From Polytrichum commune (Eukaryota > Streptophyta > Polytrichopsida > Polytrichales > Polytrichaceae): a stretch of 64,000 bases of DNA. The notes below the pieces were generated by a model that worked only from the letters and a program-made list of their open reading frames with translations, did no database searches and had not been told where the DNA came from. The translations under genes were made by a program, and so were the position numbers. The DNA is taken from contig OX485806.1 of the NCBI GenBank assembly GCA_950295325.1, positions 49,471,169 through 49,535,168 on the forward strand. The letters run 5' to 3'. Shown piece after piece: positions 1 through 64,000 of the stretch. How positions within the stretch are numbered: position 1 is the stretch's first letter; every line of letters begins with the position of its first letter.

Positions 1-478
1 TGTAAAAACAAATGGGAGTATATTAGACTAATGTACAATTATTATGTAGTTGGGATCGTTGCCATTCCATATTCATGCCTCAAAGTGATAATCAACATTA
101 TTTCCAAGAAGGATATTGCTAATTGTATCACAATTGGTGAAAACATGCATTGCACATGCTTGGATTTCACAAAAATGACCTCTTAGGCTTTGGAAAAAAA
201 TGAAATAGTTTATTACAAACATATTTATTATCAATTTAGATTTTTGTGCAAGGTGGATTACAAGAGTGACAATTTCATTCATGCACCTATATATACCTAC
301 AATGAGGTCATGTGACTACTTCAACTTATTGGTGTTGTGGAATGTGATTCTAGATTTTTTTGTATACGTAGTTTTTTTTGGGCCATGAAAATTGTGAGTA
401 TGAGGGGTTTTAATTAGTGGTCCCACACATGCTCTCAAAGAATAAGAATGAGAATGAGAATGTGTATAGAATAAGGAT
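1..478. other. AT-rich intergenic DNA, nothing recognised
   Basis: AT-rich sequence with only short chance reading frames. I see no RNA gene, domain or clear repeat structure here. Confidence 0.5.
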
Positions 479-1424
479 GAGAAACTTTGGAAAAAGGGTA
501 AAAACTTCTTGCCCATTGGGCATGTTGCATAGTTGAGTAAATAACTATAAATTAGTTGGTAGATCGACCTCAGGAAGTGAGTTTGTTAACAAAAACCCTT
601 AAAAACTCATAAAACTCTTCAGGGGCTCAAATGCATTTGATTTTCAGCTAAATTCTTATAAATTAATCCATTTGGTGTTACCTAACAATGCCTTAAGTGG
701 GTCTACACTTGAGCTCCTATGTAACTAACATGAATATATATCTATATTGAAACCATCCATAAATATTACTGTTATATTATCAACCATGATAGTATTTGTA
801 AACAAATTTATGAGAAATGTCATTAAAAATTTACCATATTGATACAAAATACCTCATATTTAGTGTAATTAGCAAGAAATTATAGCTTAGTCAACATGTT
901 TGTTAAGAAAAATTGGATTTGCATGAATAAAAACTAGGTAACCAAGTTGTTAGCTTTAGGGTCCCACCACATTTGTTTGTTAGCTAGGTTTCATGTTAAA
1001 GCCCAACCGCATTTGCTACACTAAATAATCCTATTAATTTGGGATGGAAAACTTGGAAATATTAGCATGGGCCACATTAATTATCTAGTTAAGAGGGAAT
1101 TAATGTGGGTCCAGAACCCTAGGTTTTTCCCTAAATCTTGAGATTTTTTTTGAAAAACACAAAATACAATAACCACATGATTACACTTGCTAATAAACAA
1201 ACAAATTTAGTTTTTCTAACATGCATGTTAAGCAATATTGGGTCCATATTAGCAATGGTTACGTATCCAAATTGTTAGCCTCAAACTTCAACGGGTTCTT
1301 AGCCAACTTATCTCTCTAGGTTGGTTTATAAATTTATTTTTAGTTTCATCTACCCGTTTATCCAACATGCCCAATGGGCAAGGACTTTTTATTCCTTTTC
1401 AAAAAAACATTTCCAAAGGTTTCC
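479..1424. mobile_element. Non-autonomous TIR element (about 945 bp)
   Basis: The 20 bases at 508-527 (CTTGCCCATTGGGCATGTTG) are exactly the reverse complement of 1363-1382. The similarity continues outward on both sides through A-rich sequence to a GAAAC(C)TTTGG block, giving imperfect terminal inverted repeats of about 45-55 bp around an AT-rich, non-coding interior. This is the structure of a MITE-like or deleted DNA transposon. The exact ends and any target-site duplication are not clear, so the superfamily is left open. Confidence 0.55.
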
Positions 1425-2060
1425 TCTTGGCCACCCACCAAAGGGGGCACTTTTCTTTGAGAATACATGGAGGAACTCTTAATAAAATTGCCATCGTATA
1501 AAAAAAATAAAATCATGGCAATTTTCTAATAGGCAAATTGTAGGCTATATAACAATTTTATATATGCAAACTTTAACAATAAAACCTACACTTGATTAAA
1601 TTATTCTTAAAACATAAAAGAAAACTAAGACAATAAGTATAAAATGAATAATATTGAAGGCTAAAAATTATACATTAGTGTTTCTCTTATATATTTCAAA
1701 ATTACACTCTAGATTTTCTTTGGAGAGTAACAATAAGCTAAGTATGCACCTATTTTCTAAAATTTTCTAGATTAGTTTTTCAAAAAGAAATAAAAAATGG
1801 AAAAAATGTTATTTTTTTAAAGGATGGAAGAAAATTATACAAATGAGGAAGATAAAAATCTGAAAATTTCTCCTTCAACCACGGGGTTTGAGTATGTATA
1901 TGGAAACATAGAAGCTTCAAAGTATAATTCCTCAATTGTTTATGAAAAATATGACTAAATTGAAAAAAAATTATATACATGCTCATTAATCATCTATATT
2001 GACAAAAATGTAGGTTTTTTATCCTCCAATCTCCCACTACAATCAAAGAGATCTAGAGGG
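1425..2060. other. AT-rich intergenic DNA, nothing recognised
   Basis: Runs of A and T and short chance frames only. No feature is supported. Confidence 0.5.
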
Positions 2061-2065
2061 CCTTA

Positions 2066-2993
2066 GGCCATTTCGGATATTATCGAGACATCATGGAGGA
2101 CTATGCCACTCTAGCTTGGATGATAATTTATTTCTCATTACGGTAGTTCCATCGTGGTATGCCCAAAGGGTTGGACAAGAATGACCGGTAGAAGATTAGA
2201 ATCCATAGCCGTCACTATGTTATTGTTGCTAATCATCTCTACTAAAGGGGATTGGATGGGTTGCCGATGCGTAAATGAGATGGAGTTATGGATATCCTTA
2301 TAGCGTGTCATAATAACACTTGTGGGGGCCACTTTGTGGGTTGCTTCACGGTTCAAAAGGCCCTTTGATCAGGGTATTTCTGGCCCTCTATCTTCAAGGA
2401 TGCTATCAAGCATGTTGGTAAATGTGATGCTTATCAACATTATGTAAGAAATGACCTCTACATGGCACTCCCTTTCATCCCATCGTTACCATTTTTTTCC
2501 ATTTGAGAAGTGGGAAATTGATTACGTACGATTTGCCCATTCTAGGTCCTCTCGAGGTATGGCCTGCATCATTCTTGCCATGGACTATCTGACCAAGTGG
2601 GTGGAAGCAAAGGCAGTCAAAGTCGCGGATAAAAAAACCACAACCTCATTCATCTTCGAAAACATCATTACTTGATATGGAGTTCCAAGGGTTTGCATTA
2701 GTGATAGAGGTACATATTTCCTAAACGATCTCATCAAGGAGATGACTACGATGTATGGGATAGATCATTGGAAGACCTCACCCTATCACTCGCAGACCAA
2801 TGGCCTAGACGGAGTGATGCTTCAAGATGCAAGATGGTTAGAATTTCCAAAGAAGTTCGATGCACTTTGGCTAGGGCCATAATTGGGTGATGACAACATA
2901 CCCCAATAATTTCATTCAATTGGCCACCTTGGATGGCACTTACTTTCCAAACCGTACTAATGATGATCGTTGTAAATCTTACAAGGTGTAATT
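2066..2993 (+). pseudogene. Ty3/gypsy pol relic (RT end plus integrase), internally deleted
   Basis: Starts with the reverse-transcriptase tail motif GHFGYYRDIMEDYATLA and jumps to integrase. The zinc-binding region is represented by CGGHF and KCDAYQHY. The core follows (YVRFAHSR, DYLTKWVEAKAV, VCISDRGTYF, KTSPYHSQTNG). A second deletion then removes the catalytic Glu region and the middle of the C-terminal domain, joining directly to LEFPKKFDALWLGP, and the relic ends at FPNRTNDDRCKSYKV-stop. Several in-frame stops and shifts are present. It is closely related to the integrase on the minus strand at 37660-38965, whose end reads similarly (FPTHTSGNRCKEYRA). It is a dead fragment of the same gypsy lineage. 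Confidence 0.85.
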
Positions 2994-3685
2994 ATTCTTA
3001 TTTACATTCTGCCATATTTTATTATTTCTAGTGCCATACTAGGTCTTTTTCAGTCTCAATGCCGTACTAACAGTACGTTTTCCCACCAGAAGTCCACTTC
3101 GGGGTTGGTGATCATCATAAAATAATTAATTATAAAATATTAAGAGAAGTAAATCTACATTATGCCCATGGAACCCAATGAAATATCACTTGCCAACTTA
3201 GCTGCGAGATTCTTGGTCCGTTACACTCATAGAGTGTCCCGCAGATGGCCTACGCATGTGAGCTACGCAAACCGTTCACAGTTTGAATTAAGGCCCACGA
3301 TCTATAAAAACAAATAAATTAGTTATTAAAAATAATCAATATATAAGTGGCTACTAGGATTTGAGACATTTGACTGTGGATGCGAGTTGTATAAGAGATT
3401 GATATTAGGTATGGACCAACCATGTTTGATTCCGGTTGGTTACATTGATTGGTGCTATCCGAAATTGAGCTAGTGTCAAAGCATGAATAATTTATAGGCA
3501 GATACATAGAAGAAGTTACTACGCGAGTGTACATGGAACCTTCTCAATTAATTTATATTTTTTAGAACCATATTATTATTTACCCGCATAAATTAATCAA
3601 ACTACTTGCGGTTGGGTTAAGGTTTGTGGTCTAAGTAGAAAAAAAGTTGGTAAATAAAAATTAGATTTAGGTCAATTAATTAGTA
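2994..3685. other. Intergenic DNA after the gypsy relic
   Basis: No coding or RNA feature recognised. It may include the untranslated 3' region of the retrotransposon, but no LTR boundary is visible. Confidence 0.4.
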
Positions 3686-3689
3686 TCAA

Positions 3690-3965
3690 GAAATGTAAAC
3701 AATAGATGAAAGACAACATTGAATGGATGAAGGACATCGAACAACAACATCGAATAAATGAAGAACAACAAACAATAACATCGAATGGATGAAAGACAAC
3801 AAACAACAACGTTGAATAAATGAATGACAAAGTAAAAGAACATCGAACGTAAGACAGTAATAAACGGAAAGTGATATCAAACGGATAAAATGTCGAGCGG
3901 ATGAAGGCATAAATACAAGACAACAACGATCAGAAGATGATGTTAAACGCATGAAGTGGAGCGGA
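3690..3965. repeat. Degenerate minisatellite-like repeats
   Basis: Irregular repetition of GAATGGATGAA and GACAACAAACAACAACATCG type blocks. The low-complexity reading frames on the minus strand here are a by-product of the repetition and are not genes. Confidence 0.6.
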
Positions 3966-4415
3966 TAAAGATTGCTGGATCAAATGGTTGGAAAACCAAG
4001 ACCGTTGGATCTAGAAATTTAGATAATGGCGGCTAGGGTGGTGGCGGCCGTAAATGCCAATCGTTAGATGTAGGTATGACTACATCTATCATAAAAAAAC
4101 ATTGAGTGGTTGGAAGGGGTAGTCCCCCGAAGGGATCGCGGGGGCTCACTTCTCACTCTTGTGATTATGAATACTTTAATTATTTTCCCCCTTTCCATGT
4201 AAATAAATGCAAACAATTGTTGAAGGATAATAATAAAAATGATGTACAAAGGATTTATGAACCTTATGAATGTTCAATAAAAAGGTTTTTGAACCGTGTT
4301 GAATAAACGTGTTAGTGTCTAGTTCATTAGCTTTGATATTCTAACTTATTGGATCTATAAATTGTTATTTAATCTCTTACTCCATTAGTTATTGACTTAG
4401 TTTATACACTAGTTT
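3966..4415. other. Intergenic DNA, nothing recognised
   Basis: No domain, RNA gene or repeat structure recognised. Confidence 0.4.
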
Positions 4416-4880
4416 ATGTGTTGGTCTTTGCATTATTGTTGGATCAGTCGTTTAATTACCCTTCTATCTTAGAATCTTACATTACGTTCTGCACTAAAAT
4501 TTGCATTAGTCTCATGCATCAGTCTCCTACGTTAGACTTATGCATTATGTTCTACATTAGTCAACTACATTTTTCGTCTATATTAGTCTTTTGCATTAAA
4601 TTCTACATTAGACTATGTATTAGTCTCATGTATTACCCTTCTATATTATTCTCCTACACTATGTTCATCATTATTCCTCTGCATTAGGTTTATGTTAGGC
4701 TTTGCGCTAATGTTCTACATCACTATTCTGCATTTGTGCTACGTATTCAAGTTTTGTGTGTTATGTAGTAATATTTTGCATGTTATACAATAGTGTTTTG
4801 TGTGTTATGCAGTAATATTCTGCGTGTCATGGAGTAGTGTTCTGCATTAATCCTCTGTATCAAGCCCTATATTAGTTTTT
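4416..4880. repeat. Degenerate short tandem repeats (GCATTAGTCT-like)
   Basis: Many imperfect copies of a roughly 12-18 bp unit built from TCTGCATTAGT / TCTACATTAGTC words, drifting to a TGTGTTATGCAGTA variant at the right end. It explains the Ser/Ile/Cys-rich reading frame on the plus strand, which is not a gene. Confidence 0.6.
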
Positions 4881-6905
4881 TGCATTATAGGAATTAGAAG
4901 GTCATTCCTTGAAGGCACTAGAATAGTACACCCATCTAGTTAATCTTGTGGGTTGTTGCTTTGCTTGGAGTAACAATTGTCACCACATCCACTAACATGG
5001 TCTAATGAGTTCCGCATTAAAAGAAGTAAAATATGTTCTTTGGTAGATAAAAATATGGCCTATCCTAGAAATTATAAATATAAGGTGGTTTCTTTTAATT
5101 ACATGCTAATCCTATACTATGAAATCATAATAAATAATAAAAATTTTACAGCATTAAGTCAATTTTCTTGCATCCATGTTTTGGCATAGTTTAAATAATA
5201 ATGTATCATTTTTTATTTTTGAACATGGATGTATATATTATTGACGAGGAGTCACGTAGAGAATTACAATGAGAGTGCTCATAAAAATTCATAATGGATG
5301 CAATAAATGATAACTATAATTTCCGAGCGTAACCAAACATTTATTTTTAAAATACTGCATGGCCTTTATGTGTTTTTTTCCTAGTGCATTTTGCCTTCTC
5401 CCAATTACACCAATATGTTTATGGTAAAAAAATAAATTAGAGAGTCCTCTAACTATTTGGGTTGGAATTTTTTAAAGAAAAAAATAAGTGGCAACACAAT
5501 AAATAACAACTTGCTAAAAAGAAAATAGGGCGTCCATAAAAAAAGCCAAGGAGACAAAAAGAAATGGACAAAAAGAATGTAATTGTAGTTGAAAAATCTA
5601 ATGGAAAAAAATACATGGTAAAAAGATTTTTAAATACATCACTTAATTGTTATTCAAGGTAAGATGGAAGAAAAACTTGAGAAAACAACAAACAAACAAG
5701 ATAATGTTTTTCAAATCACAAGTCTATTTTTTTTTACAAAAATGAATGTGGTAAATGGTTATATGTGGGTCACATTAAAAATTTGTAAAAGGCCTTTATT
5801 TTGGCCGTAAGCCCCTATGTCCCCCCTATTCGCCAAATACAAGCGGATTTTTACTATGGAACTTCTAATTTTGTTATTATATTAGGTTTTTGTTGCACTC
5901 AACATGATTTGGATCAACATTTTTTTTCATCCTAGGTATTTTTTCTCTTCCTCCCTTTAACTACTAGCCCATTTCATAGTTTTCATTCTGTACCTATTCA
6001 TATTGCTCTCATATACAATTTTTTTATAAATATTGATGTTTTTTTTTACAATTACCAACTCCAAACCCTTCTTGTTGTTTTTGGATTCTTATCATATATT
6101 GTCAGTGTTTCATGCAATTGTTAAACTCTTGGATCAAATTGTAGATTCAATTGGTGGTTACAATCAAGAAATAATATTGATTTGTTATTTATATCCAAAA
6201 AAATACAAATCCATTTTCAAATAATACATGATTAACAATAAAACTAATGAGGTTTCAAGAACTGGTATGAAACAATAATGTGGGTGATTAAATAAAATAG
6301 ATGAATAACATGGTAGCATATTAAATGTGCACAACCAAATCTTTGTAGGTGCTATAGAATTATGGAAAGAATATGTTATTCAATTGGCATTTATTTTATG
6401 TCAAACAACTATTATTACACCACCAATTGCTATACCACCAACTTTTGCAACACAAAAGAAAGAAAGAAAAACTAAAAATAAATAAATAATTGCTAGAATA
6501 TGTTGTTGGTAAAAGGGGGATTATTATTTCATTATTCTATGAATTCTTAAAAAAATTTAAGGACATGGATAATTTTTTTGCTGCTCATTTAAATTAATTT
6601 AATTTTCTCTTATGTTATATTTATTTCCTTATTAATTTTTGATGATGTGATGTTTGATTTTTTAACTTATACTATTACAAACTTACAACCAATAATTCAT
6701 GCATCATTGTGATTTTATGAAGAAAATCATTTTCTTTTTAATTTTCTCATAATAAAAATAAAATTGTTTCTACATTATTCACTTCATCCGTAACTGGAAC
6801 ATATTATCTTGTTACAATCATTTTTCCAATAATTCCAATTAGTTCTTCCCAAAATTCATTATTTTTTGTATTTCTTCCGTGTTAATATTTTTGGCCAATT
6901 TATTT
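4881..6905. other. AT-rich intergenic DNA, nothing recognised
   Basis: Strongly AT-rich with poly-A and poly-T runs. Chance frames only. Confidence 0.5.
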
Positions 6906-6913
6906 TCTCCTTC

Positions 6914-7400
6914 AACAATCTATTCATCTTCAATACCTTCATTATTTATAATATACAAATTGTGTAATACTATGTAAATTGCTACAATATCATACATATT
7001 TTTCAAAGGCACTTCAAATCGTTTCATTATCAAGTTGCCATAGTTTTTTAATATTCCAAGTGTTAACTCTACACAATATATGATTGAAGATTGAATAAAA
7101 TTCTTATTTTCCTCCTTCCTAGATAATGCAGTATTTCCATCGTTAAATAGATAGTACATTATATGTCTCACCGAACATACAATGCATCCTATACGTTTAT
7201 ATGGCTAAAACTTATGTTCTATGTATTTACATCCAATTTTTGTAACATGAAAGACAACCTAATTGTATAGATTTATGTCGAATTGTACTCATAATCCCAA
7301 AACATATAGTTTGGTCTATCAATTCCTTGTAGAATTGATGAATGAATAGATTTTATGTTGTAGTAGTTTCTTTTGCCAATTACATGAGCAAAAACATGAA
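6914..7400 (-). pseudogene. PIF/Harbinger transposase C-terminal relic
   Basis: The minus-strand frame at 6920-7171 contains the family's C-terminal signature: YCVELTLGILKNYGNL, then RFEVPLKNMYDIVAIYIVLHN, then LYIINNEGIE. This corresponds to the usual VE-x-FG-LK block and the LHN block that closes the DDE nuclease domain of HARBI1-like (DDE_Tnp_4) proteins. Upstream, to about 7400, fragments of the preceding core can be followed only through frameshifts and stops. Length and breaks show a dead copy. No terminal inverted repeats were found. Confidence 0.65.
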
Positions 7401-8837
7401 TACGTAACATGTTTATTGTTTTAATAATGTAAGATATGTCGTGTAATTGCTTAAACCTTGATGCTAAAACCTTAAATTACAATTCACTTGGAGTTTGCAC
7501 TAAAATTGGTTGAAGATGTTTCTTAAGAACTCTAAGAATTTTTTTTTATTACTTTTGACAATATACTATTGTGGACTCCATACAAGTCTCATATTCTTTG
7601 TAATCCATCACCACTACCCAACCGTTGCAATGACATGGCTACCTTCTCTTGCAACGGTACAATAACCTTTAAACATGTATTTTTTTTCTTCAAATAAGGG
7701 CCCATCTTCTCACAAATATTTGAATGTAATGTATTTCACTTGAGTTTGTTTTCTAATTTTTTTCTCAATCCATGTACCCAACAAGAAGTAGCCTATAAAT
7801 ATGTACATGTGTTCTTGATTCCATATGTTTTTCTTCCCGTGTACCATATTTTTATAAACCAAGCTCAAAATTGCAATTTTCTTCCATCCTCTTTGCAAAA
7901 TCAATGTTTGAATGTCTACAACATGCTTCACAAGCATGTATAGAAACATGTATAATGTGAAGAACAAATAAAACTCATCTTCCTCTCTTTCATTGCAACC
8001 ATGCTTAAAGAAATTCAAGGTGAAAATAAACAAATACAAAAAGATAAGAGAAGTGAAGTGAAATACAAGACAAGAAAATGATCAAGCTTGATTTTTTTTT
8101 CAAAACCGCATTTTTAGGCATATATTAAAAATATAAGCACATTCAATTTTTGGTGCATGGTCATTTATTTTGGTCCACTTTTGGGTTTAGGGCTATCGAG
8201 AGGCCCAAAGGCTTTGTGAAATGATTTTTTAAGAAATTGGATCTTGGATATTGGACCATTTAGTCATACCATGAAAAAAAACCATATTTCATGGTCTGAC
8301 TTCATGGTCCATGATGTTAACCAACCCTATCATATTTAGTAAAGCAATTGTTGTTGGCATTTGATTGACAAACAAACAATTCTTTGAAAAGAGGCTAGTC
8401 AAGTATGAAAATGCATGTTTTAAATGGAGATTGGTGGGCAAAGATAATAGAATTTTGGATTTGACGTGTGCATAATCTTGAGCAGTTTGATTGCAAGATT
8501 GACATTTTGGTGTGGTTAAAACCATTTATTTTCAATTTTGATTGCAAATGAAGATTTTAATCTTTACAAATTATCATCTTCAATTAAAGTTGAAAGCAGA
8601 GAATTTCACCTAATGAAAGAGAGACCAACCTTGAAATCAAACTCCCCGATTTGTGGATGTGTGGAGGCCAAAATTCTTTTATTTTGGATTACCGAGCTTC
8701 GTTTCGAAACATGTTTTCATGAACACATGTGGCCTCCACATGATAAGGGTTTTTTGCCTCCAAAGTTAGAGTCTTTAGGATATTTCTATTAAAAATCTTC
8801 GTAGCACTCATTGCTCTATTGTTCTCCTTCTTTAATA
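7401..8837. other. AT-rich intergenic DNA, nothing recognised
   Basis: Short chance frames on both strands. No recognised domain. Confidence 0.45.
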
Positions 8838-9207
8838 TGACACTATAACAAACTAGTCTAGCTTGAACTATAGAGACCTTTCTAAGTGTCTTATCGCATG
8901 AACCACCCAAGCACGAGACAAGATAAAATAACCCTTATTCTTGCACAAGAGCTCTTTATATACCTCCCCACCATACTTGGTTGTCTTAAGTTTAACTAAA
9001 ATTAAAACATGTTCATTATTAGCAACTATAATGAATTGTACTCTATGTTTTTACTTTAAACTCATTCTAGACTATTGTTATCTTAGTTCTAATCAACATT
9101 TATCAATAATGGTCCATGTTACATTAAGGTTTCTTGATAGCCTTGCTCACACTACAAATGGTATTATGGCTTCATAATAGCCTTGTTCACATTACTAGCG
9201 TGTTACA
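8838..9207 (-). repeat. 3' LTR of a deleted chromovirus
   Basis: Direct repeat of 9911-10322. On the minus strand it begins TGTAACACGC immediately after a polypurine tract (AGAAGGGGAGGAA, at 9208-9220), which fixes this boundary. It contains a TATATAAAG box on the minus strand. The left edge is approximate. Confidence 0.75.
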
Positions 9208-9404
9208 TTCCTCCCCTTCTAGATTTGAGTGTCTCTGCTCAACACACAAGTAAATCCATAATTTATTTAGGTACAATTTGTTCAAAGATCTACTGCAAAA
9301 AAAATTTACAACCTAAGATCTATTTCGCCTCTTTTTTTTAGGCAAAATATCGGGTAAACTTTCACATCCAACACCATGACGTGATAGTCGCTCGTTGGCA
9401 CAGA

Positions 9405-9683
9405 CTACAAAATTCCAAAGAGTACTTCAGGACTCAAATTAGATTTAGGCTCCCAAGAGTGATGCTCAAGCCCATAACCAAGCCACTTGATGAGGTAGAA
9501 TTTAACGGGACGGAAATGACTCCCTCTAACCTCATGTTGTAAGATACATTTTACTTCATATGATATATCACGATTTTGAATCGTTAGTGGTGGCGGAGAC
9601 TTTATCCTGCCATTAGCCTTGTAAGGCTTCAACAAAGAGACATGGAAAACATAATGAATACCTATGGTCTCTGGCAATTTCAA
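9405..9683 (-). pseudogene. Ty3/gypsy chromovirus pol end with chromodomain
   Basis: The frame carries IHYVFHVSLLKPYK, the conserved end of gypsy integrases, followed by a chromodomain (YEVKCILQHEV, then FYLIKWLGYGLEHHSWEP and the SNLSPEVL helix). Chromodomains at the integrase C-terminus mark the chromovirus clade and bind histone marks. Everything upstream of this (gag, protease, RT, RNase H, integrase core) has been deleted, leaving about 700 bp between the two LTRs. It cannot move by itself. Confidence 0.8.
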
Positions 9684-9910
9684 ATGGTATGCTACGATGC
9701 CAATTCTCTTAAAAATCTCAAGTACGCCAATCCATCAAGGAAATAATTTCCTCACACCTGGGGTTTTCAACTTAAGGCCACTTTATACTTGGGGCCGGAT
9801 TGAGGGCCGGCCCGAATTCTCAAAATTTGGGCCAATAAGATTGCTTGATTTCATCAAATCGGGCCCAAAGGCTTTATATTTGGGGCCGGCCCAAACACTC
9901 ATTCATCCCA

Positions 9911-10322
9911 TGTAGACTAACTTGAACTACTGAGAACTTATATATTAAGCTAGCCTAGCTTAAACTACTGATAATTTTCTAAGTGTCTTATGGCTTGAAC
10001 CACCCAACCACGATATAAGATAAAATGACCCTTACTCTTGCACAAGAGCCCTTTATATACCTCCCCACCATGCCCGGTTGTCATAAGTTTAACTAAAATA
10101 AGAACATGTTCATTATTAACAACTATAATTAACTCTACTCTACAATTATAATATACTCTAGTCTATTACTTTAAATTCATTTTAGACTACTGTTATCTTA
10201 CTTCTAATCAACATGTACCAATAATGGCCCATGTTACACTGAGGCTCCTTGATAGCCTTGCTCACATTATTAGTGGTACTATGGCTTCATAATAGCCTTG
10301 TTCACACTACTAGCGCGTTACA
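9911..10322 (-). repeat. 5' LTR of the deleted chromovirus
   Basis: Second copy of the 8838-9207 repeat, in the same orientation and with the same minus-strand TATATAAAG box and TGTAACGCGC start. The two copies have diverged by scattered substitutions, so the insertion is old. The left boundary is approximate. Confidence 0.7.
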
Positions 10323-11100
10323 AACACATTTGAGAAACACAAAAATTGTTTTATCAAGGTGTTGTCTTCTCATTAATATGACAAATGGTGTAAAATTGTC
10401 ATATAATTGAGAAAATATGGAGACACGTAGTATGAGCTTGAAAATATATACAACGAGTTTAATCAATATAGATGATATGAAATAATAAATTATAACTCCA
10501 AACAAATACACATATTCTCAAGAACTCTTGAAATAAGACTCCATAGATCCTTGGTGTTACTTACCCAAGTTAAAAACTGTCATCTTGTCTAAATTCCCTA
10601 CTAACTTTGTTATCTAATATTTTCATTAACACCAAAATATAAAAAATTCTCTAATAAGTAACTAGACAACAATTATGCATGACGATTAGCATCAAGATAT
10701 TGGTGATATTATTTCACCCGTGTACAAGGCAACTCTAACCCTAACCATGTCCATTTTATACTAGTAACCCTAATTATCATTAAGTTCCCAATGATAAATG
10801 ACGTTTCCAAATAGTTCTTAAATGAAAATGGATGTATTTTAGATGTACATAACATAGATGAAAGGAATTTCAGAATTAACTACTTCTTTATTAGGACAAA
10901 ACAGAGATTCTAAATGTTGCATTATCAAGTGTCGTCGTATAAAAGAAGGATTTTTTGACCTAAAAAAATTGGTCTTGCACAAATGTGTCATAATATCGAG
11001 GGTGTCGTACAAATGAGTGTCGTATTAACGAGATTAGTCTGTACATTACTTTTTTGCCTTACTTTTTGCGGACGGTTGTACTCGACTACGTAAGCTGAAG
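10323..11100. other. Intergenic DNA upstream of the ArfGAP gene
   Basis: AT-rich; no feature recognised. The base composition becomes more GC-rich from about 11.05 kb, towards the gene. Confidence 0.4.
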
Positions 11101-11617
11101 GGGAAGCACTCGCTCTGGTAGTTTGTTTTTGACTACTAACGTTGTGCAGGAACCTCTCTTTGCGAAAAAGTCAGAGGGGTTTAGTGTTGCAATTATTCAG
11201 AGGTGCTATTTGGCGATGTTGTGCAACGTCGGCGAGCATTCTGAGGGCCTATTTCTCTCTATGCAGTTTCTGTCAATTTGTTATCAAAGCCCGGGATACT
11301 TTGAAGCTTGCACGAATCAAGTTAGACGTGTTTGAGTGTGCATTTCTGCCCTGAATAGACGTCAGAGAAATAGCAGGTTTGATGTCCTGCTTTTCTCGCG
11401 GCGTTCATCATAGAGGCAAGCACTTCCTTGCTCTTTTACCTCTCTCGACAGTTCTGCAGAGTTGGGACTTAAATCAGTATCGACGACCAGCAAACAGCGA
11501 CCGTATGCGTTCTTTTTCCTGCCTGCACAATAGAAGATTGTCGGTGATTTCCCAGGTATTCCTAGTTTCGGAGTTCTGCCCACGGCCTTTGTAGTCTTAG
11601 CAAGTGCTTCGCCCTTG
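11101..11617 (+). promoter_or_regulatory. Probable promoter / 5' leader of the ArfGAP gene
   Basis: GC-richer than the flanking DNA and directly upstream of the start codon. It contains several upstream ATGs with short frames, so either transcription starts close to the gene or a leader intron removes them. No clear TATA box was identified and the transcription start cannot be placed. Confidence 0.35.
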
Positions 11618-14522
11618 ATGGCATCGTCAATGGCAGTGGTAAACCTACGGGAGTTGCAGGGTCAAGACGCGAACAAAACCTGCGTGGACTGCCCGCAGAA
11701 AAATCCACAATGGGCATCCGTTTCCTATGGCATCTTCATGTGTCTAGAATGCTCTGGCAAACACCGCGGGCTTGGGGTGCATATCAGCTTTGTGCGGTCT
11801 GTTACTATGGACTCCTGGTCAGAGATCCACTTAAAGAAGATGCAAGTAGGGGGAAACTGTTCTCTTAACAGTTTCCTTTCCCAGTACGGCATTACAAAGG
11901 AGACCGACATTGTTACCAAGTACAATGCTAAAGCTGCAGGCATCTACCGGGACAGAATTCAAGCTTTAGCTGAGGGCCGACCATGGAGTTTACCTCGCAT
12001 GATCGAGGAAAGCGCTTCTTTGGGGAGCCAGGGACGAGTCAGAGAGAATAGATCGAGTGATAGATGGAACGATTGGGATGAAAACCAGACCATGACTCAA
12101 GGTGTCGGTAGCACAAGTTGTCATGGTTCTGTCAGTTCTATGTCTGGCTCTGGTAGTAGTGGACCACTTAGGTTACACAGCTCCGGGGTTAATTGTTCCA
12201 CATCACAACATGATGCATCTGTGGCAGGGAAAGATGCTTTCTTTGGCAGGAAATTACTAGAGAATGCTTCTCGACCAGATAATCTGCCACCCTCGCAAGG
12301 AGGTAAGTATGTAGGGTTCGGCTCATGCAGCGGAAGATCTCCTTCGGCCAGCCGACCATCTCCAGTTGGTGGCGACATGCTCAAGGACACAGTGTCTGTG
12401 GTCTCTCAGGTATGTTCTAAAGCTCATTGAGATTTTGACCCGAGTGTGGTGTTTTCTAAGGATATAAACCGAAGCATACTATTGTAAGAAAGCAGGTGCA
12501 TTGCAATTATGTCTCGGGGCTTTATCACACTAGCGGCAATAAGCTTTAGGAAGGGCGTCTTATTGGCCGATACAAGCAAGTACGCACCATTGGAACAGCA
12601 TGCCAGCGGCAAGGGAGTTGTTTTGATGAGTACTAGGTAGTTTTTAGTCAGGGTTCTGACTCAGAAATTCCATACGTTGAACGAGAAGTGACAAGGTAAT
12701 CGGGTGTTCCTTGCCGAATACTATTGCTAAGATATCATGGAATTGACTAAGGAATCCTTGTTCTAGGGGGAGGGACTGCTCACATTGAATCCCAAATTTT
12801 ATATTTTCCTAGGCAGGCCACCTCATTGCCAGTCCAACCTGTGCCGTTATTGTGGAAGGCCCTAAAATGTCTTGAAACGTGGATGACGATTTTGGGTGAA
12901 TGATTTATTTTATTGTCACTTGAGCCCTCATGATACATTTGTATGAGCTAGACTAGGGCCACCTATTAGATAACAGTGTGATAGATGAAGGGCTCCTAAC
13001 CGCCACTGTCCCTATCAGATAACCTAAGTCGTGGCATTGCTTTATTTGTTTTTTGATCTTTACTTCTGGGTCTTCAGGGCGGCATTGACACTTTTGTTCC
13101 AGTTACTATTGGAATGACTGTGATGGCCATTTATTATGTGATATGGTGGTAGTCTTTGACTAAGCTGGTCCCTTCTCAGTGCCGGTAGTAGATTAGGATT
13201 CTCGTCACAATGTGTGATATTGCTGTATTCTAGTGTCTTAAAGGACATATTTGTACTAGATTTGTTCCTACAAGTTCTCAGACGTATTCCTTGCTTTAAA
13301 TTACTGGATTTTCCAAGAATTCAAGCGAGCAAAATGACTTCTGCAAAAACCTATTGCAGGGTTTGAGTCATTTGTCAGTGGCAGCTGCATCAGCTGCTCA
13401 GAATGCAGCATTCTTAGTGCAAGCCGGCACAAAAGACATCTCAGCCAAAGTATGTTCTTGACACCCTTCTGGTTGACTGATTGAAAACTACTACTTGGAA
13501 TTTAATTGAAAGTAAGTAGCTTGCTTTATGCCGATGAACAAATAATAGCAGTTACCGATTTCATGATTATTTTCCACTTTTATATCTTGATATTTCGGTC
13601 CAGTAATGTAACTCTTGCAGCTTTTATTGCTTTTAGGTGCTATTGCCTTTCTGTGCCTTGTAAGAACTTAACTCTAGAGAAAAAAATTACCTTATATTTT
13701 CAGCCTTATCATCTATCTGGAGTTGTATGATTTGGGTAGATTGTAAGTTCGGAAGATGTTGGAAACTTGAAGATAATCATCCAGTTCCTGGGAGGTGATA
13801 TGTTGTATGTATGGAGGAATGGTATTGTTAATTGTCATTTCAACATGTGAACATCAAATTTTAATCCTACCTTCACATTGTTGGCATCATGTCCCTCATG
13901 AGGCATCCAGTCTCAATGGTAGAATTTATCATTCCTGACAATTTTGGAATGCTTATGAGATCAGGCATTGTTCAAGTAATTTGAAACTTTTTCTTTGGCT
14001 TGTGAAATCCCAGCTGTTTACAATACATGTCCATGATAATCTTTGGACCCACAGGTGCGTGAAGGAGGATATGATCAGAAGGTGAATGAGACAGTTTCTG
14101 TTGTTGCAGCAAAGACAACAGAGCTGGGACAGATGACCTGGGGCATCATGCGTGGGGTAATGGCCATGGCTTCACAACAAGTTGAAGCATACACTCAAAT
14201 GAAGGATGAAATTCTCAGTAGTTCCTCTTCTCAGCATGGTTCTGCTTATGGGTCCAATGAATCTCATGGGGTGGAATATCAGGTTCTGAATTCCACACGT
14301 GCATTGGACACTTCTGTGAAGCCCAGTGGAGTGTGGCAGGAGTGGGATGGAAAGGCGACAGAAAGCAGATGTGACCTGACCACAGCAGATGGTGGGAAGG
14401 ATTGCTGGTCTGGGTGGGATGACAAAGTGGAGGATGATGATCATCATATACCTGGATCACCGCCCAGTCAAAAGGCAGTGGATGAATGGAATGATGATAC
14501 ATGGGATGCAGGTTTCAAGTGA
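11618..14522 (+). CDS. AGD6/AGD7-like: ADP-ribosylation factor GTPase-activating protein, AGD6/AGD7 type (3 exons)
   Basis: Coding exons are 11618-12409, 13360-13449 and 14055-14522. All junctions are phase 0 with GT-AG introns of 950 and 605 bp, giving 449 residues. The N-terminal ArfGAP domain has the zinc finger C22-x2-C25-x16-C42-x2-C45, followed by the arginine finger in [11 protein letters not shown] (R50). In this family the domain stimulates GTP hydrolysis on ARF at the Golgi, controlling vesicle coats. Downstream come the conserved GGKYVGFGS block and, across the exon 1/2/3 junctions, the AASAAQN and [14 protein letters not shown] regions typical of plant AGD6/AGD7. The C-terminus carries WQEWD, WSGWDD and [10 protein letters not shown] motifs. 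ATG 11618 is the first in frame; 11630 is an alternative start. The gene looks intact and is not part of a transposon. Confidence 0.93.
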
Positions 14523-14956
14523 CAGAGTAGGCCATCTGGGCTTTCGGTGCAGATCATACCTGGACTGTTTGACCATGACGTTTCTTTCCTCAGCTGATGC
14601 TATGATGAACTTATCCTTTGGTATCCATTCTGGTGTATGTATGGTCCCTTGCACAGCTATGACTTGTGACAGCATACCTCCACAGATGGCATTGAGATCT
14701 GACTTCTGATCTCTTTCTCTGCACTTGCATAGAGTATTCTGAGTGGAGGTAGGCGATGCGCCATTTGCATAATATATATTAAGGTGGCATATTGCTCCTG
14801 AAGAATTCAATTTTAAGTTTCAATCCCCTAGTAATTTTCTTTCACTTTGATTTCTAGGACCAGAAATTGGGATTCATGAAGGTTACTGAAATACTAGATA
14901 GAGTATCAATTTTTTGGATCTTTTAATTGGTTTGGTGTTCTGATGAGTGTAATAAA
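14523..14956 (+). terminator. 3' untranslated region with AATAAA signal
   Basis: Sequence from the ArfGAP stop codon to the first canonical polyadenylation hexamer, AATAAA at 14951-14956. A second AATAAA lies near 15010. The true cleavage site is not visible. Confidence 0.45.
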
Positions 14957-16114
14957 ATTGCTAGAGTTTTCTTATTGTTGTTTACCTTTTTTGGAAAAAT
15001 TATTTACATGAATAAAATGTGGTATTGCTCATCAAAATCTGGTGCATATTGTTGGTGCTCAATTTTGTGAACTTGTGGTTGTTTCTGCAACTTGATTGTT
15101 TAACCCCTAACTGCCGAATTGATCATATATGGTCGCCCTGCTCCAAGGATTTTCCTTTCAGGAGCACCCATTGATGGATTTAATTTCCCAGCACCTATCA
15201 TGGGGGTGCGGTAAAACATGCACCCTACAGGTTTGTTGCCTATTCATCCTGATTTAGCCTGATCAAATCGTTTATGGTATTAGTGTCATGTATTGGGCAA
15301 CAGTCTAAACTAGAGGCCTAGAGGCCTAGTAGTGTCATGTTTGCTTATTGTCAACATAAGTAAGGGCCTCTCTCTGCCAGACCCTGGCTAATAGTAGCTG
15401 AATCAATAATAAAACTCTGACCCTGTCTTCAAGGGTGTGAGTTCACACTGTGGGAGCCATGAACAGGTTAGGAGTATATTTAAAGTGGATTTGAAATACT
15501 GACTATTCACACATGGTCTTTGTTTTATCCACAAGGTCACCACCTGGGTAACAGTGTGGGCTCTGCTTTGTGTGTGTTTGCATCTGCTCTTTGGAAAGAC
15601 AGCCTCGCCTACTCCTATCTGATGAAGCAGCTTGCCTGTTTCTTTGCAAATCCATAACCAGGAAGGGACTGGAGGAGCTCGCGCACAATTGAGGTTTTGG
15701 GTGGCGGTCAAATTTGTGGTGCAACTATGCCAGGTTTGTTCACCACTCAAAGTCAACCGGGTACTGACGTAATGCCTTTGTATCAACTCTTTTTTTCCTC
15801 CTAATCAATGCCTTCAGAAGTGTCTAGAATTCAATTCCCTGAAAGCTGATGAACTTGCAGTACATGTAGTTGTGGAGGATTTAGGCAGTTGGGTTTGAGA
15901 GCTCAATGGCATGTCATTTGCAACATTGCACCTATATCAAATGGTTAATGAAACATTTCTAATGATGGGGATTTATGGTTCTGGTGAAACCAAGGTCTAC
16001 TGTTTGGTTCTTCAGGGTTGTTATGGAGGATTATAATGATTGTTTGGTTGCATTGTTTAAAATGCCTAAAGAGTTTGGTTCTCAATGTGGAGTTATTACC
16101 AAGGCCTCTTTTCA
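14957..16114. other. Intergenic DNA, nothing recognised
   Basis: Moderate GC content with chance frames on the minus strand. No domain, RNA or repeat recognised. Confidence 0.4.
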
Positions 16115-17025
16115 ACATTAGACACCACATACATGTATGCAATTCCAATATCAGTTAGGGTTGTGCGTATTCTGCTTAAGTTGGCCCAAGATATTCCACG
16201 CACCTGTTCAAATTTGGTACCAATTGGGGTTTCTGCAGTTTTAGATGTGTTACATGAGACATGCTGTGCAATCAACATGGCACTTCCACACCAGGTTTGT
16301 TGGCCTATTGGTCAGAGACTAACATAAACTCAATTGGAATATATAGCACTATGTGGACCTCCTGCAGTTGTGGGTGCCATTGATAACACCCACAATTTTA
16401 TAGCAAAAACCTGTGTAGGTCATGAAGATTATTTATACTTCAAGATGTACGGTAACTTTATCAATTGTAAGGCATTCTTAGGCAGTAAGAGGATTTGCAG
16501 TTAATTTCTTGGCATGCTCAGCTCTATGAATGACGTGAGAGTTTTACATATGTCTACATTATACCATTTAGCCAACCACAGGGGATTATTTGACATGAGT
16601 TTAGGGGTCAGATAGATTTGCACCCTACCTCTTGGGTGACTCAGGGTATTCTTTCCTGCCATGGTTGGTTCTTCATCATGCAACCAACCACACTAAACTG
16701 GAAACCTTATATGATCACAAACTCTGGAGAGGAATATATGTGGCAGAGAATGCGTTTGGCATTCTCAAAACGACTTGGCGTGATTCATTGAGAAATAGAG
16801 CTTGATGCAACCCTATTTACTAGATGTAATTACTGCTTGTGCTTTCTTGTAGAATTTTTTTACCAAGGCGAGAATGACGCTGAGAGACTGCTGGCTGTCA
16901 TTGATAACCATTGGAGACCCTCAGATGATGAGGGAGAAATCAAAAACCATTATGTACATGGAATGCTGAGAAGCCCGTGTGTATATTTGGATGCACAACA
17001 TGGATTGCCAACTTGTGTTGTTATA
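16115..17025 (+). pseudogene. PIF/Harbinger transposase relic
   Basis: Broken by stops, but most of the nuclease can be followed. A helix-turn-helix-like region resembles the Harbinger N-terminus (VRILLKLAQDIPRTCS, IGVSAVLDVLHETCCAI, then the WPIGQRLT end). DDE core pieces follow: VVGAIDNTHNFIAK, HEDYLYFKMYGNF, then SSMNDVRVLHMSTLYHL (first and second catalytic Asp regions). The last Asp/Glu region is represented by AFGILKTTWR, followed by VITACAFL. Length is close to that of a full transposase, but in-frame stops make it inactive. It lies about 1.6 kb downstream of the ArfGAP gene. Confidence 0.8.
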
Positions 17026-17111
17026 TGCAATCTCTCTTTTCACTCGTTCAGATCCTCATAAAAGCAATTCTTCTTTGTTATGGTAGGTTTTCAATAAAGT
17101 AGCTTACAAAT

Positions 17112-17320
17112 TGTAATGCAATGGCATCGTAAGGAGGATAATCACAAGACTGTCTACTTAGAAGACTGGAAGAAATGTGGGAGACTGTGTGGGTAAAGAG
17201 ACTTTGACTCGAATGAGCTGGACCATGGAACGTCCAATTAGGTGTAGTGAAATGTAAAAGGGATGAGATGGCACAAGTGTGGCCATGTGAGCAGACAGAG
17301 AAGAATGTGACATTCAACAC
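17112..17320. repeat. Dispersed ~210 bp repeat, copy 1
   Basis: Closely matches 22056-22265 in the same orientation (shared blocks such as GACTGGAAGAAATGTGGGAG and GAGCTGGACCATGGA). The ends read TGTAATG and CATTCAACA, which are inverted relative to each other, so it could be a short solo LTR or a TRIM/MITE-type element. Confidence 0.65.
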
Positions 17321-17394
17321 TTTCTCTCACACTCAGGTCCACTTTATACACAGCTTGGGGCTGGAGTAAGCACTGGCCCAATTCAGCCCGAGTC

Positions 17395-17930
17395 ATCAGG
17401 ATAGTCGCAAACATGTAACCATTTTTTCAAGAATGGAGCACCAATTTTATAGAAATCGGTGACACAGACTGTGACCGTGACTCCAACAAACCACGTTGAA
17501 TTGTTAGCCTTTCGTGAAGCTGCAAGGGAGGCAGTATGGTTATGAACAATGCAAAGTATCTTAGTCGAATAATGCAAGATGAAAATCCAGATCAAACGAA
17601 TGGTTATCTTTGAGGATATTGTGATGTGCATTAATCAGATATCAGTTGGATTTATTGAAGCTGATAGAGTCAAGCATATTAGTCCTTATATTTTTGGTTA
17701 AACTCAATATTTGATGGAAACTGAACAAATTGAGATTAGGAAGATTGAATCAGAGCATAATGTAGCACATTCTTACTAAAGCTTTACTAGCTTACAGGCA
17801 TTAAAAGCTAGTAGAAAATGCAAGAATGAAAACTTTGCATGAGTTGACTTCTCCTAGGCTATGCTCATTTCTTCATTGCTGGTTTTCCCTTTGGGTTTTT
17901 AAACAATGAAGTTTTTAACGAGGTCGAGGA
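17395..17930 (+). pseudogene. Ty1/copia RNase H relic
   Basis: Successive blocks of the copia RNase H domain are readable: NGAPIL and KSVTQTVTVTPTNHVELL, then AFREAAREAVWL, MVIFEDIVMCINQI, EADRVKHISPYIF and MEITEQ-like sequence ending in RKIESEHNVAH. Internal stops and shifts interrupt the frame. After the frame comes the pyrimidine-rich segment with CTTTGGGTTTTTAAACAATG and TTTTTAACGAGGTCGAGGAG, which is the usual sequence before a copia 3' LTR. Only the 3' end of the element survives, directly behind a Harbinger relic. Confidence 0.75.
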
Positions 17931-17936
17931 GTGTTA

Positions 17937-18278
17937 GAGTACATTGATAGCGACCTTTGTACTACCTCTCTCACGTGCAGAAGGTCCAGGGTATAATCCA
18001 TTAGATAGTACAAATTAGACATGCTGATACTGGATTAGAGAGAGGATAGCGTCGTCTAACGGCCTTGCACATACCCTTATGATTTCATTTCATGTATAAG
18101 AATATATGTCTCTCTCCCCTCTCATGGGAGTATCCATAGCATTCATCTCATTCATTCTTTGTCTTCTGCTTGTCCAGTATAGTTTAAACCACATGGTCTA
18201 AACAGTTTTTCTGACTTCTTTTTAAGCAGTGCTTAAGGGTAGAGCCCCTTAATTATGGGATAATTGGGTTGTGCCAAC
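17937..18278 (+). repeat. Copia 3' LTR
   Basis: Begins TGTTAGAGTACATTG right after the copia pre-LTR sequence and ends near GTGCCAACA, so it has TG...CA ends. It contains a TATA-like block (TGTATAAGAATATATG) followed by a CT-rich stretch, as expected for U3/R. Boundaries are good to a few bases. Confidence 0.6.
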
Positions 18279-20890
18279 AATACTCCGCTTTCTTTGCTAC
18301 ATCTCTTTAGCTCCCAAGAGTCCATGGTCAGCTTGTAGAGTCGGCCTTCGTACTTCAATTCTGAAACATCATCTGCTTATGATCATGTTTGAATTCTTTG
18401 AAGCCTGTCCTGATCTTAGATTATAGCCGATACACAAGAGCATGAAATTAAACCAAGATATTTCTAGATTTTTTGAGCTTCAAGCCCTGCGGCTAATTGA
18501 GATAATTGTTCTGAAAATGCAATTTCCTTTCAACAACTTAAAAATACGGACATTTGTGTAAACAACTGCACCAAGCTAATTGCCACCCACAACAATAATT
18601 GCATTAAAGAATTTACAATTTAGAAATAAGAGTTTCAACACTTCTATGTTGTGGTTTAGACAATGGTACTTGATGAAATTTGTCAATGACACAGTACCAT
18701 TCAATCAATTTCTCAGATTGATTGAGTCTTTCTTTCCATGTCAATCTGATCCAATTGCAAAGGAAGTATGAATCGAATATTCACAGGGCATCTCACCTGA
18801 TTGATTAGACGAGACTATAGTATTTGGCTGGATTGACAAGTTCATACATTACTCAGATTTAGTAAGAAGCTTCACACCTTGTGCTTCCAATTGGGATTAT
18901 GGCCATACACATTAACGAGACCATTTGACAAAGATATTACAAGACCTTGCCTTATAAACTAGAGGCTTCACAACTTGGCATTAACATAGACAATAGCTAA
19001 GATGCTCACATTGAGATTATGGTCATAACCACATAAAATCCACGAGGAAAAAGGCTTCACAATGAATATTCCACACATAATAGTAATAACAAAATTTAGA
19101 TTCAATTACACATTCTCTTCATGAGAATTTACATTTTAATTACTCATGTACAACTATCTGTCACACCCACAAGAGAGATACTGATCAACACAACAAGGCC
19201 TCTCACCTTCTTGCTATGCTCAATTTATGGCATTCAACAATTTTGATGATCACAACAACTCACTTTCTTCACGAGAATTTTGAATGTTAATTCAACCAAT
19301 TACACAAAAATAATGGCCACTCACAATCATGAATTCCTTAAGCATATATTGATAGTAGAAAATACCTTACACCCAATACTACATTTAAATTATGGTTGAA
19401 CCAATTTGATGGACGATATGAAGTCCTCTCTCTTCTCGAGAGGGATCCCAACACTCATGCCCTTCCTTGAGTCTTCCTAACTGTCCTAACTATTGCCTAC
19501 TAAAATTATATATATGAAAGAAGAGCTAGAGGCTTGGCTATGAAGTATGTCTGTCCATAGCCCAACTCAGAAAAGGTTTTCCTAATTCTCCACATTTTGC
19601 ATATGTCTATGGCCCTTGCTCTCCGACCAAGGGTAAGAAACAATCTGGACTTTAACTCACTAATCCCCACTTTTACCTTAAGAGTGACAAGTTCAGTGTT
19701 TGCTTGCTAAAACAAAGTTTATAGAGAAGATTTAAGCTAAATACCAACAAGATTTCAAAATGTATTAATTCCATCCCAAACAATTGGTTGATAGAGGGCA
19801 TTGAACGCCAGGTGGTGTGATACAATAGAGGCCACCACAAAGTATCACACTTGGTGATTCTAAACTGGGATCTTAGTGGGATGATTGGGCCAAACGTAAA
19901 CCCCTCGCAAACTTTTGTGATTTCTTGGTACGCCAAAAATTTGCGTATTTGTCCACAACTCGGCGACTATCCATGCGTGTGCTGCCTCAGACTATGGATG
20001 CCCATCTTGCAGACGTGATCTTAATTGAGCTAGCATACCTTAGGAATGCATTCACACTTAACCAATTTAATGCCTAGAGGTTGTAGATTATGCACCTCGA
20101 TGTGGTACAATTGTGAGTTACACCATCCGAGCGCCGAGGGTAGGCATTTAGACATGTGACGGTTACTTGTGTTTGTGGGTGGTTACTAACATCTAGAGGG
20201 AACAATTTGCTAGCATTTGCTGATTTTATGTGACTTCCTCAGTGTTTATAAGTTGCTTTGATCTTAGGGAAAGTTTTGTACAAGGTTGCTAGAACTTGCA
20301 ACCTTAAACTCCTTTTATAAGGTTTTGAGTATTTGAATCTTAACACATGTAAATGAGGTTTTCAAGTATTCATAACTAGTTGAGAGTTGCAACTCTATAT
20401 TCATTCTAGAGTGTTTGTAAATGTTTTGAGCATGTGTTTTTTGACACACATCTATGAGGCTTTTGGTTTTTTGAAACAAATTGACACTTGCAACCCTAAG
20501 CCCATTGCAAGTTGCAATGCATGTTTTGAGCATGTGTTTTTTAACACATGTTAGCGATGCTTCTTAGTTTATGCAAACTTGTTGATTCTTGCATGAAGCT
20601 CTTTGTAAATGTTTAGTATGTATTTCTTAACACACATAAAAGAGGCTTCTAAGTATTATGCATAAACCCTTGTTGCATTGTGAATGTCGCAAATGTGGTT
20701 ATTGAATGTCAATGTTTTGTGTATGTAGTTAATGAAATGTGTTTGTTATACCCAAGTAAGGGTTATATAAATGTGAAGTCCAGCAAAATCATACTCACTG
20801 GCAGGGTCCACAAAAAAATACTAGAAGTAGAAATTTAGGTAATCAAAGGGGTACTTAAATGATGGGTTCCTAAAATAATACCCGCCACTA
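18279..20890. other. AT-rich intergenic DNA with weak internal repetition
   Basis: Contains recurring words (CTTCACAAC, ACATGTAAATGAGG-like, TTTTTAACACAC) suggesting decayed repeats, especially at 20.2-20.7 kb. No coding domain is recognised. Confidence 0.4.
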
Positions 20891-20894
20891 AACA

Positions 20895-21325
20895 CCCCTT
20901 GAATTCAACTCCAAAAAGGGAGTGGACCCCCCGAGTCCCTTGCATTGCATAGGTAGTCTTCTACCAACCCTCCTTCTGTCATTCTCATGTGTGATTGGCT
21001 TGAGAATAGAAGTACTTGGGATGCATCGCTGACTTGGAATTGATTTTGAAGAGCCACCCATGCATCAACGGGGTATTCATGCTCTGCAACCAAGTCACCC
21101 AAATCATCACACTGCCATGCTTAGAAATGACATGGCGTTTGCTTTCAGACGTGTGAATGACAGCTCCGAGTAAGAGATTCCTCCGATGACAACATGAACG
21201 GCTACATGTTTCCAGACATGTTCCCTACAAAGAACAACCTTGAGTTTCTAGACATTGTAGTTAGTGTCATCATCTAATTTGTTGGACTCCTCTATATCAA
21301 TCGCTTTTGAAGACTTCATGATTGA
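20895..21325 (-). pseudogene. Ty1/copia gag relic
   Basis: Minus strand. Reads SNKLDDDTNYNV-stop-KLKVVL, the usual copia gag start around the NGTNYxxWK motif with the Trp lost to a stop. It continues LKANAMSFLSMAV, then after stops YPVDAWVALQNQFQVSDASQ and SHMRMTEGGLVEDYL, matching the UBN2/gag domain. Gag packages element RNA into cytoplasmic particles. No zinc knuckle, protease or pol follows, so this is an isolated fragment with several in-frame stops. Confidence 0.7.
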
Positions 21326-22055
21326 CTCAGTCTTGGAAGTCGTGTTTTGTGTCTAAGAGATGTTCTGATGTGTTATGCAAATTCTCAGGAGTGTCCCAGT
21401 CATATGAGCTTCGTCCTTGACTTTTACTGCAGACAAGGTCAGTTGCATCCAAGGATTTTCCGACATACATTGAGTGATGACATGTGAGTCTCTTGCAATG
21501 ACTCTTCGACACTTATAGTTTGTTCCTGAGAAATGCTCTACTGATTTGTCTCTCATATGTGATCATTCACTTCTGCAGCTCTCTCAACAGTTCCTCGACG
21601 AAGACCACTCATTAGTACTGACTCAATTGTGCTAGTGGACTCGAGCCATTTGGAGTTGGAAGTCTCTACTTTCAGTGTGTTTGATCCAGTGCATGATCAT
21701 CATGAAAAACTCAGTGAAGGATATGGGAATGATAGCATTCAACGATACTGCTGCACAATTTTGTTTTAACGAGGACTAGCAAAACACTCACGACACTGCA
21801 CAAGACTAAGAAAACTCGCATATCTGCTGCGTCAATCAAAGAAGAAAATTCAACTACAAAGTTAGATAATTGCTGGGAGTAGTCTCACCAGCTTTGAGCT
21901 ATCAAGAAACTACAACAGAGCTGATACTAGAGCTAGACTAGAAATCGCTCTGAACCATATTGGAAGTGACGAGCTTACAAGTAAACATTGAGAATGAGAT
22001 TCAGAAGGGATTGAGATCCTGGTTAAATAGATCAGGAAGCACATTGGTGTTGTTA
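21326..22055. other. Unassigned sequence beside the copia gag relic
   Basis: GC content is higher than in the surroundings and the minus-strand frames are moderately long, but I cannot match them to a family. It could be the 5' part of the copia element or another insertion. Confidence 0.35.
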
Positions 22056-22265
22056 ATGTAATGGCATTGTAAAGAGGATAAATCACAAAACTAATCTACT
22101 TGGTAGACTGGAAGAAATGTGGGAGACTGTGTGGGTCAGAAGACTTTGACTCGAGTGAGCTGGACCATGGACAGTCCGCGTAGGTGTAGTGAAATGTAAA
22201 TTGGATGACGTGGCGCAGGTGTAGCCATGTGAGCAGACAAAGAAGAGTGTGACATCCAACAATAA
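22056..22265. repeat. Dispersed ~210 bp repeat, copy 2
   Basis: Second copy of the repeat at 17112-17320. Ends read TGTTAATG and CATCCAACA, again inverted to each other. No clear target-site duplication was found. Confidence 0.65.
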
Positions 22266-22918
22266 TTTGTCTACTCACGTTTATGAAAACCCTAACACGA
22301 GATGCAGTTGCATACACTCATTCTTAAATCAATCCAGTTCCATAAGCAGGCATAACATGAGTGATTTGCTGCACATGCTTTCTTGGATCCATCTGTACAC
22401 AAGATACATTCACTGATGCTATGAAAAGGAGAACATAGCATGAAATTCTTAATCTCAAGCTGGTAATAAGTTCATCAAACTTTCCAGTCAATGATTCAAT
22501 GGCTTTCTTATACAAAGAGGGAGCTTTGAAATAGGCTAATATGGATCTACACACTTATGTCACCTAATGCAACTCCGTCGCCATCTAGCTAACTTGTGTT
22601 CAAAATCTGAGGAAGTATAATGTTTTCACATCAGAAAGCACAAAAGATGCAGAGCCGGTCAACAAACTGGAAGAGGCTTTTAAGAGTATGCACGTGCTTC
22701 AGCTGTAATATGAAAAAGCAAAGCAGAGAAATTCTAACGTATACAATATGTCACATCCATTGCTACATGCAAAGGAAGCAATGTAGCATCTTCATAAAGT
22801 CAAGCTTATTGAATCCATCAAGATTTTCAAATAGGGGTCAGTATACTCATAGCTTTTAACACACAATGATTTTTTTTTGGAATAGGTTAATGAGTTTGAG
22901 GAATATGATCTTCTCACC
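22266..22918. other. Intergenic DNA, nothing recognised
   Basis: Chance frames only. Confidence 0.4.
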
Positions 22919-23136
22919 ACACCGTTTATGGTATTTAGTGTCACTTACTATTTGAAGTTACATTCTGCTATAACTTTTTACTACGGATCGCATTTTTTAC
23001 CAACAAAAATGAAATTGGTTGTTTGACACTATATAACATGAACATCTTTACTTGAATTTTTTTTTCTTTAACAATAAAATGTTATAGCAATGCGTAACTC
23101 CGAATAGTAAGTGACACTAAATACCATAAATGGTGT
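22919..23136. mobile_element. MITE with ~58 bp terminal inverted repeats
   Basis: The left arm (ACACCGTTTATGGTATTTAG, continuing through GTGTCACTTACTATT and TGCTATAAC) is the near-perfect reverse complement of the right arm ending at 23136. The interior is about 100 bp, AT-rich and non-coding. Total length is about 218 bp. A target-site duplication is not obvious, so the superfamily is undecided. Confidence 0.75.
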
Positions 23137-24690
23137 AATGCAACTCCTTGGCTGATTTTCAATGTGCAAAGTTACAGTGACGACTCTTATACGAAGTTAT
23201 CTGTTGCATGATCTAGCCTTCAAAGGTTGGTAAAAAAAACAGATGAGCTCCCATGTATGCAAATCTTAATTTACCAGATGCATCGACTAAGTATTGTTCT
23301 ATCATAGAAACAAGGGACAAGGTAAGCCTATCTCACCTCAATGTAGTTGTTGCCCTATAGATGGTAAGTCACTCAGGTCCACCTTTTTTGTTCTGCACTC
23401 CAAATTGAGGGTGCCATCTACATAGCCAATTGTTGCATGTGGTTGGAAACAATGTGTGGAGAGATGGGGAGAGAGGGAGGGAGGGAGAAAGAGATTCTGT
23501 TGGGCTAGTGTGAATGAGGGACGTTTCACCTTCATCATAGCCACGAGCTCAAATGTGAACCCGTAGTGGGTAGAGTGAGCAAGGCTACGGGAATAGTGTT
23601 ACTGCTTGTTGTCGGAAGTGGTCTCTATTAGTAACCACTGACAGGGGGCATTGTAGGTCCATTAGAAGGAAGATGGGTTATTGTTGAGTAATGTTGTGCA
23701 TCTTAAGTATGGATGCTATGAGGGCATAACTTGGGGGTCACTCCCTTGTATTTAGTGGGAACATTTGTGAACACAAGGTTTTTTTAGGGGGTATTATATT
23801 GGAGAAGGTAAATATTGTGGACTCTATAATTATGTAATTTTTTTAACATTCATTATTTTTTAGGATCCTATGAGTAGGTTAACTTGCTATTTAATTTTCT
23901 TTCACATGGGCATATAGTAAATATTATCATCTAAAGTCTAATACTTACACATGCAAAATCATAATTCACACATCAACACAACATGCACACAATTTAGCTT
24001 CCTAAGTATGCACTTCATTCATTCAAAACATATGCACATGAAAATGACGATAAAACACTTTGGTTTAAAAACACATGCAAATGTGTCCAACAAACATCAA
24101 TCATAAAGTTTGTTTAGGGTTTACACATTAAGGTATCAAGCAATTTTTGTCATTGTTCAAGTTCAAGTGGTTAAAAGCATTCAACTCACAACATCTAGCT
24201 TTCTATGCTCAAGACAAAAAGTCCAAACCCAATGCTCCAAACTTTAAAATCTGCCAAAAATATGGCCACAACCTTTGCTTAAAACTCTACCCAAAACAAT
24301 TCAATGAGCAACAGGAGGTTTTACTCTTGCATTTCCTCAAAATAATTTTGTACTTCACTTTCACATTATAGTAAGGATCACAAAGAGCATCCTACATAAC
24401 CTTCAACTCAATGACACTCAATTGAGCTAATGGCTCTGACAACAACTGCAAATTTGAATTGTCTTCATAAGCGGTGGCTCTTCTTGAACCAACCCACATT
24501 TTGCACATGTTGTTTGCTCACATATTCATTTGCTATCACCCACAATGCCCCTAGAATGCTAGATCCCAAACAAGACCTAACCTCCTTTGATTTAGGATCC
24601 CCAACTAGAGCAAAGGATTTTTTCTCATTGGCACTAGTTTCAATCACTACACATAGTATATAAATGCCTTTGGCCACTAATGCTTGATGA
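23137..24690. other. Intergenic DNA, nothing recognised
   Basis: Includes a short purine-rich run near 23.46-23.49 kb. No domain or RNA gene recognised. Confidence 0.4.
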
Positions 24691-24695
24691 TTAGA

Positions 24696-25630
24696 TGTCG
24701 CAACCCTTGCTAGTTTTCCTTAACTTAGCTTGACCGCCTTCCAACCTAGCAAGTGCCACGAGCGCTAACCTGCACATCCCACGCATATGCATGGTTAGCT
24801 CCCAAAACCGCGGACCTTCAAGCTCATAGCTTGGTCACCAAACCCTCCTACACATGCATTCGGGACTCTACCCTTAGTAGGTAGCCAATGGCTAAGGTGG
24901 ACTTCCATCCATGGAAGTCCACTTTTGAGTTGATCATTGTGTTGCCAAAACAACACTACAACTACCTGGAGCACATTGCCAGGTATGCTCCAGGGGGGTC
25001 GCTCGGCTAAGCCGCCTCACCCATATAAGCCTCTAGGACTTTGGGCGGGGCCCCTACCCCACCGTCAAGTATCCTTTTGTCTCTCTACAAGGGTTGGGGC
25101 CAAGTGGACAATTTCCCTTAACCCTTGGGGCTAGAACCCACAGCAGCTTTAGACCACCATAACTTCTACATATGATGTCTGATGCTATCAAGAAACCACT
25201 TTATCGTCATCTACTCTTTGTGTAGATGCCGATGAACCCCTCAATTGCCCCATTCAGGCAAGTATTGAGGAAGTTATGGCTCTTCAAACCTTGGCAGTCC
25301 CGGGCGCCACTCCCAGGTCACTGCTGTCCCAGGATGCTGTCCCGGGACAATGCCTCACTCAAATTGCCATATCTCCTAGCTCGCACCTCCGATTGAGGTG
25401 TTCCTTAGCATTCTAGAATTCTGCCGCCATAAGCTATTCATAACTCATGGCCTTACCCTCATGACTCTTAGTCTCCGTGGATGAGAGGCGTTCTCAACGC
25501 CCGGGGCCCTCATCCACACTAAGAGTACTTGGGCCCTCTCACCAATGGCGCCACAAGTCCCGGGTGTCACTCCGGGGTCCCCCTTGTGCCCATGGTGTTG
25601 CGGGCACTCCTCATGGAGAGGTGCGCGACA
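24696..25630. mobile_element. Solo LTR, family TGTYGCAACC, with TTAGA duplication
   Basis: Begins TGTCGCAACC and ends GTGCGCGACA, so the ends are the inverted pair TGTCGC/GCGACA. It is flanked by exact 5-bp direct repeats TTAGA (24691-24695 and 25631-25635). It aligns along its length with the LTR at 46591-47566. Flanking duplications without an internal region are the standard result of recombination between the two LTRs of one element. Confidence 0.88.
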
Positions 25631-25635
25631 TTAGA

Positions 25636-28600
25636 TGTAGTCAGGACAAAATCCTTCCTATTAAAGGCTTGTGATTAGGGATGGTCACTAACCTAGACTC
25701 CCTTTCATCGGCATTGATTTTGAATCTATATGTTAGATATAAGGTGATTTTTTTAAAATGTTTTTGGCAAAAAATTTGTAAATTTTGTTTTTGAAATGAT
25801 CTGTAGTGGTGGATCCAATCTCTTTACAACACTCCACACAATTGACCTTTATTACACTCACAAAATTCTCATCCAAAGACCTCAAAATGCCATTGGTGAT
25901 CATCCAAGGTTATTAGTTTTAGATTTTTCCTCAGATTCTTTTTGGTCACCATGTATCTAGGCATAACCTCAACATTCACCAACGTGGATTTGAAGTCAGA
26001 TATCACATGTGTTAGTACTTTCACACTAACTTTAGAACTAGCACGTGAAGGTAATGGTTGGTAAGAGTCATCAAAAGAAGTAAGATCTTGGATTCTAGCC
26101 TCCATTGCTATGCACTCTAGAGTTTGTTGGGAGTCAGAAGAGAAATCTAGGTCAACCACACGTATGTGTTTTCTGGATTCAAGGTTGGGATCATCTAGTG
26201 GTTGAACATATACATATGAAGAGAAAAAAACTTTATTGAGCCCCTCAAGCTTGCAATTAATTATGCATCTACTCTCAATATCAAAGAATTGAAAGGGCCA
26301 ATCTACAATATGAATACCTTCAAGTAGTGGTTTTTTGCATATGTGTCGCCTTCAGCACACTCAAAGGATGTAATAAGTTTCAAACTAGCATAGGCATCAG
26401 TAGGTGAGAACAATTTCTATTCAAAAACATTGCAAACTTAGTTTGTGACCAACAACCTCACTGGAACCGAGTACCTCAAATCGCAATTGGTATCTTACAT
26501 ATGAAAACCTCTTGTTGATGTCGCCCCCTCCTATGCATCGACAACGCTCCCAAAGAAATTGTAAGAAATCACAACAAGAATTTAAAACCCTACCCATATA
26601 CCAAACGAGCAAAAAACCGAAAGTAAAAAATATGAAGTTTGGGATGGGCGCACATAAGGAGCGCAACTATGCACGCTCACACACTATCCAACCTTCAACA
26701 ATCAACCATCAACATATGCTAAGTTTGCAAGATGCTGAAAGTCTGCAAAAATCTATACCCTTAAAAGAGCTCCTGCAAATCCAAATTGGGAACTCACATT
26801 GTTAATTAATTTTTGGTTTCACGCCAAACATATTGCGCTAACCCGTCGTAGGCCCTTCATGCATCTAACCAGACCAAATACATCCAACTATCAAGACATC
26901 CATGAGATGTTATCCAATGGTGCTTATCCATAATGTAGTGTCCTAATATATACTATCTTAATTCCCCACCATACCGAACCCTATGGTATCTTAGTTTTAA
27001 TACTTTTGTAACATGATCAGTTTCCAAATACCCTAATTTATTTATACCATGGAGTTCAATATATAATTTGAGCTTTGTTACAAATATAGGTTTTAAAAAT
27101 TGTAGCCCCCAACTTTAAAATGGACCCTATATTTTTTTTCACATAGTTTTCTAAAATATGGGGGTGACCCCCTTCCCTGCCCCCGGAGGGATGATATTCT
27201 AACATCCAACATGAGTTGGGTTAGGTTTTGGATGTCATAGTATGCGGCATTGGTAGCTGCACCTTATCCATGGAATTTCATTCATTTAGATTTGAATGAA
27301 TGAATCTTAGAAGTTGGAGAGATGCTCCTAAGTGAGGAGCCTCCTCCTTGGCTTGGCATTCTTGCCAAGTCAAGCCTTGTGAGTGAGTGTGTGGAGAGAG
27401 TTTGTGTGAGGTGAAGATTGCATGTTTTTGTAATAAATCTTGAGTTTTTCTCCCCCTACTTACACTCTTGGATTCTCCCGTGGTGGAGTGAGAGATAATT
27501 TGACTCATTATGTGCATCTGAAGAGAGATTTAGAGCTCTCATAAGGGTTTGACTCTTATCCTTCTTACTTGGCAAAAATCTTTCATTTTTTTCTCCTTCT
27601 TTATTCTTGAGATATGACGCGCAAGGGAGGGAGTGAGGACAAGGAGTGACAAAGTTGCGGAATGTTGGAGCAAAAAATACCACGGATTTGCGGAGCAATA
27701 AGAAGAAGAATGCTTGCATATGAATGATATATCAAGGTGAATTTTGATGATGAATTATTAAATTGTTCGCGGAATTTCTTATCATTTGTTCGCATGCAAG
27801 CTTGATTTCACATTATTGAGCTTGTGAAAAACATTCTTGATTTCCATTCAAATACAAATTCATTAAGAAAATTTGAAAAAAAAATTAAAATTAGGGAGAA
27901 AACGGAATAGTTGACTCTGGGAGCCGAAGCCCCTAGCCGACTCCTCTGGTGGGGATTTGGCGGCGGCTTGGCGGTACACCGTGGCATGCGGTGGGACTCC
28001 CCCCTGTCTCCCTCCTTCCCCCCCCCCCTTCATTTCCCTCCTCTCCTCCCCCTAGCCCTTAATTAACCACCCTAGCTACCCTAGGCCCCACCCCCTAGCT
28101 ACCCACTTCATTACCTACACTACCCCACACCCAGCTACCTACCTACCCAACTCCCCCCCCACCAGGCTGCAGCTGTGGCAACAATTGTGGGGTGGGGACC
28201 ATTTTTTTTGGGCAACCAAATAGTTGAGTTGGGAACAATTTTTTTAAAATAAAATACAATAGATTCATATATTGGAAGGAGGTATTCCAAAATCGTATTT
28301 GTTAGAGGTAGCATTTTTGAGCTAATGAAGGACATTTCTTTGTACAAGAATTTGCCAAGGATATTCTTATTAATTAAGCATGGAATTTGGGGGTTTGGGA
28401 CAATCTGATGCCGTCATCCACAAGTACCTTAGGGGCAATTAAGGTATTGGGTTTCAATAAACGTGAAGTATCGCAATGAGAGTTTGTGGAAGCATTCGGG
28501 AACACATGGAGAGTTTGTAGGATTGCGGCGAATTTGCGGTTGGCTTATTCTTCAACCACATTGGATTGGGTAGAGGTACTTAGCATAAGATGATGTTTTT

Positions 28601-29480
28601 CTTTCTTTTGGTTTAAAAAAATATATGGAGGAGATATTTAAGCACCACATACTTAAATTTTTGGGGACAAGTTGTGGACGTTGGGATTCATTTAGGGATA
28701 TGTGTACGGGATTGCAAGGGGTTACCATAAAGAGTTGTTTGGTACATGGAATCACCATTCGATTTAATAATATAATTGTTAAGGTTGAATTGTCTTTTGC
28801 AACATAGATTCCAAGGATTGTTGTTGGAGGGAGTTTTTATGTTGTAGTGGGAAGATGAAAGATGTGCTAATGTGTCAATTCTTTTCTATGGCAACAAGGG
28901 TATCTCACGCTTAACCACCAGCCACATACGAGTACCGGTTGTGCGCGGTCAATTTGAATTTTGCTTAATTGTTGTTTGGGGAAGAAGATGCAGTGCTACA
29001 TTTGCATTGTTTTCCATATTTTGTTGTGATACCTTCCCCTGTGGCGGGTTGTGTTGTTGGATGTTGCCAGCATTGCTCCATTTGGTATTATTCTAGTTTG
29101 TGATAAGGTATCGTGGAAGCGAGGTCGAAGTAATCACCAACGAGACCCTTGTATGTACACCAAGTGGGCGGTCCTTGTATTCCCTAAGGATAAGATTGAA
29201 TTGATGACCAGAAGACCATAATGTTAGTGGTGTTTGCAGATGCATGTTGCTTTCCACATTTTGACATTTTACCTTGATACTATATTAGTTTAGGTTGGTG
29301 GCTTCAGTTATCAAATCCATTATGGATTTATTATTATAACTCGGAGCTAACATTATCATTTACTATCTCTAGGGGCATCGGAAGGTCAATCCTCCTCCCT
29401 CTCGGATGTGGAACCAGTAGTAGCATCTGACGGGAATTTTCAGCCTACTTCAACGTGGGAGACTACCTAACGCCCACCTC
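25636..29480. other. Repeat-poor to unassigned stretch with a pyrimidine-rich tract
   Basis: No recognised coding domain. Contains a small perfect hairpin (TTCATTCATT and AATGAATGAA around 27278-27305) and a long C/T-rich tract at about 27990-28150 with a run of C. The minus-strand frames at 25869-26159 and 26421-26666 have no family I can name. Confidence 0.35.
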
Positions 29481-29485
29481 TTTAT

Positions 29486-29745
29486 GAGGAGTGCCCGAAA
29501 CACCATGGGCACAAGAGGGACCTCGGAGTGACATCCGAGACTTGTGGCGCTGCATAACTCATGGCCTTACCTTCATGCCTCCTAATCACCATAGGTGGAA
29601 GGCGTTCCCAATGCCCAGGCCCTCATCCACACTAGGATCACTTGGGCATTTTCACCAACGGCGCTACAAGTCTCAGGTGTCACTACGGGGTCCCCCTTGT
29701 GCCCATGGTATTTCGGGCATTCCTCATGGAGAGATGCGCGACACT
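29486..29745. repeat. Rearranged LTR fragments (TGTYGCAACC family) in inverted arrangement
   Basis: Positions 29551-29745 match the last ~190 bp of the LTRs at 24696-25630 and 46591-47566. Positions 29486-29550 are a reverse-complement copy of 29662-29730 (shared CCCATGGTRTTTCGGGCAYT). The result is a foldback of about 65 bp arms with a spacer of about 110 bp. Confidence 0.75.
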
Positions 29746-30545
29746 CATCCCCACAAAACGGAGTCGATGCCGTCACTGATTATACTCGTAGTCAGCACAC
29801 AAATTCTCAAGTTGCCATCCTCTATGGTGCGGCATTGTGTTCACCTTAAGGCGCGACCCCCATAATGCATCTTCAAATTTGGCATAGTCCCAAAGGTGTT
29901 GTTTCTAGGTGGTCCGTTAGCTACCTTGGATCTCTCTTTCAAGGACCTAACCTACACTAGACCCACCTACTTTGAAACTCACTTGGGTTGCCCCTCCTTT
30001 TGGGGCCTCCCTCGTTAGACTCCACTAGCTTAACATGACACATCTAAGCAAGACCTCAATGCTTCCATAAGTTGTTTCGGTTGAAACTCCAACATGGTTT
30101 TCCATTGTTAAGCCACGCCTTGATCGCACAAGGATGATGCCAAGTATCGCCCAACTCGGTTCCCACTTTGTTCTTTTGAGATATGGGTTCATGACTCCCA
30201 TGCACCAACTCTCGTTAGCTCGCGGGTAGCACTTTTATGAATACACGCCATCACCTTGCCCCACCCGAACAAGCACATGGCTAAGAGGTTTTTTAATTTT
30301 ATCCAAGGCCCCTCCAAGCCATGGCCCCCAATTACTCGGCTTATCCAACCTAGTTTGGCATATCTATTCCCCCTCTTCCACTAACCAAACACAAGTACAA
30401 GACTAGGACCTCATCTCATATTTTTCTCTTTGCACCACTGAAGTTGGACTTTATTGCCTCAAGCCAAAGAATAAATACATGTTGTGAAACGATTTGCCTC
30501 CAAGCCAAGTGTGCTACTAGCATCTCTCCCCACTAAAGGAGATTG
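29746..30545. other. Retrotransposon-flanking sequence, unassigned
   Basis: Probably the 3' untranslated part or LTR of the chromovirus to its right (minus strand). No boundary could be fixed. Confidence 0.35.
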
Positions 30546-30551
30546 ATGTCC

Positions 30552-31800
30552 TCATCAATGCCTACACTTCATTTTATTGGAGTTTTTAGCCTTAGTTTCC
30601 TCAAAGTGCTTCACCAATTCCTTAGCGTTCACCATGTCTCTTGCCGCTACCCAAGTGGTTTCCTTCTCATGAAATCCTGACCATTTCACCAAGTACTCCT
30701 TTGTTTGCTTCATTTGGGCTTCCTACTTGAAGAAGCTCTCTACCTCATGTTCCAAATGATCACCTACAAAGTCAAGAGGTGGCCTAATCACTTGCTTGCG
30801 ATTGGGCCACAAGGTGTTTTCCTTAAATGACTTTAGTAATGAAACATGAAATATTGGATGCACTTTGATCTCGGGCGGTAACTCCAACTTATACATGTCC
30901 TTGAACACTTGTTCCACAATGGGAAATGGAGTTCCAATTTTGGACATGAACTTTGGAGTGAGGCCTTCAAGCAAGGTGAATTTATTCACATTCAACAACA
31001 TTTTTTTGGCCCACCTCATATTCCATTTCGCGTCTTTTGGCATTGATTTGCTCTTCGTAGCACTTTTGGGCTTTCTCCATCAACAACTTGGTTATCTCCA
31101 AGACTTGTTCACGTTTCTTCGCCAAGTCCTCACCATCCCCGTTGAACTCTAGTATTGAATGTGCCCCCTCGAGAGTTACGTTAGTAGGTTGGAGCTCATC
31201 CACTCCATAAGCCACCACAAAAGACGAACCCTTGGTCATCGAGTGTGTGGCTACATTGTAACTAAACTTCGCTCGATCCACATAGGCCGCCCAATCTCCT
31301 TGGTCCGCCACCACCAAGTTTCTCAAGTATTGCTTCAAGACTTCATTCACACATTCCGTTTTCCCATCTGTTTGGGAATGCTAGGCCATGCTAAACCTTA
31401 GTTTCATTCCGACCTCCTTAGAAAAGTGCCTCCAAAATGCACTTGTGAATTTTGGATCGCGATCCGACACAACCATTCCTGGCAACTCGTGGTGCCTCAA
31501 CCATCTTTTGAAAAAAAACTCTGCGGTCTCCAACGTGGTTGCAGTTCCCATAATCGACACCATGTGTGCCAACTTGGCAAATTGCTCTCCCATCAACAAG
31601 ATGGCATCATACCCATATGATTTCGGCAAACTTGTGATCAAGTCCATGCACATACTATGCCATGGACCCGCCGGGATAAGCAATGGTTGCAAGAGGCCGC
31701 CTTGCTTTTGGTAAGAGGCTCGGTTCACTTGGCACTTCATCCAAGCCTTCACAAAATGGGCTATATCCTCCTTTATGCACCGCCAATGATACCTCCTTAT
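30552..31800 (-). pseudogene. Ty3/gypsy chromovirus integrase and chromodomain, broken
   Basis: Minus strand. The end of the HHCC zinc region (WMKCQVNRASYQKQ) is followed by the integrase core with MDLITSLP, VVSDRDPKFTSAFW and QTDGKTECVNE, which hold the three catalytic acidic residues. The C-terminal region PIFHVSLLKSF leads into a chromodomain (EYLVKWSGFHEKETTW). Stops interrupt the frame just before HSQTDG, at the exit from the core and just before the chromodomain, so the polyprotein is not functional. The N-terminal side runs into LTR-like sequence at about 31.80 kb, so RT and RNase H are missing here. Confidence 0.85.
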
Positions 31801-31802
31801 GA

Positions 31803-32843
31803 GCCATAACCCCCCACCCTTAGGCGTCGTAATCCGGGTGGGAGCCCATGACTCACATTCACTTGATTTATTGTACCCCATCAAGTACAACTCATGGTCC
31901 AAAGCCCCAATGGCACGGGATTCAAACACACCCTTTCATTTGAGGAACCCAAGGTCACAAGTATTCAAAGAAAAGAAATAGAACGCCCAACATTCACAAA
32001 TTATTGTTTTCCGCATAAGTGTTGTCAAACACTATTTTTAAATTGACATTAGCACACCACACTTTAACTTCCTACCCTACTAACATGAGTATGCCCGAAT
32101 TGAAGGTACCAACTGCACCACCAATGGCAGCCCCACCTACCATATTACTAATCTTAACCACTAATCACACCCCCCTTAAAGCTAAATCCTAATTAGACTC
32201 TGTCCCCTCCCCTGGTTGCTCATGCCACGAACAGTCCTTTGCACTGATCCTTGGTTCCCCCTTACAGTTGAGCTCTTCACAACAGAGGGTTTCTCTGCTC
32301 CCCTTCTGGAATTTCCTCCTGCCCTAGGCCTTGAGGCCTACCGGCCTCCCAACCACCGACCTCACTGGAATTCCGCTTCGGTTGCACCTCCACCCTGCAT
32401 TGGTGCCTTATCAATCAGTTTGATCCCTCCTCCAACTGCCATGCGATCACTGTAAACAATGTAGTTGCTCACCAATCGCTAGTGATTCCTCGGTTGTACA
32501 CGCGGCCCCCGAAGCTGCACACAACTATCCTTAAATTCCCCTGCACAGAGAAGGGATGCTTTATTCAACTCACTCAAACCAACCCGCACTGTGATTTTAA
32601 CCGAGCCCTCGATCTACCGTTCCCTAACCCGCAGCTGCAGCAACAATTGGAAACAACCAGCGGAAGCTGGCAATGTCGAGCGCCGCGTCCTTGCTGATAT
32701 TTCTCTCATGACTCAGAGTCCAATTCGCCCTTGCTGATGTGCTGCGGCAGCTCCACAAGGTCCAACAGCACAGTGAAAAACAGGGGATCCTCCGAAAAAT
32801 GAGAAAATCTTGCACCTCTCCTTCAGCTTCTTACAATGCTGGT
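31803..32843 (+). repeat. Truncated large LTR (TGTCAACC...GGCTCACA family)
   Basis: Starts with a segment nearly identical to the beginning of the LTRs at 32844 and 38971 (CACCCTT-GCGTCGTAATCC and GGCTCACATGCACTCACTT-like sequence). The first ~10 bases are replaced, and it stops where the next LTR begins. It is probably an older LTR interrupted by the 32844 element. The proline/serine-rich frames inside are compositional. Confidence 0.55.
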
Positions 32844-34768
32844 TGTCAGCCTTAAACTCCCACCCTTGTGCGTCGTAATCCAGGTGAGAGCCTATGGCTC
32901 ACATGCACTCACTTAATTTCCTTGGCCTTGAAGTCCAACTTTTAATGCTTTCCAACTTTAACATTGAACACACAACCTTTATTTAAACATCACATGGCCT
33001 CAGTATTGAGAAATACTTTATGCCCTTGTGATCAGTGCAAGGAAATCAATTGTCAAATCTCCACCACACCACTACCAGAATCCTAAACCCTACCACAATA
33101 GACTATCCAGATCTTTGGGTCAATGCCAACACCAAGTCACACACTGGGTGAGGCTCATTCCCTCCCTACTTCAAGCTAACTAATTAATTCACTACTCAAT
33201 GTCAAAGTCCTAATTAACGCTACTTCACCTAGTATTACTAATTCATTAGTAGGGGCACTGATTAATCACTTGCATACTCCGAGCCATCTCACCACTCTCC
33301 CGCAATGTTGGTCGGCACTGTCAACTGAAATAGTCTTTTTGTTAAACCTCCTTATTGGTCGTTGTATGTAAGAAACGTCATGCAACCCCAGCTGTTCGGT
33401 TGCCACTGGGTGCCTCAATCTACCGGCCTGGAAGCTTCACTCCCTGGCTATCTAATTGCAGCAGTAGTAGTAACCAACCAGGTTCCAAGACAGTTCCAGA
33501 GTAGTCGCCTCATTCAGCTACTCAATCCTCATTGCCATGCGCCCTGAAAACTCTCCCACTTCAAATGCCTCAGTTGTCTACCCTCGGCCACCCAAACTCA
33601 ATTTTGTGTTGCCTCCTCCTCAAGCCTCCTCGGTGACACCGTGCTGGTTTGACCAACACGATTGTAAGTCCCTTCCGCATTCATGCTCTGGTGTTCTCAA
33701 CACCGCATGAAAAAAAACCAACATTCCTCCTGAACGTCTAGCATGGCCTTTTGATGCTCATGCTGCTCTCGCCAGTCGGCATTCAGATGCTTCCGTCACA
33801 CCGCCACCTCCAATCCTCCCGCATTCCCTGACTCTCCCCTAAATGGCAGTGGAACCAGCCGTGATCCTTGCAACCTCGGTGTTCAACGGACAGAGCGTTC
33901 AGTAGCACCGCACTCCTGCCAGGTCCTAGCCAGGATTCACCTTTGGATTCGGCATGTCGTTGTCCAAATGTCTCTCCCTCTTCAGGCCCCTGACGCTCAA
34001 CGTCCTTCCTTCACTGGGCGAGCAACCACTTCCAGTTCGCACATCTTTGCAGCTTCCCCTTTATGTGCTCCCTGTGTACAATCCAAAGCGGCCTCGGCCA
34101 GCATGGTTACTTCTTCTACTGCCGCAACCAGTTCAATGGCCGCTTGTGTCACTGGCCATATAATTCATGCTTGTGACTGCAGCTCATTGAGCTGCTAGGA
34201 GCTGACTCCAAATCAGAAACCCAAGGTCCATTCGAGCTGCACCCATGCCCAAAAATCCCCGCAGAGCTTCGCCGCCCGACAGGCTCCCTTCTTCGCCATA
34301 TCCAGAGTGCCCGCCTCTGTCAAAACCAGAGCCCCTTGCCCAGACCCCTCCGGTGCCGCCTCTCCTCCTCCCGAAAATCTCTAGGTTCCCGGTGAGGCCG
34401 GGAACCCTCCTTCATCTCCAGACGGAGGCAACCCACATTGGCCGTGAACACACCCTAGAATATACAATTCCTAAGCCTTAAAACAACCCATATCTCAACT
34501 CACAACCAACCATAATTCAAGTCAAAATCACTCAAGCTCAAATGCTAACTAAAACTTAACTAACTAATCATTTGTTCTTTCTTTATCTTTTCAATTTGAA
34601 TGCCTCAATCCTACACTTAACTCAACTAAATCCAACAACTTAAAATCACATCCAAATTCTAATGCCTCACGTTTGTTACCACTTTGACAATACAAGTAAC
34701 CACAACACTGAGGTCTTCTATAATTTTTTGGTGTTAAGAACACATATGGGCACTATATTGGGCTCACA
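32844..34768 (+). repeat. Large LTR (~1.9 kb) followed by primer-binding-like sequence
   Basis: Begins TGTCAGCC and ends GGCTCACA, matching the solo LTR at 38971-40572. Right after it, at 34773, comes TGGCGACCATCAGGGGATGG, placed and shaped like the TGGCGCC-type primer-binding site of some plant gypsy elements. It therefore looks like a plus-strand 5' LTR. No matching 5-bp duplication surrounds it, as expected if the element continues to the right. Confidence 0.6.
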
Positions 34769-37640
34769 TAACTGGCGACCATCAGGGGATGGATTCAGAA
34801 TCTCTTGCTTGTAGGTCATTTGTGAACCCTTTGAGTGGTCCACCACTCTGCGGGATCACTTTTAGTTAGAATGTTAGCATTAAAAGTTAGAATTGATAGG
34901 GAATTTAGGGAAAATTAGTTCATTTAGCATTTAGCCTAGAAGAAGGAAGGTCAAAATGAAACTAAGTAGTGCTAGAAGATAGCAAAGTAGAAAAAATATG
35001 CTAGCTAGTAAAAACAACTAGCTAAGCAAATATTAGTAGATGCTAGCTATTAAGCAAATGTTAGTAAATGCTAGCTAAGCAAGTGTTAGTTTATTAGTTA
35101 GTGTGAGGCACACAAGACTATTGGAGGTGTTTTACGTAAGAAGATAAAATCGGCGTGAAGAATTTTGAAGACAAAAAAGAAAGAGAGCAAGGGGGATACT
35201 TGCCCACTTGCCCCCTTGCCAACTCGATGGCGGAAAAATTAGAAAGATTTCTAAAGGTTTTTTGTCGGAGCCACCTCGGCGAGAGGGTGGCAACCTCAAC
35301 CGGGAAAACCCCCGAGCCAAAATTTCGGGAAAGGGTTTGAAAAATGGATCCGGTGGAGGAGGGGTCCAACCCTTTTGTGAGAGGGTTTAAAAACCCCTCC
35401 TTCCACCTTGTAGCTCTCTCTCTTTCTCTAGTTTTTGGGCGAAGCCCTGCTTCAATGTAGTTAGGAAAAAATCCTTTAGCATGTATTCTCAATGGTCTAA
35501 AAGAAAGGCTTGAGAACCTCCTCTACTCCCTCTCTCCTAGTTAGGTTGTGTGTTTATTAACACACCAACAAAATTATTCATTCCTTTGTAGAGGTAGGTT
35601 GGATGGTAGAGTTTTGAGTAGAGGCATTATAGACCTCATCTGCCAATGCCCTGAAGGCTTAGTTCAAAAGCTAGAACAAGATACTTATCATTTTTCTCTT
35701 AGAGAGATTTCATATAGCTATCCATTTGTGATTTGGTTGAGATGAAAATTAGTTATGGATTTTCAAAGATGGAGTAGAAAAACTGGGTGGTCTTGTGGGT
35801 AGCGGCTGCTGGATCAGACCTGCGAGCCCAATAGGAATTTTAATTCCAAGAAATTATATTTTTCCCAAGTAGAACTTTTGTGTAGCTTTCCAAAATGGCT
35901 TAGAACATTTGATTTGAGCATGATTTGAATTAGATATGAATTGTGCAAGATGGGACACATAGTTTGAGAACTTTTGGTTGACTGCTGCATTACAGAGGAC
36001 CTGCTGGGTTCACTTCGGCTTACCTTTCTAATCACATATTTTTATCAAATACATATTTTTAATATCTCTCTTGGGTCATATAGAACGTTTGATTTGACTA
36101 AGATTTGAATTAGATATGAATTGTTGAAGGCGAGATACATAGTTTAAGCCTTCTTGATTGACTGCTGTGTTACAAGGAGTCCGCTGAATTTCTATTAGCT
36201 TAACCTGCTGATGTCATAATTTTTCTAGTTAGAGCTTGTTCATAGCTTTCCAATGGTATAAGGAAAGCCTAGATCCAAGTAGTAAGGAATGTGCTATGAA
36301 TTTTTGAAGTTAGAAGGTAGATAGGTGGGTTGGAAGGGCCGGTTGAATCGACCTCACACTTCCAACCCTCATAACTTTTGCATTTCTTATCCGATTAGAG
36401 TGATTTTTAGATCATTGGAAAGATAATTTGGTGCACTAAGTATAAATATTATGCTTAGGATTAAATTACAGGGCAGAATAACACTTTATATTTTAATTGT
36501 TAACTAAGGTACGCTTACTACCAAACTAGTTACAAAGAAGGAGGCAAGGTCGACGCTCGGAAAGTGGAGCAAGGAAGGAGGTAGCGGCTCGGCCTACATC
36601 AAGCCTAAATCAACCGAGGAAAATTGAGGTAAATTAACTAACCTTAAGCCTTCCATTTAGGATTGGAGGGAGCACGGCTAAGGTACGCATCTCTAAACCC
36701 ACTCACCTATCTCGTAAGGTCAAGTGGCTTGACCACTTGACCGCCAAGGGAGTACCCAATTCCATTGTTTTCGGGGGCCCTTGGTATGTTTTGTGGTAGT
36801 AGCTTCATTTATTAGCAAGTTTCGTGTGTGGTAAGTCGGATTAATCACCGACACGACCACTCTGAATGTTGTTGGTGGAAAGGTGGGGTTAATGACCCGC
36901 GAATCCACTATTATGTTGTTGGCCCCATAGATTGGGAGTAATGGCCCCAATTTATGAAGATTGCGCAACAGGTTGAACCTACAGGTCGCCCGTCACCCTG
37001 GTCCCATTGAGTTGCATTTCGTGGTCTATCCAGTGTAAATACATTTAACAATCAAAACATACCAAATAAATCGTAAACCCTTGTTGGCAAGAGACCCGAG
37101 GTAAGGGGTGATGCCTAATATGTTAATGTAGTAAGTTAGGACGTGCAAACAAAAGTAAGTAATTAAGAAGGAATTTGTGTGAAGGGTGGGACTTAGGCCA
37201 AGTTCCCCCGCTTAGAAAACTAAATAGAACTAAATAAAGAAATAGGAAGAATTGAATGGTCCATCAAATTGTCGTTATTCCGTTCGTTGAGTTAGGGTGG
37301 TATGAGTCACACCCGGTTGGGTGTATCAGAACCATCCCAATTCACAAATTAGGATTGCCTTGGTTTCAAGGCTGGTGCGTCTGCGCGTAGAATAGGTTGT
37401 AGGTTAAGGTTAGAACTAGATATGAAATTGGTTAGTGGAGTTTAAAGCCACACTAGTAAAAAACTAAGGCCTAACCTCCAGAGGTACTACGACGCATATT
37501 TAATCTCCCTTAAAAATCTAACTACTCACGTTATACACCTATCATCCGGGTTCGGCTTGGGCGCCTGCAAATGCAGGCCACCTTCACCGAAGGGCTTGTG
37601 TGATACTTTTAGGCTCCCTCGAAAGGGGGTGGCCCAAAAG
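34769..37640. other. Non-coding retrotransposon interior / unassigned
   Basis: No gag or pol reading frame. Contains TAGCTAAGCAAATGTTAGTA-type repeats at 34.98-35.10 kb and a TTTAAAAA promoter-like block near 35.39 kb followed by a CT-rich stretch. A roughly 180-bp tandem duplication lies at about 35.88-36.20 kb (GATTTGAATTAGATATGAAT in both copies). It may be the interior of a non-autonomous element. Confidence 0.4.
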
Positions 37641-37659
37641 TACCACATCATTTGTCACT

Positions 37660-38965
37660 TCAAGCTCGGTACTCCTTGCATCGATTGCCTGATGTATGAG
37701 TTGGAAAACTCTCCCTGCGCAATGTCTCCAATTGCAATGAGTTGTTTGGAAATGCCTCACGAATGAGGTATGGGCCCAACCAAACAACATCAAACTTATC
37801 CGGAAACTCAAGCTTCCTAGCATTTTGGAATAACACCATCATACCTGGCCTCAAGGATCGTGTTTTGTACCTTTTGTCGAAGGTGACCTTTCTTCGCCTT
37901 TGGATGGCCTCAATGTGCTGAGCTTCCATCCGTTTTCTCTCGTCAAGCTCTTCAAGTGTTGTCAACATATTTCTTAATGACTGACTATCCATGAGATGCG
38001 AATCCACCGCCATTCGTAATGACTCCACCTCAAATTCAATGGGAAGAGTGGCTTCCAATCCATACACCAATGAAAATGGTGTGGCTCGAGTTGTCACCTT
38101 GAAGGTCGTTCGATAAGCCCACAATGCCGCGGTCAACTTAGCATCCCAATCCTTTTTAGAGTCATGAATCGTCTTGCGAAGGATACTCACCAGTGTCCCG
38201 TTAACACGCACCTTTTGACCATTTGTCTGCGGATGATAAGGAGATGTTTTCCTATGATCTATCTGGAACATGTATGTCATCTCTTGAATTAAAGAATTCA
38301 GGAAATGAGTTCCCCTATCACTAACCAAAATTTTGGGACACCCAAACCTTGAGATGATGTTTTCATACATGAATGTGGCGGCATTGGCAGCCGTGTTTGT
38401 CTTTACCACCTTAGTCTCAACCCACTTAGTCAAATACTCTGTGACCACTACAATGTTTGCCATACATTTTGAGGAATGGGGGTGAATCTCCCCAACATAA
38501 TCGATTCTCCATTTCTCAAAAAGAACTAAAGGTAAGGACACATGAAGTGGCATCTCTATGCGGAGGTTATTCCTTGCATACCTTTGACATGCATCACACT
38601 TCTTGACATAGTCCTTAGCCTCTTTAAAAAAATCAGGCCAGAAATAACCTGCCCTGAGTATCTTTTGTCCTGTGAGTTGTCCTGAGAAGTGTCCACCACA
38701 TGCACTGTCGTGAGATGCGGCCAAGACGAAGGGCACTTCTATCTCCGACACACAACACCTCAATAACCCGTCAACCCCTCTCTTGAATAACCTGTGTCCT
38801 ATCACTGCGTAATGCCTACTATTGAATCTGATTTTCCTCCTATCCTCCTTTGTCCAGTCTCCCATTAGCTATTGAGTTGTCAAAATTCAACAATGCCTGA
38901 GTACCAATCCGTTGTAGTGGTCACCAAAAATAGATTGTCATCCCTGAAGCTATCGTCTACGGGAC
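37660..38965 (-). pseudogene. Ty3/gypsy integrase (end of pol)
   Basis: Long open frame on the minus strand. An HHCC zinc region (HDSACGGHF, CDACQRY) is followed by the core WRIDYVGEIH, ILVSDRGTHF and QTNGQKVRVNGTL, then ALWAYRTTFK and a C-terminal domain ending EYRA-stop. The catalytic Glu normally in QTNGQ-x-E is absent (KV in its place), so strand transfer activity is probably lost. The frame can be followed back to 38965 (WYSGIVEF, DDNLFLV), where a solo LTR interrupts the polyprotein. RNase H and RT continue beyond the LTR at 40578-41430. Confidence 0.88.
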
Positions 38966-38970
38966 TGGAT

Positions 38971-40572
38971 TGTCAACCCTAAACCCCCACCCTTGTGCGT
39001 TGTAGTCCGGATGAGAGCCTAAGGCTCACATGCATTCACTTGATCCCCGTAGTATTGTGATATGGCTTCCCATACCTCGACAATGTAAACTTAAAACACA
39101 CCAATCTTTATTCAAAGATCCAGAGGTAACAAGTATTTAGAAATACTCTCTCCCGTATGATCCGCACTCGCAACACTACACTCAACTTTTCAACTCAAAC
39201 CAATGACTATTTCACTACCTTAGTCAAGTCTACATAGTATTAAGGTAGTGCTACCCATGTAATGGTTATACAATGCCAAATGCCATGCTCAACCTATCTT
39301 CTAATTAAGCAACTCCTAAATCTACTAACTAAGACCTACCCTCCTACCCAAATTTCTTGAGGCAACCAGCAAGCCGGCCTCTAGTTTTGTTGGAATTCCA
39401 TTGCGGCAACCCTCAACCTTAATCAGGCCAGTATTGAATAGCTCGGTTGCTCCTCCGAATGCCTGTGCATTGTCTCGCAACTTTTGCCTCCGGCTTCCAC
39501 CCATTCATCACATTCGGACCTTCCACTGGTCGACTTCTGAACCAACTCAACAAAGCCGTTAAGCTTCCTAAGAATTCATAGGGCATGTCATTCGCCCTCC
39601 AACTGCCCAATGAATGTGGCCCTCTGTCTCTAATGGCCAGCAGCGGAAACCACCAGACTGCCTGCGGTGGCGATCTCAGGGTTGCAGATAACCCATAATT
39701 TCTGAATGCTACAACCACTCGTTAGAATTAGCCTGGCGGCTGCAGACTGCTTGGCCGGCCTCACCCCTCGGATCTCGGTAGACAATGCGGCCACCTTCCT
39801 CAGCTCATGTCCGCAACCCCCTGCACAGACCCGATTGAAATCTACCAGTAGCAATAACGATGCAGTGATTCCGACCAAACTTGAAGTCTTCTCGGCTTCG
39901 GCAAATTCCTCACATTGTGGCCTTTCACATTGTTGCAGCCCCTCTTGGGCAGAGGGTAGGCTGAACGTTGAAGAAATTTGGCAGCGTTTCCTCTCACCTC
40001 CGCCCCTGCTTCCCCTTTCGTGGCCCCTTCCCAACCGGCAGGCCTCGGCCTTACTCCTCTTTTCTGTTTTGTTGCATCCCCTCTTTTGCTGCGTCGAGCA
40101 ACATCATCTCCGCCCGGCAACCAGGCCTTTGTCCCTGAGATGAATCACTAGAAAAACATAAAAATCCAGTAGGGCTCTGCCCCTTTCCGAAGTCCAGCTC
40201 TCCTGTTCGGCCACACCTCCCCATAGAGAACTGCTTCTCTTCTCCTGGCCTTCACGGGACCCTTCTCTGATCCGCAGAATCCGAAGCCTAATCCAAACTT
40301 GAGGATGGACCCTTTCTTAATTCAAACATTAAACTCACCTTAAACAAACACTTAAATCCAACCCACAAACTAACTAAACCTACATAAATTCATCATTTGT
40401 TTTTGGTCTTTTAATTTACTTGCATACAATCAACTAACTTAAATTCTAGCCAAACCAACTTTTGAACCTCTCATCCGTCCTAACCTCAAAACTAACCCAA
40501 ACAGTTGTCAATTCTAATGTTTTGTAATTTTAAAGGTTTAAATTGAATTGTGGGCGCGAAATCCGGCTCACA
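38971..40572. mobile_element. Solo LTR (1.6 kb) inside gypsy pol, TGGAT duplication
   Basis: Begins TGTCAACC and ends GGCTCACA, and is flanked by exact 5-bp repeats TGGAT (38966-38970 and 40573-40577). It splits one gypsy polyprotein exactly between the RNase H end (HLSRLSEEVG) and the start of the integrase part (DDSFRDDNLFLV). The frames within it are GC-rich and have no domain. Confidence 0.9.
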
Positions 40573-40577
40573 TGGAT

Positions 40578-41430
40578 CCAACCTCCTCCGACAACCTGGA
40601 CAAGTGGTCCGCTTGCAAATGCATCCGACATGGCTTGTACTCCACGGTGTAATCAAATTCCTCCAACAGTAAAACCCACCTAACCAACCTTCCACTCAAC
40701 TCCGCCTTGTTGACCAAGAATTTAATCGCCATGTGGTTGACGAAGAAAACTACTGGGTTGCACATGAGGTAGTGGCGGAAGTTCTTGACAGAGAATACCA
40801 TGGCTAAGCACTCTCTTTCGGTGGTTGAATAATTTCTCTCCGCGGGGGTTAACTATTGGCTCGCATAAGCCATGGATTGATCATTTCCCTTGTCCCCCGT
40901 TGAGTGACACAACGCACTACCTACGGCCATCACACTAGCATCATAAAACACATGAAATGGCTTTCCCCAATTTGGTGGCCTCAACACCGGGTAGGTGCTA
41001 AGCTTCGACCTCAACTCCTTGAATGCATGTTGGCATGCCTCTGTCCACTCAAACTTACAATCCTTTCTAAGTAGTTGTATGATAGGCACCGCAATCTTTG
41101 CATAATCCGGGACCAATTATCTATACCATCCTACATGTCCCAACAACTTGGTTATCCCCCTAGCATTGGTTGGAGTAGCCAACTCGTCTATCACTGCTAT
41201 CTTTTCCGGGTCCGGCTCTCTTACTTTTTCACTCACCACATATCCTAACAACACTCCCTTCTGCACTCCTAAGAAGGTCTTGTCCGGATTCAAAGCCAAT
41301 TGCATCTTCCTACATCTAATCAAAGCCTCTCTCATACACTCTAAATGTTGACTAGCACTAGACTAAGTGCTAAAATCATCTACGAACACTGTCATGGATT
41401 CGTACAATAAGTCGGTGAAGACTCGAGTCT
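40578..41430 (-). pseudogene. Ty3/gypsy reverse transcriptase end and RNase H
   Basis: Minus strand. The RT active-site block is TVFVDDFST (F-V-D-D), followed by the thumb (NPDKTFLGVQKGVLLGYVVS, then KLLGHVGWYR). RNase H follows (PFHVFYDASVMAVGSALCH, then RHYLMCNPVVFFVNH) and ends HLQADHLSRLSEE. Single stops follow YR and the ASQ block. It belongs to the same element as the integrase at 37660-38965, separated from it by the solo LTR. To the right it is cut in the RT palm by another LTR fragment. Confidence 0.85.
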
Positions 41431-41589
41431 CACGATTAACCCAAAACAAAATCCAACTTAACACACAACACACTTAGCTTAAACTAAATTTAAACTCTTG
41501 TTATTTTTAACTACTCACACCACATAATACTTATATTTTGATAATTTAAATGGTTAAAGATACATGTGGGCGCAATCTTGTGCTCACAC
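41431..41589. repeat. 3' fragment of the large LTR family
   Basis: AT-rich, ending GTGCTCACA. It resembles the last ~160 bp of the 38971-40572 LTR and directly abuts the RT frame. It appears to be a truncated LTR left by insertion or recombination. Confidence 0.5.
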
Positions 41590-43250
41590 TCCTTGACACC
41601 ATTCTATGGCGGTTTTTTCTTTCTCCTCTATGGCCGGCAATAAGACTATCATATTCTTCTTTCAAAACCGACAGCCTTAACTTGCGTTGTGCACATACAC
41701 CTGACTTTGCTTAAACTTGAATAATCCTTCCACCAACTTAACCTCTTTGAGCACCTTCCTCTTGCGAAGCTCATCTAGAAGTTTTTGTACTTCGGGGTAG
41801 CTAATGTACCCCTCCCATATCTTGCATCACAAGTTTTCTTCACTGGCAAACATTAGCCATAAGGTTTGGATGGTCCTCATTGCTTGGAACTCTTCCCATC
41901 TACTTAGCGCATCTGGCACCACATTGCCACGGTCTGGTTTGTGGATCAAATCCACCTTCGTAAGCGCCAAGGTATCATACCACCGCAATGGCTTGGCGTC
42001 ATTTGCGCTTGTATCTCAAAGTACTTTAAGAACACATTGTCTGTGTAAACCTTTGCTTTGTGCAATCCTAAATAATATCGCCACGTTTTCAAGCAATGCA
42101 TTACGGCAAAAATTCTTTGTTATGAGTTGGTCGTCTCTTTTGAAAACCATCAAGCTTCATGCTCCCATATGCAATGGTCATCCATCTTCCATCAACTGTC
42201 CACCAATGCAAAAATCACTCGCCCCCCTATGTACCTAAAAAGGTTTGTCAAACTCCATGAACTCGAGCACGGGCGGCGAAGACAACTTGCTCTAAAGCTC
42301 CCCAAAGACTTGGTGAAATGCTCATTCCACTCTTGGGATGGCCGTTTCTTCCACAAGTTGGACAAGGTTGGACAACCATTAAGCTTAATGCTCTCACATG
42401 CAATGGTCATCCATCTTGTATCAACATCCGCTAATGGTAAAGTCCCTCGCCTCCATATGCATCTCAAAATGCTTGTGAAAACCTGGGAACTTGACCACAT
42501 CTTGCAAAAAGAACTTGCTATTGAGCTCCCCAAAGGCTTGGTGGTAAGGATCATCCCACTCTTGGGATAGCCATTTTTTCAACAAGTTGAATAAGGTCTT
42601 AACAACCGTAGAAAAATCTTGAATGAAGGGGTAGTAGTAGTTGACTAGGTCAACCTATGACCTAAGCCCTTTTTAGTCAAGGGCCACTTCCCCTTTTGGA
42701 TTGCCTTGACATTCTTCATGTCCTTCCACTAACTTCATTTGTCACTGCATAACTCAAGAACTCAATTTCTCGTTCAGCAAAGTTGGCGATAATTTTTTGA
42801 GAAATTTGTTGGTGAGTACATCTTTGTACCTCCTCAACATTCCACGAATGTGGTCTGGGGGAGGCCCATGTTTCCTAGCCTTCCCATGAGTTCCTTGGAG
42901 TTGCTCCAATTGAATCACGACCATTATGTTTTCCATTATTCATTTGGTCTATTCAGACCAAATTCAACTTGGTTCCTCCTAGCATAGGAGTCCTCGTCAA
43001 TTTGAAATTCAATTCTTTATCATAATGGCACATCACAAAGCACCGCAAACACACCGGGTTGTGCTTCACATCTACCATGTGAGTTTCAAAGAATGTGACC
43101 TTCACAATGACATGCACCTCATTTGTTTCACATAGTGTGAAATCTTAAAAAAAATCCAATGTCCTACATTAGAAGGTTACACGCATAGCCACCTCTTTTG
43201 TTTCATGCGGTTTGACCTTTGCAAACCGCACCTTGATGGGTTTACCCGCT
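41590..43250 (-). pseudogene. Chromovirus-type RT/RNase H relic
   Basis: Minus-strand fragments of gypsy RNase H and its surroundings, with many stops. PVLEFMEFDKPF begins the RNase H domain, followed by DFCIGGQLMEDGCPLHMG. The connecting region is recognisable further along (RRPTHNKEFLP). The RNase H segment is present twice in tandem (see the repeat at 42150-42605). It lies downstream of a protease and gag on the same strand and is probably the remains of one element. Confidence 0.6.
42150..42605. repeat. Tandem duplication (~229 bp unit) of the RNase H segment
   Basis: 42150-42378 and 42379-42605 are two imperfect copies, sharing ATGCAATGGTCATCCATCTT and CCCACTCTTGGGATRGCC-type blocks. 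Both copies encode the same part of RNase H. Confidence 0.75.
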
Positions 43251-43480
43251 CTACAAGTCGGCGAGCCCCAACTCCCTTGTGAGCTTTGGGCTCATGAAGG
43301 AGTCCGTTGCTTCTTTGTCAATCCATGAGACATGTCTCCCATTGATTCTAGCCATGATATACATAAGATTTGGCCTTGGCTTAAAGCTACTAACCATGGC
43401 CACAAATCCACCATCTACATTCGGCTCGCGACACGAACATGATTTGTCTTGGTATGACAAAGCCAATGTTTAACATTTTG
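43251..43480 (-). pseudogene. Retrotransposon aspartic protease relic
   Basis: Frame with MYIMARINGRHVSWIDKEAT, then DSFMSPKLTRELGL. The layout is that of a gypsy protease, in which the motif DTGAxHSFMS is usual. Here the catalytic triad reads D-K-E-A, so the enzyme would be dead. It lies between the gag relic and the RNase H relic on the same strand. Confidence 0.7.
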
Positions 43481-43785
43481 TATGGGGCACAAACATGAAT
43501 TGCCTTGGTACCACAATGCCACAGTTTTAATATTTTGTCTGCGGCACAAATATAATTTGGTTTGCTACTACCAAGCCAACTTCTAATATTCCATCCGCGT
43601 TATAAACATGAATGTTTGGTACCACAAAGCCAACTTCTAACATTTTGTCTGCGAGACAAACATGATTTGGCTTCATCTGCAAAGACAACTTTTAACATTC
43701 TGTGTGCGGCACAAATATGATTTATCTTGGTAATACAAAAACACATTTTAACATTTCGTCCGCGGTACAAGCATGAATTGCTTTG
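43430..43785. repeat. Tandem repeat, ~56 bp unit, about six copies
   Basis: Units start near 43437, 43493, 43549, 43606, 43658, 43714 and 43771 with an AACATGAATTTG-like word, and contain CCAACTTCTAACATTTTGTC and CTGCGGCAC. The array sits between gag and protease, where zinc knuckles would be expected, and encodes Cys-rich stretches. Confidence 0.7.
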
Positions 43786-44250
43786 GGACCTATACGCCTC
43801 AAGCCCTTTGTTGTAAGGCACCGTCCAACCTCCTTTCGGGGTCATCGGCTTTAATGCCCACCACGACCTTAATAAAGCTTTGGAAATTTGAACATGGTAT
43901 TCACCACCCTCTTTTGAAACCCTACCTGAAACGATGCATTTCTTAAAAAACTTGTCCATCTTAGATGTACCATTCATTTGGGTGTGAAATTCACGCACAT
44001 AGGCCTTAAGAGACCATGTATGCCTCATTTGCACCAACTTCATTCCAACATCATCACCTTCTAAGCATTTTGAATAGGAATTTCAATCCAATATTACAAC
44101 CATCCAAGCTTAAAGGTGCATTTAGAATTTTAGCCCCCAATACTTTTCGAGGTTTGCAGTAGCCCTTTCCAAGAACTCCTCCAGTTTCCTTACTGAATCC
44201 ACTGTCATTCCCACCATTGTCATATAATTATAGTATGGTCAAAATCCACT
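43600..44250 (-). pseudogene. Gypsy gag relic
   Basis: Minus strand. Begins with a coiled-coil-like stretch (SVRKLEEFLERATANLEKYW, after frame correction). It then shows MRHTWSLKAYVREFHTQMN, the conserved capsid-region pattern of gypsy gag, and SKMDKF--KCIVSGR. Frameshifts are present. The N-terminal side is cut off at 44253 by the CACTATATTCG terminus. Confidence 0.65.
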
Positions 44251-44253
44251 TAA

Positions 44254-44279
44254 CACTATATTCGTTAAATTGAGACTTT
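44254..44279 (+). other. Terminus of mobile element B (CACTATATTCG)
   Basis: The 26 bases from 44254 (beginning CACTATATTCGTTAAATTGA) are identical to 51968-51993. On the left side the sequence is gypsy gag, while at the other copy it is a MULE transposase, so this is the edge of an element inserted in two different places. CACTA is the classic start of CACTA-superfamily elements, but no inverted partner was found within the window. Confidence 0.6.
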
Positions 44280-44397
44280 TTGGGCATTTTGAGACATTCA
44301 CAAAAATAAGAAGAAGGATAAATGGAACACATATTGGAGAAAGTTGTAAGATGTGAACACTTTGAAGCGGATGTTTAGACCAAGAACCCCATTAATA

Positions 44398-44692
44398 ACT
44401 CATATTTGTGATGGTTTAGGGTGGGCAATCCAAACCTTGAACCAAATTGAAGGGGAAATATTAAAACATTCATATTATTGCACACAAAATATGAGAGCTT
44501 GTATGAATATGGTTTAGGTAGGGCAATCCAAACCATAGATCATATCGAAGGGGAAATATGATAACCAATATAATATTGCATACAAAATATTCCAAATTCA
44601 TATTTGTGATGGTTTAGGTAGGGCAATCCAAACCTTAGACCATATTGAAGGGGAAATCATGTGAAACTTATATTATTGCAAATAAAACATAC
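44398..44692. repeat. Subterminal tandem repeat, ~100 bp unit, three copies
   Basis: Units near 44401, 44500 and 44599 share TTTAGGTAGGGCAATCCAAA and GAAGGGGAAAT. A similar motif (GGGTAGAGCACTCCAAAC) occurs at 52110-52180, at the corresponding position in the other element. Repeats of this kind are often transposase-binding sites. Confidence 0.65.
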
Positions 44693-44798
44693 AATGTATG
44701 GCATTTTAAATGCATAGCATGCTAACACCACACATCCATTGGATAGTGCGACCCAAAATCATCTTGCCTATGGCCCAAAAGCCTACGCCTACTATGGC

Positions 44799-46585
44799 CT
44801 ATTTAGCCTTGGAGAGTGTCTCTTTTTCTTTTGCATCTTTTTCTTTTGATGCGGCTTCTTTTGCTCGCATTGCTTCAACATTCCTGAAAATCTCCGCCCC
44901 GCGACTATAGCCAAGGTTGGGACGTGAGCCATCCATAACACATTTTGCATTCCGTCGGCCGCCCGAAGTATACGACGAAGAATTCAAATACGATGAAGTG
45001 GATTGTTTAGCATTTCTGGTCATGGAGTAGAAACGCTCCAACTCGATGGACGCACTAGACCACATAGGTTTACGAGTGGGAGTAACCTGCAACGCGTCAA
45101 TGCAATAACACATGTGTTAGTTTAGGGAGGAAGACCCAAACGTGTCATACGTTCCTTTTTTTGTGCAAAATGATTGTAATGCGTGGTTAACCATGTTGGG
45201 GGGGGGGTTCACCTTGTCACCGGGGGCGTTCGCGTCCGAGTTGACGAGGAGGGGCAAGGCATCCCGCAAAGGAATAGGAAGGGTGCCACTCTTCGTAGGC
45301 CAAGCGTCCATCCGCAGCCGCCGTTGAGGTGTAATATTGCCGCCAAGCCGAGAGGGGGACGCCCCGACGCATTTGCGATCTATGCCCTTGAGTGGCGACG
45401 GGTACGGGGATTGCCGGAAGATTTGCTTGGGTGGGGGGCTATCGACGACGCCGGCGTCAATAGGCTCCTTGGAGTAGTCAATGGTTGACGCGGCGTCGTA
45501 AACGGTATCGTAGAAGAAACTCCCCAAGTTTGAGTCGCTGAAGATCTCAATCGAGGGCTCCAAACGCTGGCGCCAAAATGGAAACAAAACAAAACCAAAG
45601 GGAAGAGGGAGAGATAGAGCGCGTGAAAATCAAGATACATATGAAGCATATATTACAAAAAGTGGGCGCGCGCGCACACACACACACACACACATACAAA
45701 CACATGTACTCTCTCAAATGAGTTTGTTAAATTTTGCGTGAGAGAACAACTCTCTGTACAAATGGTCTCGTGGATCCAAGTATCTCTCGCCTATCGGATT
45801 ATTCCTAACAAAATTGTTTATGGGTTGTCTGCTACCCCAGAGCGCCTGCAGGTATTTACTAAGGTCTAACAAAAATCGGTCCCACACCTTCTCGACCGTC
45901 CACGTAGGGCAAACTATTAAGTTGGTCGTTGGGTTCAACATGTTCTTGGCGGCGCTGTCGTCCACCATGAGCGTGTTCTCGCGGGTGGGACGGACGTCGT
46001 AGGGGACGCCTATCAAGGACGGTCGCTGGTCCCAAAAAATGGGCTTCAAGACCTTGAGATATTGGGGCAACGCGGGGTTGTTTGGTTTTTTGACGACTTT
46101 GTCGTCCTGTGTGTACAATATTCTACATGCTTCTTGTGCTAGGACCAGGCAGGGGGGCTCGATGCCCTTGAACATGAACTCCATGACCGCATTGGTGTTC
46201 TCGGCCTTCATGGAGCTCCACACGACCACCCACCATTTTGTTTGGGCAATCTGCAGGAAGCGCAGGAGCCACGGCCGGAGGTGCACTAGCTTGTTCTTTA
46301 TGAACGTGGCCGGCCCGTCATAATTCACGTCCTCGGGTTTCCAAAAGGGAACCGTGGGGATCCTTGGGCAATGAATGCACTAGACGAGGACCCCGTTCAA
46401 GTCTAACACCAGGAATTGTTTCTTCGGTAGCGAGTGCGGGGCGGGTAAAACCGGGGGGGCCGCCGCGCTGCCTTCTCCGCTCCTTGGAGAAGAGCGTCGG
46501 GGAGCCGCTACGCTATGCTCTGAGCCCTGCGGATACGAGCGAGAGAAAATGGTGGGCGACTTATGTCATGCTATGTCCAAACAAA
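44799..46585 (-). pseudogene. FCP1/TFIIF-phosphatase-like (HAD) domain gene, interrupted
   Basis: Read right to left. The domain begins with LPKKQFLVLDLNGVLV, then an in-frame TAG (46380-46382). It continues PFWKPEDVNYDGPATF, LRPWLLRFLQIAQ, VVWSSMKAENTNAVM, KPIFWDQRPSL and LMVDDSAAKNMLNP. These match the HAD motifs of FCP1/SCP-type phosphatases, but the first motif is D-L-N instead of D-x-D, so the second catalytic Asp is replaced. The last ORF ends at 45714. Two further frames, 45117-45587 and 44799-45113 (the second starting after TTGCAG and ending in a Lys/Glu-rich tail), look like downstream exons, but the splice phases do not join cleanly. The 5' side is cut by a solo LTR at 46591. The gene is probably carried by mobile element B. 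Confidence 0.65.
45665..45694. repeat. (GC)n(AC)n microsatellite
   Basis: An alternating GC run followed by about ten AC units, in the gap between two exons of the phosphatase-like gene. Confidence 0.9.
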
Positions 46586-46590
46586 GCAAT

Positions 46591-47566
46591 TGTTGCAACC
46601 CTTGCTAGCCCCCTTAGCAATCTTGCCAATTTTCCTTTCTAGCAAAGGTTACGAGTGCTAACCCTTCGCATACCGCCATGCTAATGCTTAGCTCCTCCTA
46701 CCCCGGACCATATAATTCATAGGAGGGAACCAACCCTCCTACTTTGCTTTCGGGACTCACCCCTTAATCGGTAACCCATTTCTTCGATGTGGACTTCCAT
46801 CCATGGAAGTCCAATCCTATGTTGATCATCGCATTGCCGGAGCAAGACTACAACAACCCGAACCATACTAGGCAACTATGGCCTCACAATGGGCCAAAGC
46901 CCATGGAGGCCGTGCCGTTTGGCCTCGGGTGGGTGAGGCCACACCACCTCACCCATATAAGCCTTTAGGACTCTACGCGGGGCCCCTACCCCACCGTCAA
47001 CCAACCTCTTGTCTCTCCACCAAGAGTTGGGGCCAAGTAGACATTTTCCTCTAGCCGCTGGGCCTAGATGCCCCCAGCAGCTTCAGACCATCATAACTTC
47101 CTTGTATGATGTCTGATGCTAACAAAAAAAAACCACTCCATCCTCATCTACGCTTCACGTAGATGCCGATAGACTCCTCACTTGCCCCATTTGGGTAATT
47201 CTTGAGGAAGTTATGCCTGTTTGAACCTTGGCAGTCCCGGGAATCACTCCCAGGCACTGCTGTACCAGGGCGCTGTCCCGGGACAGCGCCCCACTCAAAT
47301 GGCCATAACTCCTAGCTCACACCTCCGATTGAGGTGATCTTGAGCATTCTAGAATCACCACGCCATGAGCTACGCATAGCTTATAGCCCTTCCCTTGTGC
47401 CTCCTAGTCTCCGTGGGTGGGAGGCGTTCCCAACGCCCGCGGCCCTCACCCACACTAGGATCACTTGGGCCCTCTCACCAACGGCGCCACAAGTCCCGGG
47501 TGTCACTCCGGGGTCCCCCTTGTGCCCATGGTGTTTCGGGCACTCTTCATGGAGAGGTGCGCAACA
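46591..47566. mobile_element. Solo LTR, family TGTYGCAACC, with GCAAT duplication
   Basis: Begins TGTTGCAACC and ends GTGCGCAACA, with exact 5-bp repeats GCAAT on both sides (46586-46590 and 47567-47571). It is similar along its length to the LTR at 24696-25630. It separates the phosphatase-like domain from its probable 5' region. Confidence 0.9.
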
Positions 47567-47571
47567 GCAAT

Positions 47572-48690
47572 AAGGAGATGAGCGTTCTCGACGCAAACAC
47601 AAAACCATTTGATTCATTGGCAGGGACGCAACAAGGCATGCAAGAGACGCAATAGCATACATGATACATTCGAACACAAGATGCAAGTATATAGGAGTCA
47701 AAAATGGTGATTATATTATATACAATGCTCTATGTACATCTTGATTGGGGGGAGCCGCATTGAACGATGCGTTCAAACTAGCCTAGTTCTACATCTAACA
47801 AACTTTGAAGAGACGCGCCGCCGTGATGAAGACTTCGTCGCAAGCCAGGGTAGGTGGACGAATGGATGATCGCGGGGGGGAGGGTGGCGAAGGGCGCAAG
47901 TGCGGGCGAGCATTTGGGGCTGGTGTGGGTGACGGGTGGGTAAGTTCCTCCTAGCTAGGAGACACAACCAAGGCAAGAAAACAAAAACCCAAGGAGTTTG
48001 GGTCAAACGACCCAACCTGAGTGGGTTCAGTGCATTACCTCGCCTTGGTCGTGCCTTGATGACGTTGATGCCGTCAACGTGCGCGCTGCCCCACCTCTGT
48101 CACCACCGCCTCCTCCGACAACGTCAACGGCAACCTACTCCTGCAAAGGCTGACTGTCAGGCCTTTGTCCCAACCCAACCTCCGCATGCGCATCATGCAT
48201 TGGTTCATCGACTAGGTTAGGAGTAGAGGTATCACCAGGCCCTTGCGGGCCTTCAACATCTAGCATAGGCTCGTCCACCGGGGTCTGATCTGGGACGGGG
48301 TTTGGGTCGGCCGACCCAAACCCTGCTGCTTGGCGAGGGGACGAGACTTGTATGCGAGTAATGGGCGGAGAGCAGAAAATGGAGACCATAATCCAAATAT
48401 AGACATTTAGCTAAATTTAGCTTGCAAAATCTAGCAGTTTGGAATATATTTCAAAAATATTCCAAGAATATTATTTTTTTGGGCCAATTTTTGAGACCTT
48501 TAACCGTGGACCCAGGGGGTTTAAAGATTGAGAAATTCCTTTTTTTTCCTATTACCGTGCTCTCACTTTCCAGTAATATTGGTTGATTTAAACAAAAAAA
48601 AATTAACGGGTTTGTTTACGTTGACTATTCATTTTTGCAGATTAGCCGTCATTTCTCCACCTTCTTCGTCCCGGATATGACTATTGAAAA
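47572..48690. other. Upstream region of the phosphatase-like gene, with two dyads
   Basis: Holds the dyads at 47997-48016 and 48301-48320. A minus-strand frame at 48135-48389 starts with ATG and is acidic and proline-rich (ending RPDSQPLQE). It may be a 5' exon of the phosphatase-like gene, but no junction can be proven. Confidence 0.4.
47997..48323. repeat. Dyad sites TTTGGGTC...GACCCAAA (2 copies)
   Basis: 47997-48016 is a degenerate copy (centre AAA). 48301-48320 is TTTGGGTCGGCCGACCCAAA, which with its flanks (48298-48323) forms a perfect 26-bp palindrome. These are the leftmost members of the dyad family described at 55767-56806. Confidence 0.85.
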
Positions 48691-48871
48691 ACTACAAAAG
48701 GTGGCAACTACATATGTGGATGCTTCCTTTAAGGCTAGATGGCTTCGGTGGTGGAATTCCCCCGCCGAGGTCAAAACCAAAAACAAGTTCCCCTCTTCTC
48801 GTCCCCTTCGGGAGAAAACCCTCGATGACTGGCTTCACAAAGCTTCTTTTTGGGCACAGGTGCTCCAATAA
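48635..48871 (+). CDS. Possible exon of an unknown gene
   Basis: The plus-strand frame follows a good acceptor (TTTTTGCAG at about 48640) and reads SRHFSTFFVPDMTIEKLQKV, then FKARWLRWWNSP, ending WLHKASFWAQVLQ-stop. The composition (several Trp, varied residues) looks like real protein more than noise, but I recognise no family and no preceding exon. A minus-strand frame overlaps it; both cannot be main coding sequences. Confidence 0.3.
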   Translation: MQISRHFSTFFVPDMTIEKLQKVATTYVDASFKARWLRWWNSPAEVKTKNKFPSSRPLREKTLDDWLHKASFWAQVLQ

Positions 48872-49378
48872 AAAAAAAACCCTAAAAGACCAAAATCCAA
48901 AACCCGATATCAGTTGCATGCTCCTCCTCCGTGGCAGTCTATAAATACTGTCTGCCTTACTCAAATGTTCATTCTCACGAAGCTTTTGAATCACTGCGGC
49001 CCCTACTCTGAGGTGAACACAAGAATCAAGTATAGGTTTTAGAAACCCATCTTCCGGTTCCATCAAGCTCGTCTCTTCAAGCTCGTCCTCCGCACTGTAC
49101 TCTTCCGATGTGGGATTGGACTGCGTCCCCACATCTTTTGATGCTCCTCCAGACTGACATCCTTGGCCCTGGGACGTTGACGGACCTTCAGATTCATCTA
49201 CCGTCGACAATGTTGCGTTCTCCCCTGTGTCTTCAAAATCTAAAACTTTGTTAATTCCATTTGTTTTGTATTTTTCGTGTTGTGCCTTCTTCCTCCCCAT
49301 TCTACTCGTCTTCAATGCCTTAGTGCTACTAAAATACAACTTCCCTCTCTTTTTCCTTCTCTTGATATGGTTCTGCAT
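48692..49378 (-). CDS. Hypothetical basic, serine-rich protein
   Basis: From ATG 49378 the frame gives about 228 residues. It opens with a basic, nuclear-localisation-like cluster (IKRRKKRGK, RMGRKKAQ). A Ser/Thr/Glu-rich acidic segment follows (SEEYSAEDELEETSLMEPED), then a C-terminal part without recognisable domain. The lower half overlaps the plus-strand exon candidate and is probably not coding. It lies immediately left of the MULE-type transposase relic and reads away from it. Confidence 0.3.
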   Translation of the reverse strand: MQNHIKRRKKRGKLYFSSTKALKTSRMGRKKAQHEKYKTNGINKVLDFEDTGENATLSTVDESEGPSTSQGQGCQSGGASKDVGTQSNPTSEEYSAEDELEETSLMEPEDGFLKPILDSCVHLRVGAAVIQKLRENEHLSKADSIYRLPRRRSMQLISGFGFWSFRVFFLLEHLCPKRSFVKPVIEGFLPKGTRRGELVFGFDLGGGIPPPKPSSLKGSIHICSCHLL

Positions 49379-49861
49379 GTCAGGTATCACCCTTCCAGAG
49401 CATGTCTACTCCAACATTCCCAAAACCCTCCCTTGAACCGAACACATCTTATGGCACTCGAGAGTCCATAACTTATGATTCTAAAACAAAGGAGATGAAT
49501 ATCACGAGATCTTATACAAGTGTTCGCACGAGGAACAGTCCTATATTTAATGTCCAATTGGGTATTTGTTATTCGTTCTATTCATGTCTTGAAACGTCAA
49601 GTCTATCTCTAGACCTAGTTATGAATCATGCTTTAAGTCGGCGCCAAATAATCAAATTTAATTGCTTGTTGAGTAGAATGTCTACCATGACTTATACGCT
49701 ATACTTATATATATCGTGACAGCGTTACCCATCACTTTTAGACTCAAGGGCGGCTGTTTTCATATTAAAAATATTAATGAAGCTTTCGTTCAGAGTTCAT
49801 CCATCATGTGGATCATGTCGTTGTCGTTGGTAGCCCATTTGTAATATATAGATGGCCCACA

Positions 49862-51966
49862 ATGTTCAGAATCCTCTTTCATATTTTCTTCTTAGTGCAA
49901 GTCCTCACTCCCCTCATCATGACTTATATTCCTGCTAAAGTAGAGTTGGGGATGGTTGTCCTCTATGCACATGGAGTGAGAGTCCCACTTACCTTTCAGA
50001 TGGAAGAGGATAGACTAGCTTACGTGACGTCACAACGTCTGAGTCTTCGGTTTGGCTTCAAAGAGGACACTATTAATGTTGAGGAGGATATTTTTGACGA
50101 TTTGACGTCAAAGCTTACACACACGCTTGGTCGGTTATCGCAGCGAGATGAGAGCAATAATTTGTTTTGGAGTCTTTATCCAGGTAGTTACCGAGTGTAT
50201 GGCCTCACTGATTCTCAGATGACTGCATCTACTGAGATCCTCACTCCTCGTTGTTCCTCTACATGCATCATTCAAACTCTTTTGCCACGTGATGTGAAGG
50301 TCAAGCTCAAGCCCGGTCTCGACACGCCAATTGTAGAAAACGTTAGAGTTCAGTATGTAATTACATTTTCTTCAGATGAAGAGGGTAGTCCCACCAGGCC
50401 CCCGCCTCAGGTTATAGTTAGTGGGAACACTCCTAAAGTATATTCTTTGTCGCAAAAGACTGTTAGCATATTTCCATTGCTAAAACAACTTGCAGGAAGG
50501 CCGGGAAAAAAAATATTCTAAAAAAATTAGATTACTCAGTGATTAGACACAAAAGAGTAGAGTACCTTCCTGCTATGTTCGATGGTGTCGTCATATTTGA
50601 GTTGCCACCCGCTGGTGACACGGCCGCACGGTCACATGCCAAGTCAATGCAGGGAATGGACAAGCGTTACGACGGCCATGTGTGGACGAAGACCATCACA
50701 ACCAACATCACAAACGACGTTGGTTTGTCTTTCCGTTATTCCACCTTCGTTGGACACTTGCGTTGCAACAATAAGAAGTGCGAATATTTGAACCGCCGAC
50801 CTCGAATCTTCCAAGTCAACGAGACATAGTTTGAAGGTTGTACCCTCCAAGCCTTTGTAGTGGATCAATCACCCCCAACTGACTCTACGCTTGTTTGCAA
50901 GGTATGTAAAGAACCCCCGGCATGTATTGCCAAATGTGGAGCTAAGATTTATTATGTGGTTGGCAAAAGCAACCGAACCAGAGCGTGTATCCACCTAGGA
51001 ATTCATGATCACCCAGTGAAGGTGGGCGACTACAAAGACACTAAGGCTGAGATCAGTGGCCTAATTGAAGAGCAGATCGAGAAGACTCCACAAGCTACCA
51101 AGAGTGCAGTGGTGTTGGAGGCTAGCAAAGTTCTAATTGGAAACTATCTTCTTCAACCCGAGGACGTGCCACCCAAGAAGTTGACTCTAGAGGAACTTGT
51201 TCCTGTATTTGACCGATGCAAGGACATGGCTTCTCCAAACATCCGCAACAAGGTCATGAGCTTCTGTTTCCTGAGAAGGTATGGTGTCATGGACTCTATC
51301 ACCAAACTCCGTGGAATTAGTTTATGGGCCTTTGTTCAGGAGAACAAATTTCCAGGTTAAGGGGCTGATCTTAACAAGGTTTTTGTCTTCAAGATGTCGG
51401 AAGTCGGGCCTGGTAGTGGGGTAGACTTGGTGAAGCGTATGCAGCCCGGTGAAGATTTGGAGAATGCCTGGATGATGTTTGACCATGTCAAACGGGTAAG
51501 ACAATGGACCACAATGGCATGCCACGTATATGACTCCACGTATTGCCGTGTCATGACCATTGCAAGCTGTGACATGCAATCCGAGGACTCTGAGGCCCAG
51601 ATCATTTTTTGGAAGAATCTCAATGCTGTCATGGAGAGGAATGGCGTTGTCAAGCCCAACTTCAAGGGTTTCATGGCCGACAGCGTCTAGGCCAACTGGA
51701 ATGCAGTTCGGGTCATATATGGCAACGGGAAGAAGGACGACCGTATGGACGACCGGGAGAGAACCTGTCAGTTTCACTGGACCCAGTCTATGGTTAAGTA
51801 CACCGAGAAGTACATTCCCGAAGAACTCTGGGAGCACCACAAGAAGATGTGCCACCAATATAGGACCGCGAGGACCATGGACCAAGCGGAGAGTTTGTAC
51901 CACGGGCTACGTGCATGGTGGGTATCCGCCAGGGCAGTGACAGAGAAGGCACTAAACAAACTAGAA
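49862..51966 (+). pseudogene. GCM1/WRKY-zinc-finger MULE-like transposase, broken and truncated
   Basis: An N-terminal unknown domain is followed by AMFDGVVIFELPPAGD, FRYSTFVGHLRCNNKKCEYL, CKVCKEPPACIAKCGAKIYY and SNRTRACIHLGIHDHPV, a Cys/His zinc-binding region of the GCM1/WRKY type. The DDE-like part follows with VYDSTYCRVMTIASCDMQSE and NFKGFMADSV. Breaks are a one-base shift in an A8 run near 50508-50515 and stops at 50827-50829 (TAG), 51358-51360 (TAA) and 51688-51690 (TAG). The frame ends where mobile element A begins (51968), so the C-terminus is missing. The start at 49862 is the first plausible ATG; 49919 is an alternative. Confidence 0.7.
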
Positions 51967-51967
51967 A

Positions 51968-51993
51968 CACTATATTCGTTAAATTGAGACTTT
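51968..51993 (+). other. Terminus of mobile element A (CACTATATTCG)
   Basis: Same 26 bases as at 44254-44279. It lies directly after the interrupted MULE-type transposase frame, so it marks an insertion point. To its right lie repeats of GTAGAGCACTC and then the stop codon of the DUF7869 gene. Confidence 0.6.
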
Positions 51994-52496
51994 CTCTAGT
52001 CTCAAATTAATATATGGATCAAACAACATTCCGTGTTCCGAAACTATATTGCGAACAATCTCAAATATATTATATGTTCTAATATCCCAAATCTATTATG
52101 TGTGGACATAAGCACATATGGTAGAGCACTCAACACCAACTTCATCAACAAAAACACTTTGGGTAGAGCACTCCAAACTAGTTTCATCCAATAAACATAT
52201 AAAATGGTTTATATTATTAGCATGGTCAATAAAATATAGACATTGCAACATACAAAGTGCATGCAATAAATGCATTTTTCTTCAATGGACAATTTAGTCC
52301 CAAACTTAATAAAAAAATGAACTTCACATTTGTATTGAAATATAGTAAATGAATATTCATCCAACCCCAAACAATATAGCATTCGCAAGTTCTACCCAAA
52401 CTTTGCCCCAAGTTTGAGGAGCACACATATGAGTAATATATATTCGTCGAATTACATATTACACTATAATCATGCTAACACAATCCTACCAACTTC
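51994..52496. other. Subterminal region of element A
   Basis: AT-rich, non-coding. Has two copies of a GGTAGAGCACTC motif (about 52110-52180), related to the 100-bp repeats in element B, and a TTTATATTATTAGCATGG word also similar there. Confidence 0.5.
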
Positions 52497-55400
52497 TCAT
52501 TTAACGTGGGTTGCTTCTTCTGCGATCCGAGCAAGGTTGTCTTTTGCAAAAGTTATGTACTTTTGAGGGATGGACACCGATCCACTATGATTTTTCCGTG
52601 GTTTCCATGCTATGAATATGGAATCTGTATCTATCCAAGATGGACCATGCTCAGAATCCACCTTCCACCGAAAGTTAGGGTTTGTATCCCAGCCTGTATA
52701 ATGCCGAACAACATCTTCATTCCGTGATGTCGGTCGGTAGTACTCTACTTGTATTTGTCGAAAATGAGGGCTGGAAGTTACAAAATTTGGTTTGGACAAA
52801 GCTCTTGCCACCCACACTGGCTTTGCATATGTCTCATCTCCAGGACGCAAAATGAGCATATAACCTTCATGACAATCCACTGCAATGCGGAAAGATGGTG
52901 GCGGACGACTACTAGCAGGCCCCACGTAATGGTCGTCCACATCAAACTCCTCTCGAACCTCTCCATTTCCCAAAAGACTAGCCTCCGAAGCTTGTACATT
53001 GACACGTGTTTGTGGCCAAAACCCATGCCTTAAAGTAAGGGGTGTATCTTCATGAAGGTTTGCCAAAGCGCCACGAACACGTGTCCAATATTGTATCCAA
53101 CTTCCGTAACGAAGCCAACACGATCCACCAACATCCGCTACCCTCAAACTCTCCCAATATTGTATGAAGCCTGATATGCCTTTACAAATGTCCTCCAAAT
53201 TCTTCATGGGTATTGGTTTGCAAGGCTTAGGCTCTCCGTCAGGCAACATCGTCCTTCCTTCCCCATCAACACGCCATACAAGGAGACCCTCCGGCGGGCT
53301 CCAGTCTTGTGATGTGCACAACAACTTGTATTGCATGGCGGGGACACCATCGTCACGCACGTAGAACCGAAATTGTTGTGCCTTCGTATGCCCGATCAAT
53401 CGGTGAGCTCCGCTTCGAATATACGGTTCTATAAATGCCTTGAAGTCTGGAACCTCCTCAATCATATGTGGGATGACGGGAATGTTCTCCAAATCCATGT
53501 ACGACTTCATCAACAATGGGATTGTTGGAAAATCCTCCTCGCGCAACTTCATGCTCCACCGCCCAAAGGACGCATCAATATCATCGTGCGTGTGGCCTAC
53601 CAATAGAAAGGACACAAAAACCTCCTTGAAAATGCCTTTCGCAACCAACAACGACCAATATGCAAAAACATATCTACTTTTATTGTCCTTCGCACAATTG
53701 TCCAATTGGACACGCAGAGTTGGGGGCAAATTCTTGGCAATCACATCTTCACTTGGTGGCTCCGGCAATGAGTGCACGCATACATCTCTTCCATCCAAGA
53801 CCGCTTCATATAGAGGTGTTGATCCCGAGTTTTCAAATAGCAATCTTGATGAATAGGACGGCGGTTTCTCCAAATCACGTAAAAGCTTTGCAAATGACCC
53901 TATCGTGTGGTTTGAATCCCCCGGATACAAATCAAGAGCATAATGAGCATACTTGACATCTCCATGCCCATGTGCAATCATTCCTGCAAAGGCAACCCAA
54001 TGGTTTAATATTCAACTATAACACCAAAAAATTCACATGGTGTACATGTATGGCCCCAAGTACAAACCTAAACGCACAAATTTGTGTTTAGGTAATGCAA
54101 TGCAATTGTTATCAAAATCACCTGTAACCGAAACATGAAGCTTAAAAAGGCCGTCCGTGGCTTTTATTCGATTTGCAAAACATGGTGAGGCTGTTTTGGC
54201 ATGGTCCATTTTGTCATGGATGATTGTAAGGACTTCCAAAGGCCTGGAGATGGACAAAGCTCTATTTGTGTAGTAATCATTACGGTGTGCCTCTTGCATG
54301 TTCACATGCTTGAAATAGTTCATTTGATGTGCGGCATAGGACTCTGTCCCCATCGTGTGTGCATCTCGAAGGCGTTTCAACTTCTCGCATTTGGAACAAC
54401 GGGCAAATTTGTCGCCTCGTCTTTTTGTGATGTATTCGCTAAAGTGAGATTTTTTGTTAGCACTCAGTTTCGACAACGAAATAGGGTCCAACCCGGCCTT
54501 CTCGCCAACTGCGTTTACGTCCAACAATATGTCTTTCCATTTCGTGCCTGTAGGAAGAACCTTCTCCACAACCTTTTCACCGGTTGCGAGTGTCCGTGTT
54601 TTGTGCGGCATTGCATCGGCAAGGGGGACAATGATGGTTGCCAGAGTGGCTGTTGCTTGTCTCGTTGCTTCTCTTGGTTTCTTTAAGCCCGTGTTCCCAT
54701 GGTGACGGGCACGGCGGCCTTCATTGGCATACGCGGCTTGTCTATAAAATTCCGCTTTCGACACACCGTGAATGGTGTACCATGCCGTACAACACACGTC
54801 TATGCTCTCAAGGGTGATGACCTTGCGACCCGCTCCGTTCACATGTATCGCCCTATGGACATCAAGTTTTTTGGTGGATCTTAGACGGAAATCTCCAAGC
54901 CACATTTCTTCACGGATGGCCTTCAATTTATCTCTTGGGAACAATTGGCAACAACGATGTACACAACAATCCTTCGTAGCAACTTCTCTAATAGACTCCT
55001 CACAGAGCAACCTTTGACGTTTACACTTATTTGCAGACGGAGTAAGACGTGTCAATGTTTCGTACTTCCGAAGGCCTTTGCGTGGCCGAATGTTTGCTTG
55101 GAGCTCCTGTTGGATTTGGACGTGTCGTCGCTCATGGTCGCGCAAACTAACCCCCTCAATTGTCACATTCCTCAACGGCCACCTTCGCAACGAGAACCTA
55201 TGAGTTGGATTGACTTCCGAATGTACAAGTGATTCTAATATAACAACTCCAACGTCCTCGGTGCCAAGGGAGTGTTCATCAATGCAATCTTGTGGATGTG
55301 TGTTACGACAAATACCCTCCGCCACAGCAAATCCACTGTCATTAACAAGTACCACATCCAAATTCACCCATGAAGCTCGTGAAAGCCCCGCACATTCCAC

Positions 55401-55586
55401 AATGGGGCAAAAAGGGTCAGATGGCGAAGGACTCCCCAAATGACCTTCATCTGCACTGTCATCAAAACTATCCTCCCCGACAATGTCTAGCTCATCCCCA
55501 GACAGAGATTGGGTGCTGCCCATGTCTTCAGAGAAGGAATCCCCTCTTCCACCAACTCCCTCCATTGCGCCTACACAAATGCACAT
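52497..55586 (-). CDS. DUF7869-type presumed DDE transposase, two exons, intact
   Basis: Exon 1 is 55586-54068 and exon 2 is 53983-52497. An 84-bp intron with TTAG/GTTTGT and TTTGCAG/GA borders joins in frame to give 1001 residues. The N-terminus is acidic (EDSFDDSADEGH). A Cys-rich segment CCVHRCCQLF is followed by a conserved region with HGNTGLKK, then a CSKCEKL zinc-like motif. The putative nuclease has IIHDKMDHAKTASP (about residue 458), VQLDNCAKDNKSRYVF (Asp 601) and LLVGHTHDDIDASF (about 634-646). I connect these motifs with the DUF7869 family found in eukaryotic transposons; the catalytic role is inferred. No stop or shift interrupts it. The gene lies inside element A, with the dyad array upstream, which may be its binding site. 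Confidence 0.65.
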
Positions 55587-55766
55587 GAAACCTCAACAAA
55601 CATGGACACAACGTAAGGGTCCAAAAAAATCAAATATTGGAAAATGCAAAACATCACGATAAATGGGGACACTGAGGATCAAGACATTTGCAACACAAAT
55701 GCAATGTGAGCTCCCAATACTATGCGCCAGTCCACAAAATGTTCCACAAAATATTTTGGGTGGGAG
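55587..55766. promoter_or_regulatory. Upstream region of the DUF7869 gene
   Basis: About 180 bp between the start codon and the first dyad. Holds the promoter if transcription starts near the gene, but no clear TATA box was identified. Confidence 0.3.
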
Positions 55767-56806
55767 TTTGGGTCGGCCGACCTAAACCCTGTGGCACCAG
55801 GGATTGAGGGCCATCCACACCTTGCCCGTGGGATAGGGTCGGGTTCCGGTCGACCGACTCAAACCTTGTACAATGATGGGTTGAGGGCCATTTAGAATTC
55901 CATCACGCTGTGGGGAAAATTTTGGGTCGACCGACCCAATCTTTGTCATGGTCAACTACAACCTCCGAAACTGGGGAAGGGGTTGGGTCGACCGACCCAA
56001 TCTTTGACGGGGTTAATCCACCCACACTGGATAGGGGTTTGGGTCGGTCGACCCAAACTTTCACAGGCTAAATCCATCCACACTGGGAAGGGGTTTGGGT
56101 CGACCGACCCAAACTTTCACAGGGTAAACCCACCACACTCGGAAGGGGTTTGGGTCGGTCGACCCAAACTTTCACAGTGTAAATCCACCCACACTGGGAT
56201 GAGGTTTGGGTCGCTCGACCCAAACATTACATATGATGGGATAAGGTTCCTACTCTGTCCGTCCAAACCTTCTGAGTACCTTGGGTAAGGGCCATTAACA
56301 ATTCGTTCACGATGTGCGAAAAAGTTTGGGTCGACCGACCCAAACCTTCTGAAAGGTTTTACGATAAACGCCCATAGTGGGGTAGGGGTTTGGGTCGACC
56401 GACCCAAATCTCAGAAGGGTCAGACTAGACCCCCCCCCCCAACACTAGTGAAGGGGTTTGGGTCGACCGACCCAAACCTCACAAGGGTCAGACTAGACCC
56501 CCCCCCAAACACTAGTGAAGGGGTTTGGGTCGACCGACCCAAACCTCACAAGGGTCAGACTAGACCCCCCCCCCCAACACTAGTGAAGGGGTTTGGGTCG
56601 ATCGACCCAAACCTCACAAGGGTCAGGCTAGACCCCCCCCCCAACACTAGTGAAGGGGTTTGGGTCGACCGACCCAAACCTCACAAGGGTGAGACTAGAA
56701 CCCGCCCACACTAGTGGAGGGGTTTGGGTCGATCGACCCAAACCTCAGAATGGTCAGACTAGAACCCGCCCACACTAGTGGAGGGGTTTGGGTCGACCGA
56801 CCCAAA
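55767..56806. repeat. Array of 16 dyads TTTGGGTCG-NN-CGACCCAAA
   Basis: Sites start at 55767, 55844, 55921, 55982, 56038, 56094, 56149, 56205, 56325, 56389, 56457, 56524, 56592, 56659, 56723 and 56787. Spacing is about 55-77 bp (once double). The right half is a tandem repeat of 64-68 bp with a C-run and CACTAGTG. The central pair varies (AC, GT, AT, GC, CT) but the 9-bp arms are largely constant. The encoded DPN/DRPK frames on both strands are a by-product of the repeat. Confidence 0.95.
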
Positions 56807-56857
56807 CCTCACAAGGGTCAGACTGAAACCCGCCAACACTAGTGTCGACCGACGTAT

Positions 56858-56894
56858 AATACAGCGTATAATGCGGCGTATAATGCAGCGGATA
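56858..56894. repeat. 12-bp tandem repeat GTATAATGCGGC
   Basis: Three near-copies, with a degenerate fourth, immediately right of the dyad array. Confidence 0.75.
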
Positions 56895-57660
56895 TTGAGA
56901 GGTGTGTGGAATTTCATCTCATTGCAAAGTTCACTGCGGACTTGCATGCTGTGAATAGGTCCTCATGAACAACAGCGTGAACGAACCTCGAAGTACAGCT
57001 CCGACTAAGAGTTCTCTCTACGAATTCAGGAGTGGGAGAAGAGCAAAAAAGAACCAACTTTTGGGGGGTGCGCCCCTTTATACTATCCACCTCCACTTGC
57101 CCGACTTCCTCATTGGATGCCTTTCCCGCCTTCTTATTTCAAACCTCCTGACAGAATTCCCCGTTTTCTGTTTATTGTAGAAAATGCGCATCTTTCAATG
57201 CCCCTCTCATACCCCAGCCGTCATATGTCTTAGTCTATGATATTTAATCTTTTTTTGGTTTTGTGTGTATATGACATACGACATTGGGAGGAAGGGTGGC
57301 GGCCACATTAATTTTTTCAAGTGTCACAACGGTATATTTTAACCAATATGTATACCCAACCACAACTCCATTCAATGCTTTCAAGTGCAAACCTATTTAG
57401 GTGGGGTTGGGGCCATTTGGAGGTTGCAATTATGAGAGAGTTTCCAAGGCTTGAGGCCATTGTCATGATGAATAAAATTATTTATTTGTCTCCCCTAAAC
57501 CCTAAACCCTAGAACATTGCGGCTCTGTTATCTCGCATGGAAGTGTGGCAATGATAAACGTATGTGGACGTTGTTAAGGGGATACTAACTAGCAATGTCG
57601 CTTTTTGGTTCAATCTTTTAATGTTATTTCAATCCATCCTCAAGTTCACTTCAAGTTTAC
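56895..57660. other. Intergenic DNA, with a short CCCTAAA run
   Basis: No gene recognised. Contains CTAAACCCTAAACCCTAG at about 57494-57511, a plant telomere-like run. Confidence 0.4.
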
Positions 57661-58500
57661 TAATGTGTGTGACCAAAACATCCAAAGTTGGACCCTAAAC
57701 CCTTATAACATCCACAACATGAAATACGTATTGACAAAATACAAAACCAATTAGTATATCATGTTTAAACGTCCCAAATAACATATTAACATGATCAAGA
57801 TTGTATTTACTATAACCTTCCTATTAGACTCTTCTTCATATTATGCAAACAATATCTGTTATATCTTTCTCCATTATCCAATACATGTGGAGGGAACAAT
57901 GAATAAGAACATGATTGCGTGAATGGCTTCATTTGATGTTGTGCTTCTCTTATTTACTTTTGCATCACATTCCATATATTAAATACATCATGAACCATGG
58001 TTTATTGGCGACTATGTGATTCCCTAAAGTGAGCAAAACATCCAAAGTTGAACCCCTTACCCCTAATAACATCCACAACATTTCATGTTATTTGAATAAA
58101 CACAAGACCATTCACTATATCACGTTTAAACGTCCATAATAACAAATAAACATAATCAAGATCGTCTTTTCTATTACCTTCCAGTAAAAACCTATTCTCA
58201 CCAGTAAGTCAATGTTATATGTTAATATTGGATAGATTAATATGTTATAAACCTAACTCCTAAACCCTAAACCCTAAACCCTAAATACAAAAATTCGTAG
58301 TTGTTCACTGCTACCTCCACATACAAACAACATGAACTTTATCTTGCGCCATTATGTAATATACGTGGAGGGAACATTCAATAACAACATGATTGCGTCA
58401 AAGGGCTTCATTTGATGTTGTGGTTCTCCGATTTACTTTTATATCACATTCGAAGTACATATATCACGATCCATGGTTTATTGGCGACTATGTGATTCAT
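57661..58500. repeat. Imperfect tandem duplication with telomere-like run
   Basis: Two copies share AAAACATCCAAAGTTG, then TGGAGGGAACAAT and GGTTTATTGGCGACTATGTG (57669-58022 and 58031-58498). The second copy holds an insert with three CCCTAAA units at about 58261-58284. No coding potential. Confidence 0.75.
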
Positions 58501-58942
58501 TCAAGTGAGTATGTAAGGGATTTACTAAAAACTTGAGCATGTTAGCATTTCGACATAAGGATCATGCAATTCCAAACCCTGAGAAAATGCTCTTGGGGAA
58601 GGTATACATTTAGCAAACACATTCAAATATCCTAAATTTCCGAATTTCATGTTGGGGGACGGGGGTTATATTTTTTATTCATTGCATATTGTGTGAGTTC
58701 TTGGCATCATTGGTAAAGTCTAAATGTCAACGATTACATCGTTAAATGTCACGCAATTGTATTATTTTTCTAACTTGCTCAAACAAAAGAGAAACCAATG
58801 ATTTCAACTTGTTTGGGAAATTTAGGTTATGGTGTCATGTGAGTAGGGGTTAAGTCTTAGTTTTAGCATAACGTTGCGTTGTAAAAATGCATTAGTTGTA
58901 TAAATGGTTTCATTTTGTAGAATACCGCATTTGATGTGCACC
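58501..58942. other. Intergenic DNA, nothing recognised
   Basis: AT-rich; no feature supported. Confidence 0.4.
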
Positions 58943-58945
58943 TTA

Positions 58946-59476
58946 TGGGGCATTCCCACTTGACATTAGTTAGAAGTAGTATTAGTCTAAATGCGGTTTT
59001 AGTTATCTAGGTTTCACACATATGGCTCTTTTTAGTGCCGAGCCTAGGTGGCAAATGATGTGGCATGGCTTAAAAGTGGAGGTTTTAAGCCTCAACCACC
59101 GACGCTCCCATCGGTACCTAAACATTAGGCAAGAATATAGGAATTTTAAAAGTGTCGCCTCCCACCCTTGTGATTGGTTGCTTTTTAGTCTTAGCTATGA
59201 GGGCACGAGGAGCTTCATTAACAAAAACCGATGGTAAGATAGGTGAGTAGTAAGGCATTTGGGGATGGGACAAAAACTACCCAACATTCATTGCTTGGTA
59301 GATAAAACCATGAACATGTGTGAAAGCTACTTAACTAAAACCTACTTGAAAATCTCCGGAGCAAGTTCTTGTAGGTGCATTGGGATAGTTGGATGCCTCC
59401 GCTATAACCGAGGGAGCTTTACCCGGTCTTTATAAAATAGTGAGGGTCTTAACTAAAGTCAAGTGGGAATGCCCCA
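58946..59476. mobile_element. TIR element with TTA duplication (PIF/Harbinger-like MITE)
   Basis: Ends are TGGGGCATTCCCACTTGAC and its exact reverse complement, with weaker similarity beyond that to about 32 bp. Flanked by TTA on both sides (58943-58945 and 59477-59479). A 3-bp TTA/TAA duplication is characteristic of PIF/Harbinger elements. The 531-bp interior has no transposase, so it is non-autonomous. Confidence 0.8.
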
Positions 59477-59599
59477 TTAGGGTACTCCAAAGTGTCTTGA
59501 AAATACTAATGCCCGCTAAGGGTTTACAGTTTGGCTTTAGGATTTAGGGTTCCCCGTAATCCTAATTCCGTTGGTGCCCTAATCCCGTTGGCACCCTAT

Positions 59600-60390
59600 T
59601 CGTGCGGTTGGGGGCCAATTCCCGAGGCATACAAAACCCCAGCCGTCACAACTTTTCGCTCTTTCTCTCTCTCTCCGCGCCAAGCATTCGCTCCGCGCCT
59701 CTTGTGGAAGCGCCGCCTCTCCTGAAGCGCCGCTTTCGCGAAGCGCCGTGGCGATTCAGGGTGGCGATTTTCTTCTCTTCCCTCCCTTCTTGTTGCTTTG
59801 GCGCCTACTGATTCTTCTCCTTCCCTCCCTTCTCTTGCTGTAGAAGTTAGGAAGTGTTTGCAATAGAACAGAAACCTAAGGAGAGAGTTTTAGAGTGCGT
59901 GAGAGTTAGTAGAGTGATTGTTGTAGAGTGAAGTAAGTAGAAGATTGTTGAAGGGTTTTCCAACATTCTAAGCTTGCGGGTTTTGGAGGCTGTATTGTAG
60001 TTGGAGAGTTTGTGAGATTTAGGAGTTCTATAAGATAATCAGGAGGTGTTTGAGAGATACAAAAGTCATTTGAGAGAGTCAGTCATTGTTTTGAGAGATT
60101 CACTTGTTCTTAGGGATTCAGAGGTTGTTTGAAACACTCAATTGTTGTTTGAGAGATATCTAAGTCATTTGAGAGAGTCAGTTATTGTTTTGAGAGATTC
60201 ACTTGTTCTTAGAGATTCAGAGGTTGTTTGAAGTATTGAATTGTTGTTTGAGAGATTCAAAAGAGATCTAGGAGTTGTATGAGAGATTGTGGATTTGTGT
60301 GAGAGGTTACATTCAACTGTTTCTGTGTTATTGGAAGAAGAACACCTGTTCTAAAGCAACTGTTTACAACAACTGCTACATACAACAAAG
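59600..60390 (+). promoter_or_regulatory. Probable promoter and leader exon of the ParB-like gene
   Basis: A CT-rich and GC-rich stretch at 59.6-59.85 kb is followed by transcribed-looking sequence. The leader probably ends at 60390 with CAACAAAG/GTATTTTC, the donor matching the TTACAG acceptor just before ATG 61059. It includes a tandem repeat of about 98 bp (60071-60265) built of GAGAGATTCA and TTGTTTGA words. The transcription start is unknown. Confidence 0.4.
60071..60265. repeat. Tandem repeat, ~98 bp unit, two copies
   Basis: Both copies contain TTGAGAGAGTCAGTYATTG and AGATTCACTTGTTCTTAG. They are flanked by further shorter GAGAGATTC repeats on both sides. Confidence 0.8.
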
Positions 60391-60511
60391 GTATTTTCTT
60401 TTATTATATGCAATAAGTGTTTGTCAATTGAAGGTATTGTAGCATACACAACGCATAAGCATTGTATATGCTACGTGCCAACTTTTAAAAATTACATTAA
60501 AATAGGAAAGT

Positions 60512-61028
60512 TTGGGGAGACGACCCAAACACGGCCACAGGTTTGGGTCGGTCGACCCAAACACAGCCTCTTGTTTGGGTCGACCGACCCAAACACAGCC
60601 TCTTGTTTGGGTCGACCGACCCAAACACAGTCTCTTGTTTGGGTCGACCGACCCAAACACAAAACAAAGCATCATGTTTGGGCCGAACGACCCAAACACA
60701 GCCTCTTGTTTGGGTCGACCGACCCAAACACAAAACAAAGCATCATGTTTGGGCCGAACGACCCAAACAACGTCTTCTAATTATAAACTCATAAAGAAAT
60801 CCATGATTTTTGCATCAATATAAAATTCACATCCACTAAAAAATAATAATCAAGGAATGTATCAAGGAAAAGTATCAAGTAATCCTGCATGTCACAAACA
60901 ATATAAAATGCAAATCCACCCAATAATCAAAACATTCTTATTATCAATACAAATGATGCTGAAATATATAAATATACAATCCACCTAAACCTATTCATGT
61001 CGTAGATGTTTGGGTCGAACGACCGAAA
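60512..61028. repeat. Nine dyads inside the leader intron of the ParB-like gene
   Basis: Sites begin at about 60512 (degenerate), 60542, 60574, 60606, 60638, 60677 (variant TTTGGGCCGAACGACCCAAA), 60709, 60748 (variant) and 61009 (degenerate). Spacing is exactly 32 bp for the first regular ones, with ACACAGCCTCTTG between them, then 39/32/39 bp. The unit sequence is unrelated to the 64-68 bp unit at 56 kb apart from the dyad. Intron borders inferred: 60391-61058. Confidence 0.92.
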
Positions 61029-61058
61029 CTAACATTGCACATTATTTTCTTACAGATG

Positions 61059-63969
61059 GCTCCAAAGAAAAGACCCGGCGAAAGGTGGTTCATGCCTGCG
61101 CCGGACATGTTGTGGCAGGAGCACGAAACCCCGCAGGATGACTCCTATTCCCCTAAGGACGGGCTTGTCCTCGCGTGGTCTATACAAGTGGTTAAGGGTT
61201 CGCAATACAAAATGATTTTTGTTGTGAAGGTTGGGACCGTGGAGAAGCACACATGGGCTACTCTTACGGGGTGGGAGGTGGCATCGGTTCAGTCTCTTGG
61301 AGACTACGTGGATGTCATCCTCGAGAACAATGCTGTCCAGAACGCGCATATGTTTATGCACCAGTTCTCCAAACCCTTTGACGCTATCTATGCAAAAGAA
61401 ACATGTGTAGAACCAGACGTCATCAAACCGGAGTCTATATTCATCGATAACAGTACATCGAACACAAAGATGTCGAGCAGATTCACGAAACTAAAGCATG
61501 CAATCAGCGTGCTCAACAAAGCCCTGCAGAGCAAAACCAAGTCTCAGCAACCCGTGAGGCGGAAAGCAACCACAGAGGAAGGAGCAGGGTCGTCAAGACC
61601 TCAATCGGTGAGGAAGCCGCGACCAGTACCGGCTGACTCGCGGAGGACCACTCCCTCTCAAACACCTGCGGATAGCGAGACGCCTACACCTTCTGGGAGC
61701 CGTCAAACAACTCCATCCAAGAGGGGGAGAGAGTCATCTGTGATGACTGACGAGCCAGTCTCACCGGAGTTGCGCATGCCGAAGCCCGGCGAAGATGTGG
61801 ATGCAGGGGAGCTGCAGAAAATCGTGAACAATTTCACGACGAAATGCTCCCACTGTTTTTTCATGGGCAGGGATTTTAAGTTCGACGTGAACATCAGCCA
61901 GTGCCATCTAGCGCCACCGGAGAAGTGTGTCCGGGCAAAGGAGGACGCCTACGTTGACTGGATAATCGCGCAGATCGTTTGCGAGCAGTTTAAAGACGAC
62001 AGGCAAACGATAGTAGTGATGCCACAGGGTCTCAAGAAAATGCCTACACCTGAAATGTGGCCCACAATTCAGAAGGGCGATTTTGGCTCATAGACGGCCA
62101 GCACAGCGTGGAGGCATCCAAGAAAATCCAACTCATGAATGAGTGGGATGATCCGAACAATCAGAAGGAAAAACTGAAGGTTTGGAAGGCACTAGTGGTG
62201 TGGTCTGACGACGAGACCAAGCTCAGCGACATCTCCCGGTACTTCAATATGGGAAATAAGAAGAGGGCCTACCAAGCTTCCTGGATAAGGAATATCATGG
62301 CCTCGCGGGAGGTGTGGGAGTTCTATGGTAGGCCTCCCAAGGAGAGGGAGAATGCAAAGGACAAGAATCCCAAATGGGAGGTGAGTATTGTTTAGGTCGA
62401 CCGACCCAAACTCCTGATGCAGCCTTGTTTATTTAGTTTGGGTCGACCGACCCAAACTCCTGATGCAGCTAGTTTATTTAGTTTGGGTCGACCGACCCAA
62501 ACTCCTGATGCAGCTAATTTATTTAGTTTGGGTCGATCGACCCAAACTGTTGTTGCAGATGTTGGTCATGATATGGGTTGGAAATCACATGTACATATCT
62601 AACACGCATTCAAATGTTCTGTTTTGTGGACGTGCAGGATTTCAAATACCAAATGATCAACAAATTCTCCTCCATTGATAATTCGAGCCACAAGCAGAAT
62701 AAATACAGCGACCTCAAGGGGGAGATTTACTTGATTATAGCATCTGACTCAGTTTGGAGGAAGTGGAAAACCGTGTTTGAAAAGCACGAGACGGGGGATT
62801 TGATCGACCCCGACAATGGCATTTTCTTCAGCCAAACCTCGCGCTTCAAGCAGATGAAGCCTCTCGTGAGAGAGTTCTTTAGAACTCTTCAAGGGCTGTC
62901 AGAGACGGAGGTGGAGAAGGCGGCATCTCACATCCTGCACGTGGCACCCACGGCGAAGAGGTGTTGGGTGCACCCAAAGATTGTCTTCCAAAAGCCCAAA
63001 TCCTTCGTTCCTTCATGCTACACCATGAAGGAATGGACGGATAACAGGAAAAAGAAGACGACTATCGTGCAGGAGCTGCATAAACTAGTGCCAGAGAGGA
63101 ATATTGTCGTGGACGGCGAGGTCCATGAGGCTAACTGGAGAGCATTCAAAGCTGAATATAAGTTCACCAGTGCCTCCATGGCGGCTCTAATAAGGGAAGC
63201 GGGGGACGACTTCTTGCGGGCCAAGATGGTGAAGGGTGGGAAGAACCGGGCGCTTCCGGATCACACAGCGCGTGCGTTCTCGAACTTCATCAAGGAGAAG
63301 AAGATTGTCCAGTTTGAAGGGGAAGCGTACTTCAACCTTGTCACCGCCGACCCGTTGAAAATTCAGGGCTGGCCAGGTCAAGACGCCAGAATGGCGATAA
63401 GAACGAAAGCAAGGGACCGCTTTCCTTTTGGGATGATTGATTTCAGGAATATTCCTGGAAGCTCATTTGAGGGCACGATGAGCACCCTCTTCTATGACCC
63501 CTTCCTATCTAAGTTCGTCGATTATGCAAGCCCTAAGTTCAGGGAGGTAGATATCTGGCTTTGGATAGTCGAGGATAGGAGGGCGGAGCAGGTGTACGAG
63601 CTTGTCCGGAAACTGCAGCCGGAGTATGCAGTCTCCAAGTCTCACTACATCGCCGCACCGGCGGAGGGAGCTTACATGACGTTGAGGGACAAGAAGACCA
63701 AGTTCGTCAACGTCTTGTGTTTGTACTTCGTGTACAAAGCGGAGTTGCTGAAGGTGCCGAACCACCCTATATCCCGGATGGACAAACTCTTCCAAGTTCC
63801 AGAAGGGTTGGGTGTCAACAAGTGCCTCTACGACGAGGCTAAATACGCGAACTATCCTTTAGATGAGCTGCGGATGGAATTTTACGTGAGAATGATGAGG
63901 ACGCTGACGAGGAGAGGGGATTGCATCTTCAACGTCTTCGGAGGCTCTAAACCTATCTATGCTGCCATG
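61059..63969 (+). CDS. ParB-like / DNA-methyltransferase-like protein, partial, one frameshift
   Basis: Exon 61059-62380, intron 62381-62637 (GAG/GTGAGT, GTGCAG/GAT), exon 62638-63969 (ATG/GTAAGC), continuing beyond the window. A Ser/Thr/Pro-rich linker of about residues 165-240 precedes the domain. The ParB-like region has DWIIAQIVCEQF, IVVMPQGL and FWLIDGQHSVEASKK, then a helical part with LSDISRYFNMGNKK. The second exon (444 residues) ends GDCIFNVFGGSKPIYAAM, resembling motif I of DNA methyltransferases (FxGxG). FYDPF is a weak candidate for the DPPY motif; order IV then I would fit beta-class enzymes. A one-base deficit in a T4 run at about 62083 breaks the frame just before WLIDGQ, so this copy may be a pseudogene. 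A role in binding or modifying the nearby dyads is inference. Confidence 0.55.
62391..62546. repeat. Four dyads inside the second intron of the ParB-like gene
   Basis: Sites 62391-62410 (one mismatch), 62437-62456, 62482-62501 and 62527-62546, each 45-46 bp apart, with the unit CTCCTGATGCAGCTAGTTTA. They occupy most of the 257-bp intron (62381-62637) and begin only 10 bp after the splice donor. Confidence 0.93.
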
Positions 63970-64000
63970 GTAAGCGACTTTCTATAACTCGTGCGCAGTT

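Follow-up and report, generated by a model that had tools for sequence, protein, structure and literature searches.

The palindromic dyad G-TTTGGGTCG-NN-CGACCCAAA-C, 22 bp in length as defined from 149 dyads of nine loci, was found in two unrelated DNA transposons, designated here element P and element M, and its interpretation as a cis-acting site of these transposons is well supported. As a whole explanation, we slightly favor the view that the dyads are parS-like docking sites of a transposon-encoded ParB/methylase protein, which would counteract silencing in a VANC-like way.

Sequence, number and conservation of the dyad

In the 64-kb window, the whole stretch of DNA analyzed here, 31 matches to the dyad were detected at ≤3 mismatches, against a mean of 0.01 in shuffled sequences. 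Thirty of them, 21 perfect, lie between positions 47997 and 62546, which agrees with the original count of about 31 copies in 14.5 kb; a degenerate copy is located at 60510. The dyad had also been considered absent from the rest of the window. This holds except for one weak match outside this interval, at 44738 (three mismatches), but the dyad is not local, as the 408-Mb genome contains 13,499 copies at ≤2 mismatches (one for the reversed control). Half-sites were rejected as separate signals: the window outside the dyads contains a single perfect half-site (44749), which belongs to the weak match at 44738, plus 17 half-sites carrying one mismatch.

In four aligned arrays, in which the cells of one array are not independent, minority letters occupied 5 of 414 arm cells, 12 of 46 cells of the central pair, and 73 of 657 cells at the other unit positions. 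Among the 149 dyads, positions 0 and 21, which were outside the pattern used to pick them, had an information content of 1.61 and 1.52 bits, compared with 0.38 and 0.15 bits at the center and <0.5 bits in the flanks; the values for the arms are inflated by selection at ≤4 mismatches. The arms are thus better kept than both the rest of the unit and the flanks. Their constancy against a variable center, as first described, was confirmed in this relative sense, whereas one to three arm changes occur in 9 of the 30 dyads of the interval. Elsewhere the dyads are less well kept: at ≤4 mismatches, 18 of 28 were perfect in B1180, a copy of element P, and 26 of 45 in six stretches of element M.

The repeat units differ from array to array, as described originally, and measure 55–77 bp in the array at 56 kb, 32/39 bp in that at 60.6 kb, and 45–46 bp in that at 62.4 kb. 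The dyad is kept while units and flanks change, both within arrays and between copies of element P whose proteins are 84–85% alike, and it is also kept across the two unrelated transposon types. A single satellite was ruled out because the units differ between arrays and between loci. These sequences are better explained by a protein that recognizes the dyad, or by selection acting on it, than by satellite amplification. That much of the earlier reading stands; it missed the high-copy transposon setting and the location of most arrays in predicted introns.

In the relatives, known here as predicted proteins only, the dyad was present within 27 of 40 long read-through tails, and a search for further arrays with the translated array gave one match, P0046. 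A bacterial or phage origin of the site was also rejected. The exact site was absent from viral contigs, a single stretch of a prokaryote MAG matched in 257 Gb of genome contigs, which is chance level by our own estimate, and a 300-bp array stretch had no match in phages. No known RNA family reached its gathering score within the window.

The transposons and their genes

The window copy of element P extends from its left terminal inverted repeat (AACACTATATTCGTTAAATTGAGACTTT, 28 bp, 51966..51993, plus strand) to the window edge (51966..64000) and continues beyond. A copy on contig C3 begins at the same base and is about 98–99.8% alike in pieces over 51966..64000, differing by its arrays and an insertion. 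The terminal repeat occurs 589 times on the plus and 595 times on the minus strand of the genome (1,184 ends at ≤2 mismatches; control 0), and a copy on contig C7 has the 28-bp repeat at both ends. Paired ends are 14.4–18.5 kb apart. A 4-bp target duplication (ATGT, TATA, CAAT, ACAA, AAGT) flanks five of six two-ended copies; none was found for a two-ended C3 copy with an internal deletion. Element P has the terminal repeats and fixed-length duplication of a cut-and-paste DNA transposon. Of six copies inspected at their predicted ends, three were two-ended, and in the other three no left repeat was present in the stretch. For the window copy, no right end was found within 6.6 kb, where a Ty3-like frame is located. 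The FCP1-like piece at 44–48 kb, not recognized previously as part of a transposon, is the inverted right end of a second P copy (44252..48320, minus strand): it has the P terminal repeat at 44252, aligns at 78–95% with the right end of the C7 copy, and carries dyads at 47997 and 48301 and an FCP1-like exon (NIF domain, E 6.2e-10).

A test for clustering of the dyads near ParB-like, DUF7869, or FCP1-like genes had been suggested. All eight clusters of the perfect dyads listed over the initial 3.5 Mb of contig C1, a small sample, fall within element P or M, the latter being a second, unrelated element. Mutator-like elements have target duplications of 8–11 bp, and element M has one of 10 bp in both copies analyzed (2/2), along with a 31-bp inverted repeat (94–97%) a few bases inside each end. 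By duplication length and terminal inverted repeats, M is Mutator-like. The two elements carry different transposase-like genes; the three transposase-like frames of M that were scanned had no match in Pfam.

In element P, the candidate transposase is the DUF7869 protein, encoded by an exon at 52500..54011 (minus strand; PF25273, E 1.3e-41), for which the fold look-up gave no assigned fold and no significant PDB relative. Upstream, this gene has a further open exon (54036..55592, minus strand), which has no Pfam match and is preceded by a 3' splice-like site, TTTGTGTAG, before its ATG. The dyad array at 55767..56806, with units of 55–77 bp and then 64–68 bp and one step of 120 bp, probably lies in a 5'UTR intron of this gene, as suggested by the 3' splice-like site and an upstream TATA box.

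The ParB-methylase gene is on the plus strand. The array at 60510..60767 (32/39-bp units) lies in its predicted intron 1, between the splice-like sites near 60390 (AAAG/GTATTT) and near 61055 (TTACAG/ATGG), and a single dyad (61009..61028) is found near the 3' end of that intron, in the same place as in copies A616 and B1180. The first coding exon (61056..62090) has a broken frame near 62,080 in the window copy and an open one in its homologs. It is followed by the ParB-like part with motif WLIDGQHSVEASKK (62054..62381) and by an exon with a predicted beta-class amino-DNA-methylase fold (62638..63969). The array between them (62391..62546, 45–46-bp units) begins 9–10 bases into predicted intron 2, counted from its 5' splice-like site, and again has the same place in A616 and B1180. 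Most arrays are located in predicted introns, part of them directly behind promoter-like stretches; two dyads inside a coding exon are an exception.

AlphaFold2 models of the P protein contain a predicted ParB-CTPase fold followed by a beta-class N6/N4 DNA-methylase fold, all Foldseek E-values being >0.001. The Pfam scan of the P proteins gave no ParB or methylase match, and comparison of the P pieces with PHROG and NCBIfam was uninformative. The catalytic motif [DNS]PP[YFW] is absent, with no PP in the 444-residue methylase exon; near its expected place, the family consensus reads IDFRNIPG (by eye). No DNA-binding domain was identified in the fold look-ups, and no ParB-methylase relative was confirmed in viral contigs. 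Element M has its own DNA-methylase-like gene, with a separate methylase match, and a ParB-type motif, its ParB likeness consisting of this one motif. Homology between the M and P proteins was rejected, as profile comparison gave none for either the ParB or the methylase part, leaving a likeness of motif. By predicted shape, the ParB/DNA-methylase cargo is sure in P; in M it is possible.

Possible function of the dyads

We infer that the P protein may bind the dyad and act against silencing. A dimer would bind the palindrome as ParB binds parS and, once loaded, would spread along the element; the bound protein would keep silencing marks off, so that the genes of the element stay expressed. Element M would use the same sites through its own related protein or would share that of P. 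We propose that, with selection acting on the docking site alone, tandem duplication and slippage let the sequence of the units drift. A more detailed version is tentative and less probable: a CTP-switched ParB clamp with a dead methylase would load at the intron palindromes, spread over the whole element, and block host methylation, with unrelated transposons sharing or borrowing the palindrome and lineage-specific arms co-evolving with the protein.

Alternatively, the dyad may be bound by a host activator, insulator, or silencer, which both transposon types have come to use or by which they are targeted. One motif common to two unrelated elements and the location of some arrays in predicted first introns, downstream of promoter-like stretches, speak for this. 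We consider it unlikely, given that all the listed clusters examined were inside elements and that the window outside the two P pieces, which contains an ArfGAP-like plant gene (by eye), has no dyads except the weak one at 44738. In addition, the peptides point to different palindromes in some relatives, a change faster than expected for the site of a host factor; different arms are indicated by the predicted tails of P0024, P0025, P0027, P0030, and P0077. Less probable still is a binding site for a transposase or a TnpA-like helper with a role in transposition. Known plant elements do carry repeated subterminal binding motifs, but the dyads in the copies read lie inside the element, kilobases from the ends and for the most part in predicted introns, and are common to elements with different transposase-like genes.

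An RNA-level intron hairpin acting in splicing, nuclear retention, or small-RNA production appears very unlikely. The mostly intronic position of the dyads (by prediction), the folding of a lone dyad at −13.2 kcal/mol, and that of 149 nt of intron 2 (z −7.8 against shuffles) would suit it. However, positions 9 and 12, which fall in the loop of the predicted hairpin, are still kept in 143 and 144 of the 149 dyads, a set selected for likeness, and the doubly changed palindrome TTTCGGTCG-NN-CGACCGAAA, the one compensating pair of arm changes counted, occurs 0 times in the genome. Equally hard to uphold is a neutral short palindrome or minisatellite that spreads itself and passes from element to element by conversion: array copy number does vary among 30 near-identical copies (2–7 units in intron 2, 3–9 in intron 3), but within a unit the arms vary less than the remaining positions, and diverged copies have retained single dyads at corresponding sites.

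Docking of an element-encoded anti-silencing protein on the dyads would have a counterpart in the VANDAL elements of Arabidopsis, which are Mutator-like, as is element M but not element P. Accounts of VANC describe a short motif tandemly amplified in noncoding transposon parts, where units drift and the motif is kept, and its occurrence in the unrelated element AT9TSD1 (PMC5735166, PMC10398659). As described there, the likeness includes motif arrays in noncoding parts (here predicted introns, apart from the two exonic dyads), an accessory element-encoded protein, and a motif shared with an unrelated element; the VANC motif is 8–9 bp and non-palindromic, in contrast to the 22-bp palindrome. The accessory protein here differs in its predicted ParB-CTPase and DNA-methylase folds, and its anti-silencing role is conjectural. 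If the explanation is correct, transposons have more than once come to sequence-specific self-protection by multiplying a short site in tandem, the means in this case being a bacterial-type ParB clamp plus a methylase fold. Two questions would become directly testable: how an anti-silencing protein with a short motif acts on an element of many kilobases, which spreading of a clamp would explain, and whether such protection is common to unrelated transposons. The protein and its palindrome would then also be a ready pair for sequence-specific control of plant chromatin.

With bacterial ParB-parS, Noc, and KorB, the P system shares a predicted ParB-CTPase fold and repeated palindromic sites on the encoding element; it differs in its nuclear plant transposons and intron sites, and the parS sequence is unlike the dyad. 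Phage ParB proteins fused to an N6/N4 DNA methylase, found on mobile elements and proposed to act in anti-defense, unite both folds predicted here in a single protein (PMC12704722). In the main text of that report, no word starts with “plant” or “transpos”; in contrast to the phage proteins it describes, the P protein belongs to plant-type transposons and has lost the methylase catalytic motif. Transposons carrying a DNA-methylase gene are also described among dinoflagellate and charophyte retrotransposons, which captured cytosine methyltransferases (PMC5890265). Those reported are C5-type enzymes of retrotransposons, whereas here a predicted beta-class fold is found in DNA transposons together with palindrome arrays.

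Conservation and genomic distribution of the dyad

The dyad is real: the window contained 31 matches at up to three mismatches, against an expectation of 0.01; 30 of them, 21 perfect, lay within 47997-62546, where the original prediction had reported about 31 copies. The dyad was not local to this region, because a search of the whole assembly (408 Mb, ~406 Mb of it in seven contigs) returned 13,499 matches at up to two mismatches, compared with one for the reversed pattern. The refuting case named in the original prediction, a single satellite with fixed units, therefore needed testing, and was rejected. An analysis of 149 dyads from nine loci showed that the conserved site spans 22 bp: the outermost bases, which lay outside the search pattern, carried 1.61 and 1.52 bits, the centre pair was free (0.38 and 0.15 bits), and the flanks remained below 0.5 bits. 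Better conservation of the arms than of the rest of the unit was supported within four arrays, in which minority letters occupied 5 of 414 arm cells versus 12 of 46 centre cells and 73 of 657 cells in the remaining unit; Fisher values for these cells serve as a guide only, since the cells share descent. Outside the dyads, a single half-site in the window was perfect and a further 17 differed at one position; the window also contained an ArfGAP gene (plant-type by eye), Ty3-like frames, and telomere-like repeats.

Two transposons carrying the dyad

In the initial 3.5 Mb of contig C1, the perfect dyads that were listed formed eight clusters, all of them assigned to two elements: five to element M and three to element P, which encodes DUF7869 and ParB-methylase-like proteins. 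The P exon adjoining the right-hand dyads in the window yielded 1,234 first-look candidates and at least 95 scored copies with 91-100% identity on contigs C1 to C7. A copy on C3 had the same starting sequence as the window copy and matched it from 51966 on at ~98-99.8% in pieces, barring array differences and an insertion. On C7, both ends of a copy were seen, with the 28-bp inverted repeat ~17.6 kb apart and ATGT on each side. A 4-base target duplication accompanied five of the six two-ended copies; the sixth, an internally deleted copy on C3, had none. Genome-wide, the terminal repeat had 589 matches on one strand and 595 on the other, with none for the control, and among the ends listed, 21 of 46 + ends on C1 had a partner 14.4-18.5 kb away (outward control, none). 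Thus, the paired terminal repeats, target duplications, and end counts identify P as a DNA transposon with some 590 copies, judged by its ends.

The stretch 44252-48320 is a turned right-end piece of another P copy that includes the FCP1-like exon, which explains the FCP1 clustering noted originally; this exon also follows the last exon in the P copy at 2115 kb. The FCP1-like fragment of the window has an apparent stop near 46390, by eye. A frame break was seen near 62080 in the ParB-methylase copy of the window; its homologs are open. A repeat of ~0.95 kb was inserted in P copies (window 24696-25630 and 46591-47566; L041:2865-3806 and L043:1763-2735 in other stretches), in one case inside a dyad array, with ~5 bp of array on both sides.

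The ends of element M differ from those of P, and both copies studied had a 10-bp target duplication. Duplications of this length fit Mutator-like elements. Its transposase-like gene, called by eye, had no Pfam match and carried dyads between its open frames; a second gene was preceded, as judged by eye, by a TATA-type start and an array of dyads. Part of this second gene matched PHROG DNA methyltransferases (E 6.4e-5 and 2.2e-4), and its sole Pfam match, N6_N4_Mtase, was below threshold (E 0.13). The likeness of M to ParB was limited to the motif FFIWDGNHRFLAWK, and a profile comparison of M with P gave no support. Transposase-like frames were also observed between two P copies at 49781-51937, where 51374-51707 had 70% DNA identity to the M transposase-like gene and no dyads.

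Array turnover and dyads in relatives

The dyads of P occupied introns predicted from frame breaks and splice-like sites: the 5'UTR intron of the DUF7869 gene and introns 1, 2, and 3 of the ParB-methylase gene. Array length was variable among 30 near-identical P copies, with 2-7 units in intron 2 and 3-9 units in intron 3. A616 is a diverged copy, with 84-85% protein identity, and the stretch analysed did not include its DUF7869 gene. Judged by their order and spacing, its arrays stood in corresponding positions; their units measured 78, 57, and 36 bp, in place of 55-77, 45-46, and 36 bp, and 38 of 41 dyads were perfect. The site also decays, since only 18 of 28 dyads were perfect in B1180, another diverged copy, and 26 of 45 in six M stretches together. 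Beyond the window edge, two dyads (L045:1350-1369 and 1419-1438) formed part of the reading frame of a last coding exon of P and read FGSTDPN and FGSPDPN, so that DNA site and protein segment share sequence; a pair with a 69-base spacing was also kept in A616 and B1180.

Relatives were seen as predicted proteins, some possibly from the source species itself, that read beyond the exon end into the intron. The exon end was recognised by pattern in 68 of 95 homologs, and 40 had tails of at least 12 residues. When all three frames were considered, 27 of these 40 tails contained the canonical peptide of the dyad, and 36 did so with relaxed arms; among 37,009 exon residues there was a single canonical match, in the homolog P0021, where the pattern had missed the exon end. 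Sequence beyond the dyad aligned poorly among homologs, by eye. The tails of P0024, P0025, P0027, P0030, and P0077 may, judging from their peptides, encode palindromes with other arms; one such doubly changed palindrome had 0 occurrences in the present genome.

A possible anti-silencing role

VANC proteins encoded by Arabidopsis VANDAL transposons bind short motifs that have been amplified as tandem repeats within noncoding parts of the element, and they cause loss of DNA methylation across the entire element; an unrelated element also carries the motif of VANC6 (PMC5735166; PMC10398659). The anatomy of P and M is of the same kind. The analysis shows the sites, the elements, the predicted folds, and the constraint; we infer that a protein may bind the dyad, use CTP, spread, and counteract silencing, and that M may rely on a like protein. 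A ParB-type clamp able to load at a palindrome and then slide would account for protection reaching across 17 kb from a short site. Open-access full-text searches found no paper on DUF7869 or on the 20-base dyad sequence. Open-access searches on moss DNA transposons, ParB, and palindromes, and on eukaryotic transposons, ParB, and N6-adenine methyltransferase, gave only one close paper among the titles listed; it describes fusions of ParB with N6/N4 methylase in phages, for which an anti-defence role is proposed (PMC12704722).

Other tandem arrays in the window were located at 44397-44690 (units of 98-100 bp) and 43428-43780 (56 bp), the former with a weak GGTTTAGG..CCAAACC symmetry reminiscent of the dyad.
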